64,000 nucleotides of DNA from Prochlorococcus sp. AG-436-C13 (GCA_003212695.1 QCPC01000005.1:1-64000), one strand, 5' to 3'. Positions 1 through 64,000 are shown, numbered from the stretch's first letter. The notes: generated from the sequence alone by a model not told the origin. Program-made: numbers and translations.

Positions 1-99
1 TTGTTAATTAAAGTTTTTCAAAAAATGCGGTTGTAAAATTAGGCACATTATCTTTTCTTCCTTCTGATAGTCTTTTTCGAAATTAGTAACTAAAAAGAA

Positions 100-231
100 A
101 TGAGTGAATTTGCAGTTATCTCTTATTCATTGTTTATGGCGACTTTTGGAATAGTGGTTATCTTCTTCTCATTTGAAGATGATGATGATCAAGGTGGTGG
201 GAAGATGATGCCCATACCTATAAAGAATTAA
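100..231 (+). CDS. Small single-span membrane protein, 43 aa
   Basis: An ATG-started frame encodes one hydrophobic segment (about residues 5-24, ending VVIFF), then an acidic run (EDDDD) and a glycine-rich, weakly basic tail. I do not recognise the family. Single-span proteins of this size are common in picocyanobacteria. No neighbour is in the same operon. A clean start and stop support it, but there is no motif evidence. Confidence 0.4.
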   Translation: MSEFAVISYSLFMATFGIVVIFFSFEDDDDQGGGKMMPIPIKN

Positions 232-302
232 CTAATTTATTTTATCAAAACCTGAGATCGATTTCTATCAATGAATTTATGGCGTCTTTTTAATGCTACA
301 AC

Positions 303-425
303 TATCTGGCTCACTCTTCATTAGCCAGTAGTTAGGTTCTTGTGATGCCATGGGATCTCGGCGATATTTCGATGTGTGGATGGTGTGTGGATGGCTTAAC
401 ATTCTCACCCTCATTTCTTTATTCT
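303..425. repeat. Intergenic repeat family R1, copy a
   Basis: The core containing GATGCCATGGGATCT and GATGTGTGGATGG recurs imperfectly at about 890-1005 and 3497-3580. This copy ends with CTCACCCTCATTTCTTTA, which copy b shares. All copies are intergenic and lie around the metal-related operon. The function is unknown; a transcribed leader, small RNA or decayed mobile unit are all possible. Confidence 0.55.
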
Positions 426-507
426 ATTTCAATCAAGTTTTGATTACTAATCAAAGCTTATCTTGAGACTTCGTGAAGCCTAATTTATCCCTTAGTGGCA
501 ACGGTAA

Positions 508-522
508 TGATAATCATTTTTA
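508..522. promoter_or_regulatory. Fur/Zur-like box upstream of the 560-766 gene
   Basis: TGATAATCATTTTTA fits the 7-1-7 inverted-repeat pattern of Fur/Zur-family operators, with two mismatched arm positions. It lies about 38 bp before the start at 560. A similar box is found at 3409-3423. Which metalloregulator binds cannot be told from the sequence. Confidence 0.5.
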
Positions 523-559
523 TTTGTTCTAATATGACCAATAAAATTTGAATTATTTG

Positions 560-766
560 ATGGAGTTGAAATTTACCTGGTTTGTTTCTAATCAATTACA
601 AGATTGGATTGTAAGCAAAAAACCTGAATATCCAACTCTGGAGGAATGTATTGCTTGGGTAGAAGAAAAGCTGAAGAGAGATGGGTCGAACTATGAATTA
701 ACAAAACAAGATCTTGAAGATATTGAACTTGCTCATGAATTTCACACTAGTGACATGAGCAGCTAG
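560..766 (+). CDS. Hypothetical acidic protein, 68 aa
   Basis: Begins MELKFTWFVSNQLQDW and is mostly amphipathic helix, with acidic and charged residues and no membrane segment. A TTG four codons upstream could also start it; the ATG at 560 is preferred. The family is not recognised. The Fur/Zur-like box just upstream suggests metal-responsive expression; that is inference. Confidence 0.5.
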   Translation: MELKFTWFVSNQLQDWIVSKKPEYPTLEECIAWVEEKLKRDGSNYELTKQDLEDIELAHEFHTSDMSS

Positions 767-889
767 AAATCATATTTTTTGAAAAACCTTTCGAACATCC
801 ATAGAACAATTTGTTCTTTACTTGATCTAATAAGTAGGCTTACTGGGTTAACTTCCCTCATAATTAGGAGAGGTCATTTGAGAAAAATT

Positions 890-1005
890 TGGATTACTCT
901 TAATTGGCCAGTAACGTAGTCCTTGTAATGCCAGCTGATCTAAGCGATATTGTGATGTGTGGATGGATTAACAATCTCACCCTCATTTCTTTACTCTATC
1001 TAATT
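890..1005. repeat. Intergenic repeat family R1, copy b
   Basis: Imperfect copy of the R1 repeat, sharing GATGTGTGGATGG and the 3' part CTCACCCTCATTTCTTTA with copy a. It lies between the convergent ends of the 560-766 gene and the phosphoesterase gene ending at 1046. Confidence 0.5.
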
Positions 1006-1045
1006 AGTATTTGAAGCAAATAAGAATTACTTATAAGAATGCTTG

Positions 1046-1759
1046 TTATGCAAAACCCTTACCTTTTGTATTGTACTGACCACCAACGGTCAGAAAGTGT
1101 GTTTCATCACTACCAACGTCATAGATGGTGTAATTCGCCCCTGCTCCAATCCCAATGATGCTTTGTTTAGATACTCTCTGCTGATGTTGACTTTCGCCAT
1201 TCAAGTCTTTTACCTGTGAATCGAGCCCTCCCCCAGTGAGCTCAAGATGAAATTGTTTAGTGCTGTGTGCTGTAAATAATCTGTTTACATCAAGTCGAGT
1301 GAGGCGATCAATAAGAATTAGCGGAGAGGTTTCTGGTGTAAGGTTATCTCCAATATCTGCTGAGCTTCCGTGAATTAGACCGCAGTCCAATTCAATGAAG
1401 CCAAATTGAAGTGATGATAGCCATTTGAGATGATAGGTATCAACGGCATTCAATAAGGCTGTTACTGCTTCTTCTCCTTGATTTAGTCGCAAAGCATCGG
1501 CCTTTTGCTCGCCACGTAGTCCCTGCTCTGTAAGTAGTTGCTCTTCCCACCAGCCATAAATGCATTGAGGTTGTAACTCATCACGTCGTGGATTCTGTAG
1601 TCGATTTAACAATGCATCGCAGTTGCGTTCTGGCCCGACCATATCTCCCAGGACAAATAAGGCCGTAACTCCGCTAGCCTTCTTTAAATCACGTTGAATC
1701 AGCTCGTAGGTTTCTAGGTCACCTTTTAGACCACTCACTAGTGCCCAGCGCTCAATCAT
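1046..1759 (-). CDS. Metallophosphoesterase-like protein with altered metal motifs, 237 aa
   Basis: Third gene of the operon running from 3362 down. It keeps the calcineurin-like outline (LGDMVGPERN, then GWWEE, LIHGSS and AHST), but the usual GNHE and GHTH motifs read GWWEE and AHST and the N-terminal DxH is missing. It is therefore a divergent paralogue of the upstream phosphoesterase, perhaps with a different metal or no catalysis. The ATG chosen overlaps the upstream stop (ATGA), which suggests translational coupling; a start three codons earlier is possible. Confidence 0.75.
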   Translation of the reverse strand: MIERWALVSGLKGDLETYELIQRDLKKASGVTALFVLGDMVGPERNCDALLNRLQNPRRDELQPQCIYGWWEEQLLTEQGLRGEQKADALRLNQGEEAVTALLNAVDTYHLKWLSSLQFGFIELDCGLIHGSSADIGDNLTPETSPLILIDRLTRLDVNRLFTAHSTKQFHLELTGGGLDSQVKDLNGESQHQQRVSKQSIIGIGAGANYTIYDVGSDETHFLTVGGQYNTKGKGFA

Positions 1760-2571
1760 CGTTCGCAAACATGACTAGCATCTTCGGCTTGCTCAGCAAA
1801 TTCAAAGCCATGACTCAGCCTCCATGCGAATATTCGTGGTAGTCCGGCATCAATAATGGCTTGGCATGTTAGTCCGATGTCATAGGCCACCTCTTTGATC
1901 TCAACTTCTCCAGTAACATCATCATGGATTACATAGGTGGCATTAGTACTACCATGACGAGGTTCGCCTACTGATCCTGCATTGACTATTTTTCGCATCG
2001 GTAAGTTTATTTCTTTTTCTTCTGCATTGTGATTAGACGTGTTTTGTAGCCTCACACGAATTGATCCATTTTTTAGTTCACGTACATAAGGTTGATGAGT
2101 GTGTCCACAAAATAAGGTATCAGCTCCGGCTTTCTCAACTCTTTCAAGTGCTGCAAATGCATTCATGTCAGGTAGAAGATACTCATGTTGGCTATTGGGA
2201 CTGCCATGAACAAACAGGATTCGATCTCTACGTATTGATGTTGGCAAACTTGCTAGAAAATCTTTGTTGATATCTGTTAATTGTTCTGCTGTCCACTCAT
2301 GAGCTAGATGTCCACGCTTTTCAGCTAGTTGAGATGGGTAGCTGCATTCGCATGCATTAAGACCCTCAATAATATCTTCATCCCAGCACCCTTGACAGCT
2401 AGCAATATCACGTTCTCGTACTAGATCTACTACTTCATTCGGTTGTGGCCCATAGCCCACTAAATCACCAAGACAGGTGATGTCGCTAATTCCTTTTTGA
2501 TCAATGTCATTTAGTACTGCTTTTACAGCAGCTAGGTTGGCATGTAGGCAGGAGATTACTGCATGTTTCAT
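1756..2571 (-). CDS. Metallophosphoesterase (calcineurin-like family), 271 aa
   Basis: Motifs in order: SCLHANL at the N-terminus, LGDLVGYGP, GCWDE, FVHGSP and GHTHQP. These match the YfcE/MJ0936-type metallophosphatase fold. The normal SDxHGN and GNHD/E positions carry cysteines (SCLHAN and GCWDE), and there are further cysteines nearby (SCQGC, ACECSY). The start MKHAVISC at 2571 is 5 bp after the upstream gene's stop; the longer frame to 2688 would overlap that gene. Substrate unknown. It lies between a CobW-like GTPase and a paralogue, which points to a metal-linked role. Confidence 0.85.
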   Translation of the reverse strand: MKHAVISCLHANLAAVKAVLNDIDQKGISDITCLGDLVGYGPQPNEVVDLVRERDIASCQGCWDEDIIEGLNACECSYPSQLAEKRGHLAHEWTAEQLTDINKDFLASLPTSIRRDRILFVHGSPNSQHEYLLPDMNAFAALERVEKAGADTLFCGHTHQPYVRELKNGSIRVRLQNTSNHNAEEKEINLPMRKIVNAGSVGEPRHGSTNATYVIHDDVTGEVEIKEVAYDIGLTCQAIIDAGLPRIFAWRLSHGFEFAEQAEDASHVCER

Positions 2572-2576
2572 GATGA

Positions 2577-3362
2577 TTAACTTGCGTAAATGGCTTCTGA
2601 TTGTCGATCTCGTAGAGGTATTTGATGCATTTCTAGTAAGGCATCGTTTAGCAGGCAGAGATTGATCGTTGACTGAATGTTTATGCAATCAAGTCCTTTT
2701 CCTTGTATAACAAGCCCTGATGGTCTTTCAGGCCTGCCATTAGGGGGAGAAACTGTTTTTAGTGGAAGAAACTGTGACCCTTTTTGACTCACAATCCAGT
2801 TGAAGAAAATAGACTGTCCATCGGGCAAGTTCATGAGACCCTTGGCTCTATAGACATCTCCATAGGCTCCATTCACAAGCTCAAACCAGAAGGTATTCAG
2901 ACTCTGTGGATCCCAGACGCTTTTGGCAAGGTTGAGGCTCCAGGACTCAAGTTCTTTGAAAACCAATGTGTCATTATTTGGTAATTCTGAGTCTCGACCA
3001 AAGTGTAGGTGCCTATCTGGTTGCAGCTTTAAGGACTCGAGTTGACTCTTGACGTAAGGATTTATCCCGACTGCTTCTAATTGATCAGGTGATTGAGATT
3101 GCGAAAGCTCAATTAAACTTAGAAAGTCTTTGTGCTTTGAAATTGAGGTATCAGGACAACTCGATAAGTCTTGTAGATGAGGAACCTGATCTTTTAAGAA
3201 TGTGCAATCAATTAGAGATTCAGGTGATTTCTCTTGACCGTTATTAGCCTGCTCAGTGAGACGCAAATATCCGCAAGCACCTTGATTGCGTTTGATTGTG
3301 TTAAGTATCCAAGTGGTCTTCCCGCACCCTGGCGAACCCGAAATTAACAATTTTTGTCCCAT
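2577..3362 (-). CDS. COG0523/CobW-like P-loop GTPase, 261 aa
   Basis: An N-terminal Walker A motif (GSPGCGKTT) is followed by a middle region without the GCxxC metal site typical of COG0523. The C-terminal part (FWFELVNGAYGDVYRAKG) resembles the CobW C-terminal domain. COG0523 proteins are metallochaperone-like GTPases often controlled by Zur or Fur. The gene heads an operon with two metallophosphoesterases, 5 bp upstream of the first, and a Fur/Zur-like box lies 47 bp before the start. The family call is good; the metal and client are inference. Confidence 0.75.
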   Translation of the reverse strand: MGQKLLISGSPGCGKTTWILNTIKRNQGACGYLRLTEQANNGQEKSPESLIDCTFLKDQVPHLQDLSSCPDTSISKHKDFLSLIELSQSQSPDQLEAVGINPYVKSQLESLKLQPDRHLHFGRDSELPNNDTLVFKELESWSLNLAKSVWDPQSLNTFWFELVNGAYGDVYRAKGLMNLPDGQSIFFNWIVSQKGSQFLPLKTVSPPNGRPERPSGLVIQGKGLDCINIQSTINLCLLNDALLEMHQIPLRDRQSEAIYAS

Positions 3363-3408
3363 TTTTTGGGCAAGCCAAACCTTTTATTAGCCTAACAGCA
3401 GATAAAAA

Positions 3409-3423
3409 CGATAATCATTTTCA
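3409..3423. promoter_or_regulatory. Fur/Zur-like box upstream of the GTPase-phosphoesterase operon
   Basis: CGATAATCATTTTCA fits a 7-1-7 Fur/Zur-type inverted repeat (arms CGATAAT and ATTTTCA). It lies 47 bp upstream of the GTPase start at 3362. The similar box at 508-522 strengthens the reading. It cannot be assigned to Fur or Zur from sequence alone. Confidence 0.55.
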
Positions 3424-3496
3424 TTAGAGGATCAGGATAAAGTAAACGTCCGAATAGAATTTATTAATTTCTTCTAATGGCTTTTCACCAGTCAAG

Positions 3497-3580
3497 GCTC
3501 ATACTTCATTAGCCAATAGTTAATCTCCTTTGATGCCATGGGATTTCAGCGATATTGTAATGTGTGGATGGAAGCTTCTA
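3497..3580. repeat. Intergenic repeat family R1, copy c
   Basis: Shares CTTCATTAGCCA, GATGCCATGGGAT and AATGTGTGGATGG with copies a and b, but lacks their 3' part. It lies just downstream of the arsR stop and upstream of the metal operon. Confidence 0.5.
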
Positions 3581-3596
3581 AGGAATGCTTTTTGAT

Positions 3597-3908
3597 TTAT
3601 TCACAAGAAGAAGCTTCATTCAGGCACCCTTTCCTTAGTTTTTTGATCCAATTCTGCAAAGACTTTAATGCTCTTATATCGAGTTGGTAATAAACCCAGC
3701 GCCCACTTTGCCTATCTGTGATAACCCCAGCCTCTTTAAGAACCTTGAGGTGAAAGGAAATTTTGGATTGCGCTAGATCTGTTTCTTGCATAAGGTCACA
3801 AACACATTTTTCTCCATTGGACAAGGATTCAATTATTTCCAATCTGATAGGTTCTGCTAATGCTTTTAGTAAATCTATTGCTTTTTCATTGGCGACAGCT
3901 GAACGCAT
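3597..3908 (-). CDS. arsR: ArsR/SmtB-family metalloregulatory repressor, 103 aa
   Basis: Winged-helix repressor with LLKALAEPIRLEIIESL, the metal/arsenite-site helix NGEKCVCDLMQ (Cys-x-Cys as in classical ArsR), the recognition helix QSKISFHLKVLKEAGVI and the wing SGRWVYYQL. The C-terminus has another cysteine pair region (KGCLNEASSCE). It is divergent from gap1-arsJ, with two operator-like palindromes in the shared promoter region, so it probably represses that operon and itself. The same palindrome is found before ptrA and both pstS genes. Confidence 0.92.
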   Translation of the reverse strand: MRSAVANEKAIDLLKALAEPIRLEIIESLSNGEKCVCDLMQETDLAQSKISFHLKVLKEAGVITDRQSGRWVYYQLDIRALKSLQNWIKKLRKGCLNEASSCE

Positions 3909-3958
3909 TAATTAATCAGTCCCAGAGTAATGTTCTAATTTTACAAGAATTATCATAA

Positions 3959-3994
3959 CTATCAACAGAGATTGATAGATCAACTATTCTTGAT
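3959..3994. promoter_or_regulatory. Tandem ArsR-type operators over the gap1-arsJ promoter
   Basis: Two exact copies of ATCAA-N6-TTGAT, at 3961-3976 and 3979-3994, are spaced 18 bp apart. The first is part of the longer inverted repeat CTATCAA-N6-TTGATAG (3959-3978). They overlap a likely promoter with -35 TTGATA at 3972-3977 and -10 TATACT at 3996-4001 (18-bp spacer), so a bound repressor would block RNA polymerase. The motif type matches known ArsR/SmtB operators. Confidence 0.75.
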
Positions 3995-4029
3995 GTATAC
4001 TATGCATTCGTTTTGTGATGCGGAGTGTT

Positions 4030-5055
4030 ATGCGCATTGGTATTAATGGGTTTGGTCGTATAGGACGACTTGTTCTTAGAGCTCTCTGGGATAGAGAAAA
4101 TATCGAGATTACGCATATCAATGACCCATTTGGTGATGCAAGCGGAGCTGCACATTTACTTGAGTTTGATTCTGTTCACGGCCGATGGGATAAATCAATA
4201 AGTTCCGACCAGAACAAACTATCTATAGAAGGGCACTCAATATCTTTTTCTCAAGAAAGCGATTTCACAAAAGTTCCATGGGATAAGACTGGGGTAGAGC
4301 TAATTCTCGAATGCTCAGGAAAATTCAAAACCCCTCAAACATTAAATCCTTATTTCGATACTTTAGGGATGAAAAGAGTTGTCGTTGCATGTCCTGTTAA
4401 AGGTGAAATCCAGGGAGAGGATGCTCTGAATATCGTCTACGGTATTAACCACGATTTATATAAACCAAATAAACATCACTTAATAACAGCTGCATCCTGC
4501 ACGACTAATTGTTTAGCTCCAGTTGTAAAGGTCGTTAATCGAGCCTTTGGTATTAAGCATGGAAGCATTACAACACTCCATGACCTAACAAATACACAGG
4601 TAATAGTTGATTCATTTAAGCCAGACTTAAGAAGAGCCAGAAGTGGATCACAAAGTTTAATACCAACAACAACAGGCTCAGCAAAAGCGATAGGGATGAT
4701 TTTCCCAGAATTACAAGGCAAATTAAATGGCCATGCAGTTCGAGTTCCTCTCCTCAATGGATCTTTAACTGATGCTGTATTTGAATTAGAGAAAGAGGTA
4801 ACGCAAGAAGAAGTCAATCATGTGTTCAAAGAAGCTTCAGAAGGAACGTTAAAAGGGATACTCGGTTACGAAGAAAAACCCCTTGTATCAATTGATTATG
4901 TCAATGATTCGAGGAGTTCAATCATTGATGCTCCATCAACCATGGTGATCAATAAAACTCAACTTAAAGTCTATATTTGGTATGACAATGAATGGGGGTA
5001 TAGCTGTCGAATGGCTGATCTCGTTTCACATGTAATAAAGCTAGAAAAAGAATAA
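4030..5055 (+). CDS. gap1: Glyceraldehyde-3-phosphate dehydrogenase of the arsenate-detoxification pair, 341 aa
   Basis: Full-length GAPDH: NAD-binding start [20 protein letters not shown], catalytic cysteine in [10 protein letters not shown], and a C-terminal [12 protein letters not shown]. The ATG at 4030 follows GGAG at the correct spacing; ATGs at 4015 and 4018 would add residues the family lacks. It is 10 bp upstream of arsJ and divergent from arsR. In known gapdh-arsJ pairs the enzyme uses arsenate to make 1-arseno-3-phosphoglycerate for export. It may also have a normal glycolytic role. Confidence 0.93.
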
Positions 5056-5065
5056 AAATACAAGC

Positions 5066-6349
5066 ATGAGATTATCGTCATTACAGCAATATGGAATCGT
5101 AACGACCAACTATTGGGCATTCACACTTACAGATGGTGCTCTAAGGATGCTAGTGATTTTTCACTTTCATAGCCTTGGATATACAACCTTAGAAATCGCA
5201 TTCTTATTCCTTTTTTACGAGTTCTTTGGCATCGTCACTAATCTCTATGGTGGATGGATTGGAGCAAGATATGGATTACGTCTAACACTATGGGTCGGGA
5301 CTCTTTTACAAATAGTGGCCTTATTGATGTTGATACCAGTTTCGAGTAGTTGGTCGAAACTTTTGAGTGTCATTTATGTCATGGTTGCTCAAGCGATTAG
5401 TGGTATAGCAAAAGATCTCAATAAGATGAGTGCCAAAAGTGCAATCAAAACTGTCGTTCCAGATTCCTCTGAAGAAGATGGTGGAAATAATCAATTATTT
5501 AAATGGGTAGCTATCTTAACTGGTTCAAAAAATGCACTCAAAGGAGTTGGATTTTTTCTTGGTGGACTGTTGCTGACCAGTTTTGGTTTCAACCAAGCTG
5601 TCGAATTTATGGCAATCGGTTTAGGTGTTTCGTTTTTATTTACATTAATTTTGCCTAGAGATATTGGGAAGATGAAAAGCAAACCAATCTTTAAAGACTT
5701 ATTTTCTAAATCTCAAGGGATCAATGTCCTATCTTTTGCACGTTTTTTTCTCTTTGGGGCAAGAGACGTATGGTTCGTCGTGGCACTACCTGTTTTTCTT
5801 GAAACGTATCTAAATTGGAATTTTTCTGAGATTGGATCGTTCCTAGGATTGTGGGTTATTGGTTATGGCTTTATCCAAGCGTTTGCACCCTCTTTAAGAA
5901 ATTTATGGGGAAATAAAACTAGTCCAGGAGTTTCTTCTGTTCAATTCTGGAGCGCTATCTTAACTGCAATACCAGCTCTAATAGCTATAGCACTATGGCG
6001 ACAAAGCAATCCAGAAATAGCAATTACAGTTGGATTAATAACATTTGGATTCATTTTTGCAATGAACTCATCTATACATTCATATATGGTTCTTGCTTAT
6101 ACAGATAAGGAAAACGTAAGTCTAAACGTGGGGTTCTATTACATGGCAAATGCTGCAGGGAGACTGATTGGTACGCTCTTATCTGGTGTCCTATTTATGC
6201 TTGGGTCAGATACATCTGTAGGAATGCAAGTTTGTTTATGGTGTTCAAGCTTATTTGTATTCATCTCATTTCTGACAAGTCTACGACTGCCACCAGTTTC
6301 AAGTGCTATAGCTATTGAAAAGCCTAAAATTCTCATACCAAAAGATTAA
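5066..6349 (+). CDS. arsJ: ArsJ, MFS exporter of 1-arseno-3-phosphoglycerate, 427 aa
   Basis: Major-facilitator protein with about 12 membrane spans and ArsJ-type stretches: FTLTDGALRMLVIFHFHSLG near the start, GGWIGARYGLRLTLW, and AISGIAKDLNKMSAKSAIK before the cytoplasmic loop, then LTGSKNALKGVGFFLGG. The placement 10 bp after gap1 and opposite arsR is the known arsenate-resistance arrangement. It should expel the unstable arseno-phosphoglycerate and so clear arsenate from the cytoplasm. It converges with ptrA. Confidence 0.92.
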   Translation: MRLSSLQQYGIVTTNYWAFTLTDGALRMLVIFHFHSLGYTTLEIAFLFLFYEFFGIVTNLYGGWIGARYGLRLTLWVGTLLQIVALLMLIPVSSSWSKLLSVIYVMVAQAISGIAKDLNKMSAKSAIKTVVPDSSEEDGGNNQLFKWVAILTGSKNALKGVGFFLGGLLLTSFGFNQAVEFMAIGLGVSFLFTLILPRDIGKMKSKPIFKDLFSKSQGINVLSFARFFLFGARDVWFVVALPVFLETYLNWNFSEIGSFLGLWVIGYGFIQAFAPSLRNLWGNKTSPGVSSVQFWSAILTAIPALIAIALWRQSNPEIAITVGLITFGFIFAMNSSIHSYMVLAYTDKENVSLNVGFYYMANAAGRLIGTLLSGVLFMLGSDTSVGMQVCLWCSSLFVFISFLTSLRLPPVSSAIAIEKPKILIPKD

Positions 6350-6433
6350 TTTTACTTTTTAATCTGACATTATGTGATTGAAAGTGACCGCAAGATTTAC
6401 TAAAGAGAGTCGTTCGATAAAACAAATATGTAT

Positions 6434-7084
6434 TTAAGAAGCAATAATAAAAAAACCTCCATTTGTTTTTGTTAACCAATAATCTTCCTGTAGTTTGGAC
6501 AAAATTCTTGTAACAGTTACACGAGTTGAACCTATAGCATTAGCTATATCTTGGTGAGTAATCTTGAACTCAATCATCAATCCCCCATCCAATGGCTTGC
6601 CATACTCAGTAGCAATCAATTCAAGGAATCTTTTAACCTTTTCTTCGACCTTCTTTTCTACTAAAACAGCCAAATTCAATTCTGTATAACGATTGCGTAA
6701 TGAAAGCGACTCCATAATCGCTATAGCCATAGATGGAGATTTATATGCTTCTTTAACAGACAAGCTAAGTAGCTTAGAGTCAGCCAAAGCATATGGGTCG
6801 CATTCGTCAATCAAAGAAATAGGCTCTCCAAACACTTGGTTTGGCCCAAGAAAACCAAGAATTAATTCCTCACCATTATCATTTAGCGCTCGTAATTTAA
6901 TAAAGCCATTAACAACAATCCAGATGTTGCCTTTAATCCAAGGAATATGTTTATCTTTGGAAATACGAACAATATTAGTTCTAGCAAAGCTTGTTCTCAA
7001 AAATTGCGATAAGCCAAACTCTTGAGACTTTTGAGGGAGAGCCAGCTCCGCCCTATCTATAACGGAGCCATTAGCTAAATCCAC
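6434..7084 (-). CDS. ptrA: Crp/Fnr-family transcription regulator, PtrA-like, 216 aa
   Basis: N-terminal cNMP-binding-like beta barrel (about residues 30-115, including FIKLRALNDNGEELILGFLG) and a C-terminal winged helix with ITHQDIANAIGSTRVTVTRI. PtrA is the Crp-type regulator of phosphate-stress genes in marine cyanobacteria and sits, as here, near pstS and arsR. The effector is unknown. A perfect 30-bp palindrome with an ArsR-type core lies 30 bp before the start, so it may be regulated by ArsR or by itself. Confidence 0.82.
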   Translation of the reverse strand: MDLANGSVIDRAELALPQKSQEFGLSQFLRTSFARTNIVRISKDKHIPWIKGNIWIVVNGFIKLRALNDNGEELILGFLGPNQVFGEPISLIDECDPYALADSKLLSLSVKEAYKSPSMAIAIMESLSLRNRYTELNLAVLVEKKVEEKVKRFLELIATEYGKPLDGGLMIEFKITHQDIANAIGSTRVTVTRILSKLQEDYWLTKTNGGFFIIAS

Positions 7085-7113
7085 TTTTTACTGGCTATTT
7101 CTATAAGACCATA

Positions 7114-7143
7114 TCATCATATCAATAATTATTGATATGATGA
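7114..7143. promoter_or_regulatory. Perfect 30-bp palindrome with ArsR-type core, ptrA intergenic region
   Basis: The 30 bases are an exact inverted repeat with no spacer. Its core is ATCAA-TAATTA-TTGAT (7121-7136), the same motif with the same spacing as at the gap1-arsJ promoter and before both pstS genes. It lies 30 bp upstream of the ptrA start and 9 bp upstream of the 7153 ATG on the other strand, so it can control either or both. Confidence 0.75.
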
Positions 7144-7152
7144 ATACACATT

Positions 7153-7347
7153 ATGCATGGTTCTATGGAATGGAAAGAATCCGATGAGCTTTTACAGCAA
7201 GCTGCGAAGCTTACAGTGATTCTTGATGGCGTCGTTAGGGATTTCTGTGACAGGCACATGGTTAGTGGCGAATGCGCTTGGCAATTAATACAAGGGTTAA
7301 GCGATATAAGACTCGAGGACATACGGAACGAAAGTACCTCTGAATAG
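7153..7347 (+). CDS. Hypothetical protein, 64 aa, between ptrA and pstS
   Basis: Begins MHGSMEWKESDELLQ; helical and charged, with CDRHMVSGECAW in the middle. A second ATG (M5) is possible. The family is not recognised. It is divergent from ptrA, downstream of the 30-bp palindrome and upstream of pstS, so it may be phosphate- or arsenate-responsive. The overlapping minus-strand frame is less protein-like. Confidence 0.55.
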   Translation: MHGSMEWKESDELLQQAAKLTVILDGVVRDFCDRHMVSGECAWQLIQGLSDIRLEDIRNESTSE

Positions 7348-7388
7348 CTGCCAGTATGTCTTGAAAAGGCAGTATTTGAAATACATTA

Positions 7389-7404
7389 ATCAAGAATACT
7401 TGAT
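7389..7404. promoter_or_regulatory. ArsR-type operator upstream of pstS copy 1
   Basis: Exact ATCAA-GAATAC-TTGAT, 49 bp before the pstS start. It has the same half-sites and 6-bp spacer as the other four sites in the window. The second pstS copy has its own exact site at a comparable position, which argues for function. Confidence 0.7.
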
Positions 7405-7453
7405 TAAATCAATATTTATTGTTTAGAGTTAGATTGAAATTCTTGCTTTTAAT

Positions 7454-8440
7454 ATGTCCTTCTCCAAGAAGGCTCTTCTTCTCTCCTCAGCGATTGTTTT
7501 AGGTGCTGGCATTTCAGCCTGCAGCTCATCAAACAATTCCAATGTACGTCTTAGTGGTGCAGGTGCTTCTTTCCCAGCAAAGATCTACACACGTTGGTTT
7601 GCTGATCTAGCTGACAAGAATGGACCTAGGGTTAACTATCAAGCAGTTGGCTCTGGTTCCGGGCGTAAAGCTTTCATTGATGAAACAGTTGACTTTGGAG
7701 CCTCTGACGATCCAATGAAGGCAAAGGACATTGCAAAAGTAACCCGTGGTCTTGTTCAGATTCCAATGGTCGGAGGAACCATTGCCTTTGGCTACAACTA
7801 CGATTGCGACCTTAAGCTCACCCAAGAGCAAGCAGTTCGTGTTGCTATGGGAAAAATTCAAAACTGGAGTGAGCTTGGATGCCCTGCAGGCAAACTAACC
7901 TGGGCACACCGTTCTGACGGTTCTGGCACAACGAAAGCTTTTACTAACTCAATGCAAGCTTTTTCTAATACATGGACTTTAGGAACAGGTAAATCAGTTA
8001 ATTGGCCTGTTGGCATTGGTGGCAAAGGAAATGCTGGAGTTGCAGGATTAATTCGCAACACTCCAGGAACGATAGGTTATGTAAACCAGTCATATATCAA
8101 AGGAGTAATTCAAGCAGCTGCCTTGCAAAATCTTTCTGGTGAATTTCTTAAGCCATCAACAGAAGCTGGTGCAAAGGCTCTAAATGGTATCACTCTGGAT
8201 CGAAATTTAGCTGGTAAAAACCCGAATCCAACAGCTAGAGGGGCATATCCAATTGCTACTTTAACTTGGATCCTTGCTTATGAGACTGGTAATGGCTCTA
8301 AAACAAAAGCCATACAAGAATCACTAAACTATCTTCTCAGTGATAAGGCTCAAGCTAAAGCTCCAACTTTAGGCTTCGTTCCTCTTAAAGGAGACATCCT
8401 TAAAAAATCTCGTTCAGCTGTCAAAAGGATTAGAAAGTAA
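7454..8440 (+). CDS. pstS: Phosphate ABC transporter substrate-binding lipoprotein PstS, copy 1, 328 aa
   Basis: Signal sequence with lipobox ending GISAC (Cys 23), then the PstS phosphate-binding motifs GAGASFPAKIY, GSGSGRKAFI, DFGASDDPM and RSDGSGTTKAF. It captures phosphate in the periplasm for PstCAB, which is not in this window. It is followed by a strong terminator, so it is probably monocistronic. A second full-length copy lies at 34709-35695. The neighbouring porin and PtrA fit a phosphate-acquisition cluster. Confidence 0.95.
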   Translation: MSFSKKALLLSSAIVLGAGISACSSSNNSNVRLSGAGASFPAKIYTRWFADLADKNGPRVNYQAVGSGSGRKAFIDETVDFGASDDPMKAKDIAKVTRGLVQIPMVGGTIAFGYNYDCDLKLTQEQAVRVAMGKIQNWSELGCPAGKLTWAHRSDGSGTTKAFTNSMQAFSNTWTLGTGKSVNWPVGIGGKGNAGVAGLIRNTPGTIGYVNQSYIKGVIQAAALQNLSGEFLKPSTEAGAKALNGITLDRNLAGKNPNPTARGAYPIATLTWILAYETGNGSKTKAIQESLNYLLSDKAQAKAPTLGFVPLKGDILKKSRSAVKRIRK

Positions 8441-8472
8441 TTTAAGCAAAAGCTTTATTAAATTTCCAAATT

Positions 8473-8501
8473 AAAAAGAGGGGTTTGTAACTCCTCTTTT
8501 T
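8473..8501 (+). terminator. Rho-independent terminator of pstS
   Basis: Stem AAAAAGAGG/CCTCTTTTT followed by T residues, about 32 bp after the pstS stop. A closely similar hairpin recurs at 8660-8688, and the flanking CCAAATTAA is also shared, so the segment looks tandemly duplicated. Confidence 0.85.
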
Positions 8502-8510
8502 ATCAAAACA

Positions 8511-8645
8511 ATGAAACAAAAACCATTAATTGATTGGATACTGTTTCCAATAACTCCTACCTTTAGGATGCTATTCTACAGGAAGCAAAATCGCTCACCA
8601 GAGATAAGAAGAAAGCTCTCAGTAGACGGAATGTTTTTTGATTAA
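8511..8645 (+). CDS. Small basic protein, 44 aa, downstream of pstS
   Basis: ATG frame starting MKQKPLIDWILFPITPTF; a short hydrophobic part followed by a basic tail (RKQNRSPEIRRK). It lies between two similar terminators, so it is transcribed by read-through or from its own promoter. The family is not recognised; the frame alone supports it. Confidence 0.4.
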   Translation: MKQKPLIDWILFPITPTFRMLFYRKQNRSPEIRRKLSVDGMFFD

Positions 8646-8659
8646 ATTACCAAATTAAT

Positions 8660-8688
8660 AAGAGAGAGTTTTACAACTCTCTTTTTTT
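8660..8688 (+). terminator. Second terminator, near-copy of the pstS terminator
   Basis: Stem AAGAGAGAGTT/AACTCTCTT with a T tract. The preceding bases repeat those before the pstS terminator, pointing to a local tandem duplication. It ends the 44-aa frame. Confidence 0.8.
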
Positions 8689-9049
8689 ATGCAGAACAAT
8701 GATCGTAAGTATAGGCAGTGGTTTATGTCTTTCAATAGCCCAACCAAATAGGTGTTAACCATAAAGAATCTACAGACAGTTTGGCTGCTAATACTCCTTA
8801 TAACAACAGAGCTAGGTAAATCAAAAAAGGCATGAAAAAGGCGCCCTCAAAGAGTAACGCCTAGCGACAATTGTGTGAGAAGTATCGCGCTTATTTTCTA
8901 CTACATCTCGAGAGTTTTGTCATTAGTTCTTTTTTTATTAGAGGTATTAAATTATACATAGCTCATGTGTTTAGACATACTTTTTACTTGACTGGAGTTA
9001 TTTACTATTGAATTGCCCACTTATTGGGTTTTCTGTGAGGAATCCTAAA
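8689..9049. other. Porin upstream region without a gene
   Basis: No convincing coding frame. It contains a stretch near 8860-8915 (including GACAATTGTGTGAGAAGT) resembling the sequence at about 50742-50790, which follows a perfect palindrome. It may hold the porin promoter, a long leader or a small RNA. Confidence 0.4.
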
Positions 9050-10321
9050 ATGAAACTTTTTCAGCAATTGCTGATAGCACCTGCTGCGCTTGGTCTTATA
9101 GCACCAGTCGCTGCTACTGCAAACGAGCTAAACATTAATGAAGGTAAAACTTCAGATGTTGTTGCCGAAGACCTTATTGCTGGTAAATTCGACTATGCTG
9201 GTCAATCCGACGATTTTGAGACAACTACAAAACTTAGCGGAAAAGTTGTTTTCAACGTTGGTGCCATCAATCTAGATGACGATGTAGCTGGCGCTGATAT
9301 GGGCGATAAGCTTACTTCAGGTTATGTGGTTCAGTACAACATCAAAACAAGTTTTACTGGCGAAGATAAGTTATACACACGCTTAAAAGCAGGCGATATG
9401 GCTAATACACCATGGGAGAACACAGCTTATAACACTCACCTTAAAGATGCTCATAATAGTACTAATGCTATCCAAGTAGACAAAATTTGGTATGAATTCC
9501 CAGTAGGGCAATTCAAAGTTTGGGCTGGTCCAAGGATTGAAAATTCCTCCATGGTTGCTAGTAAACCTTCTATCTATAAGCCATTACTAAAATCTTTTGA
9601 CTTAGGTGGAAACGGGCCTGTTTACGGTTCTAGTACATCTCCTGGATTTGGCGTTGCTTGGGTTCAGCCTACAGAAAGCAAATCTGATTTTAGATGGGAA
9701 GTTGCTACCAATTATGCTGCAAGCGGTGGAGACGATTCTACTCGGGGAATTTTAACTGACGAGTCACAAGGGAAATGGCTGTCTAAAGTTGGTTATGGTT
9801 CTCCTAGGATGCAGGTATCTCTAGCTTATGCTCAGAACATATGCAGGTCTGATACTACTTGTAGAGACTGGGCAGCAAATAGTTCAAGTACTCAAGGAGG
9901 TACTACCACAGGCGATTCTAGAGGATTAGGCCTAAGAGGTTATTGGAAGCCAGAAGAAACTGGAATTGTTCCTTCTATTCAGGTCGGACTAGATCAAATG
10001 GATGTAGATAATACAACTACTGGTACTGAAACTGAAAAGCAGAGCATGTGGATGGCTGGCTTAACTTGGAAAGATGCATTCCAAGATGGCAACAAACTTG
10101 CAGCAGCAGTTATGTCTCCAACAATAGCTAGCTCAATAAGAGGCGGTGCTGATGATGGAGCCAAGTCTGGTCTGCAATGGGAAGTCTATTATGACGTCTC
10201 GATTAATGATGGAATGACTGTCACCCCTGCTATCTTCGGTGCACAGGATATAAGTGATGGAGCAGCTACTGGGCATGACGATTATTTAGGAGCTGTAGTT
10301 AAAACAACTTTCAAGTTCTAA
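9050..10321 (+). CDS. Outer-membrane porin of the cyanobacterial Som/PhoE type, 423 aa
   Basis: Signal peptide MKLFQQLLIAPAALGLIAPV ending near ATANE, then a beta-barrel sequence (many alternating hydrophobic residues, aromatic strand ends) finishing in TTFKF, typical of a porin C-terminus. No SLH domain is evident, as in the phosphate-stress porins of Prochlorococcus. The start at 9050 gives the normal Som-type leader; the frame opens 42 bp earlier. Proximity to pstS suggests a phosphate-inducible channel. Confidence 0.85.
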   Translation: MKLFQQLLIAPAALGLIAPVAATANELNINEGKTSDVVAEDLIAGKFDYAGQSDDFETTTKLSGKVVFNVGAINLDDDVAGADMGDKLTSGYVVQYNIKTSFTGEDKLYTRLKAGDMANTPWENTAYNTHLKDAHNSTNAIQVDKIWYEFPVGQFKVWAGPRIENSSMVASKPSIYKPLLKSFDLGGNGPVYGSSTSPGFGVAWVQPTESKSDFRWEVATNYAASGGDDSTRGILTDESQGKWLSKVGYGSPRMQVSLAYAQNICRSDTTCRDWAANSSSTQGGTTTGDSRGLGLRGYWKPEETGIVPSIQVGLDQMDVDNTTTGTETEKQSMWMAGLTWKDAFQDGNKLAAAVMSPTIASSIRGGADDGAKSGLQWEVYYDVSINDGMTVTPAIFGAQDISDGAATGHDDYLGAVVKTTFKF

Positions 10322-10361
10322 TCTAACAAGTACTTTTAGACATAAGAATCTGACAAAAAGG

Positions 10362-10388
10362 AGTGCTCTTACTAAAGAGCATTCCTTT
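10362..10388 (+). terminator. Terminator of the porin gene
   Basis: Stem AGTGCTCTT/AAGAGCATT with a 4-base loop, followed by CCTTTTT, 40 bp after the porin stop. Confidence 0.85.
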
Positions 10389-11123
10389 TTATTAGCAATT
10401 AAAAAACAACGAATTAAGTAGTTAAAATTGGATTAATAGGGATATTGATATTGCCTTTAAGGGGCATGGTCATCACATCAAGAGCTGAAAGGAAAAGGAG
10501 AAGATGTGATGCCCTCGAACGATTATCTCTTCAATTTGATCTCCTTTATGTTCCCTTAGATTCATGCGAACCAAAGCAGAAAATCCTTCTTTTTAGTTTT
10601 TAAAAGCTAAATATCAAATTGAAAGATATTACCTTTGTCTGATTAAGACTAAGAACATTCCTCTACTAGAGATCGAAGATATCTCTTCCTTTGCCCACTT
10701 GCCTCTATAGCAACATCAACAACATTGATTTTTGCGTAACCTCTCTGGGCTCCTTTAAATTCGGTTTCTCTCTTTGTGAGAGTTTTCTTTTCTATCCTCA
10801 TATTTATATTCAACCATCTTAGATATGATTTGTCATGTATCTATGCATACATTTACTAGTAAAAAGAAAGATTACTTTCTTACTATTCACATAAGAATCA
10901 TCATATTTAATTTAAAAATATTAGGTGTTTAATTAACCAAATTTTCCAGTGAAATATTCTTTAGTAGCCTTTTCTACATGAGAGTTAAATATTTCTTTTT
11001 TATCGTCAAATTCCACTAAATATCAACCTTTCCATCATAATTCCCTTCCTTTTTAGTTGGGATATAAAGAGTCCTGATTTAGCTCCATAATTGATATAAA
11101 AACTAATCAATAATTAAAATCAA
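10389..11123. other. Gene-poor region, probable left margin of the integrative element
   Basis: No convincing coding frame in about 735 bp. Near its right end (11061-11086) lies GAGTCCTGATTTAGCTCC, a short sequence that recurs at 23951-23976 and, more diverged, at 41801-41820. I could not find a tRNA fragment marking the element's left end here. Confidence 0.4.
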
Positions 11124-11555
11124 CTAAACATCAATAACTTCATGTGTCGCTCCACCTTCTAATGCTTCGAGCGCTGTTCTTATCTTTTTGAGTTGCTCTC
11201 GATTCTCTCTTTCAATTACACCTTGCTGCAATATCCTGAAACTCTCTGCTATAGCTTGGATTTGGGCGTATGGCTTTACTTTAGGGTCTAGCCCTAATTG
11301 GATTAATCGTGCTGCAAGCTTTGGTGCAGCATCGCTAAATAAAGTATGAGCTTCAGCAAGATTTTCTTTTATTGCTTCAGATAAGAAGGCTTCAAAGTCA
11401 GGATGCTTTCGCCAAGCCCTCAGATTATTTGGAGTTACACCAACATTCTCTGCACATTGAATCCAACTCAATCCTTGGCTTCTTAGCAGGATTGCTTGCC
11501 TAACTTTTGGCGGAAGTTCCATATCCTCCCGCCTTGGTTTCCCTACTTTTGCCAT
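11124..11555 (-). CDS. Terminase small-subunit-like DNA-binding protein, 143 aa
   Basis: N-terminal helix-turn-helix of phage-terminase style (RQAILLRSQGLSWIQCAENV, then TPNNLRAWRKHPDFEAFL), followed by a helical region and a charged coiled-coil tail (IERENREQLKKIRTALEAL). Small terminases recognise pac sites for packaging. A satellite could use one to redirect a helper phage's packaging machinery. It is the last minus-strand gene of the element. A simple helix-turn-helix regulator is the main alternative. Confidence 0.6.
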   Translation of the reverse strand: MAKVGKPRREDMELPPKVRQAILLRSQGLSWIQCAENVGVTPNNLRAWRKHPDFEAFLSEAIKENLAEAHTLFSDAAPKLAARLIQLGLDPKVKPYAQIQAIAESFRILQQGVIERENREQLKKIRTALEALEGGATHEVIDV

Positions 11556-12023
11556 TCAGGTTTGCCAGTTACACCCCACTCAGCTCATGCTTGAGCAATA
11601 GCTTCTGTGTGATCTAAGGCCATAATAAGACTTGCTAACTGTTAATATTAACCTTAAATATTGCTGGTAGATGTAATGCATTCCTTCCAGGTAAATGTGT
11701 TGTCATAAATTATAAACTTGTGCTATCATTTTGTTTAGCTAAGTAATAGGTAAGCTGCTATACATACTGAAAAAGTGCAACCCCCCCTCTAATTGTCAAA
11801 TAATTAGTGTTAATCTGTAAGGTGCAACTTTATTGGTAATAGTAATAATAAGAGATTAATACTTTCAAGACTTTGGTAGCAAGAATGTCTTTGAATATGT
11901 GAGAACCACGTAAAACAAATGAGTTGTCATTTTTTAGCATTGGGTTGCCAAGGTTCAAAGGGCCAGTAATTGCAAGCCAGTTGTCATTCCAGACGAAATG
12001 TAAACTCAAATACTTTTCAAACC
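11556..12023. other. Region without a supported gene inside the element
   Basis: About 470 bp with a C7 run near 11782 and low-complexity AT sequence; the minus-strand frame at 11830-12102 is not protein-like. It separates the terminase-like gene from the minimal recombinase and may hold their promoters. Confidence 0.4.
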
Positions 12024-12605
12024 ATGCCAAAGACCAACGGTGAGGGGCAGGCAACCACACTTGATCCACAACAATTAGATCTTTTATTAGATTCAGCTCC
12101 ATCTCCTGAACATCGTGCGATTTGGAGTATACAAAGATTCACAGGTTCAAGGATTACTGAAACTTTGCTTTTAACTTGGGGTGCTATCCATGAAGACAGG
12201 ATTACCTTTTCAAAAAGTACAACAAAGACAAAACAAACAAGAGAACCTTTGATAGATCCAAGGCTAAGAAAAGAGTTGGATTTTTATCGAACTTTATGGG
12301 TTGCCAAGTATGAAAAACAACCTTCTAAAAATGAGTTCGTTTTTCCATCTAGGTATGGAACTTATAAAAGTATGACCAGACAAAATGCAGATAAAGTTTT
12401 AAGGGTGACTTTAGAAAATTGTGGGTTGCCTTCAGGATGTTCCCTCCACTCCTTTAGAAGATCTTTGGCAACTGCAATGCATAAATCTGGAGTCGGGCTG
12501 AAAACAATTTCACGATTTACAGGTCATAAAAGTTTGGCGCAGTTAGCTGAATACATTGATGTTTCTACTGCTGACGAAATGAAGGCATTGGCTGCTTTGC
12601 ATTAA
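12024..12605 (+). CDS. Minimal tyrosine recombinase (catalytic domain only), 193 aa
   Basis: The catalytic set of the tyrosine-recombinase family is visible: Arg in FTGSRITETLL, His-x-x-Arg in LHSFRRSLATAM, His in GHKSLAQ and the nucleophile Tyr in AEYIDVS. The N-terminal core-binding domain is missing. Start taken at MPKTNGEG (12024); the frame is open from 11970. It is the only plus-strand recombinase in the element. It could help excision, resolve replication products, or be a truncated relic that kept its active site. Confidence 0.8.
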   Translation: MPKTNGEGQATTLDPQQLDLLLDSAPSPEHRAIWSIQRFTGSRITETLLLTWGAIHEDRITFSKSTTKTKQTREPLIDPRLRKELDFYRTLWVAKYEKQPSKNEFVFPSRYGTYKSMTRQNADKVLRVTLENCGLPSGCSLHSFRRSLATAMHKSGVGLKTISRFTGHKSLAQLAEYIDVSTADEMKALAALH

Positions 12606-12762
12606 AAGGCTTCGCATTATCCAACTATCAGGGCTGCAAAGCACAACTGCTGAGGAACCAGCGGGATCACTGAAGGGTTTAGACCGACTCAGGATGATAG
12701 GGAACATATGCCTGACTCCATACCAGTGGAATGGCAACCTTCTTTATTTAAGCAATAAATTA

Positions 12763-13131
12763 TTAGAACCAAAAACAACCTTTTTTATCAAAATCTTTTG
12801 AAGCCCTTTCCTCAATGTTGTTATATGGAAGCTTTACCGACTCCCTAAATTCTTCTCCTTCTTTCGGGAAATTCTTCCAAACATTATCTTCAAAATTCCG
12901 ACATTCTTTGTATTTAGCTGTTCCATATTCTCCAAATTTTGTGCATAATATTGTCCCATATTTTTCTCTCATTTTTTTGTATTTAAAATCGTCATATGCA
13001 TCTTTAAAAGCTTTTTGTCTTTGAATACTATTTCTTGAAATGACAGCTCTAATAGCTTCACATTCAACGTAATCTAATGCTTGAGCCGATGGGATCAGTA
13101 ATAGAAAGGGTGTTAGTAGCAAGCGTTTCAT
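12763..13131 (-). CDS. Secreted cysteine-containing protein, 122 aa
   Basis: Signal peptide MKRLLLTPFLLLIPSAQA, then a charged mature part with five cysteines, in the context VECEAI, TILCTKFGEY, KYKECRNF and KKGCFWF. Its first 18 bases (ATGAAACGCTTGCTACTA) recur at 20789, part of a leader module found on unrelated genes in this window. The start overlaps the stop of the 58-aa gene at 13128 (ATGA). Function unknown. Confidence 0.65.
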   Translation of the reverse strand: MKRLLLTPFLLLIPSAQALDYVECEAIRAVISRNSIQRQKAFKDAYDDFKYKKMREKYGTILCTKFGEYGTAKYKECRNFEDNVWKNFPKEGEEFRESVKLPYNNIEERASKDFDKKGCFWF

Positions 13132-13304
13132 TTGTCAAAAGCGGGGTTCTTACTTTCAACCCTAAGAACCATCTCCCATGCTGTAGTGGCAGGAATAGCG
13201 TCAGAGGGGCCAATTACGTGCAGTTTAAGCGCAGGTGGTTGAACTTGAGGGACAATCTTATTCAAACGTCGACGCATTGCCGCTAATTCTCTTTCAATAC
13301 CCAT
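13128..13304 (-). CDS. Hypothetical protein, 58 aa, coupled to a secreted protein
   Basis: Begins MGIERELAAMRRRLNKIVPQ; the N-terminal half is a basic amphipathic helix. Its TGA overlaps the ATG of the next gene, the pattern of a translationally coupled pair. The family is not recognised. Confidence 0.5.
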   Translation of the reverse strand: MGIERELAAMRRRLNKIVPQVQPPALKLHVIGPSDAIPATTAWEMVLRVESKNPAFDK

Positions 13305-13686
13305 GAATGGGCGACCTCAATCTGTTTCCTATAGTATAAAAGGCTTTTTTTGAACGTGAAAAAACTATGTTATCTGGGCGGAAAATACTTTATGGGGTGT
13401 GTAAGAAAAAGCTCCAAAAGGTAGAGAGATAATAGTAGTAGTAAGTAATTAGAGAGATTAAAAAGGAACTTAAAAAGGTCTAACACCTTAAAAAGGTACT
13501 TTTTATTGTCTGTAATCCCTTGCTGGGACTATATTCTCTGGGACTTTTTGCGTTTTTCACTGACACCCTCTTTGGTCTCCACCCTGCTAGGAGGAAGGGC
13601 TAATGCTTAGCCATTGTGCCAACTTGTCCAGCCCCTCCCATATGTAAGAATTGCAGCAATATCAATAATTAAACAATAAAAACAAG
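13305..13686. other. Divergent intergenic region with iteron-like repeats
   Basis: About 380 bp without a gene between a minus-strand and a plus-strand gene. It contains TTAAAAAGG three times (13458, 13470 and 13488), the last two as CTTAAAAAGGT, 18 bp apart. It could be an operator or, as the element carries a RepA-like ATPase, a replication origin; that is speculation. Confidence 0.45.
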
Positions 13687-14112
13687 ATGAGCCTTACTAT
13701 TGGATTGATAATCTTAGTTATTGCTATGGTTATCCCAGCATGTTTGATCTATCAAGAGGAAAAGTATCACGAATATTTTTCAAAAAAGTTAACTAAAATT
13801 CTAGTAATTATAGGGTTTATCCTATCAGTAACTTTGGTCATACAAGGTTTACATTTATTTCTCATAGGATATAAATTTGATCCCTCAGATCCACAACAGA
13901 TATCAGTTATAGAATTTTTCTATAGTAGTTATAGGACACGTTATATATTTGAACAGTTTGGTCCATTTATAATAAATAGTTCAAAATATCTCTTGGTTTT
14001 TTTCTTTGGATTGTCGACATGGAAAAACTATTTACTTTTAAAAGGTTTTGACAAAAACTATCCTTTAACTTCATCACTTTTTTCTAAATACTATTATAAG
14101 AAAAAAAAATAA
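13687..14112 (+). CDS. Membrane protein, 141 aa
   Basis: Three to four predicted membrane segments (about residues 2-20, 37-57, 88-110) and a strongly basic C-terminus ending YYYKKKKK. No family recognised. Convergent with the ATPase gene at 14161. Very AT-rich, like the cargo genes of the island. Confidence 0.6.
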   Translation: MSLTIGLIILVIAMVIPACLIYQEEKYHEYFSKKLTKILVIIGFILSVTLVIQGLHLFLIGYKFDPSDPQQISVIEFFYSSYRTRYIFEQFGPFIINSSKYLLVFFFGLSTWKNYLLLKGFDKNYPLTSSLFSKYYYKKKK

Positions 14113-14160
14113 AAGATACCCCTCTTTAGTCTTCCTTTCTTAGTCTCTTTCTATCAAATC

Positions 14161-15603
14161 CTACCTTTTCCAATAAACCAAAGCAGGTCTACCACCTGTT
14201 TTCTCTGAAGACTTACAGCGACCAACTCCTGTGACTTCTCTTTCGGAATATAACCTTGCAACCATTGCACCTAGATGAGCTTCACCATTCATAATTCCCC
14301 TCACTTCAGAAACTTTTTTATAGATCTCTTTAACGGTGTATTTATTAGGCCGATTCTTTTCTAGGAATAGTAAAGCTGCTTTTTCTATGGAATGGGCTTT
14401 ATCAATATCACCATTAGCTCTAATAGAGAGTGAGAATCTAAGGCTCTCTTCATCACCCATTAATTGATAGAGGTGGTCAGAGGGGGCAATCATAGAACGA
14501 TTTTTAAGATTCTTAAGTCGATATATTTTTTGTCCTGATTCTTTACCTGCTACCCAAAAGCCCCAAACGTCAGAAGCACCATTGAAGATAAAAACATTAC
14601 CGTAAAGATCGTCTTGAGTTACTTGATTACGGAAGACCTCAGTATCATCTTTACCCTTTTTCTTCTGTTGAGTTTGATCTTTTTTTAGGTGATGAGGGAT
14701 AAGAAATGTGCATCTTGTTCTACTAGCAATTTGGTTGACTTGATACATATAAAGACCAACTTCAGGAGTATTTAGATCATTCCCACCACCAAAGATTTTT
14801 ACTAAAGAATCCATAATGCACAAATCACTTTTATCTCTTTCAATCTCCTTTTCTAGGTCAGGGAGCATGGAGGGATTGAAGTTCCACTTGAAGGTTAGAT
14901 TTGCGTTATTGGGCTTGTAATCCATGATGTCGAATTTAACTTGAGCATCCGTTGGAGATTCATCGCATTGAACTACTTTGACGTTGCCTTTAGAAGTATC
15001 TAATTGACCAAAAAGTTTGTTACCAGTGCTTACAGCCTCGGCAATTTCATAACAAAAAGTTGATTTACCAGTACCACCTTGAGCAGCAAGAATTACAAGG
15101 TTTCCTTTAGGTAGGAGGCGATCTACTAAAGCCTCAGATTTGAGGTCTTTAGCGTTCATCAAATCTTCAAAAGTGGAATAATTTTTATTATCTGTATTTG
15201 ATTCAGCTATTAAATCTTGAACTACATTTCTAAAACCTTCTTTGCTTAAACCAGCCTCTCTTCTAAGGATTTCTAATGCAGCAGTTCTTTGAGATGGTCT
15301 AGGCAAAGTTGAAATTCTTTCCCAACCTTTTTCAATAACCTCTACTGCACTTGTGGCAGACTCAAGGAGACCAGGAGGTTCTTTCTTTTCTTTTTCTGGT
15401 CTAGTGGAGAAATTTTTTTCAATATCATTCAGCCTTTGCTTTAATTCGGATACACTTGTCTTTTTGTCTTCTCTCTCTCTCTCCCTAAGTTCGACTTTTA
15501 AATCGGTTTTGTAGTCATAGCCTTTTTCTTGTTTGTGATCTCGAGGGAGCTTCCCAAGCATTACTAGTCTTTCAAAAGCCTCTGTCTGATGATCAAACAT
15601 CAA
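14161..15603 (-). CDS. RepA-like AAA/RecA-fold ATPase, 480 aa
   Basis: After about 160 mostly charged, coiled residues comes a RecA-type ATPase domain: Walker A AAQGGTGKSTF (near 170), the Walker B-like run DLCIMDSLVKIFGGG and the sensor-like PHHLKK. A winged-helix-like tail follows. Such proteins are replicative helicase/RepA-like ATPases of plasmids, phages and satellites and probably help replicate the excised element. The start overlaps the upstream 78-aa gene by 11 bp, indicating an operon. Confidence 0.75.
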   Translation of the reverse strand: MMFDHQTEAFERLVMLGKLPRDHKQEKGYDYKTDLKVELREREREDKKTSVSELKQRLNDIEKNFSTRPEKEKKEPPGLLESATSAVEVIEKGWERISTLPRPSQRTAALEILRREAGLSKEGFRNVVQDLIAESNTDNKNYSTFEDLMNAKDLKSEALVDRLLPKGNLVILAAQGGTGKSTFCYEIAEAVSTGNKLFGQLDTSKGNVKVVQCDESPTDAQVKFDIMDYKPNNANLTFKWNFNPSMLPDLEKEIERDKSDLCIMDSLVKIFGGGNDLNTPEVGLYMYQVNQIASRTRCTFLIPHHLKKDQTQQKKKGKDDTEVFRNQVTQDDLYGNVFIFNGASDVWGFWVAGKESGQKIYRLKNLKNRSMIAPSDHLYQLMGDEESLRFSLSIRANGDIDKAHSIEKAALLFLEKNRPNKYTVKEIYKKVSEVRGIMNGEAHLGAMVARLYSEREVTGVGRCKSSEKTGGRPALVYWKR

Positions 15604-15829
15604 AAGGTCTCCAAAGATGTAATTGTTCTTTGAGAGTTAACTCATTTTGTTTTGCAATTTCTTTACAAGCACAGATGACTGCTAACTGAGTCCAAGAAGG
15701 TTCAAATGCATTATCGATATCTGTAAGAATTTCACCGAAGCCAGGAGGATCTATAAGATTTTGTATGTTTTGGAAGTCAGATTTCATTGCACTTAACAAG
15801 TCATTATTATCAGCAGCCATCAGGGTCAT
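15593..15829 (-). CDS. Hypothetical protein in the replication operon, 78 aa
   Basis: Acidic and helical; begins MTLMAADNNDLLSAMKSDFQ. It overlaps the genes on both sides (20 bp with the upstream one, 11 bp with the ATPase), so it is translated as part of the operon. No family recognised. M4 is an alternative start. Confidence 0.55.
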   Translation of the reverse strand: MTLMAADNNDLLSAMKSDFQNIQNLIDPPGFGEILTDIDNAFEPSWTQLAVICACKEIAKQNELTLKEQLHLWRPFDV

Positions 15830-16067
15830 AACCCTCCAATTGGCATTGTTGAGTAACCATGCGCCTGATAACGGCAGAAGCGTTTACACCTTCGATAATT
15901 GCTTGAGTACGAAGGAAAACACCTAAGCGTTTAGGGCAACGAAAACAGATCGTATCTACTAATGGAGCGCCAAAAGTTTCTCTGCGGTAGTACTCGTCTT
16001 TATTCAAAAGTTTGTTAGTTGATGTATAACAAGCTATCCAGAAAAAAGAGCCAGAGAATAACCTCAA
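15810..16067 (-). CDS. Ribbon-helix-helix-like small DNA-binding protein, 85 aa
   Basis: The part ICFRCPKRLGVFLRTQAI followed by EGVNASAVIRRMV has the spacing of a ribbon-helix-helix fold (short strand, two helices). It would suit an operon repressor or a replication-control protein. The first 25 residues look less conserved and the true start may be internal. It overlaps the next gene by 20 bp. Confidence 0.5.
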   Translation of the reverse strand: MRLFSGSFFWIACYTSTNKLLNKDEYYRRETFGAPLVDTICFRCPKRLGVFLRTQAIIEGVNASAVIRRMVTQQCQLEGYDPDGC

Positions 16068-16111
16068 GCCCTTATCCCAAAAAATTGATTACCAGTGACT
16101 CTAAAAGAGCA

Positions 16112-16606
16112 TCAATTGTTAGATTCCTTAGCTAATAATTCAATGTAATTCTTGAGGCTGTAGCCATGAGAATCACCGATACCTTCTACATGGGGGATAT
16201 CATCAACAAGGTCTATGTTATGTCCCCGCATAAACTCCTTTACTCGGGCATTAAACCAATCTTTAGCTGGTTGAGGTATTGCATCTTTCTGTTGCTGTTG
16301 CCATAGCCAACTATCAAATGCGTTTATAGCATCTTTTCTGCTCCAGCTTGGCAACCCTTCAAAATGGTTTCTTACTGGGCAATCTTTTCTGTTAATAAAG
16401 ACCCTTTTAGGCGGCCTGGACATTCCTTTTACATATCTTCTTGGATCCCTTGTACCTTCTACGGTTGCTTCAAGTGTATCTCCAGCAAATGTTTTATTAA
16501 TTCTTCCTTTATCTACAGTTAGCTGACCCATGCGTTTGTTTGCAGGGTCAGCCGCTACAACATTCTTCCTTACATCTTTTTGTCCAAGGACTTGTATTGC
16601 TTCCAT
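16112..16606 (-). CDS. Hypothetical element protein, 164 aa
   Basis: Basic, soluble, with KGMSRPPKRVFINRKDCPVR in the middle and a glutamine run (QQQQ) near residue 105. No domain recognised. It lies between the AlpA-like regulator and the replication genes, so a control or replication accessory role is possible. Confidence 0.6.
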   Translation of the reverse strand: MEAIQVLGQKDVRKNVVAADPANKRMGQLTVDKGRINKTFAGDTLEATVEGTRDPRRYVKGMSRPPKRVFINRKDCPVRNHFEGLPSWSRKDAINAFDSWLWQQQQKDAIPQPAKDWFNARVKEFMRGHNIDLVDDIPHVEGIGDSHGYSLKNYIELLAKESNN

Positions 16607-16665
16607 AGTTAATCGTCTCCTTCCCGTGCTATCTCTTCATCACATAAATCTAGCAACTTTTTGAT

Positions 16666-16899
16666 TTATTCATCAGCCTTGACCGCCGCTGGAGCATCCC
16701 AACGACCAAGTTCTTCTCGACAAGCAGCAACATTCCAAAGAACATTTGCTCTAGGTGTTGGCCCTGTAGTTACAAAGTGCGTGCCTTTTTTGAAGTAGCC
16801 TTCCTTCTTTCTGCGAAAAAGCGTTGCTTTAGACAGATTTAGTTCGCCAATAACATCCTTAGTTCGGAGCCAAAGCCCCGCTGGTAATTCAATAGACAT
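16666..16899 (-). CDS. AlpA/excisionase-like helix-turn-helix regulator, 77 aa
   Basis: LRTKDVIGELNLSKATLFRR, then KKEGYFKKGTHF, is the MerR/AlpA-type winged helix typical of prophage excisionases and satellite regulators. It lies 130 bp downstream of the full-length recombinase on the same strand, the usual int-xis type neighbourhood. It probably controls excision or int expression. Confidence 0.7.
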   Translation of the reverse strand: MSIELPAGLWLRTKDVIGELNLSKATLFRRKKEGYFKKGTHFVTTGPTPRANVLWNVAACREELGRWDAPAAVKADE

Positions 16900-17030
16900 A
16901 TTTTAAAGACCCTCTGGGCCTGTTGATGTGTATATCGTTTGCACCCTCTGGATGTTTGACCAGACAAGTCAGAAATTAATCTGCGATAGTTAACGCACTA
17001 CCACGCGGCAAATGTTGCTACCAAGTTTGC

Positions 17031-18251
17031 CTAGATGTCTCTATTTGTCAACTCCTTGTACCTTTGGCCTTGCTCTAAAGCCTTATCAATTTCATCCTCA
17101 TCAGTCCAAGTTCCATAGCTGCGGGTGTGGGTATCAGTCGAATGACCCATCAGTGCAGCAGCAATTCTTACACTAAGTCCATATTGTTGGTGCGCTCTTA
17201 AAGCAAAGCCATGCCTAAAGCTATATGCAGTCTTACCAGCCTTTGCAAGAGGCTCCCATGATTTCTGCCTCTTAAGATAAGTACGCGCAGCATCAGCTAC
17301 ACCTACTTTGCATACTGGCAATGCTTCATCATTATCAACGCGATTTACTAAGTCCCACTCGCTTGCCCACTGATTCAGGCATCTAAGCCTTCTACGTTTA
17401 GTCTGACCTGAACCACTTCTCTTAATGTAATTGCACCAAAGTTCACCATTTTCAACTTGAAGATGTTTAATTTCGATTGGTCTTAATCCAAATGCTGCCA
17501 TTAATTGAAATCCAAACTTCCAACGCTTAGCCGCCTCTTTATCTCTTGGGTGCTTTGATTCAACTGGAAGACTAGCTAAGAAAGAAATTATTTCCTCATC
17601 TTGAAGTGGAACGGCATCTTGCTTGGCTTCAACCTTGTCCCCATAGAACCCTTTTAATTCGATTGGGGGAGTCCAACGCTCAGAAGGAAGAATAAAATTA
17701 CCCTCTCTAGAAATGCCCCACTTGAGCATTGCAGAAAGATGTTGAAGTGATATTTGCCTCTGTCTTGATCCTGCCTCCCATTTTTCACTTGCTCTATCTA
17801 ATAAATCAAAAGCGTCTTTAGCATCAGAAACTTCTTTCAATCTTCTGCCAGTTGTCCCGTAATCCTTAGCCCAAGTTGATTCTTTTATTAGATTTTTTCT
17901 AATTTTATAAGCCCCAAATAGTTCCCATGCCTGTACTAACAAGGCTGATGCTGACTCGTTGCCCTCTGGTACTGGTATAGAAGCACCAAAAATAGCTTCA
18001 TAAGCTTCTTTTACATTTCTGCCGCCTGTTACAAGTCCAGCAATCTTTTCTACAGTATCTTGGATCTTTCTGGAATTAGAAGGAAGCCAAGCTATATCTA
18101 GAGTTTTGGTCTCGCGTGTTGTGTTTTGAAAACGAACATCTAATTTAGTTTTGCCACGTTGCGCACCAACTCGGTAAGCTGAACCTACGCTTAAACGTAG
18201 TTGGTTTCTCAGAGCCACCACCCAATCGTCAGCGTGCTTACGCGAAGGCAT
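17031..18251 (-). CDS. Site-specific tyrosine recombinase (integrase) of the element, 406 aa
   Basis: C-terminal catalytic domain with Arg in AAFGLRPIEIKHL, YSFRHGFALRAH, GHSTDTH and nucleophile Tyr in TRSYGTW. The position usually His in HxxR is Tyr (YSFR). The decayed homologue at 24.2 kb also has Tyr there (YSLR), so this is a family trait and not a defect. The N-terminal ~200 residues form arm- and core-binding domains. The start at MPSRKHADD is preferred; the frame is open to 18320. The gene begins ~140 bp upstream of the tRNA-Pro it presumably targets. Confidence 0.88.
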   Translation of the reverse strand: MPSRKHADDWVVALRNQLRLSVGSAYRVGAQRGKTKLDVRFQNTTRETKTLDIAWLPSNSRKIQDTVEKIAGLVTGGRNVKEAYEAIFGASIPVPEGNESASALLVQAWELFGAYKIRKNLIKESTWAKDYGTTGRRLKEVSDAKDAFDLLDRASEKWEAGSRQRQISLQHLSAMLKWGISREGNFILPSERWTPPIELKGFYGDKVEAKQDAVPLQDEEIISFLASLPVESKHPRDKEAAKRWKFGFQLMAAFGLRPIEIKHLQVENGELWCNYIKRSGSGQTKRRRLRCLNQWASEWDLVNRVDNDEALPVCKVGVADAARTYLKRQKSWEPLAKAGKTAYSFRHGFALRAHQQYGLSVRIAAALMGHSTDTHTRSYGTWTDEDEIDKALEQGQRYKELTNRDI

Positions 18252-18394
18252 CGTTCTTAGCTGAGGCGAGTGACAAAGCGAGTGACAAACGAGTGACAAC
18301 CGTTGTCCAAATGGTCGCATCTGAGGCTTGTTGAGTCAAGCAGCAAAAGCATTGCTAGCACTTAACTCTAGTTAGGGTCTACAATGTCAGTCAA

Positions 18395-18468
18395 CGGGGC
18401 GTGGCGCAGTTTGGTAGCGCGGGTGCTTTGGGAGCACTAGGTCGCAGGTTCGAATCCTGTCGCCCCGA
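18395..18468 (+). tRNA. tRNA-Pro(TGG)
   Basis: Complete cloverleaf: acceptor CGGGGCG/CGCCCCG, D arm GCGC...GCGC, anticodon arm GGTGC-TTTGGGA-GCACT with anticodon TGG, and T arm GCAGG-TTCGAAT-CCTGT. Discriminator A at 18468, CCA not encoded. The 3' part is duplicated downstream at 18647 and 20023 and, decayed, at about 30425 and 35788, marking it as the att site of integrative elements. Confidence 0.97.
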
Positions 18469-18646
18469 CTAGGTTTTCAAGATCTCAAGATGAGAAAGGG
18501 GCGCTGTAGGGGGCGCTAGAAAGTTCTAATCCCTTTAAATATGTTTTAATTTATTGCAATATTGAGTCTCAAATCGATTTGCATGACTTCTGTTAGTCCA
18601 TTGATAGCAATGCTTCTTGAGGAATCTCATCTTTTGCGACCGAGTC

Positions 18647-18702
18647 CTTTGGGAGCACTAGGTCGCAGGTTCGAATCCTGTCGCCCCGACTAGGTTTTCA
18701 AG
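18647..18702 (+). repeat. Perfect 56-bp copy of the tRNA-Pro 3' part (att-like repeat 1)
   Basis: The 56 bases equal 18426-18481, from inside the anticodon loop to 13 bp past the tRNA end. The 165-bp segment between the tRNA and this copy contains no gene, so it may be the remnant of an excised or collapsed insertion. Confidence 0.9.
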
Positions 18703-18811
18703 GAATGGGTATTTAGGGTTGAACCCAAAATCTAAGTAAGATCACTGCAAATAAAGGGTTTTAACGGACTGCTAAAAAAGTTCTTAGTATGTTTTTACTT
18801 TTAAGTTCACT

Positions 18812-18958
18812 GTGAAAAAAATTCTTCCTTTGGTATTTGCTCTTTCTATAGGAGCTGCTCCTGTTCTTGCTTGGGGAGGAGGAGATTGCCCTTTTTCTAA
18901 AGACAAGTCAAACCAAGAGACTAAAACTGAGCAAGTAGAAGAATCAGATAAGAAGTAG
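18812..18958 (+). CDS. Small secreted protein, 48 aa
   Basis: GTG start; signal peptide about 20 residues (KKILPLVFALSIGAAPVLA), then WGGGDCPF and a charged lysine/glutamate tail. Three bases before the DUF1651-like gene. Lies in the cargo between two tRNA 3' repeats. Confidence 0.5.
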   Translation: MKKILPLVFALSIGAAPVLAWGGGDCPFSKDKSNQETKTEQVEESDKK

Positions 18959-18961
18959 GTC

Positions 18962-19216
18962 TTGAAAATAAAAGAAGGGTGGCTAGTTAAACCTGATCGA
19001 GTTTGGGGACTAAGGTTTTTTAATGACCCTCATAACAAATTCACCCCACATGTATATATCCAAAAAGCATCTTGCTCATATCTTTTCTTTCATGGAATTA
19101 CCCCACAGGCTGTAATACGTGAATGCCAAAATTTGCCAAGGCATGAAGCTATAGAACTTTGGAAGCAATTAATAAAAGAAGGTTGGGAGAGAAGTGAACC
19201 TTTATGGATGTGTTAA
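18962..19216 (+). CDS. DUF1651-like protein, 84 aa
   Basis: Pattern EGWLVKPDRVWGLRF at the N-terminus and HEAIELWKQLIKEGW near the C-terminus matches DUF1651, a small family I know only from marine cyanobacteria. TTG start. Function unknown. Cargo of the tRNA-Pro island. Confidence 0.65.
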   Translation: MKIKEGWLVKPDRVWGLRFFNDPHNKFTPHVYIQKASCSYLFFHGITPQAVIRECQNLPRHEAIELWKQLIKEGWERSEPLWMC

Positions 19217-19387
19217 ATCAGCTAGGAATAAAGCATTAGAAAAAGGCTAAATTGTTTAGAATGAAGTTATTAATCTTGAAATCAAGATCTTTTTATTACT
19301 AGGCAAGACAATTAAAAGCGATTGATATTGATTATTTGCCATTTAAGTGTGAAGTTTTCAATAATCATATTATTTCCTTAAATTAAG

Positions 19388-19696
19388 ATGACTCAATTCT
19401 GGAGACTTTTTACATCTGATTATGTTCAAGATTTTGTCGACTCCAAGCCAATACCTACAAAAGATGAAATAGCAGAAACCTATACAAGTCAGTTTAACAA
19501 GGTCTTAAATCCTCATAAGCAGAAGGTAGCCAACTTCTTTCAAAAGCTCCCTTCATTCAAGCAATTTATAGCAATAGTAAAAGACCCTACACTTCTCCAA
19601 GTCAAAAAGACTCCAGTGAGTACCCCTGTCAATGACACAACGCCATTAACTCAGCCTGTATATTCTGATCAAGGTATGGACTTGGCTTTTGCTTAA
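19388..19696 (+). CDS. Hypothetical protein, 102 aa
   Basis: Begins MTQFWRLFTSDYVQDFVDSK; soluble, with a proline/threonine-rich C-terminal third. No family recognised. Followed by a very strong terminator. Confidence 0.55.
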   Translation: MTQFWRLFTSDYVQDFVDSKPIPTKDEIAETYTSQFNKVLNPHKQKVANFFQKLPSFKQFIAIVKDPTLLQVKKTPVSTPVNDTTPLTQPVYSDQGMDLAFA

Positions 19697-19732
19697 TTCC
19701 CTTATCTTTATTCGTCTTATTAAAATTCTTTG

Positions 19733-19777
19733 AGACTTTTATTTAAGGCTTAACAGCCTTAAATAAAAGTCTTTTTA
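19733..19777 (+). terminator. Strong terminator after the 102-aa gene
   Basis: A perfect 17-bp stem (AGACTTTTATTTAAGGC and its complement) with a 6-base loop, followed by T5. It is the last recognisable element before the next tRNA fragment. Confidence 0.9.
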
Positions 19778-20022
19778 ATTAAGGCTCCAATTTCTCCATC
19801 AGCTATATCCGCCTTGGCATATCGCACTTGATGCTGTTCTTCTAACAGGCGTAGTTTCTTATTTCATTTATAAGCGGATTGGTTCTTCCTAGAGCTTTAC
19901 CTGTAAAAACTATCTGTGCCCTAGTTTTGCCCTAGGCAGATGATTCTTGATCGATCATCGTAATTCAACAGGAAGTAAAACCATTGCAAATACTAGAGAA
20001 GTCAGTATGGGGCTATAGGGGC

Positions 20023-20074
20023 GGTGCTTTGGGAGCACTAGGTCGCAGGTTCGAATCCTGTCGCCCCGACTAGG
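20023..20074 (+). repeat. 52-bp copy of the tRNA-Pro 3' part (att-like repeat 2)
   Basis: Identical to 18423-18474 of the tRNA region, starting with the anticodon stem. After it, TCAAGGAATGGGT is shared with the repeat at 18647. Together the repeats bracket a 1.3-kb cargo (18703-20022) with three small genes and a terminator. Confidence 0.9.
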
Positions 20075-20157
20075 ATCTCAAGGAATGGGTTTTTCGCTTG
20101 TAATCATGGTGTAATCAAGGAAGGCTTAAAAAGAATTTATTTGGACTTAATTCATTT

Positions 20158-20250
20158 ATGGAATCACTCTTCCCGATGTTGTTGCTAGTTGGTTCAACCA
20201 TTTACTTGGTGTGGATGTTCCAAAAGTTTTTCAAGAAGAAGGATTCCTAG
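20158..20250 (+). CDS. Small single-span membrane protein, 30 aa
   Basis: One membrane helix (about residues 6-21) followed by the tail QKFFKKKDS. A 39-aa relative at 29341-29460 has the same tail and the same LVWMFQKFFK boundary, and a deleted relic lies at 30564. In two of three cases the copy sits just downstream of a tRNA 3' repeat. Confidence 0.6.
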   Translation: MESLFPMLLLVGSTIYLVWMFQKFFKKKDS

Positions 20251-20264
20251 CTGCATGAAGACCT

Positions 20265-20319
20265 GAGCTAGATCAGCTAGAAAAGGGATATGAAACGCTT
20301 TATGGTCTTATCTCTTTAG
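20265..20319 (+). promoter_or_regulatory. Shared leader module with a 9-codon leader ORF
   Basis: GATCAGCTAGAAAAGGGATA precedes ATGAAACGCTT, starting a 9-codon ORF (MKRFMVLSL) at 20290 that stops 2 bp before the next gene's ATG. The same leader occurs at 21461-21498 (minus), 29291-29330 (minus) and, mutated, 30611-30642. It carries a good ribosome-binding site. Confidence 0.55.
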
Positions 20320-20321
20320 TA

Positions 20322-20792
20322 ATGGGAAAAGAAACTTATCGAATAGATTTATCTGGGCATGACGAGGTAACCGCTTTTGCTACGGCGTTCGGGATTTTGG
20401 GTGAGAGAGAGAGACCAAAAGAAGGTTTTGATGAATCAACTGACTTTAATAATCTAGAGAGTTCCTTCCCACCAGATACTATTCAAGTCGCAACTTTTTT
20501 GAACAAAAAATGCTCCACAAAAAAAATATATTTTTATGTTTGCTCATTTCCTGAACCAACTGGGAGAGCAAAGCATCAAGAAGTATATTCACTCTTCTCT
20601 GTAATGTGGAGAAGAGAAAATGATCTCTGGGAATTAATTCCTTGGTACAGTTGTTCTGTACTATCTGAACAACCTCAAGCACCTTTACATAAAGAAGCAG
20701 CAAATTGGATGTTAAAGAAAATGACTACCAAAGGTTGTTACCTTGCCGACGTCGATGACTTCACAAATGGGACATTGGAGATATTAATTTGA
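20322..20792 (+). CDS. Hypothetical soluble protein, 156 aa
   Basis: Begins MGKETYRIDLSGHDEVTAFA; mixed alpha/beta composition without signal or membrane segment. No family recognised. The start is 2 bp after a leader ORF, suggesting coupled translation. Confidence 0.6.
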   Translation: MGKETYRIDLSGHDEVTAFATAFGILGERERPKEGFDESTDFNNLESSFPPDTIQVATFLNKKCSTKKIYFYVCSFPEPTGRAKHQEVYSLFSVMWRRENDLWELIPWYSCSVLSEQPQAPLHKEAANWMLKKMTTKGCYLADVDDFTNGTLEILI

Positions 20793-20890
20793 AACGCTTG
20801 CTACTACCTTTAATCGCTGCGCTTGCACTGCCTACTGCCGCTTATGCAGGCATCCCTGATGCATCCCAAGGATCAATAGGAATTTCATAA
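20789..20890 (+). CDS. Truncated secreted peptide: signal peptide plus 13 residues
   Basis: TTG-started frame encoding a typical signal peptide (MKRLLLPLIAALALPTAAYA) and then only 13 residues before a stop. The tail lies antisense to the end of the 20842-21048 gene. Probably a signal-peptide module cut off from its gene by recombination. Confidence 0.4.
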   Translation: MKRLLLPLIAALALPTAAYAGIPDASQGSIGIS

Positions 20891-21048
20891 ATAGGTCGTT
20901 TGCCATATTTTTTCTCTAAAGCATCGGCCTCAGTAACTAGGGATTCTCGATATTCTCTTTCCTCGTCACTTTCATTCTCTGGAATGTAAGTAGGATCTGC
21001 GTTCACCATTTCGCAGATAATGAATTGTTGTTTGTTGGTAAGTGTCAT
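20842..21048 (-). CDS. Hypothetical acidic protein, 68 aa
   Basis: Begins MTLTNKQQFIICEMVNADPT and continues acidic (ENESDEEREYRESL). No family recognised. The ATG at 21048 is preferred to a TTG four codons earlier. Confidence 0.5.
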   Translation of the reverse strand: MTLTNKQQFIICEMVNADPTYIPENESDEEREYRESLVTEADALEKKYGKRPIYEIPIDPWDASGMPA

Positions 21049-21080
21049 GTCTATAAACAAACCTATTCCTAACTCTGTAA

Positions 21081-21407
21081 TTAGCCTTTCATACTCGTTT
21101 CAATAATAGAAATTTCTCTATTGTTTCTTTTGTTAAGTCCACGTAGGTTTAATTGAAATTGTATTACCTCTAAGGCAAGCTTGTTAAAACGAAAGGTTGC
21201 TTGTACATAACCATGTGTGAAATCAGATTCAAAATATCCAAAGCCTTTCAAGTCTTTTACTAGTACGTAGCTATCAAAGATTTTGCTATACCATCTAATA
21301 AGCATGCTGTTATCCATAATGTCGGCTATGGCTATACGGGACATGGTCTTAGTTCTTACAGCAAAGTAATCATTCAGATCTTGATAGATAGGTAGTATGA
21401 ATTTCAT
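21081..21407 (-). CDS. Hypothetical protein, 108 aa
   Basis: Begins MKFILPIYQDLNDYFAVRTK; mixed composition and no recognised domain. Its ATG overlaps by one base the stop of a 21-aa signal-peptide-like leader ORF (TAATG), so it is probably translated by re-initiation. It may once have been fused to that signal peptide in another frame. Confidence 0.55.
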   Translation of the reverse strand: MKFILPIYQDLNDYFAVRTKTMSRIAIADIMDNSMLIRWYSKIFDSYVLVKDLKGFGYFESDFTHGYVQATFRFNKLALEVIQFQLNLRGLNKRNNREISIIETSMKG

Positions 21408-21472
21408 TATGTAAGCCAAAAAATAGAAGGTAAGGCAAGAGCAGTAATTAGTTGGATAAACAAGCGTTTCAT
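21407..21472 (-). CDS. 21-aa signal-peptide-like leader ORF
   Basis: Encodes MKRLFIQLITALALPSIFWL plus one residue, a complete signal-peptide core with no mature part. It is preceded by the shared leader AAATCAGCTAGAAAAGAAAT and ends in TAATG at the start of the next gene. Either a decayed N-terminus (frameshift) or a coupled leader peptide. Confidence 0.45.
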   Translation of the reverse strand: MKRLFIQLITALALPSIFWLT

Positions 21473-21498
21473 ATTTCTTTTCTAGCTGATTTAGCTCG
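21461..21498 (-). promoter_or_regulatory. Shared leader module, copy 2
   Basis: On the minus strand CTAAATCAGCTAGAAAAGAA leads into ATATGAAACGCTTG, near-identical to the modules at 20265 and 29291. It ends at the start codon and first codons of a signal peptide. Confidence 0.55.
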
Positions 21499-21616
21499 GG
21501 ACTTCATCTTCATGTGTAGATGGCTGTTGTTTTAAATAGCAAGAGAAGCTCTAAGAATAAAAAGAGCTGACAATTTTAGATACTCTAATTAGTGTAAATG
21601 TACTACTGGATGAACT

Positions 21617-21910
21617 ATGGCTCTAGCCTCCTCAGCATACGCTGTATCCCAAGCTTCTGACTGGAGTTACGCAGTAGCTTTTCCTATTGCTATTGGTCAA
21701 TGTATTCGCTTAAGCCCCAAAAACCACTATCCAAAAAGCGATACGCAGAAGAATGTTGGGAGTATATCGAAGAAGGTGCGCTCAAAATGTCACGTTCAGC
21801 TCGCGTTTGCAAGACGTGTACTCATTTCAGGGATGCATTTGATAAGCATTGCCATACTCTCCTTGCATGTAGGGCCCATCAAAGGCTTATTCCACAAGGT
21901 TCGCATCTAA
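21617..21910 (+). CDS. Overlapping conserved frame at the head of cassette copy A
   Basis: The N-terminal part (ASDWSYAVAFPIAIGQCIRL) is conserved with the corresponding frame of cassette copy B at 40446, while its C-terminal part overlaps the cysteine-rich frame at 21700. Either this is the true 5' part of a gene read with a frameshift into the 21700 frame, or one frame is a shadow. Kept because both copies conserve it. Confidence 0.35.
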   Translation: MALASSAYAVSQASDWSYAVAFPIAIGQCIRLSPKNHYPKSDTQKNVGSISKKVRSKCHVQLAFARRVLISGMHLISIAILSLHVGPIKGLFHKVRI

Positions 21911-21978
21911 CTTGTAAAAGTTCTCATTGGTATAAGAACTTTGTGGATCAATACGGCTTTTGTCTGGAGGTTGCTTAA
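21700..21978 (+). CDS. Cysteine-rich, zinc-finger-like protein, 92 aa (cassette copy A)
   Basis: Contains CKTCTHFRDAFDKHCHTLL and then ACRAHQ...LTCK, a Cys/His arrangement that could bind zinc. Homologue in copy B at 40550-40831, about 60% identical by eye with an in-frame 3-base indel, so this frame has been under selection. Followed by the broken MTKDQL gene and the lysine/alanine-tailed gene, as in copy B. Confidence 0.55.
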   Translation: MYSLKPQKPLSKKRYAEECWEYIEEGALKMSRSARVCKTCTHFRDAFDKHCHTLLACRAHQRLIPQGSHLTCKSSHWYKNFVDQYGFCLEVA

Positions 21979-21981
21979 CAA

Positions 21982-22158
21982 ATGACTAAAGATCAATTGT
22001 CTCCCAAGATATCCCTAGCGAAGCATAAATCTTCTCATGCTCGCATGGATACATTTAGTGCATAGCTCAATACCTATAAGTGTTTATCTAACTATTTTCA
22101 AGATCTTTCAATGGATGATATTGCTTGTATGGCTAGTCAGTATGGTGTAAGTGTTTAG
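21982..22158 (+). pseudogene. Broken 58-aa cassette gene (in-frame stop)
   Basis: Aligns with the intact gene at 40835-41011 along its length (MTKDQL...KISLA, HARMDTF, NTYKCLS, MDDIA). A TAG at about 22063 replaces the tyrosine codon of copy B. Translation would give only 27 residues. Confidence 0.7.
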
Positions 22159-22251
22159 TCGTTCTGGCTTTGATATGACTTAGGTACGGTCATCGATTTG
22201 ATTTAGACACCTTGTATGTGGTAGAGGTAGAAGTTAGGAATTAACTACCCA

Positions 22252-22773
22252 ATGGCTCAACTAAAAATCAATGTTTCGGCGAAAGCAGAAGCAATGATAG
22301 CTCAATTACAGAAAGAGATCTTTAATCGTAGACGCAAGAAAATCACTGCACAAGGTGTAGTGGAGTCTCTTGTAGAAAGCGGTGCAAAATCTCAATCTGA
22401 CAAGCGTTATGCGTCTTCTTGGAAGAATCTAATTAAGGATATAGAGAAGGCAGCAAAACAGTCAGAAGTACATGGCAATAAACCTGCCAGTGTTTCTGCA
22501 GAAGAGTGGGCAATGCTTCTTGCTCATCGCACACGTAAGGGAACAGTTGCACCTAAGAAGGCAGCGGCCAAGAAGACTGCTAAGAAGCCAGCTGCCAAAA
22601 AGGCTGTCAAGAAAGCAGTTGCAAAGAAAGCTGCTCCTAAAAAGGCTGCTGCAAAGAAGGCAGTTGCTAAACCTGCTGCTAAAAAAGCTGAGCCAGGAAT
22701 GACAGCAAAGCCCAGAAAAGCTAGACGTGCAAAAAGAGCACCAGGTAAGCCTGCACCCTCGAAGCTAGCTTAA
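22252..22773 (+). CDS. DNA-binding-like protein with lysine/alanine-rich tail, 173 aa (copy A)
   Basis: N-terminal ~95 residues (AKAEAMIAQLQKEIFNRRRK, ITAQGVVESLVESGAKSQSD) form a helical, ribbon-helix-helix-like domain. The C-terminal ~75 residues are AAKK/PAAKK-type repeats like a histone H1 tail, ending RKARRAKRAPGKPAPSKLA. This suggests a nucleoid-associated or chromatin-like protein. Copies B (41209) and C (52454) are closely related. The upstream region shares GTCATC(A/G)ATTTGATT with theirs. Confidence 0.7.
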   Translation: MAQLKINVSAKAEAMIAQLQKEIFNRRRKKITAQGVVESLVESGAKSQSDKRYASSWKNLIKDIEKAAKQSEVHGNKPASVSAEEWAMLLAHRTRKGTVAPKKAAAKKTAKKPAAKKAVKKAVAKKAAPKKAAAKKAVAKPAAKKAEPGMTAKPRKARRAKRAPGKPAPSKLA

Positions 22774-22793
22774 AGGATTCTGTTTAAATTAAA

Positions 22794-22943
22794 TTAATTA
22801 ATGATTTTCTGAGAATTCTCATTGGTTAAACAGCTAACCCTTGAGGTGGTTGGTATATCAAGTAAGGCACAGATGGTAATTATGTCGTCTGTGCTTTTTT
22901 GTATCTGCTCGCACAGTTCTTGAACCCTTAGTAATTTAGCCAT
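22794..22943 (-). CDS. IF2_N-like small protein, 49 aa (copy A)
   Basis: MAKLLRVQELCEQIQKSTDD, then IITICALLDIPTTSRVSCLT, resembles the IF-2 N-terminal type helical domain. The homologue at 42398-42574 lies in the matching position after cassette copy B. Converges with the lysine/alanine-tailed gene. Function unknown. Confidence 0.6.
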   Translation of the reverse strand: MAKLLRVQELCEQIQKSTDDIITICALLDIPTTSRVSCLTNENSQKIIN

Positions 22944-22993
22944 CCTTCTTTTATTTAGAAGAGAGTGTTATTTGATAGCCCGTTTGATTCCGA

Positions 22994-23272
22994 CTAATTT
23001 GCCAAGTAACTGGTAATAACTGTTGAATCCCAGATATGACCTGTAGCTTCAACAGCTTCTCTGTTCGCTTTGAAAAACGCTTTTGCAACACCCTCTTCTG
23101 CTTGCTGGATCACAACAACTGATTCAGGATCATCTTTACTAACACCTCTGTATAAAGGTTTCATTGAGTTATCCTCATGCATTGCTGCGACCTCAGGGCT
23201 GTCGAAACCTTTAGCCCATTCAGAAAAAGGTACAGAGATCTTGAAAGTAAATACAGTAGTTTCCAGTGCCAT
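22994..23272 (-). CDS. DUF3764-like protein, 92 aa
   Basis: The sequence ETTVFTFKISVPFSEW, then FDSPEVAAMHED, KPLYRGVSKDDPESVVVIQQ and a helical C-terminus, fits DUF3764, a small ferredoxin-like-fold family of marine cyanobacteria. ATG at 23272 used; a TTG lies one codon before it. Function unknown. Confidence 0.7.
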   Translation of the reverse strand: MALETTVFTFKISVPFSEWAKGFDSPEVAAMHEDNSMKPLYRGVSKDDPESVVVIQQAEEGVAKAFFKANREAVEATGHIWDSTVITSYLAN

Positions 23273-23522
23273 CAAAAAATAAGTGCGATTCCCAATGAGG
23301 ATTACATATTTACCTTGGGATTTCTGTAGGAAAGGCCATTTCTTTAGGCTCTTCTGACAAAAGCGTTTTTAAAATAAATGAACATCAGCACTTCATCCCA
23401 AAAGGTGGTTGAGGCTATTCCTGAAGTTTTATATCTAACAATTGTTTTTCATATCAATTCCTCCTCTTATCGCATACAAATAATCAAAATAAACATAATG
23501 AGCATCTCACTTCTCTCAGACA

Positions 23523-23951
23523 ATGTTCACTGAAACTATTCAAGTTAAATCAACTTCCTCTTTTAGTTGTCATCCAATTAGTGAGCGCATACAAAGCTTC
23601 TTGGATACATCTCAACAGCTAGAAGGTGTAGTTTGTGCTTTCAGTCAACATTCAACCGTTGGGATGATAGTTAATGAAATGGAAGAAAGGCTGATATTGG
23701 ATCTAGCTAAATGGTTAGAAGAGATGGTCCCAACAGCTCAAGGATATAAACATGATGACTTACATCTTAGAGAGAACATCCCAGAGGATGAACCAAAGAA
23801 TGCTCATTCACATCTAAGAGCTTTGCTTTTAGGCAATCATGTAAGTGTTCCGTTTAAAAATGGAAAGCTTCAACTAGGTAAATACCAAGAGATAATTATG
23901 GTTGAGTTAGATGGTCCTAGGGATAGAAACATCGTAATTAGTATTCAGTAG
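23523..23951 (+). CDS. YjbQ/UPF0047 family protein, 142 aa
   Basis: Full length for the family, with the conserved FSQHSTVGMIVNE, the region HDDLHLRENIPEDEPKNAHS and the C-terminal pattern GKYQEIIMVELDGPRDR. Members form trimers and some have weak thiamin-phosphate-synthase activity; the physiological role is unclear. It stands alone in the island. Confidence 0.88.
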   Translation: MFTETIQVKSTSSFSCHPISERIQSFLDTSQQLEGVVCAFSQHSTVGMIVNEMEERLILDLAKWLEEMVPTAQGYKHDDLHLRENIPEDEPKNAHSHLRALLLGNHVSVPFKNGKLQLGKYQEIIMVELDGPRDRNIVISIQ

Positions 23952-24179
23952 GGATAAAAGACTCCTGATTTAGCTCAAGTCTTCATATTGTTAGGTAGTG
24001 CAGTGCATTAGCTCTTAGCCTTCCTCCTAGTGTAGATCACATAAGAAATAAAACTGACCAATACCAGTGATTCAAATTCTAGGTGCCATGGACTTAGAAA
24101 GGTATTTATTGGCTGTGCTCTCCATTTATTTAGCCTTCATGAGTTTCATATCTGAATTATGCCATTGACTTCTTTCTTG

Positions 24180-24450
24180 TAACCTTAAAGGCATTTGTCG
24201 TAGTTGATTCTTTTGAATAAGGATAATTTCTATAGTGAGCCTCGATTGAATGCCCCATGCTTCGTGATGCACTGCCAGAATCAATCAAATTGAGATTGCA
24301 ACGAAGCGTATAGTAATGCCTTAATGAATAGCAGGTTATGTTTGCTCCTTGAGTCTTCTACATTAAAGCTTTTAAGTCTTTCCAGCTTTGTCGACGTTTT
24401 AAATAAGTACCAGCTGCTTCACCATCAACCTTCTCAGGTAAAGGCAATAA
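24180..24450 (-). pseudogene. Decayed tyrosine recombinase, C-terminal part
   Basis: In one minus-strand frame: AAGTYLKRRQSWKDLKALM, a stop, then TCYSLRHYYTLRCN and MGHSIEAHYRNYPYSKES. This aligns with the intact integrase (ARTYLKRQKSW, AYSFRHGFALRAH, MGHSTDTHTRSYGTW), including Tyr at the usual His. Evidence of an older element of the same family. Confidence 0.85.
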
Positions 24451-24599
24451 ATTTCCTTTAAATCTTTCTAATAGGTTCCATTTGATTTCATTGTTTTTTC
24501 GCATAATCGTTTTCTGTAAGAAGAGATGTATCTAGCTAATGCCTGTTTTTCATCCCATAGAGGAGGCGGACAAACTTTTTGACCACACTCAATATATTG

Positions 24600-24908
24600 C
24601 TACTTTGCTTCCATCCCTTTAATACAGCATCCACCGCAAGTGATTTCTCCAGCTGAAGAGGCTCTTTGAAACTCTGAATCTTTGAAATTTGGCAGATCAT
24701 AATAAATTTCCGCAAGAGGGATATAACTACACCTTGGACATTCGTTAGGCCTCTCAGTGCTTACTCTTCTCGCTTCTTTGAGTGGGTGTATATCTATACC
24801 CCGTTCTTTTTGACATTGATACGAATTGTATTTACCAAAGGATTTAAAAAAGGCATAGATAGCTTTGAATAGCGATCGAAATTGTGAAGAATTGATCTTG
24901 ATGAGTTT
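24600..24908 (-). pseudogene. Remnant of a double-CxxC (zinc-ribbon-like) protein
   Basis: An open frame of about 100 codons without a start encodes NECPRCSYIPLAEIYYDLPN and AGEITCGGCCIKGMEAK. The only nearby ATG (about 24857) is in another frame and would need one more T in a T6 run. Probably a frameshifted gene. Confidence 0.45.
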
Positions 24909-24980
24909 TCCCTAGCCATGGTTCCAGACCTTTATTAATCAGTAGAGAATTGGCTTTTAATAAATTATCTAACTGGTTAC

Positions 24981-25343
24981 TTATAAGTTCCATCCGTCAT
25001 CTACAGGCACAATACAGGAATAGAAAGCTTCGTCTGGATTCCTTTTTGCATTTCTATAGGGATATTTGCGAGAAAAGAACCAGAAAAGACTTTTCACAAT
25101 ATTTCCAAGTTTTAGAAATAGGTTTTTCTTAGAAGTTGATAAAAATAAAGACTTTTCCAAACTTTTTATTTGAGTTGCTTTTTCTTTCATGACCAGCTTG
25201 ACGATGTGATGAAATTCGTCATCAATAGAAGAAGAAAATTCACTATGTTGTTGATAATGCTGATCTAGGTTAATTAGTTGTTCGTATGAGAGGGCTGATG
25301 TGTCTTGGTAGCACTCCTCCCAGATGTCGGGCTCTAAGCACAT
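24981..25343 (-). CDS. Hypothetical protein, 120 aa
   Basis: Begins MCLEPDIWEECYQDTSALSY; helical, acidic at first and basic at the end (FSRKYPYRNAKRNPDEA). No family recognised. About 35 bp downstream of the SIMPL gene on the same strand, so possibly in one operon. Confidence 0.55.
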   Translation of the reverse strand: MCLEPDIWEECYQDTSALSYEQLINLDQHYQQHSEFSSSIDDEFHHIVKLVMKEKATQIKSLEKSLFLSTSKKNLFLKLGNIVKSLFWFFSRKYPYRNAKRNPDEAFYSCIVPVDDGWNL

Positions 25344-25377
25344 GGACTTTTCGGTGATAGGGTTTAAAAAATAGGTT

Positions 25378-26178
25378 TTATTCGACGATGAAAGTGACTC
25401 CCATCACGGCCGTAATATCTTTTCTGATCGTGGTTGTGTCATAAGAACCCCAGCTGCTGACCTTGGTTGAGTTGGGGACTGTTATTTGAAAAACACCAGT
25501 ATCAACTTTTTTCACATTGCCAAGACTTGAACCTGCTTGCTGGACAATTGCCTCTGCTCGTGTTCGTGCATCTTTAGTTGCTTTAGAAAGCATATCGACT
25601 CGTTTTGCTGCAAGCTTTGTATATGTGAATTTTGGTCGATTAGGCTTTACAAGGACTCCCTGGCCAAGAAGTTCACTCATCTTTCGATATGTCTTATCAA
25701 TATTAAAAACATCATCACTTTCAATTTCTATCCATTGAGTAGTGACCCATTTTGTGGAAATAATTTCACCTGTTTTTGAATTCTTGCTTTTCACCTCGGA
25801 TGCCGAAGCAGGTAGTAAGGCTACAGATTGAGAGTCATTAATTCTAACTCCATTGCGATTAAGAAACTCGATAGTTTTTCTTATAGATTCCTGATGCTTT
25901 TTATATGATTTCACTTGTGAGCTCCCTTCTGCCTGTACTTTGATGTCCCACTTTGCGATGTCACTTTCTATCGGCTCTGTACTCGCTCCCGTTACCGTGA
26001 TGTAATTCACAGGAGGCTTGAGTCCATCTACTAAGATTTTTGATGCGCTTATAAATCCAATAAGTCCGCCAACTGATAAAACTGTCGTGGCAAAAACAAG
26101 AGGAGGTGTGCGACGAATAATTTCAACCACATTAAGAGGTAAAGCTCTTATGCGAGATAGAACTTTCATTGGATTCAA
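25378..26178 (-). CDS. SIMPL-domain (DUF541) envelope protein, 266 aa
   Basis: One N-terminal membrane anchor (about residues 28-50) is followed by a SIMPL/DUF541 domain: ITVTGASTEPIESDIAKWDI, IRKTIEFLNRNGV, AIVQQAGSSLGNVKKV and VTFIVE at the end. Such proteins are periplasmic and of uncertain role. Sits in the tRNA-Pro island with the 120-aa gene behind it. Confidence 0.85.
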   Translation of the reverse strand: MNPMKVLSRIRALPLNVVEIIRRTPPLVFATTVLSVGGLIGFISASKILVDGLKPPVNYITVTGASTEPIESDIAKWDIKVQAEGSSQVKSYKKHQESIRKTIEFLNRNGVRINDSQSVALLPASASEVKSKNSKTGEIISTKWVTTQWIEIESDDVFNIDKTYRKMSELLGQGVLVKPNRPKFTYTKLAAKRVDMLSKATKDARTRAEAIVQQAGSSLGNVKKVDTGVFQITVPNSTKVSSWGSYDTTTIRKDITAVMGVTFIVE

Positions 26179-26361
26179 TTGTGAGGAGTTGTATTTAGCG
26201 AAAAATCAATTCAATTCGAATAAATGAATCTCTGATCTTCTCTGTTTGATCAAGGAATTGTGATTTCGCTTCCCATCGGAGCATTTTTGCGAGTGTACCG
26301 ATTTGTGAGTTGGTTCCTGATGATGCAATATCTTGATTTGGGTCGCAAGAGTTTGGATGTA

Positions 26362-26716
26362 CTATTTAAGTATTATTATTTTTCGCAAGAGACAGCCATC
26401 CAAGTAAGTAAGAAGCTCGATTTCTTCTTCATTTATAGGGGGTAAAGGGTTTTGAGTCTTAAATGGTTCAAGACCTGAGCTAAGTATCTTGTCTATAAGG
26501 AAAGCAACTTTAGGATTGTTCGATTCATTAAATCTAAACCATTCTCTGAGATTTCTTTCATCACGTCTAGGCCATGGAGATTCAATAATATCAAGAACTA
26601 AATCTACTTTTTGCTGATCAATATTTAAAGGAACGTTATTTCTTATGAAATCAGCAACCTTGATGTTCAGAGGTCTAACCTTTGGTTGTAGATTTTTAGG
26701 ATCAGTTTCAAAAGTT
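26362..26716 (-). pseudogene. Gene remnant lacking a start codon
   Basis: An open frame of about 115 codons reads like a real protein (VADFIRNNVPLNIDQQKVDL, SPWPRRDERNLREWFRFNES), but there is no usable start and an in-frame TGA lies just upstream. A one-base change near the A4/T4 runs at 26708 would extend it. Family not recognised. Confidence 0.45.
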
Positions 26717-26794
26717 CAGTGTTGATATCTATTTTCTTTCGATTTGATAAGAACGAAATTCCTAAATGGTATTGATTGATTTCTTTCACAAAAA

Positions 26795-26823
26795 CGACAA
26801 GGGGCCACCACAGCCCCTTGTCG
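26795..26823 (-). terminator. Terminator of the 26865 gene
   Basis: Stem CGACAAGGGGC/GCCCCTTGTCG with a 7-base loop; read on the minus strand it is followed by TTTTTGTG. It lies 42 bp after the stop of the coiled-coil gene. Confidence 0.85.
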
Positions 26824-26864
26824 CCTTGTCCTCAGTGATCCCAATTACCCAGTATTAGTAAGCT

Positions 26865-27125
26865 TTATGCTTTAACTGCTTCTTTCTCGGCAGGAGCTAG
26901 TGCTTTGAGCTCTTTTTTTAATTCAGTTTCACGTTCATCAAGAATTTTTATGCGTGATTGATAGTTAGCCTCAAGACGCTTGCGTGATTCCGTGAGGTTG
27001 TCTAGTTCCTCTTGATGTTGCCTTTTCTTAAGTTCCTCTAGTTGACTGTCAGAGACGACATAAACAGTCCGATGAGGAGTAAAGAAGGAATCAGAAAAAA
27101 AGCTATCGAAGAGTGACGTATACAT
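26865..27125 (-). CDS. Coiled-coil protein, 86 aa
   Basis: Start taken at MYTSLFDSFFSDSFF; residues 25-80 form a charged coiled coil (ELKKRQHQEELDNLTESRKR, ETELKKELKALAP). The frame extends seven codons upstream. I do not recognise a named family. Confidence 0.6.
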   Translation of the reverse strand: MYTSLFDSFFSDSFFTPHRTVYVVSDSQLEELKKRQHQEELDNLTESRKRLEANYQSRIKILDERETELKKELKALAPAEKEAVKA

Positions 27126-27270
27126 GGTGGCCTTTGTGAAGTACATAACTACTATGCACCGAGGTGTTCGAATCTAGAAGGATGTAAACCGAAAATTTCT
27201 ATTCGGTCTCTACTACTCAGATCGGTTGCTACTACTATAATGTTGGGTTTACCGAAAGTAGAAGTACCAG

Positions 27271-27690
27271 TTATCTAGACCACCGGCATTGGTCTGCATA
27301 ACGTTGATAGATTTGTGCATATCCTTTTGAAACGAGTTGCTTTTGAATATTCATTCGACCTTTAGATATCTCTGCAACTGTACGTCCATAACGATCTTTG
27401 GTTATTCGGCGAATCGAAACTTGTTCCCCCGCCACTAACTTATTCAGATAGTCTCTAGCTGCTTTTGCTGGGACAGGATCGGCTTTTGAACCACGCAATT
27501 CTGGTGTGTCGATACAAGCTAATCTTACTTTTTCACCTTTCGTGGTTGTGCAAGTGTCACCGTCATAACAGCTTTTTATCGTTACTAAATCACTTCTGTT
27601 GGAGTAGTAATTGATTCCAATGATGACGATTAAAGCTCCAAGCCCAATCTTGAATAAATCTGTTGCGCAGCCGAAACAACCTTTAATCAT
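27271..27690 (-). CDS. SNase-like (thermonuclease fold) nuclease, 139 aa
   Basis: N-terminal hydrophobic anchor or signal (about residues 10-27), then a staphylococcal-nuclease domain: SCYDGDTCTTTKGEKVRLACIDTPE, KAARDYLNKLV and DRYGRTVAEI. The catalytic Arg/Asp/Glu pattern (RLACIDTPE...DRYGR) is present. Probably a membrane-anchored or secreted nuclease for nucleic-acid phosphate or nutrient salvage. Confidence 0.88.
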   Translation of the reverse strand: MIKGCFGCATDLFKIGLGALIVIIGINYYSNRSDLVTIKSCYDGDTCTTTKGEKVRLACIDTPELRGSKADPVPAKAARDYLNKLVAGEQVSIRRITKDRYGRTVAEISKGRMNIQKQLVSKGYAQIYQRYADQCRWSR

Positions 27691-27749
27691 TAATCTTTCC
27701 TTTGCTCATGTATCTAATTGTCTTGGATAAAACTCTTCAAAGGATTGAA

Positions 27750-27980
27750 TCACTTGGTTAGATTCCGTAAAAAAGCAGCATTACAATTACAGCATCCCCA
27801 ATCTCTAGCTGTTGAAAAATCCGGCTCACAACTAACAATATGAAATTTCTTAAGAAGCCTCTGGACTTGGTAGCCCCATAAGGCTGGTTTAATTTCTTTC
27901 TTGCCGCATATTGGGCATTTTATTGGTTTTTCATTTACTAGAAAAGAATTACGTGAACCAGCGATTTTGGCGATTTTCAT
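27750..27980 (-). CDS. Zinc-ribbon-like small protein, 76 aa
   Basis: Two CxxC pairs: KCPICGKKE near residue 22 and WGCCNCNAAF near residue 64, likely binding one zinc. No other domain. The upstream sequence runs into the integrase relic at 28 kb, so its promoter may derive from the old element. Confidence 0.6.
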   Translation of the reverse strand: MKIAKIAGSRNSFLVNEKPIKCPICGKKEIKPALWGYQVQRLLKKFHIVSCEPDFSTARDWGCCNCNAAFLRNLTK

Positions 27981-28004
27981 GCTAAAGACCTCTCTCTTGG
28001 AGGC

Positions 28005-28140
28005 TTGAAGGCATTGTTAGTAGTTGATTCTTTTGAGTAAGGATAATTTCTATGGTGAGACTCGATTGAATGACCCATGCTTAGAGATGAACCCAGAATA
28101 AATTAATTTGATGTGACAGCGTAGATCTCATAAAAGGTCC
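28005..28140 (-). pseudogene. Second integrase relic (C-terminal fragment)
   Basis: Encodes LGSSLSMGHSIESHHRNYPY followed by SKES, which aligns with the relic at 24.2 kb (GSASRSMGHSIEAHYRNYPY) and with the end of the intact integrase. The DNA is also close to that relic (TAGTTGATTCTTTTGA and neighbours). Only about 45 codons survive. Confidence 0.8.
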
Positions 28141-28166
28141 GCTCTTTAAATAGGGGGCTTCTTTAG

Positions 28167-28790
28167 CTATTTTTTGTAAGAGCCATCTTTACGAAATTTC
28201 TTTCGGCATCCATCCCTTCGCAGAAACTGTAAATTGTCTTTGACCCAATCAATTGCGTCTTTATTTCTACCTGCATAGGCCTTGTCCATATCAAAGCAAG
28301 CTACCTTGTCTGTGAGTGACCCTTGAGTTCTTTGAGCTGAAAACAAAATAACTCCTCTAATAAAATGCCACTGAAGTAATTTTTCATTGTCGGTTTCTAA
28401 ATTAATTGCATCAGTAAAAGCAAATGCTGCTACTAGAAGCTCAGGCCCAACAGATGGCCACTCTCTTATCGCTTCGTACTTAGGGGCCCAATGATTCGCA
28501 GGTATTTGTATGTATTTGTCCGAACTTTCTTTGCTAAACCCTATTGAGTTTCCATGGGCATAAAAAATCACATTGCCCTTGCAGGCATAGCCAACAGAAT
28601 TTAAAGGAGCAATTTTGATTGCTTTCTCACAAGCGATCAAAACATCATCCAATTTCATATGATTTGCATTTTTTAAAGCCTTCTCTACAATTTCTTCAGC
28701 TCTGGTCGTGTTGCTCTGCTCATGACTCTCAGAACAAGCGGCTGTGAATACAGCAAGCGAAACAATTGCTGGCAAAAGTAATTCTTTCAT
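28167..28790 (-). CDS. Lipoprotein, possibly TPR-like, 207 aa
   Basis: Signal with lipobox LAVFTAAC (Cys 19), then helical repeats (AEEIVEKALKNANHMKLDDV, LIACEKAIKIAPLNSVGYAC) resembling tetratricopeptide units, and several cysteines. Likely anchored in an envelope membrane. Specific function unknown. Confidence 0.65.
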   Translation of the reverse strand: MKELLLPAIVSLAVFTAACSESHEQSNTTRAEEIVEKALKNANHMKLDDVLIACEKAIKIAPLNSVGYACKGNVIFYAHGNSIGFSKESSDKYIQIPANHWAPKYEAIREWPSVGPELLVAAFAFTDAINLETDNEKLLQWHFIRGVILFSAQRTQGSLTDKVACFDMDKAYAGRNKDAIDWVKDNLQFLRRDGCRKKFRKDGSYKK

Positions 28791-28884
28791 TTTATTAGTT
28801 AGTAATTTTTTACCTGTCTTTGGAAGAAGTTACATCAATTTTGAGCCCAACTCTCTGCTATTTTTCTCTCTAAATCATAAGCCT

Positions 28885-29301
28885 TTATTTAGATGGTTTC
28901 TGTCGAGTGGGAGGAAGCTGCAAACCGCCAGAGGATTTACTTGGAACTTTATTTGCTAATTGAACCAGATAATCATCAAGTTCTTCTTTGCTACCTCCAA
29001 GGTCGTTTCCACATCCATCAAAAATATTATTGGATAAAGATGCAGCTAAATCTTCTTTTGAAGCAGACATTATTTCTTTCATAATAGGAGAGAATAATAA
29101 GCCTTTTGATAGTTGAGCAGCAGCACTCTCACCAGCTTTTTCAGGAGTAAGTCCATTCCCAATAGACGTACAGAACTTCTCTGAGAAATTCTTACTTACA
29201 TCTGACACAGCGGGTGATAAATCTGCAGTAGAGGCAAAAGTTGCAACCGAAGCCAGGAGAAATGTTATAGCCGTAAGACAGGCAAGTAATAAGTGTTTCA
29301 T
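28885..29301 (-). CDS. Secreted protein, 138 aa
   Basis: Signal peptide MKHLLLACLTAITFLLASVA ending near TFAS, then a helical mature part (VSKNFSEKFCTSIGNGLTPE). It carries the shared leader module upstream, fused correctly to the signal peptide. Two cysteines (C47 and C96 approx.) may form a disulfide. Function unknown. Confidence 0.65.
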   Translation of the reverse strand: MKHLLLACLTAITFLLASVATFASTADLSPAVSDVSKNFSEKFCTSIGNGLTPEKAGESAAAQLSKGLLFSPIMKEIMSASKEDLAASLSNNIFDGCGNDLGGSKEELDDYLVQLANKVPSKSSGGLQLPPTRQKPSK

Positions 29302-29330
29302 TCTTCCTTTCTAGCTGATTTAATTTAAGT
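29291..29330 (-). promoter_or_regulatory. Shared leader module, copy 3
   Basis: On the minus strand AAATCAGCTAGAAAGGAAGA leads into ATGAAACACTTATTAC. Here the module is in frame with a full secreted protein, unlike copies 1 and 2. Confidence 0.55.
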
Positions 29331-29340
29331 CCTCAGGCCG

Positions 29341-29460
29341 CTAGGAATCCTTCTGCTTGAAAAACTTTTGGAACATCCACACTAAATAAAGAGTTGAGAC
29401 TATAAACAAAATCAAGCTAAATGTACCAACTGCTGAATTTGCTGCTTCTACTGTTGGCAT
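29341..29460 (-). CDS. Small single-span membrane protein, 39 aa
   Basis: One helix (about residues 12-31) and the tail VWMFQKFFKQKDS, the same as in the 30-aa protein at 20158-20250 apart from one residue. The N-terminus differs (MPTVEAANSAVGTF). Its ATG lies on the minus strand upstream of the secreted-protein gene. Confidence 0.6.
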   Translation of the reverse strand: MPTVEAANSAVGTFSLILFIVSTLYLVWMFQKFFKQKDS

Positions 29461-29674
29461 ATACTTCCTTTTTCTAATTACATAAAACATACTTTAAGCG
29501 GCTGATCTGGCTTAATCAAACATCAACAACATCGTCACCTTTTGCTGTATTCAGCCTCGCAAGTAAATCTTCCAACTTGTTCTCCTGCCGTCGATCTATA
29601 TAAACTTGCTAGATCATCTTATAAAAAAGCTCAAGATCTTTTAAGGCATCAAACTTTTCTGGCATTATGTAAAT

Positions 29675-30361
29675 ATGAAACGTTTTTTATTCCTAAACTT
29701 ACTTTTTTTATTTCCTTCAACTTTTCAAGCAGCTGTAGATCCAGAAGCTCATAAGTTGTGCTTAAAAGCTTCTGATTACAAAGGATGCCTAGAAGCTCAA
29801 TATGAAAATAAAAGCAAAAAAGATTATGAGAACACTAATAAAACTATTTCAGTGCCAGTTCCCTCACCGCATAGTTTTGAGTCTTGGTCAGTAAAACAAT
29901 TGAAAGTCAGAGATAGATATGGACGTTATATAACTTTTGTTGGCCGTACTCCTAATGTTTTTGGAGGTAGTAGCGGAATTTATTTACCTGGCTCACCAGG
30001 AACAACTAGTTGCAATACTATTGGAAGTTATACATCTTGCTCTACAACTGGTTATATAGCTCCTACCTCCATACCTGGACAACCTGGAGGTGTACAAAAC
30101 AAACAGTTTGTATATGAATTGGATTGTCAAGATATGACTTTTGATAGAAAAGGAGATTTAAAGAATGCAAATGGAGATAAATGGGGCTGGTTGGATGTAA
30201 TACAAGACCCTACGGCTAGAGCTGTTGCGGATAAATATTGTCCAATTATTCATACCCTTCCTTTATATGAAAAACAAAAAAAGAAAAGAACAAAACCACC
30301 AGCTTGTCTCACTGGGAAACTAAGCCCAAATAATCCAAGATGTAGAGAGAAAAATGATTAG
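29675..30361 (+). CDS. Secreted protein with Gly/Ser/Thr-rich segment, 228 aa
   Basis: Signal peptide MKRFLFLNLLFLFPSTFQA; the mature protein has cysteines in pairs (HKLCLKASDYKGCLEA), a low-complexity region GSPGTTSCNTIGSYTSCSTT and a basic C-terminus (EKQKKKRTKPPACLTGKL). Likely exported. Family not recognised. Precedes a decayed tRNA repeat. Confidence 0.65.
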   Translation: MKRFLFLNLLFLFPSTFQAAVDPEAHKLCLKASDYKGCLEAQYENKSKKDYENTNKTISVPVPSPHSFESWSVKQLKVRDRYGRYITFVGRTPNVFGGSSGIYLPGSPGTTSCNTIGSYTSCSTTGYIAPTSIPGQPGGVQNKQFVYELDCQDMTFDRKGDLKNANGDKWGWLDVIQDPTARAVADKYCPIIHTLPLYEKQKKKRTKPPACLTGKLSPNNPRCREKND

Positions 30362-30424
30362 AAGATGATTTTACTAATTGTAATTTTAAAAAGTTATTTC
30401 ACATTTAGAAAATCAGCGTGATGT

Positions 30425-30520
30425 TATAGGGGTATGTGTTCTTTGGCATCACTAGGTTGTAGGTTCGAAGCCTGTGGTCCGACTAGGATGCTGAAGTGAT
30501 GAGTTTTTCGGTTGCATCCT
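30425..30520 (+). repeat. Decayed copy of the tRNA-Pro 3' repeat and its flank
   Basis: Matches the repeat at 20023 and its flanks with scattered substitutions: TTCTTTGGCATCACTAGG, TAGGTTCGAAGCCTG, CCGACTAGGATG, then GAGTTTTTCGGTT as after the 20023 copy. It is followed by a relic of the small membrane gene and by the leader module, the same order as at 20 kb. Confidence 0.8.
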
Positions 30521-30563
30521 AAAGCTGCCCTAAGAGTTATTTGAAAACGTATTTAAAGTATTT

Positions 30564-30608
30564 ATGGAAATACTCTTCCCAACGTTTTTTAAGAAGAAGG
30601 ATTCATAA
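30564..30608 (+). pseudogene. Deleted relic of the small membrane protein gene
   Basis: Encodes only MEILFPTFFKKKDS: the first residues and the tail of the protein at 20158, with the membrane helix deleted. Position relative to the tRNA repeat is the same as at 20 kb. Confidence 0.65.
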
Positions 30609-30610
30609 CC

Positions 30611-30642
30611 AGGTCAGCTAGAAAGGAAATATTAAACCGCTT
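30611..30642 (+). promoter_or_regulatory. Shared leader module, mutated copy 4
   Basis: GTCAGCTAGAAAGGAAATAT is followed by TAAACCGCTTATG, where the other copies have ATGAAACGCTT. The start codon is lost, so this copy is dead. Confidence 0.5.
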
Positions 30643-30724
30643 ATGAAAAAAAACAGCTTTGGAAGGTTTTCATTCACCTGTAAGTAATAACTAATCGAAG
30701 GTCTACTGTTCTAATTTAGAATAA

Positions 30725-31897
30725 TTAGTTTTTTATTTCTGAACCAATCAGATTTCCAATTTTTTTATAGCCGTTAGGGGACAGATGAGTGCCTTTAGAA
30801 GCATAGTCATGAAGATTATTCCTATCAATGACCTTGCTTCCATCGATGAAAGTTATATTTAGTTTTAATGCAAGATCCTTAAGTTGATTTTTATAAGTAA
30901 GGTCTCTTTCCTCAGGAGTAGGGTCCCAAAAGCTACTATATGGAATATAGCTAATAATTGGTTTGCATCTATTTATGCATATATCTGAGATTAGATTGAT
31001 TGCCTGATTAGATGGATTTGGCAAGTTAACTTTTGAAGAAAATGCTTTTTGCATTTCATTCAACCTAGCTAAAACTGGCATAAGAGTTATATTTGGATAT
31101 AAACCAGATGATTTCCAGTCTATTTTATTATTTGTGGAGTTTATAAGTTCTATTTCACTTGTAGGGAAATGCTTAGTTATTAATTCTTTAACTTTCTTTT
31201 TGTAATTTATGCTTGGATATAAATCTCCATTAGGTTTAAAGCTAACTATAGAATTTGTTTTGTTGAGAAGTTTTTGGGAGTGAATATCTGGATTTACATT
31301 ATCATTATAGTAAAAGACTATAACTACCCAATTCTCTTCTGTTGATTCTTTTATTATTGGATCAATAATTGACTTCATCAAAGCAATATATTCATAAGGT
31401 CCATTGCCTCCAGAGGCTAAATTGACTGTATTGATTCCGGACTTTTTATAAATATTTGCGGGTATTGTTGATTGATTATCTACACAAGCACCATGAGCAA
31501 AAGAATCCCCTAAAACAAAGATATTTGATTGATTACTTATTTTATTCCATTTTTCATCTGCATTCCTTAAACCAAATCTATCTGTTCTATATTTTATTAA
31601 ACCAAAACCTTCATCGCAGTAATATGAATTGGAGTTAGGCAAGGAACCTATAGGGTAGATAGAGTATTCTAATCCATGTTTTTTTGAAAATGTTGGATGA
31701 TAAAAAGGAAGGAATCCATCTTTTATTGCTTTAATCTTTTTAACCCTAGCATTTTTATTTTGAATATTTAGTATTTTTGAGGAAGAGAATTTTAAGGTGT
31801 TTGTCTTAAATGTCCAGAATATAGAATACAAAAATAATGGAGTATAAATTGATACAAGGAAAATCAATGAGTTATAAGCAGTATTTCTAAATTTCAT
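30725..31897 (-). CDS. SGNH/GDSL-like membrane-anchored hydrolase, 390 aa
   Basis: An N-terminal membrane span (about residues 10-30) is followed by an SGNH-type fold: block I FVLGDSFAHGACV, a Gly/Asn block LASGGNGPYEY, and a C-terminal His block ASKGTHLSPNGYKKI. Such proteins are often acetyl-esterases or acyltransferase partners in surface polysaccharide modification. The neighbouring methyltransferase and sulfotransferase-like genes support that. The substrate is not evident. Confidence 0.75.
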   Translation of the reverse strand: MKFRNTAYNSLIFLVSIYTPLFLYSIFWTFKTNTLKFSSSKILNIQNKNARVKKIKAIKDGFLPFYHPTFSKKHGLEYSIYPIGSLPNSNSYYCDEGFGLIKYRTDRFGLRNADEKWNKISNQSNIFVLGDSFAHGACVDNQSTIPANIYKKSGINTVNLASGGNGPYEYIALMKSIIDPIIKESTEENWVVIVFYYNDNVNPDIHSQKLLNKTNSIVSFKPNGDLYPSINYKKKVKELITKHFPTSEIELINSTNNKIDWKSSGLYPNITLMPVLARLNEMQKAFSSKVNLPNPSNQAINLISDICINRCKPIISYIPYSSFWDPTPEERDLTYKNQLKDLALKLNITFIDGSKVIDRNNLHDYASKGTHLSPNGYKKIGNLIGSEIKN

Positions 31898-32443
31898 TGC
31901 TTAATAATAAACTAACTTGATCTAAAAAAACAAGATGTCTTGGCAATGGTTTTAATCTCTACATTGCTTATTCTATATTTAATACTATTGCGTCCATTGA
32001 ACAGCGTTGTTTGATCCAATCTGAACTATTAAAAATAAAAACATTTTGGACAGCAACCAGCCGATTCCTAGGCAGATTAAAACCGTTGTCAGGGTATTTA
32101 TTAAGGGTTTCATGACCTCATTATGGGTAGTAAGTCTATGAATTGCCGATTTCTTAAAATAACTTTGGTTACGAGTCGATTTTGCTGTGAGCTTTTAGCC
32201 GAATTTTTTATTATTAATCAAACTCCTTGTGATCATCAAGGAACTAACTATCTCTAGGGAATAGAATTATTTAAAGATGAATTCCAAAGCCTTTAATGAA
32301 AGGTGAAAAGGCTTACATATTGATTTGTGATCTTATCTGCTTAATTCTAGCAATCTGTTTTTATTAAGGTGCATTAATCCCATTAGAGAACCATATTCTT
32401 AAAATATTTAAATTACGCTTGCTAAAATAAATATTCAAAACGT
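31898..32443. other. Region without a supported gene
   Basis: About 545 bp, AT-rich. A 44-codon plus-strand frame near 32125-32260 has an acceptable cysteine content but no other support. No hairpin terminator or repeat was seen. Confidence 0.4.
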
Positions 32444-33523
32444 TTAATTTTTTCTCATGCCATCTACATAAGCTGGTTGGGGGGTTATATCTGAAAAGTT
32501 AATATCTTTATATTTAGTTATTTCGCTTACAGTTGGTTTAGATAGCCTAAATGGACATGTTGGAAATAATTTTTCATAAGACTGAGATAGATTAATAATT
32601 TCTTGGTGTAGTGATGGACTTGAGTTCGCAAAAATTGCAGCTGCCTTAACAGAAAATAAATTGTGATCTAATTTTCTAGGAATTCTTGTCCTTTCTAATG
32701 CTCTTTCTGTAAAAGAGGTTCTTTTTGATATTACAAATTTCTCCAACATTGCAATGTAAGACTCATGATTTTGAGCAAAATCGTCAAAATCAATACTTAT
32801 AAGCGGTACTTCGCATTTAGATAGAGCATCTAGATAAGATCTATACATTGAAATAACGGCTAAACAGCTTTTACCTAATGGATTCTCAGATGCAAATTGT
32901 TCTGCAATGTCTACTGCATAAGAGGGAATATGTTTTACTGATCTAACACTAAAAGTTGGGTGAGGCATTCTACGATCAATCCCAATTCTTGCTCCACGTT
33001 TACTTCGATGCCAAGAGAAAATTATTTCTATTGGATGCCTAAGTACTAATAGGATTTTTATTTTTTCAAATACTGAAGGATAGATACTGGCTAGTGGAAG
33101 CATCTCTTCAGATACGTAAGGGAAGATTATTTTGTCTCTATTGATTCTTAACTCTATTTCTTTAAATGTTTCTTCTGTATCTTTAGTATTCAACCTTGCT
33201 TTATATTCTTCGAATCTAGCTGAATTGACTATACTTGTATAGTCATGCTTATTCATATTTAAGTCACGACCCATAAGTCTATACCATGAATCTATTAGAA
33301 GATCAGATTCTAGGAAATATTTAAACCCACTTAAAGAAAGATTTCCGGTTTCAAATAATGGTAATGTTCTATCAAAGTTAAAATTACCATTCATATGTTC
33401 AACTCTTTCAAATGAGCAAATAATTGGCGCTATACCTCCTTTACCTGCTCTGCTTGGCCCATCAATAAATATATATTGAGCATCAAACAGTTCTTTGGAA
33501 TCTACTTCAAAGTTTTTATCCAC
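32444..33523 (-). CDS. P-loop sulfotransferase-like protein, 359 aa
   Basis: N-terminal P-loop-like YIFIDGPSRAGKGGIAPI, later IKILLVLRHPIEIIFSWHRSK (the PAPS-binding-type RxP...S region of sulfotransferases) and a helical C-terminal half. Probably transfers sulfate, or a related group, to a glycan or lipid. It is in a minus-strand group with a methyltransferase and the SGNH hydrolase, which suggests a surface-polysaccharide module. A kinase-like P-loop enzyme is the alternative. Confidence 0.65.
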   Translation of the reverse strand: MDKNFEVDSKELFDAQYIFIDGPSRAGKGGIAPIICSFERVEHMNGNFNFDRTLPLFETGNLSLSGFKYFLESDLLIDSWYRLMGRDLNMNKHDYTSIVNSARFEEYKARLNTKDTEETFKEIELRINRDKIIFPYVSEEMLPLASIYPSVFEKIKILLVLRHPIEIIFSWHRSKRGARIGIDRRMPHPTFSVRSVKHIPSYAVDIAEQFASENPLGKSCLAVISMYRSYLDALSKCEVPLISIDFDDFAQNHESYIAMLEKFVISKRTSFTERALERTRIPRKLDHNLFSVKAAAIFANSSPSLHQEIINLSQSYEKLFPTCPFRLSKPTVSEITKYKDINFSDITPQPAYVDGMRKN

Positions 33524-33600
33524 AATTTAGATGCCTAAAAGATTTTAAACTACATTAACAAAAATTATTCCATTACCGAATTTAATCAATTCACATTTCT

Positions 33601-34266
33601 TTATCTTTTCTTGCCTAAAAATTGATAATGCTTTCTACTACCCTCTCTCATTTGGATATCATAATGTCCTATGAAATAAGGTTCAAATAAAGAAAATAAT
33701 TTTTCTGTATCTGCTTCACTATTAATAAAAAAAACTTCAGTATCTTCTGCCACTCTTGAAGTATGCTTAACTTTCCTTAGGCTGCTATTCTCAATAGGAG
33801 ATGACAGATTGTATAGGTAATGCTCATTGCTGATCATAGTAAAATAAACTAACCCATTAGTTTTAAGTAGTGAATTTATTTGCTGAAGATAAACTTCTAA
33901 TGTGTTTTTATCAAGATAATAAAGTGTCTGATTGGAAAATATAATATTAAATTTCTGATCTGGGAATATATCTAATAAGCTTTGATCTATGCCTTTGGTT
34001 CTTAAATGATTTTTTAAATTAGGATAAATTCGAATTCCATTCTCAATTGCGCTTGAAGAGATATCTACTCCCCATGTATCAATTCCCTTTGTTTGAAAAT
34101 AATTCATATGTGTCCCGTTTCCGCAACCAAAGTCAAGAAGAGTCCAATTGTCTATATTAAATTCTCTATTTAGTATTGATTCATAAAGACGTATGACATG
34201 ACCTTCTGGATAAATAATTCCGTATCCCGAAGAGTATCTTTTATTATAGGATTCTTTATTAAGCAT
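33601..34266 (-). CDS. SAM-dependent methyltransferase, class I, 221 aa
   Basis: Motif I TLLDFGCGNGTHMNYF, an acidic motif II region DTWGVDISSSAIENG, and FNIIFSNQTLYYLD in the post-motif position. Typical small Methyltransf_11/25-like enzyme. The group context suggests modification of a sugar or surface glycan. Confidence 0.85.
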   Translation of the reverse strand: MLNKESYNKRYSSGYGIIYPEGHVIRLYESILNREFNIDNWTLLDFGCGNGTHMNYFQTKGIDTWGVDISSSAIENGIRIYPNLKNHLRTKGIDQSLLDIFPDQKFNIIFSNQTLYYLDKNTLEVYLQQINSLLKTNGLVYFTMISNEHYLYNLSSPIENSSLRKVKHTSRVAEDTEVFFINSEADTEKLFSLFEPYFIGHYDIQMREGSRKHYQFLGKKR

Positions 34267-34370
34267 TTTATAAGAGATTATTGATGAAAACTTGATCTAT
34301 ACTATCATTTTGGTTTTAAAAAATTATTTTCTTTTTTAGTATTAATATTTATCTTTAGCGATAGAGGCTA

Positions 34371-34451
34371 ATGCAAGATCCTCAAATCAAGGCTTCTGTG
34401 AACGGATGCAATTACTGTTCAGGGCAAAAGGGTTGCTCTAAAGGTGGCTAG
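34371..34451 (+). CDS. Very small cysteine-rich peptide, 26 aa
   Basis: MQDPQIKASVNGCNYCSGQK followed by GCSKGG: three cysteines in 9 residues, like the end of a metallothionein. It is close to an arsR relic and pstS2. Could be a metal-binding peptide or the end of a decayed gene; the frame alone is weak evidence. Confidence 0.25.
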   Translation: MQDPQIKASVNGCNYCSGQKGCSKGG

Positions 34452-34609
34452 AATATCGGAATAGCCCTATTTGAAATGGGGTTTGTCTTGCTTCATAGCT
34501 GTTTGATTTTTCATGATATGTTTTTCTTTGCATGAAGGGGATGTTCTCTGAAAGTTTTTAGCAAGTATCTTTACCGAGATTTTCAATTCACTTAGTGCTC
34601 TTTATTTGA

Positions 34610-34697
34610 TCTTTTAATAAACCCAACACCCAAGCTGTCTATTGGTTATCAATCCAGCATACTTAAGAACCTTAGTGTGAAAGGAAATTCTGATTTT
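34610..34697 (-). pseudogene. arsR relic (recognition helix and wing)
   Basis: Minus-strand translation RISFHTKVLKYAGLITNRQL, then GCWVY and a stop, aligns with the intact ArsR (KISFHLKVLKEAGVITDRQS, GRWVYY). It lies directly downstream of pstS2 on the same strand. It shows that this pstS copy once travelled with an arsR gene. Confidence 0.85.
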
Positions 34698-34708
34698 ATG
34701 GTTAAAGA

Positions 34709-35695
34709 TTATTCCCCAATCATTTGAATAGCGGAACGTGACTGCGCAAGTATCTCTCCTGTTAAAGGAACAAACCCTAAGGATGAAGCTTTGCTTTGAG
34801 CTTTGTCGCTTAGTAGGTAGTTAAGTGATTCCTTAATGGCTTTAGTGCTTTTGCCATTTCCAGTATTGTAAGCGAGAATCCAAGTTAAGGTCGCTATTGG
34901 ATAAGCACCCCTAGTTGTAGGGTTTGGATTTGTTCCTGCAAGGTTTTTATCTAAGGCGATTCCGTTAAGAGCTATTGCACCAGATTCTGTTGATGGCTTA
35001 AGAAATTCGCCGGAAAGATTTTCTACAGCAGCTGCTTGGATTACTCCTCTAATATATGATTGATTTACATAACCAATTGTCCCTGGAGTGTTGCGAATTA
35101 ATCCTGCAACGCCAGCATTACCTTTAGCACCAATACCCATAGGCCAATTAACAGATTTCCCTGTTCCCAAAGTCCAAGTTTTTGAGAAAGCTTGCATTGA
35201 GCTAGTAAAAGCTTTCGTTGTACCCGAACCGTCAGAGCGATGGGCCCAAGTCAGTTTACCTTCAGGGCATCCAAGTTCGCCCCAGTTTTTTATTTTCCCC
35301 ATGGCAACACCAACCGCTTGCTCTTGAGTGAGCTTAAGCTCGCAATCGTAGTTGTAGCCAAATGCAATAGTACCTCCAACCATTGGAATCTGAACAAGAC
35401 CACGATTTACTTTTGCAATGTCTTTTGCCTTCATTGGTTCATCGGATGCTCCGAAGTCCACTGTTTCGTCAATGAAGGCTTTGCGCCCAGAACCAGAACC
35501 AATTGCTTGATAGTTGACCCTAGGCCCTCCATCCTTGGCAAGATCAGAAAACCAACTTGTGTAGATCTTTGCGGGAAAAGAAGCACCTGCACCGCTAAGA
35601 CGTACATTAGAATTGTCTGATGAACTGCACGCTGAAATGCCAGTACCTAAGGCAATTACTGAGGAGAGAAGAAGGGCCTTCTGTGCAAAGGTCAT
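34709..35695 (-). CDS. pstS: Phosphate-binding lipoprotein PstS, copy 2, 328 aa
   Basis: Full-length paralogue of the 7454 gene, very similar throughout: lipobox GISAC, GAGASFPAKIY, GSGSGRKAFI, DFGASDEPM and RSDGSGTTKAF. The start is placed at MTFAQKALLLSS, which matches copy 1; a longer frame reaches 35716. It is an island gene with its own ATCAA-N6-TTGAT site 32 bp upstream. Two PstS proteins may differ in affinity or expression. The DNA differs at many sites, so the copies are not recent. Confidence 0.94.
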   Translation of the reverse strand: MTFAQKALLLSSVIALGTGISACSSSDNSNVRLSGAGASFPAKIYTSWFSDLAKDGGPRVNYQAIGSGSGRKAFIDETVDFGASDEPMKAKDIAKVNRGLVQIPMVGGTIAFGYNYDCELKLTQEQAVGVAMGKIKNWGELGCPEGKLTWAHRSDGSGTTKAFTSSMQAFSKTWTLGTGKSVNWPMGIGAKGNAGVAGLIRNTPGTIGYVNQSYIRGVIQAAAVENLSGEFLKPSTESGAIALNGIALDKNLAGTNPNPTTRGAYPIATLTWILAYNTGNGKSTKAIKESLNYLLSDKAQSKASSLGFVPLTGEILAQSRSAIQMIGE

Positions 35696-35727
35696 TATTA
35701 AATCATGAGCTGTCACTTATAATCTAT

Positions 35728-35743
35728 ATCAAAGATCTTTGAT
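35728..35743. promoter_or_regulatory. ArsR-type operator upstream of pstS copy 2
   Basis: ATCAA-AGATCT-TTGAT, a perfect 16-bp palindrome, 32 bp before the pstS2 start. Same half-sites and spacing as the sites at gap1-arsJ, ptrA and pstS1, although the surrounding sequence differs. Confidence 0.7.
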
Positions 35744-35787
35744 TTAAATAACGTTATTTGATGTATTCGTTATTTATTCAAGATTTA

Positions 35788-35830
35788 GGTCCTGCTAGGT
35801 CGCAGGGTGGAATCCTTTTACCCAGTATGG
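35788..35830 (+). repeat. Heavily decayed copy of the tRNA-Pro 3' repeat
   Basis: CTAGGTCGCAGG, GGAATCCT and TATGG align with the T-arm and 3' flank of the tRNA (CTAGGTCGCAGG, CGAATCCTG, CTAGG). It is the farthest copy seen, 17 kb from the tRNA, just upstream of pstS2's promoter. It may mark the old outer edge of the island. Confidence 0.55.
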
Positions 35831-36312
35831 TATTAAAAATTTCAATATTGGATTGTACTCTACTACCTCTAGCTGAAGTCTTTAGCCTGTTATATGGCTT
35901 ATAGGCTTGATTAGAAATGAAAATAATATGGGATTTCTTTTAGGGGTTTAGGGCGCGTATAACAGATACCAAATTGCATGCACTCAATTACATCATCATC
36001 ATATTGTGGTTTGTTATTAGAAAACAGGTAATGATTGAGAGGTAATTCTTTGACGTTTTGGAGTAGAAGTTTTGACATGACTAAGCCTACAACTATTCTG
36101 TTTTCTTTTTACTCCTATGACTGAAAAAATTCATGAGGATGATCACTCAAGTATATATACTGATCTTGGAAGAACCTAGTTTTTCTAATTGATTGAGTAT
36201 CGGATTAAAGAGAAATTTTGCAGATTGTATTTTAGTTAGCTTTAGTTTTTATAGGATTTGATAGCTTCTAAGCTATTTTTTTTCTTAATGTCGATAAAGA
36301 GTTTTATTACCA
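35831..36312. other. Region without a supported gene
   Basis: About 480 bp, AT-rich. A 20-codon frame at about 36117 (MTEKIHEDDHSS) is too short to support. No repeat recognised apart from the tRNA relic at its left edge. Confidence 0.4.
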
Positions 36313-36405
36313 ATGGAAGAACTAACCAAAAGAGTGGAAGAGCTTGAAAGGAGAGTCCAGCATTTAGAAGCAGTGCTGCGATACCAAGCAAGAAAAAGCA
36401 AATAA
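36313..36405 (+). CDS. Tiny coiled-coil peptide, 30 aa
   Basis: Starts MEELTKRVEELERRVQHLEA: a clear heptad pattern, likely a short coiled coil. A relative of 40 residues at 57715-57837 shares QHLEA. Convergent with the 61-aa gene. Confidence 0.5.
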   Translation: MEELTKRVEELERRVQHLEAVLRYQARKSK

Positions 36406-36418
36406 GTTCGGTATTCAT

Positions 36419-36604
36419 TTATCCAATCCCTGGAATATCAAAAGGAAGCCTGTCTCCTAATGCTACAAAAACTTTTTGAACAGCTGGTATACGTAATAGG
36501 GCTAAAGGGAGAACAATGTTAAGCACAATCCAAGCACCACCAACGATTGGCGCCCATTTGCCAAACTTTTTGAGAAAACCCTTTTGCTGTTTTTCTTCTG
36601 CCAT
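36419..36604 (-). CDS. Conserved small membrane protein, 61 aa
   Basis: Basic N-terminus (EEKQQKGFLKKFGKWAPIVG), one long hydrophobic segment (about 19-38) and a C-terminal amphipathic part ending RLPFDIPGIG. A paralogue at the right edge of the window (63896-64000) has the same C-terminal pattern (LPFDISGIG). Function unknown. Confidence 0.65.
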   Translation of the reverse strand: MAEEKQQKGFLKKFGKWAPIVGGAWIVLNIVLPLALLRIPAVQKVFVALGDRLPFDIPGIG

Positions 36605-36687
36605 TGATCTCTAAATAGTTAGAGCGGTTCTTCTTTCTATCCTAGTCTAATTACTACCTTTTCTTGTGAAACGTTATATCCCTTTCT

Positions 36688-38397
36688 TCATGAAGAACAA
36701 CTGTAGTGGGATAAGCCTCCGGCATTAAAGAATTCCTTAGGTTTTAGTCGGTTGTACTTCGCTTCTATCTCAGATGATTGCTCTTCGTAGGGATTGCTGA
36801 ACACATTTTGTAGCTCCTTGATGAGTTTGTAATCACCTTGCTCAGCCTTCTTATAGGCAGGTGCTATAAGCCACTCGCGCCAGGTGTACTTGGGGTTAAC
36901 GAGTTTCATTGATGCTGATGTCTCCTTCGGGTCACTGTAACTTGTGATATGTCCCCTCCACCGCAGCAACCAGCTACCCCACTGTGCATCTACTTGCTCT
37001 GAGATGGGCAGATAAAAGCTTTCTTTCAATGCTGTGAGTTGTTCTGGAATATGCGAGAGCTTTCGGAAAAATATAGTGTAGTCTACCTTGGAGCGAACCA
37101 TGAGCTCTAGCATTTCGTTCACTAGAGTTGGGTTATATCTGCTCAGGCCGAGCTTCTTTGCCCACATGGACTCGATCTCCTGATTCATGGCTTCGGCAAA
37201 GCCCTCGCGGATCTTGTCCAGCTTTGCCAATGCCTCCTTGTTGTTAGCTAGCAGAGGTCGTATTGCTGCCCAGAACATCTGGTAATTAGCTTCAGCTGCA
37301 ATTGGTTGGTTGAAGAATGAAAAATGTTCGCCGCCTCCTGTCCAGGGCTGAAATCTAGGATCGAATAGTTCGCAGAATCCAAAGGGACCGTAGTCGAGAG
37401 TGAATCCACCTGCGGCGCAATTGTCACTGTTGAAATTACCTTGGCAGTAGCCAACGCGCATCCAGTTGGCGACTAGGGATGTGAGTCGCCCACGAAACAA
37501 CTGAGCCAGCTCTACGAGTTGATCAGTGAAAGTGAGATTCGGATTAATCTCCTGCTGGTAATTTCGGATGATCAGGTGCTGAACAATCATCTGAAGCTCG
37601 TTTAGTGCATTTTTATGAGCATTACTGCGTGCACGACGGGCAAACAACTCAAGCTGCCCCACGCGCAGAAAAGATGGTGCTACACGTGTTGTGATTGCCG
37701 AAGGGTTGTCTTTTACGATGTCGGGGTCTATTGATCTGGAGTTCTCTTCGTACCAGGGCCTTTTTACTTTTTCAGATCGAGACACATACAGAGTCAGGGA
37801 GCGTGAGGTTGGGACGCCTAGGGCTTGCATGTAGTCTTGAGCTAGAAACTCGCGCACACTAGAACGGAGGACAGCTCGTCCATCAGCACCACGACAGTAG
37901 GGCGTAGGACCTCCACCTTTTAGTTGCATTTCCCAGCGCCTTCCTTTGAAAAGACCTTCGAACACTGAGATTGCCCGGCCATCACCATAGCCATTCCCCG
38001 TCCCAAACGGACATTGATGTATGTATTCAGTACCGTAGATTGACAAGGCATAACCGGTCGCCCAACCGATTAGACGCATAGGCTCTTGAGCTACGGTAAT
38101 GTCACCTGAAAACAAACGACGGAACTTTTCGTCGAAGGCAAGCTCATGGCTCAACCCTAATTCGTTAAAAAGGTTTTTGCTATGAGCGATATACTCTGGC
38201 GCTGGAATTGGAGTAGGGGTAACGGGTACGTAATGACCTGAGAATACTTGGCGAGGGTTGTGATCGTGGCCATTGCCGGTCGCCTGCGGATCAGATAGGA
38301 GTGAATCCATGAACGAATAGTCAGCCCGTTGCAAAAAATCAGCGAAAGTGGTTGTTGTTGGAAATTCGAACGCGCTTGAGGTGGTTGGCATAGACAT
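36688..38397 (-). CDS. selO: SelO/YdiU family protein AMPylase, 569 aa
   Basis: Pseudokinase-fold family YdiU/Sel[60 protein letters not shown] and RSSVREFL, later [20 protein letters not shown] with the catalytic Asn/Asp. SelO proteins AMPylate other proteins in redox stress. The base composition is clearly more GC-rich than its neighbours, suggesting acquisition from another bacterium. Bacterial SelO often has a C-terminal Cys/selenocysteine; here it ends SHYSCSS with a cysteine. Confidence 0.93.
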
Positions 38398-38718
38398 ATC
38401 GTCTTTTTGCTATAAGGTTTTGGTTTGTCTGGGTATGTTCTTTTAAGGAAGTTTAACCAAAATTGCACAGAAATTATTTTCAAAATCTTTTCCCTTTTAA
38501 TTTGTAGCTGTCATTTCTTTCTAATTGATTGGTTCCATTAACCATCAAAAATAACGTTGGGCTGTTCCAATCTTTAATTCTTAAAAATTAGAGAAATTAA
38601 CGATTTTGGCTTTAAAAAATTAAAAATAAAATCTTCCCCCCTCGACTTGGATTTTACTAAAAAATAAGTAACTTCTGAATTTTGATAAAGAAAATTTTTT
38701 ATTAGAAAGACCTAGTAA
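38398..38718. other. Intergenic region without a gene
   Basis: About 320 bp, very AT-rich (A/T runs near 38580-38700), probably containing the selO promoter. Composition returns to the window average immediately outside selO. Confidence 0.4.
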
Positions 38719-38991
38719 CTAGCCATAGATTTTTGCTACAAGTGGCCCAGCTTGTTCGTCTGTAAATACTGGAGTTGTCTCCCAATCCATAAATTCGCCC
38801 CAATCAGCTGCATGCTCATATAAAGCTGTTGGATCGTCAGTTTCTAATATTATCCAGCCTTCTAAAGATCCTGGTCCGTGATAACGACCTAGCATATTTG
38901 CTCTTTGGTATGGAGCTTGAGTAGATAGGAATTTCTTTGCGGCCTTCTCGTGATATCCAGTTTTAAATCTCCAGTGCTGAATGTAAAGCAT
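38719..38991 (-). CDS. DUF3303-like protein, 90 aa
   Basis: MLYIQHWRFKTGYHEKAAKK, then GRYHGPGSLEGWIILETDDP and GEFMDWETTPVFTDEQAG, fits the DUF3303 pattern (ferredoxin-like fold) found in marine cyanobacteria. Soluble, full length for the family. Function unknown. Confidence 0.75.
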   Translation of the reverse strand: MLYIQHWRFKTGYHEKAAKKFLSTQAPYQRANMLGRYHGPGSLEGWIILETDDPTALYEHAADWGEFMDWETTPVFTDEQAGPLVAKIYG

Positions 38992-39179
38992 TGATCAAGC
39001 TAGTTTTGAATGATTCAATAACAGTTGAGCACCTAGTAGATGTATTTGCAAAATCTATATGGTCAATCAAAGAAAAATGTTTGCTTCGTTTGCAATAGCT
39101 CCAAAGTTAGAAACCTATAGCTAAGAATGGGATTTCAAGAAAAAATAAAATCACTTCCAACCTTTACGGATTGTTCCTC

Positions 39180-39355
39180 CTAGCTGTTTTCGACAGAAAC
39201 GTCATTCTTGTCATATCCTTTCCCATCACAGTTTTCGTCTTCAGGCAATTGCTGCCAGCCGCTTGTCCATTCGCTTTTATCCTTTAATTCCTTTATAGAA
39301 ACCCTAATCTGAAGACCTTTGTGCAGGACTGTATATAGTTTTATCCATCGCTCAT
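39180..39355 (-). pseudogene. Probable frameshifted small gene
   Basis: The frame DERWIKLYTVLHKGLQIRVS...TSGWQQLPEDENCDGKG has no start of its own. A good AAAGGAG and ATG (39355) lie upstream in another frame, which stops after four codons. A one-base indel just after the start would join them. Confidence 0.45.
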
Positions 39356-39558
39356 CTCCTTTGCTTAACGTATTGCTTTAGCTCAGAGTGGCGATAACCT
39401 TCACGTTTTTTTGATGCAGTCCAAGCTTTGTTAGGAGGCCATCTCATTTTTGCTTGGGATTATTTTTCCTCTTTTAGCTGTTCTATGAAAAAAGATGGTA
39501 TTAGGTCAGAGATATGACGTAATAATTTAGATAAAAGTTATAACTAGAAAAAATTTGC

Positions 39559-39798
39559 TTATTGGGACTTTAATTTAGGTTCATGCACTGCTCCATTACA
39601 TACACCAACAGCGAGGGATTCCTTATCTTTCATATTCCATTCCTTTAAATCAGGTTTTTTATTAAGCCATAGAACCGTACTATCAAGACAACGATTCCAA
39701 TATGCAGCCTTTCTAGATACAGGAACTAATTCAATTGCGATACAAGATACTCCCAGCGCAATTACACCTAAGAAAGCTTTTTGTAATGAGTCGCTCAT
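39559..39798 (-). CDS. Small membrane-associated protein, 79 aa
   Basis: Begins MSDSLQKAFLGVIALGVSCI with one hydrophobic segment (about 8-26), then a soluble part with NRCLDSTVLWLNKKPDLKEW. Its ATG is 8 bp after the stop of the 95-aa membrane gene, so they form an operon. No family recognised. Confidence 0.6.
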   Translation of the reverse strand: MSDSLQKAFLGVIALGVSCIAIELVPVSRKAAYWNRCLDSTVLWLNKKPDLKEWNMKDKESLAVGVCNGAVHEPKLKSQ

Positions 39799-39806
39799 AT
39801 TCCTAA

Positions 39807-40094
39807 CTAAGCAGCCTTGTTTTCTTCTTGCTTATCAGAAATAGGCGGAACAAATTTTAATAGCTGTTCATCTATTTCAGATGACGCATCAGATTTAGAG
39901 GGGAATGAAGCCTCCTTTAAAATCTGAGTAAGGCTCTTAATAGATACAAAAAGCATTTTAGTAATCTTGAACATATTGCTAAGTTCTTCTTGAATAGGTT
40001 CTCTTGATTCATTCTTGGTTGCTAGAGTTGAAATAGTCCATCCTGTTAGACCCACGACCAATAGCGCGAAAATTACAGCGAAAAAAGCAAGCAT
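39807..40094 (-). CDS. Single-span membrane protein, 95 aa
   Basis: Hydrophobic N-terminus (LAFFAVIFALLVVGLTGWTI) and an acidic, helical cytoplasmic tail. First gene of a two-gene operon. Unknown function. Confidence 0.6.
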   Translation of the reverse strand: MLAFFAVIFALLVVGLTGWTISTLATKNESREPIQEELSNMFKITKMLFVSIKSLTQILKEASFPSKSDASSEIDEQLLKFVPPISDKQEENKAA

Positions 40095-40215
40095 TTTTAA
40101 GTTGATGCAGTCTCCTATATATATCTATTCCGTATAGACATGGCAAGTAAATGTTCAGTTGAACCTCAATCAACTAATTATAAGGCTCTTTTTAAGGTTA
40201 GGTTTCAAGTTCCTT

Positions 40216-40377
40216 TTAGGCCTTTTGCCGTAAATAGTTTTCAGTCTCGGTTCCAAAAAGCTTCTTCCTAATAGAGCTTGCTTTTTTGTAGAGCTCTATA
40301 GCCTCTCTTCTCCTAGAGGCTTCTGGGGCTTTATGCATTGTCTTTAAGTAATCGTCTTGTAATTGTGTTTTCACCAT
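40216..40377 (-). CDS. Small helical protein, 53 aa
   Basis: MVKTQLQDDYLKTMHKAPEA, then RRREAIELYKKASSIRKKLF. A paralogue at 61074-61232 shares the pattern (TQL...EA...RKEAISLFKKARSIKKK), supporting both as real genes. Looks like a TPR-like half-unit or a simple helical hairpin. Function unknown. Confidence 0.6.
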   Translation of the reverse strand: MVKTQLQDDYLKTMHKAPEASRRREAIELYKKASSIRKKLFGTETENYLRQKA

Positions 40378-40445
40378 AGTTCCAAAAACAAAAGATATCG
40401 CTCTTGATTGATGTATTGACAGTTACAGAAAAACTGTATTAGTAT

Positions 40446-40667
40446 ATGTGTACTACTAGCAAAGTTATGACTTCAGCCTCCTCCCCCTACGTTGTATTTA
40501 AAGCGTCTGACTGGGGTTACGCAGTAGCCTCACCTATTGGTATTGGTCAATGTATTCGTTTGAACCCCAAAAAGTACTACCCAAAAAGCGATACGCAGAA
40601 GAAGAGGATTGGGAATATCTCGAAGAAGGAATTCTCACAATGTCACGTACAGCTCTCGTTTGCATGA
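40446..40667 (+). CDS. Overlapping conserved frame at the head of cassette copy B
   Basis: Carries ASDWGYAVASPIGIGQCIRL, almost the same as in copy A, before overlapping the 40550 frame. Frameshifted fusion or shadow; see 21617. Confidence 0.35.
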   Translation: MCTTSKVMTSASSPYVVFKASDWGYAVASPIGIGQCIRLNPKKYYPKSDTQKKRIGNISKKEFSQCHVQLSFA

Positions 40668-40831
40668 CATGTACTCACTTCAATTATTCATGCGATAAGT
40701 ATTGCCACTCATTTCTTACTTGTAGTGAGCATCAACGTCTTATTCCACAAGGATCACATTTAACTTGTAGGTGCTCTAGCTGGAAGAATGATTTTGAAGT
40801 TCAACACGCCTCTTGTTCTAATGTTGCTTAA
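40550..40831 (+). CDS. Cysteine-rich, zinc-finger-like protein, 93 aa (cassette copy B)
   Basis: VCMTCTHFNYSCDKYCHSFL, TCSEHQRLIPQGSHLTCRCS: more cysteines than copy A. Same order as copy A: this gene, the MTKDQL gene 3 bp later, then the lysine/alanine-tailed gene. Likely a metal-binding or DNA-binding small protein. Confidence 0.6.
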   Translation: MYSFEPQKVLPKKRYAEEEDWEYLEEGILTMSRTALVCMTCTHFNYSCDKYCHSFLTCSEHQRLIPQGSHLTCRCSSWKNDFEVQHASCSNVA

Positions 40832-40834
40832 CAA

Positions 40835-41011
40835 ATGACCAAAGATCAACTCGCTCTCAAAATTTCCTTAGCGATGCATAAACCACCACATGCTCGCATG
40901 GATACATTTAATGCTTATATCAATACCTACAAGTGTTTAAGTGATTACTTCCAAGAGCTTTCTATGGATGATATTGCTGGAATAGCTAGTAGATACGGAG
41001 TTATAGTCTAA
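40835..41011 (+). CDS. Intact 58-aa cassette protein (copy B)
   Basis: MTKDQLALKISLAMHKPPHA, then RMDTFNAYINTYKCLSDYFQ and a helical end. Intact here, while copy A has a stop codon. Three bases behind the cysteine-rich gene, so probably co-translated. Unknown function. Confidence 0.6.
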   Translation: MTKDQLALKISLAMHKPPHARMDTFNAYINTYKCLSDYFQELSMDDIAGIASRYGVIV

Positions 41012-41130
41012 CCCTTTGTTGTGCAAGTCTTTAGGTTTAATGCACAAGTATTGGCTATTGCACTGATACTTGGAACAGTTATTTACTACGGACTAACTAT
41101 CAGCATTGTGGGTTAGCTCTAGCCTTTGAT

Positions 41131-41708
41131 ATGACAGAGGTTAAGTCATCAATTTGATTCATATACCCTATTTATGGTAGAGGTGGTTGTAAGAAGTTAA
41201 CTACTTTAATGGCTCAACTAACTATTAAGATTTCTGCAAAAGCAGAAGCTATGATTGCCCAGCTTCAGAAGGAGATCTTTAATCGTAGACGCAAGAAGAT
41301 CACTGCACAGGGTGTAGTTGAATCTCTTGTAGAAAGCGGTGCTAAATCTCAATCTGACAAGCGTTATGCATCTTCCTGGAAGAACTTGATCAAGGACATT
41401 GAGAAGGCCGCTAAACAGTCAGAGGTACACGGCAGCAAGCCAGCGAGTGTATCCGCAGAAGAATGGGCAATGCTTCTTGCTCACCGCACACGTAAAGGTT
41501 CTACCGCAAAGAAGCCAGCTGTAAAGAAAGCCTCTGCAAAAAAAACAGCTACTAAGAAAGCTGCTGCAAAGAAACCAGCTGTAAAGAAACCAGCTGCAAA
41601 GAAACCAGCTGCTAAGAAGCCTGTGGCCAAGAAACCAGCAGCAACAACAGCCCCAAGGAAGGCTAGGCGTGCAAAGAGAGCACCTGCTAAATCAGCTGCA
41701 GCCAAGCT
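41131..41708 (+). repeat. 578-bp duplicated block, first copy
   Basis: As read by eye, 41131-41708 is identical to 52376-52953, including ~78 bp upstream of the gene and all but the last few codons. The two diverge abruptly on both sides. Evidence of a recent duplication or gene conversion. Confidence 0.85.
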
Positions 41709-41715
41709 CGCTTAA
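41209..41715 (+). CDS. DNA-binding-like protein with lysine/alanine/proline tail, 168 aa (copy B)
   Basis: N-terminal domain ~95 residues (MAQLTIKISAKAEAMIAQLQ, ITAQGVVESLVESGAKSQSD), then KKPAAKKPA-type repeats and RKARRAKRAPAKSAAAKLA. Probably binds DNA by a folded domain plus a histone H1-like tail. Third gene of the cassette. The DNA matches copy C base for base over most of its length, whereas copy A is diverged. Followed by a strong terminator. Confidence 0.75.
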   Translation: MAQLTIKISAKAEAMIAQLQKEIFNRRRKKITAQGVVESLVESGAKSQSDKRYASSWKNLIKDIEKAAKQSEVHGSKPASVSAEEWAMLLAHRTRKGSTAKKPAVKKASAKKTATKKAAAKKPAVKKPAAKKPAAKKPVAKKPAATTAPRKARRAKRAPAKSAAAKLA

Positions 41716-41728
41716 TTAGTTCAATATC

Positions 41729-41768
41729 AAAAAAGCACAGAGAGCATTCATTCTCTCTGTGCTTTTTT
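41729..41768 (+). terminator. Terminator of copy B of the lysine/alanine-tailed gene
   Basis: Stem AAAAAAGCACAGAGAG/CTCTCTGTGCTTTTTT with an 8-base loop, 14 bp after the stop. Confidence 0.9.
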
Positions 41769-41861
41769 AATAGAAAAATTACTCTTCAGAAAAAAGCCCA
41801 GAAAACTCCTAATTTAGCTACAAAAGCTTATAGTTCGATAATTTGCAATTCGTTCATAGTA

Positions 41862-42050
41862 TTAAGCTGCAAGATCACCTTTTAGTCCTCTATCTCTACT
41901 ACCTTTGAACCATTTACTTCTTGTTAGGAGGACGTTATCTTGATGAAGACGATCTATCTTTGAAAAGGATTCTTTGCTATTAGCCTCTGCGTCAAGAATT
42001 GCTTTGTATTCTTTCATCAAAAGAACATCCTGTGAAGATTTAGAAGTCAT
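41862..42050 (-). CDS. Hypothetical protein, 62 aa
   Basis: MTSKSSQDVLLMKEYKAILD, helical and charged; C-terminus basic then GDLAA. No family recognised. Lies between cassette copy B and its IF2_N-like gene. Confidence 0.5.
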   Translation of the reverse strand: MTSKSSQDVLLMKEYKAILDAEANSKESFSKIDRLHQDNVLLTRSKWFKGSRDRGLKGDLAA

Positions 42051-42397
42051 GGCTTTTGGTAGTTATATAGATAATGTGCCTAAAATTAGATAATGACGTT
42101 CACCATGAACTTTTGACTACAAATGTTTTGAGGATCAGATTTATTTAGATCTCGGAATAGTCGATATAAGTTTCTTTGTATTGTTTTTATTACTAAACCA
42201 ACTCTTATTCATATTTTTGCTCCAACTTACATTTTTAGTAATCACACTTGGATCTGGGCCTTGACGCAACTATTTTGCTTTTTTTATTGTGGATCTATCT
42301 TAGTAGTTGGATTTATTGCTAGGCCAAATCTTTCTAAATTTGCTTCGTCTGACTAAATCGAAGGTTAATTTATTGACTTATCAAATAGACCCCAGCT

Positions 42398-42574
42398 TCA
42401 TCTTTTAAGCAAGAGTTGCTTGCAGTACTCAATGATCTTATGAGCATGTTCGTCTGTTAAACAGCTAACTCTTGAAGTAGCTGGTATATCTAGCAAAGTG
42501 CAGATGGCAATTATTTCGTCTGTACTTTTCTGTAGTTGATCGGAAAGTTCTAGAACTCTTAGAGATTTAGCCAA
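42398..42574 (-). CDS. IF2_N-like small protein, 58 aa (copy B)
   Basis: AKSLRVLELSDQLQKSTDEI, then IAICTLLDIPATSRVSCLTD, close to the protein at 22794-22943. The start is set at TTG 42574 because that copy begins MAKLLRV at the same point; an upstream ATG at 42625 would add 17 unmatched residues. Position downstream of the cassette matches copy A. Confidence 0.65.
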   Translation of the reverse strand: MAKSLRVLELSDQLQKSTDEIIAICTLLDIPATSRVSCLTDEHAHKIIEYCKQLLLKR

Positions 42575-42674
42575 ATTAATTCTCAATAATAAATATTTTA
42601 AGTGTCCTTTGCCGAATTTATTCAATTCTTGTATTTACTCTTGTTGCGATTCTATAGAAGCAAGAGGATGTGTT

Positions 42675-42863
42675 TTATTTAGGTGGTTCCTTTATTCCAA
42701 ATATTTCTGCTATTTTTCCAGTAAAGGCACAATAAACAACTGCTCCAGAAAACATCACCAAAGCAATCAAATTTGGAACTATCCCTCCAATAATTTGAGC
42801 CTCACCAAAACTTAGGAAAGTAATGACTACAAGTACTCTCGCCCAATTATCAGCAAAGTTCAT
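42675..42863 (-). CDS. Small membrane protein, 62 aa
   Basis: Two hydrophobic stretches (about 7-30 and 32-52) and a basic/proline end (GIKEPPK). Its start codon follows the stop of the 44-aa gene without a gap. Unknown function. Confidence 0.6.
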   Translation of the reverse strand: MNFADNWARVLVVITFLSFGEAQIIGGIVPNLIALVMFSGAVVYCAFTGKIAEIFGIKEPPK

Positions 42864-42998
42864 TTATCTGGTTAGACCTGAGAAGAAGAAGAACCAAAGG
42901 AAGATCGCAAGATTTAATAGAACTGTTAAAGAGATTGCAATTACTTTGTAAGTGTTGCCCACTTCCTCAGTTTCTGGATTCAATTTTATCCTTTCCAT
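42864..42998 (-). CDS. Small single-span membrane protein, 44 aa
   Basis: Starts MERIKLNPETEEVGNTYKVI and has a single C-terminal helix (VLLNLAIFLWFFFF). Directly abuts the 62-aa membrane gene, forming a two-gene unit. Confidence 0.55.
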   Translation of the reverse strand: MERIKLNPETEEVGNTYKVIAISLTVLLNLAIFLWFFFFSGLTR

Positions 42999-43255
42999 AT
43001 ATTCATTTTGCTATAACAATTTCAGATTGACTTACTAGCTCATAGAGTTGAATCTTCTTTCGTTGATTGTAATGCTTCATGAGTTTTAAAAGTTGTTCAA
43101 ATATTTTGCTACTTTCTTTGACCTGTTAAATTTGCATATTTGCATATTTGCGTTTTACTTTCCTGTATCTTTAGTACTTGCGTAGTTGTCAATGCTAATA
43201 ATTGCTTATTGCTAAAAAGTTTTTAGTAGCTAGAAGTGTTTAATTGCAAATTCAA

Positions 43256-43420
43256 ATGACTCCAATCCCTTCTTCTCGTTTGCCAAACGGATCTATCGAA
43301 ATGAAAATAGTTGAAAGAGAATGGGGAATTGAAAGGTGTTATATCTCTTCAAATGGGGAGGAAATTTGTTCACCCGCACCTCTTTTTAATTACTCTTGGC
43401 CATTTACTTCTAAGTCTTAG
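43256..43420 (+). CDS. Hypothetical protein, 54 aa
   Basis: MTPIPSSRLPNGSIEMKIVE, then REWGIERCYISSNGEEICSP; mostly beta-like. Two cysteines. Family not recognised. Confidence 0.45.
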   Translation: MTPIPSSRLPNGSIEMKIVEREWGIERCYISSNGEEICSPAPLFNYSWPFTSKS

Positions 43421-44053
43421 CTCTAGAATTTTGCTTTATTTAGCACTTATTAATATTTGATTCCTCTTCGTTTTTTTGTTGAATGGGTTTGATTCAAGAA
43501 TTGCTCAATGATTGGCACTATTACCGCTTCTAACTCTTTGCTTAATTAGTTTTGAAAGACTTTAGTTTTGCAGAGGTTTAGGTTCATATTCTGATTCTTG
43601 AACATCTAAAATTGTTTTATGAAAAACAGGGTGGCGAAAGAAATTTTTATAGGCATGAAGAAGGGGGACGTATTTCGATGCCCCCCTTTGAGTCCAGCTC
43701 TTATTTTTTTATCAACGAGCTAGGACTCCTAATTATTTTTTAGCGAATTTTTTATGGAATACCAAGAGCATAAACACCTGTTTTTCTAGGGCTCAAATTA
43801 CGCTAAACACCATTTGATAGCACATTCTATTTTCTAATGGATTGAGTTTGTCTAGACGACTTTTGTTCTTGATAGAAAAGAGGCTAGCGTAATCAATGAA
43901 CCTTGTATTAATCAAGAAACATGCTATCTATAGATATTTTCCGCCTTGTTTCGTATAAGGGGAAATTCTCGTAATACATAATCATGCTACTGGTAAAAGC
44001 AAAAAGAACCAATATTCCTATAATTAAAGACTTTTTTCACCTTTTACCTCTGT
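43421..44053. other. Long intergenic region
   Basis: About 630 bp without a supported gene. An imperfect G/C hairpin (GGGGGACG ... CCCCCC, 43665-43690) is the only structure seen, perhaps a terminator or small-RNA end. Confidence 0.4.
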
Positions 44054-44170
44054 TTAAATCATCAGAGTTTTTGGATCTATAATCCCTACAATAATTCCAA
44101 TCATCATAAGGAAGGCTAAAATAACGATTAGAGCAATAGGCCAAATAAATTTGAGCTGAAGTTGATCCAT
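44054..44170 (-). CDS. Small single-span membrane protein, 38 aa
   Basis: MDQLQLKFIWPIALIVILAF, then LMMIGIIVGIIDPKTLMI. Clear helix; ATG start; no family recognised. Confidence 0.5.
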   Translation of the reverse strand: MDQLQLKFIWPIALIVILAFLMMIGIIVGIIDPKTLMI

Positions 44171-44601
44171 AGTAAAAAAACCTTTACTCTTTATCATGCC
44201 AAAAACAAATTAAAATGCTGTGTAATTATTAGGTTGCAACTTTTATTAATGACACCCTTAAGGAAAGCTCTTTTTTGGTCTAAACTAATTGCTCTTTATC
44301 GTATTGATAAAGAATTCCTCCTAGAAATAGTCATAATTAAATTGAAATAGATGAAAATATTAAATTAAGATCAATAAGTCTTATTATATTATTATTTTAG
44401 ATAAATACCGTATTAACCAGTTAATAAAAGAGAAAATCAGATATTTTTATATATTTAAAAAGTAATTAGAAAGTTACACTAGTAATCTTTGCAAGATTCT
44501 CTTTTATCTGTACTGCCAATATTGGAGGTTAAATTTTAATGAATAGATGAAAGAGTTATTCGAATCTTAAAAACTTTTTATTTATGATGTTGGTATTATT
44601 T

Positions 44602-44730
44602 TTAGGAAGATAGCTTAGCATCTGCCTTATTTGCTTTACGTATTATTTTCTGAGCTTCTTGTCTTGATAAACATTGTTCAGCTTCTGCCTGTAATTTGAG
44701 CAGCTTTGCGTGTTGTTTTTTTGGATTCAT
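44602..44730 (-). CDS. Small lysine-rich helical protein, 42 aa
   Basis: MNPKKQHAKLLKLQAEAEQC, then LSRQEAQKIIRKANKADAKL. A single charged helix. Family not recognised. Confidence 0.45.
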   Translation of the reverse strand: MNPKKQHAKLLKLQAEAEQCLSRQEAQKIIRKANKADAKLSS

Positions 44731-45253
44731 TAGATTTGAGTGATACAGGGGAAAAATAATAGAAAATATCTGATTAAATATTGAATAGAATTTGCAAACT
44801 TTTCTTCTAAGTTTGCGATTAAATCAAATTATAGCAAAAGGCAAAGCGTATGTTTATAAAAAGTGCCAGTTTTTTTTATAGCACATCTTTTTTATAGGAA
44901 TTTATTGTCCCATGCTTTCCTCATGGCATAGTTTTAGGTTGCTTAGAAGGCTAAAAAATAATTATTGGAAGACCTGTAGCAATTCTATGTCAATACAAAT
45001 AATGAATTTTGAAAAGAATGCGTAGTTTCTGTTTTCGGTTTGAAATAAACCTATCTTCTAAATTGTCGATAAGAAATTAATCCTTTTAGTAATTATATTA
45101 TATATGTAATGAAACTTTTGATTGCCGAATACCAGTCTCTTAAATTAGGTAATAATAATTAAACTCGTCTTACAATAGCTATTAAATGACTTTTAGTTTG
45201 ATGAGATAAAAAAACGCTTTAAGCATATCCTTGATTCTTCTGCGAAGTTCGTT
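44731..45253. other. Intergenic region without a gene
   Basis: About 520 bp, very AT-rich; I see no frame, repeat or hairpin to report. Confidence 0.4.
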
Positions 45254-45484
45254 CTATTTACCTGTCAAGCAAACATAATCCATATTCTCAAAGCGATTGG
45301 GATCCTTTGACCTCCAATATTTACCTTGTTCTTGGCATTGCGTCATGCTTCCCATCTCAAGAACTTCGATAGATGCAGGAATTTTTCTACCTGATAACTT
45401 TAAAATTAGCCAATAGCTTTCAGCGCTAGCTGCGACAGGGTAAATAAAGCCAAGAGCCAAACCTGTAAGAAATAGTCTTTTCAA
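45254..45484 (-). CDS. Small secreted protein, 76 aa
   Basis: Signal peptide (KRLFLTGLALGFIYPVAASA), then a mature part with two cysteines (MTQCQEQGKYWRSKDPNRFE, DYVCLTGK). TTG start. Belongs to the many short secreted proteins here. Function unknown. Confidence 0.6.
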   Translation of the reverse strand: MKRLFLTGLALGFIYPVAASAESYWLILKLSGRKIPASIEVLEMGSMTQCQEQGKYWRSKDPNRFENMDYVCLTGK

Positions 45485-45696
45485 AGAAATTACTTTTAAG
45501 CTGCTGTTTTTTTAGCACAGTAGTGGTTTGATTGTAAATAAAAGAATGTTACCCGCAAAGTGAAACTTTATGGATGTGCTAGCAACCACTTCTTGCTAGT
45601 TGGAATCTAAAACATTATATTTTCACTTGTGTTTCTATCTTTAGCTAACTGTTATGTCTACTTTTTTTATAAAGTGTTTGGTTTATAGCTAATAAA

Positions 45697-46122
45697 ATGA
45701 TAATCAATGAAACCGAATTAAAAAAGTTGTTTACAAAGGCTTATGGAACAGTTGCACCATCTAGAGAAGATTGGGAAGCTTTATACAGCAAGGATGTGAA
45801 ATTTATAGATCCGACCCAAGCTAAAACAGGAATAGATGCATACATCAAGGCCCAAGAAGGATTGATAAATAGATGTGATGATGTTTATCTTGAGACGCAT
45901 GCAATAGCAATTAATCGAGATGTAGCTTTTGTTGAATGGACGATGGGTCTAAAAATAAAAGGCCTTGAATTTATTTATCCCGGTACGACTAGATTAGTCT
46001 TGGATGAAATAGGAATGGTTAAAGAACATCGAGATTACTTTGATTTCTGTTCAGGAACTTTTGGATCAGTGCCAGTACTTGGTAGTTTCTTTAGATGGCT
46101 ATATAAGAGATTTGTCGATTAG
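45697..46122 (+). CDS. SnoaL/NTF2-like fold protein, 141 aa
   Basis: Cone-shaped alpha+beta fold signature: LFTKAYGTVAPSREDWEALY, KFIDPTQAKTGIDAYIKAQE, then FVEWTMGLKI and TTRLVLDEIGMVKEHRDYFD, as in SnoaL-like polyketide-cyclase/limonene-epoxide-hydrolase families. The pocket residues do not identify a substrate. Stands alone. Confidence 0.8.
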   Translation: MIINETELKKLFTKAYGTVAPSREDWEALYSKDVKFIDPTQAKTGIDAYIKAQEGLINRCDDVYLETHAIAINRDVAFVEWTMGLKIKGLEFIYPGTTRLVLDEIGMVKEHRDYFDFCSGTFGSVPVLGSFFRWLYKRFVD

Positions 46123-46189
46123 AGTAAGTAAGCTTTAAAAAAAATGTAAGGCAGTATTCCTGATTTATATAGGATGCCAGAATATTAAA

Positions 46190-46540
46190 ATTCCAGATAC
46201 CCAGCAAATCCCCCCTGGCTGAACGAGGTATATCCCCAATATAAGAACCGAAATAAAACATCTTTGCAAGGGGATGGTCTCATGCACTAATCAAGGCTGT
46301 TGGTGAGACGACTCCATTGCTAAGGAATAAAGGGTTATGACCAAGTAAGACTCTCCCAGCAGTTCTGATGAACCCAGACAGCTCTTCCCCCAAAGTTTGG
46401 TAGCTGACCAAATAACGCTCTTGTTGCTTCCATATTTTCTATAGAGTACACCGCTTTGAGACGTGCATAAGTCAGCGGCCCGATTGAGAGTAGTAGAACC
46501 AACTTGAAGGACAGAGACACCTATCAAATAATGCTTCTAT
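46190..46540. other. Composition-shifted region without a convincing gene
   Basis: About 350 bp noticeably richer in GC than both sides, containing two overlapping minus-strand frames of about 60-78 codons, neither convincing. It could be an RNA gene or a decayed acquired gene. I could not match it to tmRNA, SRP, 6S or RNase P RNA. Confidence 0.35.
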
Positions 46541-46802
46541 AATTTTATTTTAACTCTGTTGGTTGTCTTTAAATTATTATTCTCTGTCCTTAAACTCTTC
46601 ATGAACAAAGGACTTTTTTGACTTGTATTTGTTCATTAGGACTCTTTGGGAAGGATATACCTCTTTTTGTATAGAAAGACATGAAAGCAAAAGATAGGAT
46701 TATATTTTGGAACTGTTCTTTTCATTTATGGGTTTATATGGGATAAGAGTTTTCACTAGATGGAATGATATAAGGTAAACCCATATTGAATAATCTTTTT
46801 AA

Positions 46803-46991
46803 GTGATAGTTAGTTTTCTGTTTTTACTTTTCAAGCCATTACTATTTTTGATGCTAAAGAAATTTTTCAAGAAGCAAATGAAGGGTTTTATTGTTAGTGC
46901 AATTGAATGGTTGGTCATTCAGACAGACAACGATTTGGATGATAAAATTCTTGCAAAGGTTAAAACGGCAATGAAATTAGGTGTTGTCTGA
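46803..46991 (+). CDS. Small membrane-anchored protein, 62 aa
   Basis: GTG start; hydrophobic N-terminus (IVSFLFLLFKPLLFLMLKKF), then a basic patch KKFFKKQMK and a C-terminal acidic helix (TDNDLDDKILAKVKTAMKLG). Function unknown. Confidence 0.55.
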   Translation: MIVSFLFLLFKPLLFLMLKKFFKKQMKGFIVSAIEWLVIQTDNDLDDKILAKVKTAMKLGVV

Positions 46992-47178
46992 GATTAAGCT
47001 CTAATTTTTGCTTTTCTAAACCCCATTGCAGATACTAATAGCAATACACTCTTTATAATTCTCATTCCATGCATGTAAATCTGCTGATTTCCTGAGCCAA
47101 AAAAAATCTTTTTCTTACCACTCCCAAAAATGACTTCAGTAAGAAATTACCCATTTCTTTATGCCCTAATCGCTTTCT

Positions 47179-47393
47179 TTATGAAGCTTTATCAAATCTT
47201 GCATTAGGAAATAAGTAAATAGTCTGCCCATTAGGAGTCTTGTAAATGCGCTCAACTATCTCACCATTGCTTATAACTATTTTCGTGCTTACTGACCCAA
47301 TAGGTAAGTTTGCAGTTTTTAGGCCTTGAGGGCCATTGCTCCAACGCAAAGCTGATAGCTTTCTTATTTGATTTTTTCTGTGTAATCATCACC
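47179..47393 (-). pseudogene. Frameshifted or start-less small gene
   Basis: The frame LRWSNGPQGLKTANLPIGSV ... VERIYKTPNGQTIYLFPNAR reads as a protein but opens after a stop without ATG. A fair ATG (MITQKKSNKKA) lies in the neighbouring frame. A one-base shift or a TTG start at LRW would rescue it. Confidence 0.4.
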
Positions 47394-47917
47394 TAAGAAG
47401 TTGATTTAAGATGTTGTATACCTTTTAACTAATATTTATTCTTCAGTAAATGCTGATAGTTTTTTTTTAAGATTATCGATTCATTTACGGCAAGCTAAAA
47501 ACGTTATAAGCACTAAAAATTATATTTAGCTATTTTGCTCTTGCATTTTTTTGATTTAATATGCATGCTAGTTAGAATAATAGTCTTTCTAGTTAACTAC
47601 TCTTAAATCTATAGGAACAACCTAATTAAGTTTTTAAAACCCTTTTTGACTCTGGTCTTTTCCAAAGCAAAGAATAAATTACTTCAATTGCTTTCTGATC
47701 CTTTGGAATTTTGCAAGCTGGATAAGAGTTTTTGGTGATCATTGTGAGTTATTTTAGAGTCCTTAATTACTTTTTAGAAAAAAAAAATTCTTTAGACATG
47801 AGTGAAAAAACTAGAGTATTAGCACTTAGAGTAAGTAGGATGATTTTTAAGTGAAGAACTATTCGTTTCTTTAGGGGTACAAAAGTCTACTTTAGCTGTA
47901 ACGAGGTTTACAATTAC
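47394..47917. other. Intergenic region without a supported gene
   Basis: About 520 bp. A 19-codon frame at about 47798 (MSEKTRVLAL) is too short to call. AT-rich with long A and T runs. Confidence 0.4.
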
Positions 47918-48054
47918 TTAATAGTGAGGAGGCTTTGATTCATCAAGAGGAAAGTATGCTTCATCAGTTTCATCAGCTTCATCACGATTTTGTTCTCTCT
48001 GGTATTCCTCTGAAAGAGCTAAAAAGTTATTAAAAGCTTTCTTTTTTTATTCAT
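47918..48054 (-). pseudogene. Acidic small protein gene interrupted at an A7 run
   Basis: ATG at 48054 overlaps the stop of the upstream gene (ATGA). The start runs MNKKRK..., then stops; one extra A in the A7 run (48042-48048, minus strand) gives MNKKKKAFNNFLALSEEYQR and a 44-residue acidic protein. Either a pseudogene, a sequencing error or polymerase slippage. Confidence 0.5.
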
Positions 48055-48164
48055 AGCATTGAAGAGATTATAAATATTACTGCCCCAATTAATGCAAAAA
48101 GAGCAATTCCTATGAGTAAAAATAAAAAATATTTCTGAACAGTGGCAGCAAAGTCATTTTCCAT
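48051..48164 (-). CDS. Small single-span membrane protein, 37 aa
   Basis: MENDFAATVQKYFLFLLIGI, then ALFALIGAVIFIISSML: one long helix. Translationally coupled to the next (interrupted) gene by ATGA overlap. Confidence 0.5.
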   Translation of the reverse strand: MENDFAATVQKYFLFLLIGIALFALIGAVIFIISSML

Positions 48165-48211
48165 CTGTCGATATACACGCCTTAGCAGCATAACTTCTTT
48201 TTTTTTGATTT

Positions 48212-48403
48212 TTACTCATTTTCGTTTTGAATTGCCTCTATAGGAATTGCCCAAATTTCATCATTAATATCTTCTCCTAGCCACTCTTTATATTCATGAA
48301 ATAAGCAACGACGATCAGAAGGCTCTTTTAGTGCTTCCATTCTTGATACAGTATTTTGCACTGCCATGTGCAAAGTTTCTTTTAGCTGTGAGTCGGAATT
48401 CAT
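48212..48403 (-). CDS. Hypothetical acidic protein, 63 aa
   Basis: MNSDSQLKETLHMAVQNTVS, then RMEALKEPSDRRCLFHEYKE; helical, soluble. ATG at 48403 follows an in-frame TTG. No family recognised. Confidence 0.55.
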   Translation of the reverse strand: MNSDSQLKETLHMAVQNTVSRMEALKEPSDRRCLFHEYKEWLGEDINDEIWAIPIEAIQNENE

Positions 48404-48499
48404 CAATTAGGAAAGAGACCTACTAGTAAATACATAGCTATTTTTTCTTATCTTGAAATAAGCGCAAATACTATTTATGTGCAGATAAGGACTTGAACA

Positions 48500-48688
48500 T
48501 TATTTGCCTTTATGTCTCTCTTCTTTCTTTATTAGTCTTTCAAGGCGCTTTTTCTTTTCAGATAATAGGTCTTCATTGTTTAATAGCACTTCTTTTCTTG
48601 GAGTCTTGATAGTCATTGTTACCCACCAAGCTTGAAGTGATAAAAAAGCAAGTCCAAGAATAGTTAATTCAGTAGCACCTTGTTTCAT
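48500..48688 (-). CDS. Single-span membrane protein with basic tail, 62 aa
   Basis: Start at MKQGATELTILGLAFLSLQA; one helix (7-25), then a long lysine/glutamate-rich helix (LLSEKKKRLERLIKKEERHK). The frame extends 12 codons upstream without hydrophobic character. Confidence 0.55.
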   Translation of the reverse strand: MKQGATELTILGLAFLSLQAWWVTMTIKTPRKEVLLNNEDLLSEKKKRLERLIKKEERHKGK

Positions 48689-48824
48689 TGGTTGGTCTTT
48701 CCTTTTAATGGGGCTATGGGCCATTCACTCTTTACTACTTTGCCAGCTTTAATTGGAGAGGAACCTAGTCTATTGGCTTGCCAACTGATTGAAGCGTAGA
48801 TATGCCTCCATTGTTAAATTATTT

Positions 48825-49040
48825 TTAATCTTTTTTTGGGTAAAGTCTTGCTATCTTTTTGGCTTGCTCTTCTTTAGCTAATTCCTTTCTTTTTCGATCG
48901 ACACTTGAATCTTTCCCCTGGCTGGCATTTATAAATATCAAGAGGATTATTCCTGTGAAGATTGCTCCAATTATTAAAATCAAAAGCCCTAAGGGTTCCG
49001 TCGGTCCAAGAAATTCGTACCCCAAAGAATTATTTGACAT
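48825..49040 (-). CDS. Single-span membrane protein with basic tail, 71 aa
   Basis: MSNNSLGYEFLGPTEPLGLL, one helix (about 17-39), then KRKELAKEEQAKKIARLYPK. Similar layout to the 48500 protein but no clear sequence match. Unknown function. Confidence 0.6.
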   Translation of the reverse strand: MSNNSLGYEFLGPTEPLGLLILIIGAIFTGIILLIFINASQGKDSSVDRKRKELAKEEQAKKIARLYPKKD

Positions 49041-49517
49041 GAATTCTTTTATAAAAACTAGTCAATTTGTGTAAATAGACTACTTTAGTAGCTGAATTCT
49101 GATGTGATTTTTTTACTAGATAAATTGGAGTAACTAATAACATGTTAATTGTTGCTAATCATCATGATTCAATCCTAAGATTATTTGTTGAATCCATTTT
49201 AAAATTTCCAAGAGAATGTGATGAAAGCTACAAAGAGATCAACATTAATTAATGAACTCAATAACTAAAACCCTTGTTTTCAATAAAGATATTAAATAGA
49301 AAAAAATCTTTAAACCTTGTGTAAGGTCTTTATCTTATGCTTGCATCCTTTTTCAATTAATTTCCAAGGGATTAATAATTTGGCTTGCGTCAATAGCATA
49401 TCTACATGGTGCAATCTAGATTAGCTTCTTCAAAGGGGCTTAATATACTTGGAAATATTTGCTACATTTGAGGATATTACTACCATCTTAATTGAGAGTT
49501 TAGAGTAAAATATAAAA
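49041..49517. other. Intergenic region without a gene
   Basis: About 475 bp; no frame with protein-like composition. May contain the promoter of the small plus-strand genes that follow. Confidence 0.4.
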
Positions 49518-49655
49518 ATGATTCCAGAAATCTTTCAATCATCTGAACCCGTAAGACAGATCTCAGTTTGGGGGCTTGTAATTGGAATGATCGTTCTTTT
49601 TTTAGGAATGAATATGAGGGTAGAGGTTAAAATTCAGAAAGAAGAAGACAAATAA
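49518..49655 (+). CDS. Small single-span membrane protein, 45 aa
   Basis: MIPEIFQSSEPVRQISVWGL, a helix to residue 32 and a charged tail (RVEVKIQKEEDK). First of several short plus-strand genes. Confidence 0.5.
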   Translation: MIPEIFQSSEPVRQISVWGLVIGMIVLFLGMNMRVEVKIQKEEDK

Positions 49656-49744
49656 ATAGTTGGTTGCCATTTACCCAATAGATCTGCATAACAATTTCCT
49701 GGCAGCGTGTTGCAACTCCTCTCTTAACTCTTCACAATCACTAT

Positions 49745-49918
49745 ATGACTGGGTTTTCTTTATTTATCGTTGCATTCCTAGGCCTTCAGGCTTATAGCGC
49801 CTTGAATATTCTTAGGAATAAACGAAATGAACCTTTTTTATTCAATAAGACTCAAAAGTTTTATATACATCAGTGGATGTTGAAGAAATTTGGATCAATT
49901 CATACAAGAAAAGATTAA
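49745..49918 (+). CDS. Small membrane protein, 57 aa
   Basis: MTGFSLFIVAFLGLQAYSAL helix, then a basic cytoplasmic part (RNKRNEPFLFNK, KKFGSIHTRKD). Family not recognised. Confidence 0.5.
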   Translation: MTGFSLFIVAFLGLQAYSALNILRNKRNEPFLFNKTQKFYIHQWMLKKFGSIHTRKD

Positions 49919-49923
49919 GGGTT

Positions 49924-50007
49924 ATGCCTTATACGGAAGTAGATGAACAATTTAAAGAACTTTCAATAGTGCTTGTTATTTTATACGCAGAGAATAAGTT
50001 GTCTTAA
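49924..50007 (+). CDS. Very small protein, 27 aa
   Basis: MPYTEVDEQFKELSIVLVIL followed by YAENKLS. Five bp after the previous gene and overlapping the start of the DUF2905-like frame. Weak support. Confidence 0.3.
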   Translation: MPYTEVDEQFKELSIVLVILYAENKLS

Positions 50008-50208
50008 TGCAGAAAATTTTAATTCTTATAGGTCTTATAATTTCTTTAATAGGTCTGATCTAGCCATATTTAAGAAAATTAGGCTTAGGACAACTCCCAG
50101 GAGACATTCATTTTAGCGGTCAAAACGCAACTTTTTTATTTCTCAATCGTTACTTGTCTTCTTGTAAGTATGGTTCTTACGATAATTTTTAATTTAATTC
50201 GATCTTGA
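50007..50208 (+). pseudogene. DUF2905-like gene with a stop and a frameshift
   Basis: MQKILILIGLIISLIGLI, TAG, then PYLRKLGLGQLPGDIHFSGQ matches DUF2905 (two helices around LGxLPGDI). The second helix (FYFSIVTCLLVSMVLTIIFN) is in another frame after a T7 run. A stop plus a frameshift make a real pseudogene more likely than a single sequencing error. Confidence 0.75.
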
Positions 50209-50215
50209 TGAGTAA

Positions 50216-50431
50216 GTGGCTGATAGCTGGAAACCCAATGATGAGCAAAAAAATGGTGTGATTAGTAGAACTATTGAATTTATAACAGATGAGGCTGATG
50301 AGTTAATGCAAGAGCTAGACTGTCCTCCTAGTTATATTGCGAGTATTTTGAGAGCTATTGCAGATAATTTAGAGGACGGCCAAAGAGATATGCATCTAGA
50401 AGAAGATTCAAAATTAGATTTCTATGCATGA
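50216..50431 (+). CDS. Small acidic protein, 71 aa
   Basis: GTG start; VISRTIEFITDEADELMQEL, then CPPSYIASILRAIADNLEDG. Helical and soluble. Ended by a clear terminator. No family recognised. Confidence 0.6.
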   Translation: MADSWKPNDEQKNGVISRTIEFITDEADELMQELDCPPSYIASILRAIADNLEDGQRDMHLEEDSKLDFYA

Positions 50432-50542
50432 ATAGGTCAGTATGCAAAAAATATCCAGAAGAAAATCTCTAACTATTTTCAATTTCTTAATGAAATTATC
50501 TTCCAAGCCCTACAAAAATTTAGTAGTAGAGTTTAAAAAAGG

Positions 50543-50571
50543 AAAAAACCTGCCATAAGGCAGGTTTTTTT
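50543..50571 (+). terminator. Terminator after the 71-aa gene
   Basis: AAAAAACCTGCC-ATAA-GGCAGGTTTTTT: perfect 12-bp stem with T tract, 111 bp after the stop. Confidence 0.92.
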
Positions 50572-50679
50572 AGAGATATTGAGCAAGTGTTTCCTTGTTC
50601 CCACTGCTCGATAAGCTCTTCTTCTCACTCAGTAAATATCTCATATGGGTTAAAGAAGTGCTAGAGACAAGTAAAAACA

Positions 50680-50709
50680 TCCACGACTGTCACATGTGAC
50701 AGTCGTGGA
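50680..50709. repeat. Perfect 30-bp palindrome
   Basis: Exact inverted repeat with no spacer, centre CACATGTG, arms containing CCACGACTGT. Too GC-rich to be chance in this context. It lies in a non-coding stretch; the ~60 bp that follow resemble part of the porin upstream region at 8.9 kb. Possible operator, protein-binding site or cruciform. Confidence 0.85.
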
Positions 50710-50817
50710 CTTGGAGGGAATCAGTATAAAACCCCCACAAAATAGCAACACCTAAAGACAATTGTGTCAGTAGTGCTTTATGCCCTTGCGACTACTTTTA
50801 AAACCTTAGTCAGAATA

Positions 50818-50988
50818 TTATGAGAACCACATTCCACCATTCTTGCTAACTTCTAAAAAATGCTTGTTTCGTTTCAATTGTTCTTCGTGATTGTCTAAAT
50901 CAACTGTCGCATTGTTAATTGGTTGATCTGTTTCAGGCCATAGTATTGAAAGCCATGATCTTGTTCTTGCTCTAGCGTATGCAACCAT
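50818..50988 (-). CDS. Hypothetical protein, 56 aa
   Basis: MVAYARARTRSWLSILWPET, then NHEEQLKRNKHFLEVSKNGG. Soluble with a basic N-terminus. No family recognised. Confidence 0.5.
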   Translation of the reverse strand: MVAYARARTRSWLSILWPETDQPINNATVDLDNHEEQLKRNKHFLEVSKNGGMWFS

Positions 50989-51258
50989 TACTTAACAGAG
51001 CGATTGATTAGTAGGTAACAAATTAGTTGCCTATCTTTTTTATAGCTTTTAATTTGTTGACTATTGCATATATCTTGAGATGGAGATTAGTTCATTAGGC
51101 GCGTGTCTCATGGGACGAAATCTGGAAATATTTATATATTCGCCTCAATTCAAGATCATGTCATTTTTTAGGTGTTTTTATTGCACTGCTAGTAGTTTGA
51201 GACTTGCTACTTGTAAATTTATTGATTTAATAAATTATGTCCATAATCAACTAATTAA

Positions 51259-51441
51259 ATGTCAGCTCTCCGAGATCGAATTAATGCACATCTGCCCATA
51301 GTTTTGCAGTTTCTAAGCACAGCTTCATTGGTAGCTATTGCTTTGTCGGCAATATGCGGGTCTCAATCTTTAAAGGAATTAGCTGGATCTCATGAGATGG
51401 GAGGATCTACAGAGATTCATGAAGGACATAGTCATCAATAA
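51259..51441 (+). CDS. Single-span protein with His-rich tail, 60 aa
   Basis: One helix (IVLQFLSTASLVAIALSAIC) and the tail SHEMGGSTEIHEGHSHQ, which could bind a transition metal. ATG start preceded by an AT-rich leader. Function unknown. Confidence 0.55.
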   Translation: MSALRDRINAHLPIVLQFLSTASLVAIALSAICGSQSLKELAGSHEMGGSTEIHEGHSHQ

Positions 51442-51885
51442 TTTACAACTATAGGAAATCAAAAGATGGTTGCAGATAAATCTAATATCAACTGGTTTTT
51501 AATTCCATGTCAAAGTTGCTTCTCTTCCTGAAGATGCTTTATTTCGTTAGAAAATAGTACCGATAAACGATGAGCTCATCTTTCTATACTCGAGGAAGGG
51601 TATAAAGTCTTTGAATACAATAGACGTACCACCGGTTACGAATGGCACCACCTTTTTCGTTCTGTGACGGTTGCCATTTTTCAGCTCAGTTGAACTGACT
51701 CATAAGAAGGTGGCTTGACTTGACACATTCTTTTAATTGTTCTTCAACTTTGTTTGGCCTACGATTTGGACCTCTAAGCTAATCAGTAGATTAAATACTC
51801 TAAGCCCCTCAATATATGTTTAGAGCTTTTTATAAGAGCAATCTGATTTTTTTAAGTAAATCTTCTGTTCTCATTATTCATTTTT
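51442..51885. other. Region with only short, broken frames
   Basis: About 440 bp. Protein-like pieces (EYNRRTTGYEWHHLFRSVTV, about 51617-51690) suggest a decayed gene, but no complete frame is present. Confidence 0.35.
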
Positions 51886-52032
51886 ATGGCTATTAATAGA
51901 GGTAGTGTAATGTCTATGTCGCTCTCCTATTTAATAATTCCTACAGTGGGGGTATTGCTTTGTCCCTTTACTCTTATGTTCTTATGGGAAGTTTGGAATG
52001 ATGAGAAGTTAAAGCGAATAGCGCGCATTTAA
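51886..52032 (+). CDS. Small membrane protein, 48 aa
   Basis: MAINRGSVMSMSLSYLIIPT, then one helix (VGVLLCPFTLMFLWEVW) and a basic tail. Family not recognised. Confidence 0.5.
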   Translation: MAINRGSVMSMSLSYLIIPTVGVLLCPFTLMFLWEVWNDEKLKRIARI

Positions 52033-52375
52033 TTTTTCCAACGAAACTAGAAACATTAGTATTAGTAAGCGTTTGATTGATTTTAAAAATGCTCCATAAA
52101 AGGTATTCTGCTAAGGAATAAGAAAATAAAGATTTTCTAGTCTGCCTAGAGGTGACTAGGTTGCTTTTCTTTTTTTAAGAACAAGCATAGCAATCTAGAT
52201 CTATCAAATTATTTATCTGTAAAATTGAAAAACGCCTCTTGATAACCATCTCTTTTAAAAGGAATAGAAGGAAAGTATGATTGAGATCAACATTATAAGC
52301 ATCAAATATATTGATTGAAATTTGTCGTAGACAAGTACAATTTTAGCGCGATTTGGTTGCTTATTTATCTTTGAC
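52033..52375. other. Intergenic region without a gene
   Basis: About 340 bp, AT-rich. A weak palindrome ATCAA-N5-TTGAT (near 52302) has a 5-bp instead of 6-bp spacer and is not counted as an ArsR-type site. Confidence 0.4.
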
Positions 52376-52953
52376 ATGACAGAGGTTAAGTCATCAATTT
52401 GATTCATATACCCTATTTATGGTAGAGGTGGTTGTAAGAAGTTAACTACTTTAATGGCTCAACTAACTATTAAGATTTCTGCAAAAGCAGAAGCTATGAT
52501 TGCCCAGCTTCAGAAGGAGATCTTTAATCGTAGACGCAAGAAGATCACTGCACAGGGTGTAGTTGAATCTCTTGTAGAAAGCGGTGCTAAATCTCAATCT
52601 GACAAGCGTTATGCATCTTCCTGGAAGAACTTGATCAAGGACATTGAGAAGGCCGCTAAACAGTCAGAGGTACACGGCAGCAAGCCAGCGAGTGTATCCG
52701 CAGAAGAATGGGCAATGCTTCTTGCTCACCGCACACGTAAAGGTTCTACCGCAAAGAAGCCAGCTGTAAAGAAAGCCTCTGCAAAAAAAACAGCTACTAA
52801 GAAAGCTGCTGCAAAGAAACCAGCTGTAAAGAAACCAGCTGCAAAGAAACCAGCTGCTAAGAAGCCTGTGGCCAAGAAACCAGCAGCAACAACAGCCCCA
52901 AGGAAGGCTAGGCGTGCAAAGAGAGCACCTGCTAAATCAGCTGCAGCCAAGCT
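52376..52953 (+). repeat. 578-bp duplicated block, second copy
   Basis: Identical by eye to 41131-41708. Sequences on either side differ, and the neighbouring cassette genes are absent here. Confidence 0.85.
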
Positions 52954-52969
52954 TGCTCAAACCATTTAG
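52454..52969 (+). CDS. DNA-binding-like protein with lysine/alanine/proline tail, 171 aa (copy C)
   Basis: Same protein as copy B except for the last residues (AAKLAQTI instead of AAKLA). Same promoter-proximal sequence. Here it stands alone, without the cysteine-rich and MTKDQL genes. A weak terminator follows. Confidence 0.75.
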   Translation: MAQLTIKISAKAEAMIAQLQKEIFNRRRKKITAQGVVESLVESGAKSQSDKRYASSWKNLIKDIEKAAKQSEVHGSKPASVSAEEWAMLLAHRTRKGSTAKKPAVKKASAKKTATKKAAAKKPAVKKPAAKKPAAKKPVAKKPAATTAPRKARRAKRAPAKSAAAKLAQTI

Positions 52970-52984
52970 TTGAGCTGATCCATA

Positions 52985-53012
52985 AACAGGGGGGCTTAAT
53001 TTACCCCTTTTT
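52985..53012 (+). terminator. Possible terminator of copy C
   Basis: AGGGG ... CCCCTTTTTT with an imperfect stem, 16 bp after the stop. Different from the copy B terminator, which shows where the duplicated block ends. Confidence 0.5.
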
Positions 53013-53077
53013 TAATTTCTCTCCATGGCAAAAAGTTAATTTGCTGCTACAAAATCCTTATACAGTCAATTTGATAA

Positions 53078-53188
53078 ATGAATAATGATTTTGTTTGGTC
53101 TGTGAATTTAATGATGGTTCTGCTAATGGTTGGAGTTATGTGGTTTTTGTACTACATATTTACCTACGACTCAAAGAATCCTCTTTAA
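53078..53188 (+). CDS. Small single-span membrane protein, 36 aa
   Basis: MNNDFVWSVNLMMVLLMVGV, then MWFLYYIFTYDSKNPL. Its stop directly precedes the ATG of the secreted protein at 53189, so the two are co-translated. Confidence 0.55.
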   Translation: MNNDFVWSVNLMMVLLMVGVMWFLYYIFTYDSKNPL

Positions 53189-53443
53189 ATGAAAAAAATC
53201 ATGCAGCTAATTCTTATACCTTTTCTTTTATTGGTTTTGATTGCATTGCCTCCTATCGTGAGAGCCTATGAGAAAATCCAGTTAGATGACTGTATCTCAA
53301 GTGCTAGGGGAAACGCCTCAATAGAAGGCGTCTCTGAAAGTTCTATTAAAAAATATTGTGATTGTGCGCTTGATTTGATTGTTGACCAAAGACAAGACGT
53401 TCGAGAATCAGGCTATGAATGTGCTCTTAAGAGCTTCAAATAA
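53189..53443 (+). CDS. Secreted protein with four cysteines, 84 aa
   Basis: Signal peptide (MKKIMQLILIPFLLLVLIAL, cleaved near VRA), then a small domain with cysteines at DDCISS, KYCDCALDL and YECALKSF, likely two disulfides. No family recognised. Confidence 0.6.
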   Translation: MKKIMQLILIPFLLLVLIALPPIVRAYEKIQLDDCISSARGNASIEGVSESSIKKYCDCALDLIVDQRQDVRESGYECALKSFK

Positions 53444-53713
53444 TTAAAGCTGTTCATCTTCAGAGCAATACTTAATCACAGTAGCTTTGTTTTTCAGCTA
53501 TTTACTTTGTAATACAGCCATAGCTATGCACCTTCTTAATATCAGTGGCGCTCTATACCTACAGTCTCATAAAAAGATAGAGTGAGGGAAAAAATCCAAA
53601 AACAAATCTTTTCTTAATTTCACTCTATTAATTAGTTTTAAGCAATGCTTTATTTTTTAAGCAAAGGCAACAAGACTTGCTCTTAGACAGATTTACTCTA
53701 TTAACTCTGAATT

Positions 53714-53878
53714 ATGGATTGGGAATCTGCAAGAAAACATTGCACAGAACGTAATTGGGAATGGTCTCTTGAGTTAATAGATCAAGCCGAAAAGGAAATT
53801 AAAGAGCTAGAAGAGAAGCTTAAAAAATGTCAAGACCAACAGAAGGCCCAACGCTTATATAACGCCTGTAATTATTAA
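53714..53878 (+). CDS. Small coiled-coil protein, 54 aa
   Basis: MDWESARKHCTERNWEWSLE, then AEKEIKELEEKLKKCQDQQK: clear heptads. Three cysteines. Function unknown. Confidence 0.55.
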   Translation: MDWESARKHCTERNWEWSLELIDQAEKEIKELEEKLKKCQDQQKAQRLYNACNY

Positions 53879-54235
53879 TATAAATTTTTGTATGATGAAG
53901 TTTAATTTGCAGGCTTTTTTCTCATCATCGCTTAGGTCGTTTTCTTTCTAAAAGTCCAACAGGATGGATCATCTTTATTTTGCCAACTAAACTCTTCATT
54001 TATCGAGGTTCAAAACCTATTGTGAATGGACTCAATAGGTTGGATAGAGATGAAAATAAATGTAGGTGTTAATTCAAGAGTCGTAGTAGATACAGAAGTA
54101 ATTTCTAAAGAGGACTTTTAAAGCAATAGAGCCTTGCTATTAATATTTGCTAATAGCCACTCTCTTTTTACTATGAGTGAGTTATTGAGAACCCTAATAC
54201 TTTATAGAATTTGAATAATAAAGACATATTCGAGC

Positions 54236-54397
54236 TTAAAGGCCTTTCAGAGACTTTGCTCCTAATTGAATTTCTAGTTCGATCTTTCTCGCAGTAAGGT
54301 TCTTTTCGCTTCTGATAAGCTTTATGCCTAACCAAGCAACTCCTAGTCCAATCACTGCTGGCAAAGTAGTACTAGTAAATTTTGTTAGAGAATGCAT
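54236..54397 (-). CDS. Small single-span membrane protein, 53 aa
   Basis: MHSLTKFTSTTLPAVIGLGV helix, then LIRSEKNLTARKIELEIQLG. Begins 2 bp after the 81-aa gene ends; likely in one operon. Confidence 0.55.
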   Translation of the reverse strand: MHSLTKFTSTTLPAVIGLGVAWLGIKLIRSEKNLTARKIELEIQLGAKSLKGL

Positions 54398-54399
54398 TC

Positions 54400-54645
54400 T
54401 CATTTATTCTGAAGTTTAACGACCTCGAGTTCTTTGTCTTCCCAAGGATCATCTATTAGTAAAGTTCTCCCTGAAATCTTATTGAGTTTTCTTTTGACAG
54501 CAAGAACCTTCCACTCGCACCACATATCATTAAGTAACCATTGCTGGTTTTGACTTTGCGCTCCCTCCTCAAGTAATTTAATTTGGAAAGGCTTGAGACC
54601 AGCTTTCCATTTCTTGAATTCTTCTTTCCAGTTTTCGTCGTTCAT
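54400..54645 (-). CDS. Hypothetical protein, 81 aa
   Basis: MNDENWKEEFKKWKAGLKPF, tryptophan- and lysine-rich, acidic C-terminus (DDPWEDKELEVV). Soluble. No family recognised. Confidence 0.6.
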   Translation of the reverse strand: MNDENWKEEFKKWKAGLKPFQIKLLEEGAQSQNQQWLLNDMWCEWKVLAVKRKLNKISGRTLLIDDPWEDKELEVVKLQNK

Positions 54646-54773
54646 GCTTCCAATCTTTCTTAAACTAATAATCCTGTAGATAGTCGTTAAGGCAAGCCCT
54701 CTTTATTCTATTACTTAAAAAGAAATTTCTTTTTAGCCTATTCTTTTCGACAAGGCTTGCAAACCAGCTTTTA

Positions 54774-55391
54774 CTAATAGGACTCAAATCTAAATTTTTG
54801 CCCTCCAATACTTGCCTCATACATTAAGCCTCCTTTTGAGACTGTTAGTACAGCCACTCCATTGCTATAGGCTGACTCGGCGGATGCTCCCGCATTGATT
54901 AATGCAGCACTAGCTGAGGCTCCAAATTCAAAATTACCATCTGTGAATCTATCCAAATCTTTTTTACTTTTGAAAAAGATAATTTGACTAAAAGCTTGAC
55001 CTCCTAATTGAAAACCTATTGAAACCTGAGTAACAGTTGTTGATCCAATTACATTTCCTTTATGAAAAACCTCACCTTTCCCTCGGGCTCCACCAATTCC
55101 TATGCCACCCTTTCCAATAGTTGGAAATATTGCATATCCGCTTGCCTTATTGAAATAGGGCATAAGTTCAGGCATCTGTTTGAATTTCTCAAGAGCAATA
55201 ATTGTTTTAGTACTAGCATGACCTTTCGATCCTTTTCTATTGTCAATTGCATTCCAACCTGCAAGCAAGTTATGGCTTTGAGTGCTTTTTTTTAATTCTA
55301 GATTTTTTGTTATGGAATCTTCTAAAGCAAGAGTTTGTGGAGACAAAATCAAGCCTATAGAAACTATAAAAGCAAATTTAAACATGTCCAA
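54774..55391 (-). CDS. SYLF/Ysc84-domain lipid-binding protein, 205 aa
   Basis: Signal peptide of about 22 residues, then the SYLF pattern: ALEKFKQMPELMPYFNKASG, YAIFPTIGKGGIGIGGARGK, VTQVSIGFQLGGQAFSQIIF and a glycine-rich C-terminus. SYLF domains bind phosphoinositide-like lipids in eukaryotes; bacterial members are periplasmic and of unknown role. Length is normal. Confidence 0.88.
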   Translation of the reverse strand: MDMFKFAFIVSIGLILSPQTLALEDSITKNLELKKSTQSHNLLAGWNAIDNRKGSKGHASTKTIIALEKFKQMPELMPYFNKASGYAIFPTIGKGGIGIGGARGKGEVFHKGNVIGSTTVTQVSIGFQLGGQAFSQIIFFKSKKDLDRFTDGNFEFGASASAALINAGASAESAYSNGVAVLTVSKGGLMYEASIGGQKFRFESY

Positions 55392-55588
55392 TAATTATTC
55401 TCTCTGAATAAAGCTACTCTAGGAAAGGATAAAAATTATGCTTTTTTTGAGTTCTATATTTTCTTTAAATTCTATTCCTTCTAAATATTAGATTGAAAAA
55501 AATATCGGTTTAATAAAAGACTATGGGAATTCTTGATAACCTAAATTTTGAGATTCATACCCTACTCTATTAATTGGTTTAATTCACA

Positions 55589-55990
55589 ATGTCCACCAAG
55601 AAAGACTCTGAACCTTTAGAAAATCTCACAAAAGAACAATTCGCAACTCTTGGCAAGTCAATTGAAGCTTTAGATGCTGACGAAAAAAGGTGGATGCAAG
55701 AGAAGAGCGAAGAAGAAAAGATAAGACGACTTAAGAAAATACCTTTTATGCGATTTAGAAAATCGTCTCTTGAGATAATTAATCGCCTTTTGCTTATCTT
55801 TTTTTTAGGGAGCTTTTTGTTTTCATTCGTTTCTGTTTTTGCTTTAAATCGGTGGTGGTTTTTGGGTTATGTTCTCAGCGCTTTTTCATGTGTCTTATAT
55901 CTGCCAAATAGAAAAGCTCTTAAAGAATTAATAGCAGCTTGGCCTAATATTGAGGATCTTTTAAAAAAAAGAAGTTTTTTCAGGAAATAA
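55589..55990 (+). CDS. Membrane protein with charged N-terminus, 133 aa
   Basis: About 60 charged, helical residues (LDADEKRWMQEKSEEEKIRR), then two membrane spans (about 65-85 and 92-108) and a basic tail. Family not recognised. Confidence 0.65.
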   Translation: MSTKKDSEPLENLTKEQFATLGKSIEALDADEKRWMQEKSEEEKIRRLKKIPFMRFRKSSLEIINRLLLIFFLGSFLFSFVSVFALNRWWFLGYVLSAFSCVLYLPNRKALKELIAAWPNIEDLLKKRSFFRK

Positions 55991-56148
55991 TTGACGCTTT
56001 TTATATTCTTAACTCTTTTCCCATTAGTTTTTAAGTTATAAAAAATACCAAAAAGGAACCAGATCTCTTGTTATGGAATAATTTTTTATGGTAATGCAAA
56101 ATTCTTGGAGATAAATAGGCTTATCACCGTTAGGAAGATATTCTAAAG

Positions 56149-56382
56149 GTGAATAAAAATACAGTTGTATACTTCACATTTGGTAGACGCTCAGTCAAAC
56201 ACTTGCTAAAAAATGTATTAGCCAATACTTTTTGGAACTTTTGTATGATTAATGAAAATCTTTCGGAGATTCTTCTTGCAGCAATTCTTGTCTCAACAAC
56301 TTATGACAAGGATCAAGCTGTTATTAAGTGGGGTGGGATAGTAATTGCAGTGGCTGCAGTTGCTTCAGCTCTATTTGGATAG
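56149..56382 (+). CDS. Small membrane protein, up to 77 aa
   Basis: GTG-started frame; the C-terminal 45 residues from MINENLSEILLAAILVSTTY to a GGIVIAVAAVASALFG helix look like the conserved core and may be the whole protein (start about 56245). Ends before a strong bidirectional terminator. Confidence 0.5.
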   Translation: MNKNTVVYFTFGRRSVKHLLKNVLANTFWNFCMINENLSEILLAAILVSTTYDKDQAVIKWGGIVIAVAAVASALFG

Positions 56383-56427
56383 AGGTGTTTTCATGAGCTG
56401 ATTTAAGGGTATTTAATTAGATCATTA

Positions 56428-56489
56428 AATTCAGTAAAATAAATAAGGGCCGTGAGTGTACTTGCGGCCCTTATTTATTTTACTGAATT
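56428..56489. terminator. Long bidirectional terminator hairpin
   Basis: A perfect 25-bp stem (from AATTCAGTAAAATAAATAAG to the complementary arm) with a 12-base loop. A/T flanks on both sides let it serve both the 56149 gene and the converging AEC transporter gene. Confidence 0.9.
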
Positions 56490-56539
56490 ATGCTTAAAAA
56501 CTTTAGTGAGAAGATCTATAATTAAAAAAATGGGTATAG

Positions 56540-57457
56540 TTACAATCTTAAAATCAAAGCCCATATCGGAATTGTTATTAGAGCCAATATTGTGCTGGAC
56601 ATGACTAATAAGGTTGCTTTCTCTTCGTCTTGAGAGTTTGCTTCAGCAATTAAAAGAACTGATATGGCAGTGGGCGCAGCTGCTTGTAGTACTAAGGCAT
56701 TTTTTATTATATTAGGCAACTGAATCATTATGCATATACCTAACATTAGAGTTGGTAGACCTATTAATTTAAGAATAAGACTGTTTTGTATAGATTTAAT
56801 TTGAGTTATGAATATTGAGATTGTCGATACTCTTAGCAAGCTGAGTCGCATTCCAACTATTACAAGAGCGAGCATAATGACTATTCTTGATGGTATCCAA
56901 AGGTAGGACGTTATCTGTTCATTCCAAGGAGTTGCTTGGATCATTAGTGCTCCAATTAAACCTTTAATTGCTGGACTATTGATTAGCGTTTGGAAATAAA
57001 ATCTCCAATGTTTTGCCGCTAGCAAATTAAACAAGTTTTCTGTCAAAAATAATGGCCCCAAGCTCCAAATTATTAGTGTTGCTCCAAGGTCAAACCCTAT
57101 GCTGTATATAAGTGAATCATTAGGTAGTAATGATAAAGAAACAGGAATCCCAAAATAACCGGTATTTCCAAATGTGGCTCCTAATTGTAAGGTCCTACTG
57201 TCTAAATGTTTGTTTAACCTTGGGATGTAATTTAGTATTATGATTGATAAACTTATAAAGATGATAGCTATTAGCGCAGTCTCAACTAGCTGAATATTAA
57301 GACCTGCTTTAAGTAATAATCCAATCAAACTAACTGGTATACCATATTTTATTAGCATACGAGCAAATAATAAAGAAAAGTTCTTGTTATATTTTCCGAG
57401 TAAATATCCAAGCAATAAAGATGGTATTAGTTCTGAAAGGAGGTAGATTATTTTCAT
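56540..57457 (-). CDS. AEC (auxin efflux carrier) family transporter, 305 aa
   Basis: About ten membrane spans, with FARMLIKYGIPVSLIGLLLK, a conserved GNTGYFGIPVSLSL in the centre and LQAAAPTAISVLLIAEANSQ near the end, as in AEC-family permeases. Exports or imports small organic acids or amino-acid-like compounds; substrate not predictable. Normal length. Confidence 0.85.
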   Translation of the reverse strand: MKIIYLLSELIPSLLLGYLLGKYNKNFSLLFARMLIKYGIPVSLIGLLLKAGLNIQLVETALIAIIFISLSIIILNYIPRLNKHLDSRTLQLGATFGNTGYFGIPVSLSLLPNDSLIYSIGFDLGATLIIWSLGPLFLTENLFNLLAAKHWRFYFQTLINSPAIKGLIGALMIQATPWNEQITSYLWIPSRIVIMLALVIVGMRLSLLRVSTISIFITQIKSIQNSLILKLIGLPTLMLGICIMIQLPNIIKNALVLQAAAPTAISVLLIAEANSQDEEKATLLVMSSTILALITIPIWALILRL

Positions 57458-57714
57458 TATTTATATCTAAAAGTTCCAAGTGAGAATTTAAGGATGTGGA
57501 CTTTTGCTTTTTGACTTTATAGCTCTTTCAACCAATTAGATATAAATAACTCTGTAAAACTTTAATTTCTTAAGGAGTAAGGACTATTTTTTCAATCTAA
57601 ACCATTCCTATTTATATGTTCTTTGAGAGTCTAAAACTAAGAATAGGATATCTTTAATTTAACTGAATAATATTGTCTTAGTGCTTTTTTATTTAGTGCC
57701 AATAGAAAATTTTT

Positions 57715-57837
57715 ATGCAAATTGAGAATTTACGTAAAAAAGAGGAAGAGTCTTATGGGAATATCCAGCATTTAGAAGCAATGCTGGATAACAAAGAAAA
57801 AAGGAAACAAATAAAGGCTTGCTTATTTAAAGAATAA
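57715..57837 (+). CDS. Small charged peptide, 40 aa
   Basis: MQIENLRKKEEESYGNIQHL, then EAMLDNKEKRKQIKACLF. Shares QHLEA and overall layout with the 30-aa coiled coil at 36313. The relationship supports both. Confidence 0.45.
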   Translation: MQIENLRKKEEESYGNIQHLEAMLDNKEKRKQIKACLFKE

Positions 57838-58100
57838 AATAGAAGCTTGTCTTGTTATTCTAATAAGTTCTTGTTTATGACTGGGATAAGCAAATAAGGG
57901 AGTAGAAATAAAATACATAAGTGCCTATCCCTACTTTGATTTTATTAAGAAGTTTTTAAGATCTGAAGCAAGTAGCACTCTTGCCATAAGTTTTAAGAAA
58001 TGATATTCGAATATGAACTTTTTTGCTTGGCATTTGACTTTTGATGGGATCAAATTGCTTTTTCTCCTAAGTTGGTTTCTCTATCTCAGTAGGAAATAAA

Positions 58101-58190
58101 ATGGACATACTAAAAACTGTTGTAATTTGCCTTTTTATTGGATGGGTCTTAAGTAAAGGAATTCTTTTTCTTTTAATTAATTTAGGCTGA
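58101..58190 (+). CDS. Very small membrane protein, 29 aa
   Basis: MDILKTVVICLFIGWVLSKG followed by ILFLLINLG. Good start context (AGGAAATAAAATG). No family recognised. Confidence 0.4.
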   Translation: MDILKTVVICLFIGWVLSKGILFLLINLG

Positions 58191-58313
58191 ATACCCTTGG
58201 TAATTGCCTTCGTTGCTTTAGTAGAAATCAATATATGGTTTTGGTCTTAAATATTTAATATGAACTTGCGACTTTCGATTTCTTAGTTAGAAATAAATAA
58301 TTGTACTGATCCA

Positions 58314-58445
58314 ATGCTTTATTTTATTCAACTCGAAGGATTGGCTGTTTTAGCTCTTGCGGTCTATATCGTTTTCAGAAGCACTCAAATAGAGAAAGGA
58401 CTGTGGCGAATTACTTCATCTAGAGCAGAGAAGATTAGGAACTGA
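58314..58445 (+). CDS. Small single-span membrane protein, 43 aa
   Basis: MLYFIQLEGLAVLALAVYIV helix, then FRSTQIEKGLWRITSSRAEK basic tail. No family recognised. Confidence 0.5.
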   Translation: MLYFIQLEGLAVLALAVYIVFRSTQIEKGLWRITSSRAEKIRN

Positions 58446-58598
58446 AGGGCTAAATCTATTTTTCAGATATGAAATTAATTATTCTTAGGGTGAAAAAACA
58501 GTTAATTGGTTTATGGGCTATTCAATTACCTGCTTTGCTAATCCAATATTGTTAGGGACAAAAATTACCATTTTTTCTGGGCGATCTATCTTTCATCT

Positions 58599-60035
58599 CT
58601 ATAAACTTGTTTTTTTTACATTGCTTTCAATACTTTCTGTCAAGTTTAATTCATAATTTTGACCGGACATTTCGGCAAACTTTTTACCTTGAGGCATCAA
58701 CCTTTTTTCGTATGACCCAACTGCTTCATTGAAAGCTTTATTGAGTCGAGTAAGATTAATACCAATTGTGTTGAACTTTTCTGTGAAATTTGAGAATCGC
58801 TTGTAAAGTTCAACAGCATTTATTTGTATTTCTTCAATATTTTTTCCTATTTCTACTTGTTGAATATTTATTGATAAACCTTTGAGAATTGCCAGAAGAC
58901 TTGTAGGGAAAGTCAGTATTATTTTCTTGCTGAATGCATATTCTAATAGCCCTGGGTCACGTTCAAGCGCCATTGATAGTGCACCTTCAATAGGGATGAA
59001 TAGGACTACAACATCTACAACCTGACCTGATGAACTTAGCTTTGTTGCATAGTCCTTTTTGCTGAGCTGATCTATGTGACCACGTACTTTTTTTAAATGA
59101 TCAGATAAAGCTTTTTCTACTTCTTCTTCGCTCCTAGCTTTAATTGCATCTAAGTAACTTTCTATAGGAGCCTTTGAGTCTATAATTAATTTTCGATAAT
59201 TAGGAATAGTTATTACACAATCAGGTCTATACCTACCCTGAATCGTTTCGATGTTTAGTTGTTCGTCAAAGTCGCAGTATTTAGTAAGGCCTGCAAACTC
59301 AAGAATTCTTTTAAGATTTACTTCCCCCCAGCGACCTTTGATGTTTGGAGAACGAAGTGCACTGGTTAATTCTTGAGCGGCACCTTGTACATCTTCACTT
59401 CTTTGCCTTAAATCTCTAGTTGTTTGGGCTAATACACCAAGCTTTTCTGAGGAGTCCTTAGACATAGTTTCTAGTTGCTTCCTTAAAGTTTCAATCTGCT
59501 TAGAAAAAGGTTCTCCTACTGTTTCTTTTGTTGTTTTTAACAATGCATCACGAGATTTGTTGAGCATTTCTCCACTTAAGGTTTGGAACTGAGAAAGAAG
59601 ATCACTTCTTGCTTCCTCCAGAAATTTCATTTGATTCTCTTTAGATCTTAGTTTCTCAGAAATTTCAGTTACTTTGAGACTTAGAGATTGGTTCTCTTTC
59701 CTTATTATTTCGATAGTCCCTAAGTTGAACTTTTGACTTTCTATTAGTGATTCTTTTTGTTTATTTGATTCCTCAAGCTTTATGGCATTTATAGCGGCTT
59801 TTTCTCTGGCTTCTATTATTTTGGTTTGTATGTTTTTCAGCTCATTTTTTTGAGATTCAATTTCTAGACCCATTCTTTCTAGATTTTGATCTGCATTGAT
59901 CAGGCGATCTTGAAGTAATCTCTCTTTGCTTCCATCGGGGCTTAAATAGCCTTTATTATTGTGCCCTCGACTTAATAAAAAACCTGATATAAGTCCAGAC
60001 AAGACACCAGTAATAAAAAGAAGAATGTTATTCAT
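58599..60035 (-). CDS. rmuC: DNA recombination protein RmuC, 478 aa
   Basis: N-terminal membrane anchor (about 5-22), a long coiled coil (about 30-240), then the RmuC nuclease-like core: SPNIKGRWGEVNLKRILEFA, YRPDCVITIPNYRKLIIDSK and VDVVVLFIPIEGALSMALER. RmuC limits recombination between inverted repeats. Full length for the family. Standalone gene, and of interest in a window so rich in repeats. Confidence 0.95.
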   Translation of the reverse strand: MNNILLFITGVLSGLISGFLLSRGHNNKGYLSPDGSKERLLQDRLINADQNLERMGLEIESQKNELKNIQTKIIEAREKAAINAIKLEESNKQKESLIESQKFNLGTIEIIRKENQSLSLKVTEISEKLRSKENQMKFLEEARSDLLSQFQTLSGEMLNKSRDALLKTTKETVGEPFSKQIETLRKQLETMSKDSSEKLGVLAQTTRDLRQRSEDVQGAAQELTSALRSPNIKGRWGEVNLKRILEFAGLTKYCDFDEQLNIETIQGRYRPDCVITIPNYRKLIIDSKAPIESYLDAIKARSEEEVEKALSDHLKKVRGHIDQLSKKDYATKLSSSGQVVDVVVLFIPIEGALSMALERDPGLLEYAFSKKIILTFPTSLLAILKGLSINIQQVEIGKNIEEIQINAVELYKRFSNFTEKFNTIGINLTRLNKAFNEAVGSYEKRLMPQGKKFAEMSGQNYELNLTESIESNVKKTSL

Positions 60036-60235
60036 GCTTTTCTAGTTAGTTTGGTTTTTGTAATCATCAGCTTTTGTAATACCTATAAAAGGGTTAGACA
60101 AGAGCTCATAGGCCTATCTCTTGAAACTATTTGTTTTTTTAATTATTACTTAAGGCTTTGATCTTCGCAAAAGTGCAACGGTTGTGGAAAAATAAGAAAC
60201 TATTATTTTTCAGGTTCAGGCAATTGGGAACTTCT

Positions 60236-60349
60236 ATGAAAGATGAGTCAAAAAAGAAAATTTTGACTCAGGAATTTGTACGACAAATTCCTAAAGTACA
60301 GAAAGTTACTCTTAAATATGCTGAAGAGGCTAGAAGAAATTGGCTTTAA
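60236..60349 (+). CDS. Small basic protein, 37 aa
   Basis: MKDESKKKILTQEFVRQIPK, then VQKVTLKYAEEARRNWL. The frame extends upstream to a TTG at 60158 but that part looks non-coding. Two bp before the zinc-ribbon gene. Confidence 0.45.
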   Translation: MKDESKKKILTQEFVRQIPKVQKVTLKYAEEARRNWL

Positions 60350-60351
60350 TT

Positions 60352-60492
60352 GTGCCAACTACTGATCACGTTTACTGCCAACTTTGTAGTAAGAATAAGC
60401 TGAGAACCTTTTGGAAAAAGAAGGGGCTCACATTATGCATTGACTGTAAGATAAAGCTAGAACAACTTAATAAGGATTTACTAGCTAGTTAA
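60352..60492 (+). CDS. Zinc-ribbon protein, 46 aa
   Basis: GTG start; VYCQLCSKNKLRTFWKKKGL followed by TLCIDCKIK: two CxxC knuckles spaced for one zinc. Follows the small basic gene by 2 bp, so co-translated. Function unknown. Confidence 0.6.
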   Translation: MPTTDHVYCQLCSKNKLRTFWKKKGLTLCIDCKIKLEQLNKDLLAS

Positions 60493-60495
60493 ACT

Positions 60496-60732
60496 TTAAT
60501 CTTCCCAACTAAATGCAACTGTTTCTTCAGCGAGCTTATCATTAAAAAATTGTCGACATAAATCTTCCATCCTCAATTTTTTTAAAGCATCAACTCTTCT
60601 AATATCTTCATCTTTTAATTCATAAGTTGTCTTCACTTTGTCGTCCTCATCCCTTTGAACCTCGATACCAATTTCTTTGGCTAACTCTTCACAGTCAAAT
60701 TCTTCAGAACCGAAAGTAAAGGTGATTTTCAT
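60496..60732 (-). CDS. Acidic hypothetical protein, 78 aa
   Basis: MKITFTFGSEEFDCEELAKE, then YELKDEDIRRVDALKKLRME. Soluble, highly charged. No family recognised. Confidence 0.6.
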   Translation of the reverse strand: MKITFTFGSEEFDCEELAKEIGIEVQRDEDDKVKTTYELKDEDIRRVDALKKLRMEDLCRQFFNDKLAEETVAFSWED

Positions 60733-61018
60733 CTTGCTTGCTTAGGATTAGGTAATAATATTAGCTTTATTGCCTAAATATTCGTTGATTTAACAAGCTC
60801 TTATAAGCTTTCTTTGGAAGATAGTTTTAATTACTGTAGCCAAAACCTAATACCTCGCTAGTTTATAGGAAGTTTCATTTTGGAGGTGATCCATTGTCGT
60901 ATCTACCTAAAGGTCAAGAGTCAATGGGAATTAAATCATTTGACTGCTATGTGACTCTCCCTTTGAAAGGTTACCTAATTAATAGGTTTATATAGGATAT
61001 CTTTTGAGACCTATTAAT
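60733..61018. other. Non-coding region ending in a terminator; possible small RNA
   Basis: No coding frame, yet a perfect terminator follows at 61019. As the nearest plus-strand gene ends at 60492, the terminator may belong to an untranslated RNA from this stretch. Confidence 0.35.
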
Positions 61019-61053
61019 AAAAGAGCTGGATACAGAGTATCCAGCTCTTTTTT
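61019..61053. terminator. Strong hairpin terminator
   Basis: Perfect stem AAAAGAGCTGGATAC/GTATCCAGCTCTTTT with a 3-base loop. Works in both directions: for the minus-strand gene ending at 61074 and for any plus-strand transcript. Confidence 0.9.
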
Positions 61054-61073
61054 CTTGTTATGAAATTTGCTTA

Positions 61074-61232
61074 CTAATAATGAATTAGAGATTTTTCAGA
61101 CGTATTCTGACAAATCTTTTTTTTTATAGAACGTGCTTTCTTAAAAAGACTAATGGCCTCTTTTCTTCCTACCGCTTTTTCGGCTTCTAGCATGACTCTT
61201 TCATACTCGGTTTTTAATTGTGTTTCGGTCAT
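61074..61232 (-). CDS. Small helical protein, 52 aa, paralogue of 40216-40377
   Basis: MTETQLKTEYERVMLEAEKA, then GRKEAISLFKKARSIKKKIC. Matches the 53-aa protein in its spacing of TQL, EA and K-rich helix. Function unknown. Confidence 0.6.
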   Translation of the reverse strand: MTETQLKTEYERVMLEAEKAVGRKEAISLFKKARSIKKKICQNTSEKSLIHY

Positions 61233-61671
61233 TAAGATTCCAGCTTTTTCTTTGTTTTAATGAATTGGGCATACCAATATCATTACTTCTGCTCGAGTGC
61301 TTTGTCCTCTAGCTAATCTCGTCTGAGATATATAGAAGATATCACACTTTATGTCTTCTAAGGCTGATCTGGAGATGTTAGGACTTCTAAGAATTACAGG
61401 CTCACACTAAATCTTGAATTAATTGAATCTTACTGGAACAATTTGGTTTTCAAGTACATCTATTTCTAAATCAAAGCCTATTAATTGATTTTCCAAGGAA
61501 ATGTTTAAGAGTTAAGCCTAGTAAAAGATATTACCAAAATAAAAATAACTAAAATGGTTTTACTATTAAAGCTAAAATTCTAGCTTTAAATATAAATTAC
61601 ATAATTAACTATTTAAAATATTATACTTACTTAACTTCTTAATAAGGCTTGTATGATTGATATCTAAACTC
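61233..61671. other. Intergenic region without a gene
   Basis: About 440 bp, extremely AT-rich toward 61560-61640. No frame, repeat or hairpin supported. Confidence 0.4.
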
Positions 61672-62103
61672 CTATTCTAGTACATCAATAAAACCCTCAG
61701 TTATATATGCAGCCATTGGCATAATATGCTTCTCAATTTCCCTCTCAGGCCTCTTCCATTTTATAGATAGCCTCTCTAAAAGATTATTGTCTTTAACATG
61801 ATTGATCATTTTATTGGCTAAATGAACAGGAAGATCACAGTTCTTTGTGGAGGCAAGCTTGTTCCATTCTTCCTTGCTTAGTTGGCCTATGAAATTCAAG
61901 TTATTTGAATCGGCATACTCAAATAATTCTTTTAGCCCAATATATATATATGTTTGACCTAACTCTTGTAAGAAACTTTCTACATTATTTGCTTCTTTAA
62001 ATTCTTTCAAGATTGAGTTTAGAGATTCTCTTTTTGTTTCATCTCCTTCTTTCAGTCCATTCAGGATTTTAAAAAACTCACTAAATTCTAATTCTGTTGT
62101 CAT
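61672..62103 (-). CDS. Hypothetical helical protein, 143 aa
   Basis: MTTELEFSEFFKILNGLKEG, helical and soluble throughout, with QLSKEEWNKLASTKNCDLPV and a basic WKRPEREIEKH near the end. No family recognised. Confidence 0.65.
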   Translation of the reverse strand: MTTELEFSEFFKILNGLKEGDETKRESLNSILKEFKEANNVESFLQELGQTYIYIGLKELFEYADSNNLNFIGQLSKEEWNKLASTKNCDLPVHLANKMINHVKDNNLLERLSIKWKRPEREIEKHIMPMAAYITEGFIDVLE

Positions 62104-62394
62104 ATTTTGACTATAAGTAGATAATATACAATCTAAACCTAGTTTTGTTAAGTAGCAATAAACGTAAAGATAACTACTACAAATATTATTTTAAATCAGC
62201 TTCAATGTTGATCCTTAGATTTACCAGAACTATCAATATGACTTTCCCTGAAAAAGTAAATTATTTTGGCCCCAAATAGATTTTGCTGACTTGGTTTTGC
62301 TTTTCTGATCTATTAAGCTTTTTTTCTAATCGTATATAATTTAATTTAAATAACTTAGATTAATATTAATTATAATTAAATCGAGTTAAGTTTT

Positions 62395-62631
62395 TTAGTT
62401 GATCTCTTCAATTTCAGAAAGCTCATCTTCAAAGAACCACTGAGAAGTACCATTATCTAATTCAAGAACAAGACCAAATTGATTACCATCAACCATTTTG
62501 TAACCTACAAGTTTGCCATTAGGACTTTTTATAAGAATCCTAAAAAGTTTCTCTGGGAGTCTGTCTTTTACTCTATTGAGATCAACTTTTAGAATTTGCC
62601 CTTCTTTAAGCTTTGAGGAATCCTGAATCAC
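62395..62631 (-). CDS. petP: PetP-like (DUF2862) cytochrome b6f-associated protein, 78 aa
   Basis: SH3-like fold pattern: LKEGQILKVDLNRVKDRLPE, then KLVGYKMVDGNQFGLVLELD and the hallmark end TSQWFFEDELSEI. PetP is a small cytoplasmic-side subunit that stabilises the cytochrome b6f complex in cyanobacteria. Length matches. As petP genes are divergent, a related DUF2862 protein is the alternative. Confidence 0.8.
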   Translation of the reverse strand: MIQDSSKLKEGQILKVDLNRVKDRLPEKLFRILIKSPNGKLVGYKMVDGNQFGLVLELDNGTSQWFFEDELSEIEEIN

Positions 62632-62863
62632 AGCTATGGTTTTCTTTTATTTCATAACCCAAGAAATAGAAACACTCTATAAACTAGGTTCTAACTAATA
62701 ATACCATTACATAAAAAAGGCTAGATCAATTAATGGCCTTACTGAAGAATGTTTACTTATTATAATCTTTATATTTAAACAGAGATAAACACTTTGTTAG
62801 CACTTTATTTCTATGGAATTTCTCTCTAATATCATGAGGTATTTAGTTCTAGAGAATAGATTC

Positions 62864-63163
62864 ATGAAACGATTATTTGTTGCCATCTTTATTGGTATAT
62901 TATTGACTGGATGTAGCTTGACAAAAGAAGAAAGAAAGCAATATCAATGGGAAATTGAACAGGCTACAAGTATGCAGAAATTCCTTTTAGATAATAGTTT
63001 AGACAAAGGAAGTAGAGAAGCATCCACTAGTAATTTAAATAAATCTATGAGATATATAAAGTACATATCTTGTCTGGATAGTAACCGACGGCAGCAGGTT
63101 AGATTTGAAAAAGCTAAAATTAAATGTATTTCAGAGAGTCAAATCAAATTAAAAAAACCTTAA
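62864..63163 (+). CDS. Small lipoprotein, 99 aa
   Basis: Start at MKRLFVAIFIGILLTGC with lipobox LLTGC (Cys 17); mature part charged and helical (LTKEERKQYQWEIEQATSMQ). The frame begins 17 codons earlier but without a signal-like sequence. The MKRLF leader is shared with other secreted proteins here. Confidence 0.65.
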   Translation: MKRLFVAIFIGILLTGCSLTKEERKQYQWEIEQATSMQKFLLDNSLDKGSREASTSNLNKSMRYIKYISCLDSNRRQQVRFEKAKIKCISESQIKLKKP

Positions 63164-63376
63164 TACAATATTTCCTAATGTTCCCATGCCTGATTTGCCA
63201 ATGTAATAAATAAACCAAGAATTCTCATATATTACTATTGAGCTTATGTCATAATTCTCTTTAACTTTATATATAAATTTAATAGCTGATTCTTGAAGTT
63301 GATATTAACCTGAAAGACAAAGAAACTTGCTAAACATTATTATTTCTGCTTTAAGTTCAATGGGCCAAACTATTAA

Positions 63377-63475
63377 TCAACAAAAACTTTTGGCAATAAA
63401 GAAAACAGTTATCAAAAACATGGCTGCTCTTCCATGAATGATTTCAGATCTAGACATGCGTGCAAAGCTTGACAT
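63377..63475 (-). CDS. Minimal high-light-inducible-like protein, 32 aa
   Basis: MSSFARMSRSEIIHGRAAMF, then LITVFFIAKSFC. The motif ExxHGRxAMF is the chlorophyll-binding helix signature of Hli proteins (ExxNGRxAM). It is very short for the family and Asn is replaced by His, so function is uncertain. Confidence 0.6.
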   Translation of the reverse strand: MSSFARMSRSEIIHGRAAMFLITVFFIAKSFC

Positions 63476-63651
63476 GAATACCTAGTATGTAACCCCTTTA
63501 TATCTAATTTCTAGCTTAGTGCCATAAGTCATTAAGTTCAATTACATACATCTGGACATTCTGCCATTCTTAATTAATTAAGCTTCAGTCAATTTGAGTT
63601 GAATTAGACCGAGGTTAATGAATTAAGAACCTTTTGGTATAGAAAACTATA

Positions 63652-63798
63652 CTAAAACTTTCTTAAAAGGAAAAACAATCCCCAGATAAATAAAGGTCCT
63701 GATATGGTTGCAATTCCAATAAATGTAATTAGTTTCAAAGCCTCAATGTTTTCTATAGCGGGTTCAGTGATTAAAATCAGTAAAGAAAAGCTGTTCAT
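63652..63798 (-). CDS. Small membrane protein, 48 aa
   Basis: MNSFSLLILITEPAIENIEA, then ALKLITFIGIATISGPLFIW and a short basic end. One or two helices. No family recognised. Confidence 0.5.
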   Translation of the reverse strand: MNSFSLLILITEPAIENIEALKLITFIGIATISGPLFIWGLFFLLRKF

Positions 63799-63895
63799 TA
63801 TTCCTATTAAGGGATGTTGTTCTTAATTAATTTATTTATATTTAGTTTGTACAGGTACTTATAGGAATTATTTTTGAAAAATTCAATCTTTTTAG

Positions 63896-64000
63896 TTATC
63901 CAATCCCTGATATATCAAAAGGTAACTTGTTTCCTAATGAAATCAGGATTTTCTGAAAAGCGGGAATCTTAAGCAAAGCTAAAGGAACAATAATATGAGA
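63896..64000 (-). CDS. Partial small membrane protein, paralogue of 36419-36604
   Basis: Cut by the window edge. The visible part, IIVPLALLKIPAFQKILISL then GNKLPFDISGIG, matches the end of the 61-aa protein (LPLALLRIPAVQKVFVAL, LPFDIPGIG). Confidence 0.7.
   Translation of the reverse strand, partial: SHIIVPLALLKIPAFQKILISLGNKLPFDISGIG

Follow-up and report, generated by a model that had tools for sequence, protein, structure and literature searches.

A tRNA-Pro gene of Prochlorococcus that probably serves as an attachment site for mobile elements on both of its sides

Results

Genes and sites around the tRNA-Pro gene

The window analyzed here is a stretch of 64,000 nucleotides (C5:1-64000) from contig C5 of a draft Prochlorococcus genome with a single-cell-like assembly (1.55 Mb, 38 contigs, 79% complete). 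It holds the sole tRNA-Pro(TGG) gene of this genome, with an integrase gene and cargo on the 5' side and partial copies of the tRNA on the 3' side. Below, elements that carry the 3' half of the tRNA are called classical, those that carry the 5' half and lie 5' of the gene are called front-side, and related genomes are denoted by G numbers. The features are as follows, with strand (a point where none is assigned) and source of the call in parentheses.

1-3504 (.): further cargo at the left contig end, with two phosphodiesterase-like ORFs and one GTPase-like ORF
3505-11075 (.): arsenate/phosphate cargo, comprising arsR, arsJ-associated GAPDH, arsJ, ptrA, pstS, and a porin gene (NCBIfam)
11076-16606 (-): satellite-like module (PHROG, PF13481)
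11124-11555 (-): terminase small subunit (phrog_7344)
11970-12605 (+): second tyrosine recombinase, within the satellite-like module
14161-15603 (-): AAA_25 primase/helicase-like gene (PF13481)
16666-16899 (-): AlpA-like helix-turn-helix (HTH) protein of 77 aa, candidate excisionase (tblastn)
17031-18320 (-): tyrosine integrase of 429 aa (ORF, PHROG phrog_1)
18268-18298 (+): three right arm-type sites, GAGTGACA, at 18268, 18280, and 18291 (tandem repeat)
18380-18394 (+): putative tRNA promoter, apparently element supplied, with a -10-like TACAAT 9 nt 5' of the tRNA (hexamer present in relatives; unlike the sequence upstream on contig C31)
18395-18469 (+): intact tRNA-Pro(TGG) (ARAGORN/Rfam)
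18426-18436 (+): att core CTTTGGGAGCA, anticodon loop and 3' stem, common to the 5'-half and 3'-half fragments
18470-18643 (+): apparent 174-bp scar of a collapsed classical element, with two arms, GGGGCGCT, at 18498 and 18510 (alignment to G016)
18647-18690 (+): first 3'-half tRNA-Pro copy, a putative classical att footprint, starting at 18644 and identical to the tRNA from 18647 (nt 32)
18691-20022 (+): classical insert of 1.33 kb without integrase, with a DUF1651 ORF and two right arms, TGCCCTAG, at 19917 and 19928
20023-20070 (+): second 3'-half tRNA-Pro copy, followed by two left arms, TGTAATCA, at 20099 and 20110
24108-24492 (-): decayed classical integrase, 90% identical in DNA to that of G010
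27979-28124 (-): second decayed integrase fragment (sequence similarity)
30438-30508 (+): degenerate 3'-half tRNA-Pro copy, 69% (similarity to the tRNA)

The integrase ORF is intact and divergent from tRNA-Pro, its start codon lying 74 bp 5' of the tRNA, which bears out a preliminary description of this DNA that had placed an integrase of unusual polarity upstream of the tRNA. The protein matches the phrog_1 integrase of PHROG (E = 6e-17) and has the catalytic R, K, R, H, and Y, with Tyr replacing the first His as across nearly the whole family. Its nearest relatives are those of Prochlorococcus sp. AG-409-F19 and AG-436-K22; no relative was found in phage records and viral contigs, and a scan of the viral contigs for the attP junction gave no match. 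The AlpA-like gene is kept adjoining the integrase gene in most front-side elements (33 to 86% identity by tblastn), and its product may be the excisionase. Position 16666, at which the interval considered in the preliminary description began, is the stop of this gene.

In addition to the genes listed, the satellite-like module holds hypotheticals and small ORFs. Its gene order recurs in a classical 9.7-kb element of G011 (terS, 52%; AAA, 55%); the satellite traits seen are terS and the AAA_25 primase-like gene, in an element that is incompletely assembled and without a match in phage records. Primase and terminase genes are also found in other front-side elements, along with unrelated cargo. 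The block at 3505-11075 is found 99.0% identical, in inverted orientation, inside a classical element of G010 with matched arms, so the arsenate/phosphate cassette occurs in elements of opposite polarity; since the chromosomal flank of G010 is only ~82% identical, the cassette has moved recently between hosts. Relatives from the same genus have one protein of the segment 1-3504 at dispersed loci, with 92 to 99% identity.

The 5'-half partner on contig C31

A search of the genome with the tRNA revealed a 5'-half tRNA-Pro at G000:C31:258-299 (- strand), 100% identical to tRNA nt 1 to 42, which is the sole 5'-half fragment in the assembly; a left element end inside the window was rejected, because contig C5 has no 5'-half copy. 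Contig C31 also bears tRNA-Lys and the start of trmFO (named from sequence alone), and it is colinear, up to the 5' half, with the flank of G010, G009, G012, and G011, in which the intact tRNA-Pro lies 4 to 5 kb beyond trmFO. Because of this colinearity, C31 represents the ancestral chromosomal position of tRNA-Pro, at which the 5' half is now followed by foreign sequence, the other end of the element. The intact tRNA-Pro of the window is a hybrid gene, with its 5' half (18395-18436) and promoter derived from the element and its 3' half from the chromosome. The earlier suggestion that the tRNA travels with the element end is essentially right for the 5' half and the promoter.

The 5' fragment on C31 stops at tRNA nt 42 and the 3' copies start at nt 28 to 32, the overlap being the anticodon arm. 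Across genomes, the minimal att overlap is TTTGGGAG, and the shortest fragments outside the window comprise tRNA nt 1 to 40 and 33 to 75.

Tandem arm repeats pair the ends of elements

Within the 64 kb, GAGTGACA has three copies, all between the integrase start and the tRNA, with ~1.1 expected on both strands; the first copy (18268) falls inside the annotated N terminus of the integrase. Contig C31 has two further copies 63 to 84 nt beyond the core. When the window was scanned without bias for exact 8-mers that recur at a spacing of 9 to 13 bp, 11 of 290 pieces were positive, and four of the repeat pairs found adjoin att copies (18268, 18498, 19917, and 20099). A tandem motif common to the left and right ends was found in 13 elements of this and other genomes, with matched motifs CCAACAAAT in G010, TTGCACTCTC in G011, GCGGGATCTC in G016, TGAGAGCTG in G124, G135, and G173, and TGTACACAAAA in G031. 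True left/right pairs of these 13 elements share 129 7-mers, compared with a permuted mean of 48 (permutation, p ≤ 5e-5). In both polarities, left arms lie ~62 to 84 bp and right arms ~100 to 210 bp from the core. The left arms of G010 are an exception (105 to 121 bp), and the element of G006 is decayed, with a weak arm pair.

Contigs C31 and C5 are probably the two ends of one element, of at least 18.4 kb plus 0.26 kb, the two contigs being unjoined in the assembly; this size, as well as the inclusion of the cargo at 1-11 kb, follows from contiguity with the right end and from the lack of a second 5'-half copy. Alternatively, two front-side elements could lie in tandem with their junction unassembled, so that the left end on C31 and the right end on C5 would belong to different elements. 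Such an arrangement is known from G369, where two front-side elements with different arm motifs are joined, and the ends of C31 and C5 were found to have no overlap when compared. However, C31 and C5 share one arm motif, unlike the elements of the G369 tandem, and the single 5'-half fragment in the assembly likewise makes a tandem unlikely.

Footprints of classical elements on the 3' side

The two 3'-half copies that follow the tRNA match it with E values of 2e-17 to 4e-19, which excludes chance. Both ends of a 2.2-kb classical element of G016, left and right, can be aligned with the segment 18470-18643; the two alignments meet or overlap at the arm repeats, and the segment looks like the scar of recombination between a left and a right arm. 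In the 18691-20022 insert, the left arms are degenerate and of a different type from the right arms; given this mismatch, the insert may be a chimera of two elements. Farther downstream, the integrase relics at 24.1 to 24.5 and 28.0 kb fit decayed classical elements. The preliminary description had noted that the repeats at 18647 and 20023 bracket integrase-free segments, and we found no recombinase ORF in 18470-20023.

It had also proposed that the integrase moves downstream cargo in trans. In the fullest form of this explanation, a classical 3'-side island would have had its integrase shifted to the 5' side by rearrangement, the enzyme still acting in trans on the 3' repeats, which would account for a core common to all copies and for 3' segments without an integrase. 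It is very improbable and largely refuted on three grounds: (i) the arm motifs of the 3' repeats differ from GAGTGACA, which occurs solely beside the integrase and on C31; (ii) the 5' geometry is common to 17 relatives; and (iii) a 5'-half partner exists. Since none of the 3' segments carries GAGTGACA, the window integrase is not expected to move them. The 3' repeats are better read, from their arm motifs, as traces of older insertions in which a classical element carried the 3' half, so that the integrase and the 3' repeats would belong to different elements of opposite polarity.

Relatives preserve several states of this region. G009 lacks the 18470-18643 scar, its tRNA being joined straight to window position 18641 onward; G012, G002, and G006 lack all sequence up to 20023, including the 18691-20022 insert, and in G012 and G002 the tRNA is joined to position 20023 onward. 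The empty-site junctions that the preliminary description anticipated are thus present in G009, G012, and G002.

Front-side and classical geometries in relatives

Relatives were picked by their similarity to the window integrase, so the following counts are not frequencies. All 17 integrase relatives of at least ~40% identity are divergent and lie 5' of tRNA-Pro 5'-half sequence, 16 of them adjoining an intact tRNA; remoter relatives share the arm geometry but are classical, carrying the 3' half. In every informative case the integrase lies 5' of the core and 3' half and points away from it. What differs is the nature of that sequence: in 18 front-side cases the 3' half is fused to a 5' half (G369, with the 5' half alone, is a further one), whereas in 19 classical cases it is a bare fragment, with the intact tRNA at the opposite end where visible.

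Upstream 5'-half fragments on the same strand as the tRNA were found at 19.1, 25.2, 28.7, and 43.3 kb in four single-contig genomes, and a decayed one at 18.6 kb in G006. The layout of the Islander class (a tRNA and an upstream same-strand 5' fragment, with an integrase gene between them) is present on one contig in G080, G231, G135, G124, and G006. More 5'-half fragments of relatives sit on separate contigs, and that of G035 is located elsewhere, without arms. A 5'-half fragment was not found for G013, G349, G171, G313, G325, and G116, which are mostly drafts, G171 being one contig. An empty site for the G124 element is seen in G314, where an alignment of 575 nt spanning the flank and the whole tRNA has 82% identity; G124 itself matches this flank and tRNA only through nt 43. 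For the element of the window, G009 and G010 carry the left flank and an intact tRNA.

These data bear on the explanation that the integrase is a vertically inherited resident upstream of tRNA-Pro and marks no mobile element end. The integrase-tRNA order is indeed the same in 17 genomes of several genera, but the integrase is missing from most relatives, in G010, G009, and G012 an intact tRNA-Pro follows the C31 flank and an integrase is lacking, 5'-half duplications occur 19 to 43 kb away together with an empty site, and the gene content between the ends varies. We regard residence as extremely improbable. The preliminary description had weighed whether the genes at 11-18 kb lie 5' of every tRNA-Pro; most relatives lack them.

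In the integrase tree, the 17 front-side rows without G031 are compatible with one clade (p-AU 0.56). A single front-side clade including G031 was rejected (p-AU 4e-46). Since the front-side rows fail as one clade once G031 is included, polarity changed at least twice, in either direction, and the front-side layout appears from the tree to have arisen at least twice.

Discussion

We propose, with a probability of roughly 0.9, that mobile elements integrate at tRNA-Pro from either side, with an element of mirror polarity 5' of the gene and with the 3' repeats as footprints of older classical elements. The end structures, matching arms, conservation, sporadic distribution, and empty site on which this reading draws are all visible at the level of sequence; the recombination itself would probably be performed by the window integrase. 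The circular form would have an attP in the order integrase, right arms, promoter, tRNA 5' half, core, and left arms. By recombining at the anticodon-arm core, the element would come to lie 5' of the chromosomal tRNA-Pro gene. The 5' half native to the chromosome would then be found at the distal (left) end, and the promoter and 5' half of the element, joined to the chromosomal 3' half, would form a working tRNA again. The older classical elements presumably had different integrases, as their arm repeats differ.

An outcome of this geometry is that an element bearing the promoter and 5' half of the sole tRNA-Pro(UGG) gene would, when gained or lost, alter the expression of an essential tRNA. 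Of 19 front-side elements, 18 have a TANNNT hexamer 7 to 10 nt 5' of the tRNA; the sequence upstream of the window tRNA is unlike the native upstream sequence kept on C31; tRNA-Pro is thus probably transcribed from the promoter of the element. In rebuilt bacterial tRNA genes, with very few exceptions, the original promoter drives expression (PMC8371274), whereas here the expected promoter is that of the element.

A broader proposal, which may equally well prove right or wrong, is that insertion polarity can evolve within one integrase family: the arm-core-arm geometry would be fixed, either tRNA half could be captured, and the front-side type would replace the promoter of an essential tRNA with its own, while elements of opposite polarity would stack around one tRNA, swap cargo, and collapse to scars via recombination of left and right arms. 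The observations themselves have several consequences: (i) as islands are usually delimited 3' of the tRNA, a 5'-side arsenate/phosphate cassette would be missed, or the end of the island misplaced; (ii) the arm-repeat signature makes the pairing of element ends, polarity, and the history of stacked islands readable from the sequence; and (iii) the findings bear on how Prochlorococcus moves nutrient genes.

Comparison with known systems

The tycheposons of Prochlorococcus, described by Hackl et al. in 2023, are reportedly tRNA-linked islands of picocyanobacteria with a tyrosine recombinase, satellite genes, and nutrient cargo. Compared with two secondary descriptions (PMC10872708, PMC10187409), the present element shares these general traits, namely, the tRNA-linked island, the tyrosine recombinase, and the satellite and nutrient cargo. 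The excerpted text of the latter source places picocyanobacterial integrases upstream of tRNA-Phe or tRNA-Cys, with variable islands and nutrient cargo, a likeness to our case in both position and cargo; those integrases are missed by PHROGs models, whereas the one described here lies at tRNA-Pro and matches phrog_1, and the same excerpts report no 5'-half duplication or arm sites (PMC10187409).

The mirror layout is rare but already known, 159 of 3,919 islands in Islander having a 5' tRNA fragment (PMC4383910). As in those islands, the element is bounded by a 5' fragment upstream and the intact tRNA downstream, the crossover is centered on the anticodon, and tandem arrays are recognized; in contrast to them, 5' polarity here is characteristic of an integrase subfamily whose arm geometry is conserved, it appears to have two or more origins, and it occurs at a tRNA that classical elements use as well. 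Use of the 5' half of a tRNA is also known from archaeal pTN3-like integrases and has been described as uncommon in bacteria; in the archaeal case, sequence on the element side drives expression of the rebuilt tRNA, as would be the case here (PMC8371274). Integration of the pTN3-like elements splits the integrase gene, whereas our 429-aa ORF lies intact beside the tRNA. As far as could be checked, the novelty lies in the front-side use of tRNA-Pro throughout a subfamily, the conservation of arm geometry across polarities, the repeated change of polarity, and the presence of the same cargo in elements of both types.

Directly 3' of tRNA-Pro(TGG), the window carries a 174-bp segment (18470-18643) that looks like the scar of a classical element, the type carrying the tRNA's 3' half, whose left arm repeats recombined with its right ones; it would be a kind of solo-att footprint. 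A second tRNA-Pro in relative G035 (locus L181, C1:2053000-2063000) appears split: its nt 1-47 lie at 2059620 and its nt 45-75 lie 3.5 kb away at 2056062, on the minus strand in each case, and no arm repeats were found near the 5' part (nt 1-47).

A 7.6-kb arsenate/phosphate cassette (window 3505-11075) is shared, inverted and at 99% identity, with relative G010 (C11:38404-45955; loci L088/L049), its two hosts being elements of opposite polarity, front-side in the window and classical in G010. On the right the cassette has a sharp breakpoint at 11075. The window's two pstS genes (7454-8440 and 34709-35716; 82% DNA identity) flank tRNA-Pro, one per side, in opposite orientations.

Other repeated sequences include a lysine/alanine-rich, histone-H1-like gene present in two copies that lie 11 kb from each other (41124-41715 and 52369-52960; 99.5% identity); a further relative (76%) is at 22168-22773. 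The genome's contig C10 holds many further copies of the dispersed short repeats that the window has at 304-427, 887-999 and 3496-3571. A Cyano-1 RNA (RF01701) lies at 50567-50634, and repeats related to it occur near tRNA-Pro in relatives G010, G013 and G006.
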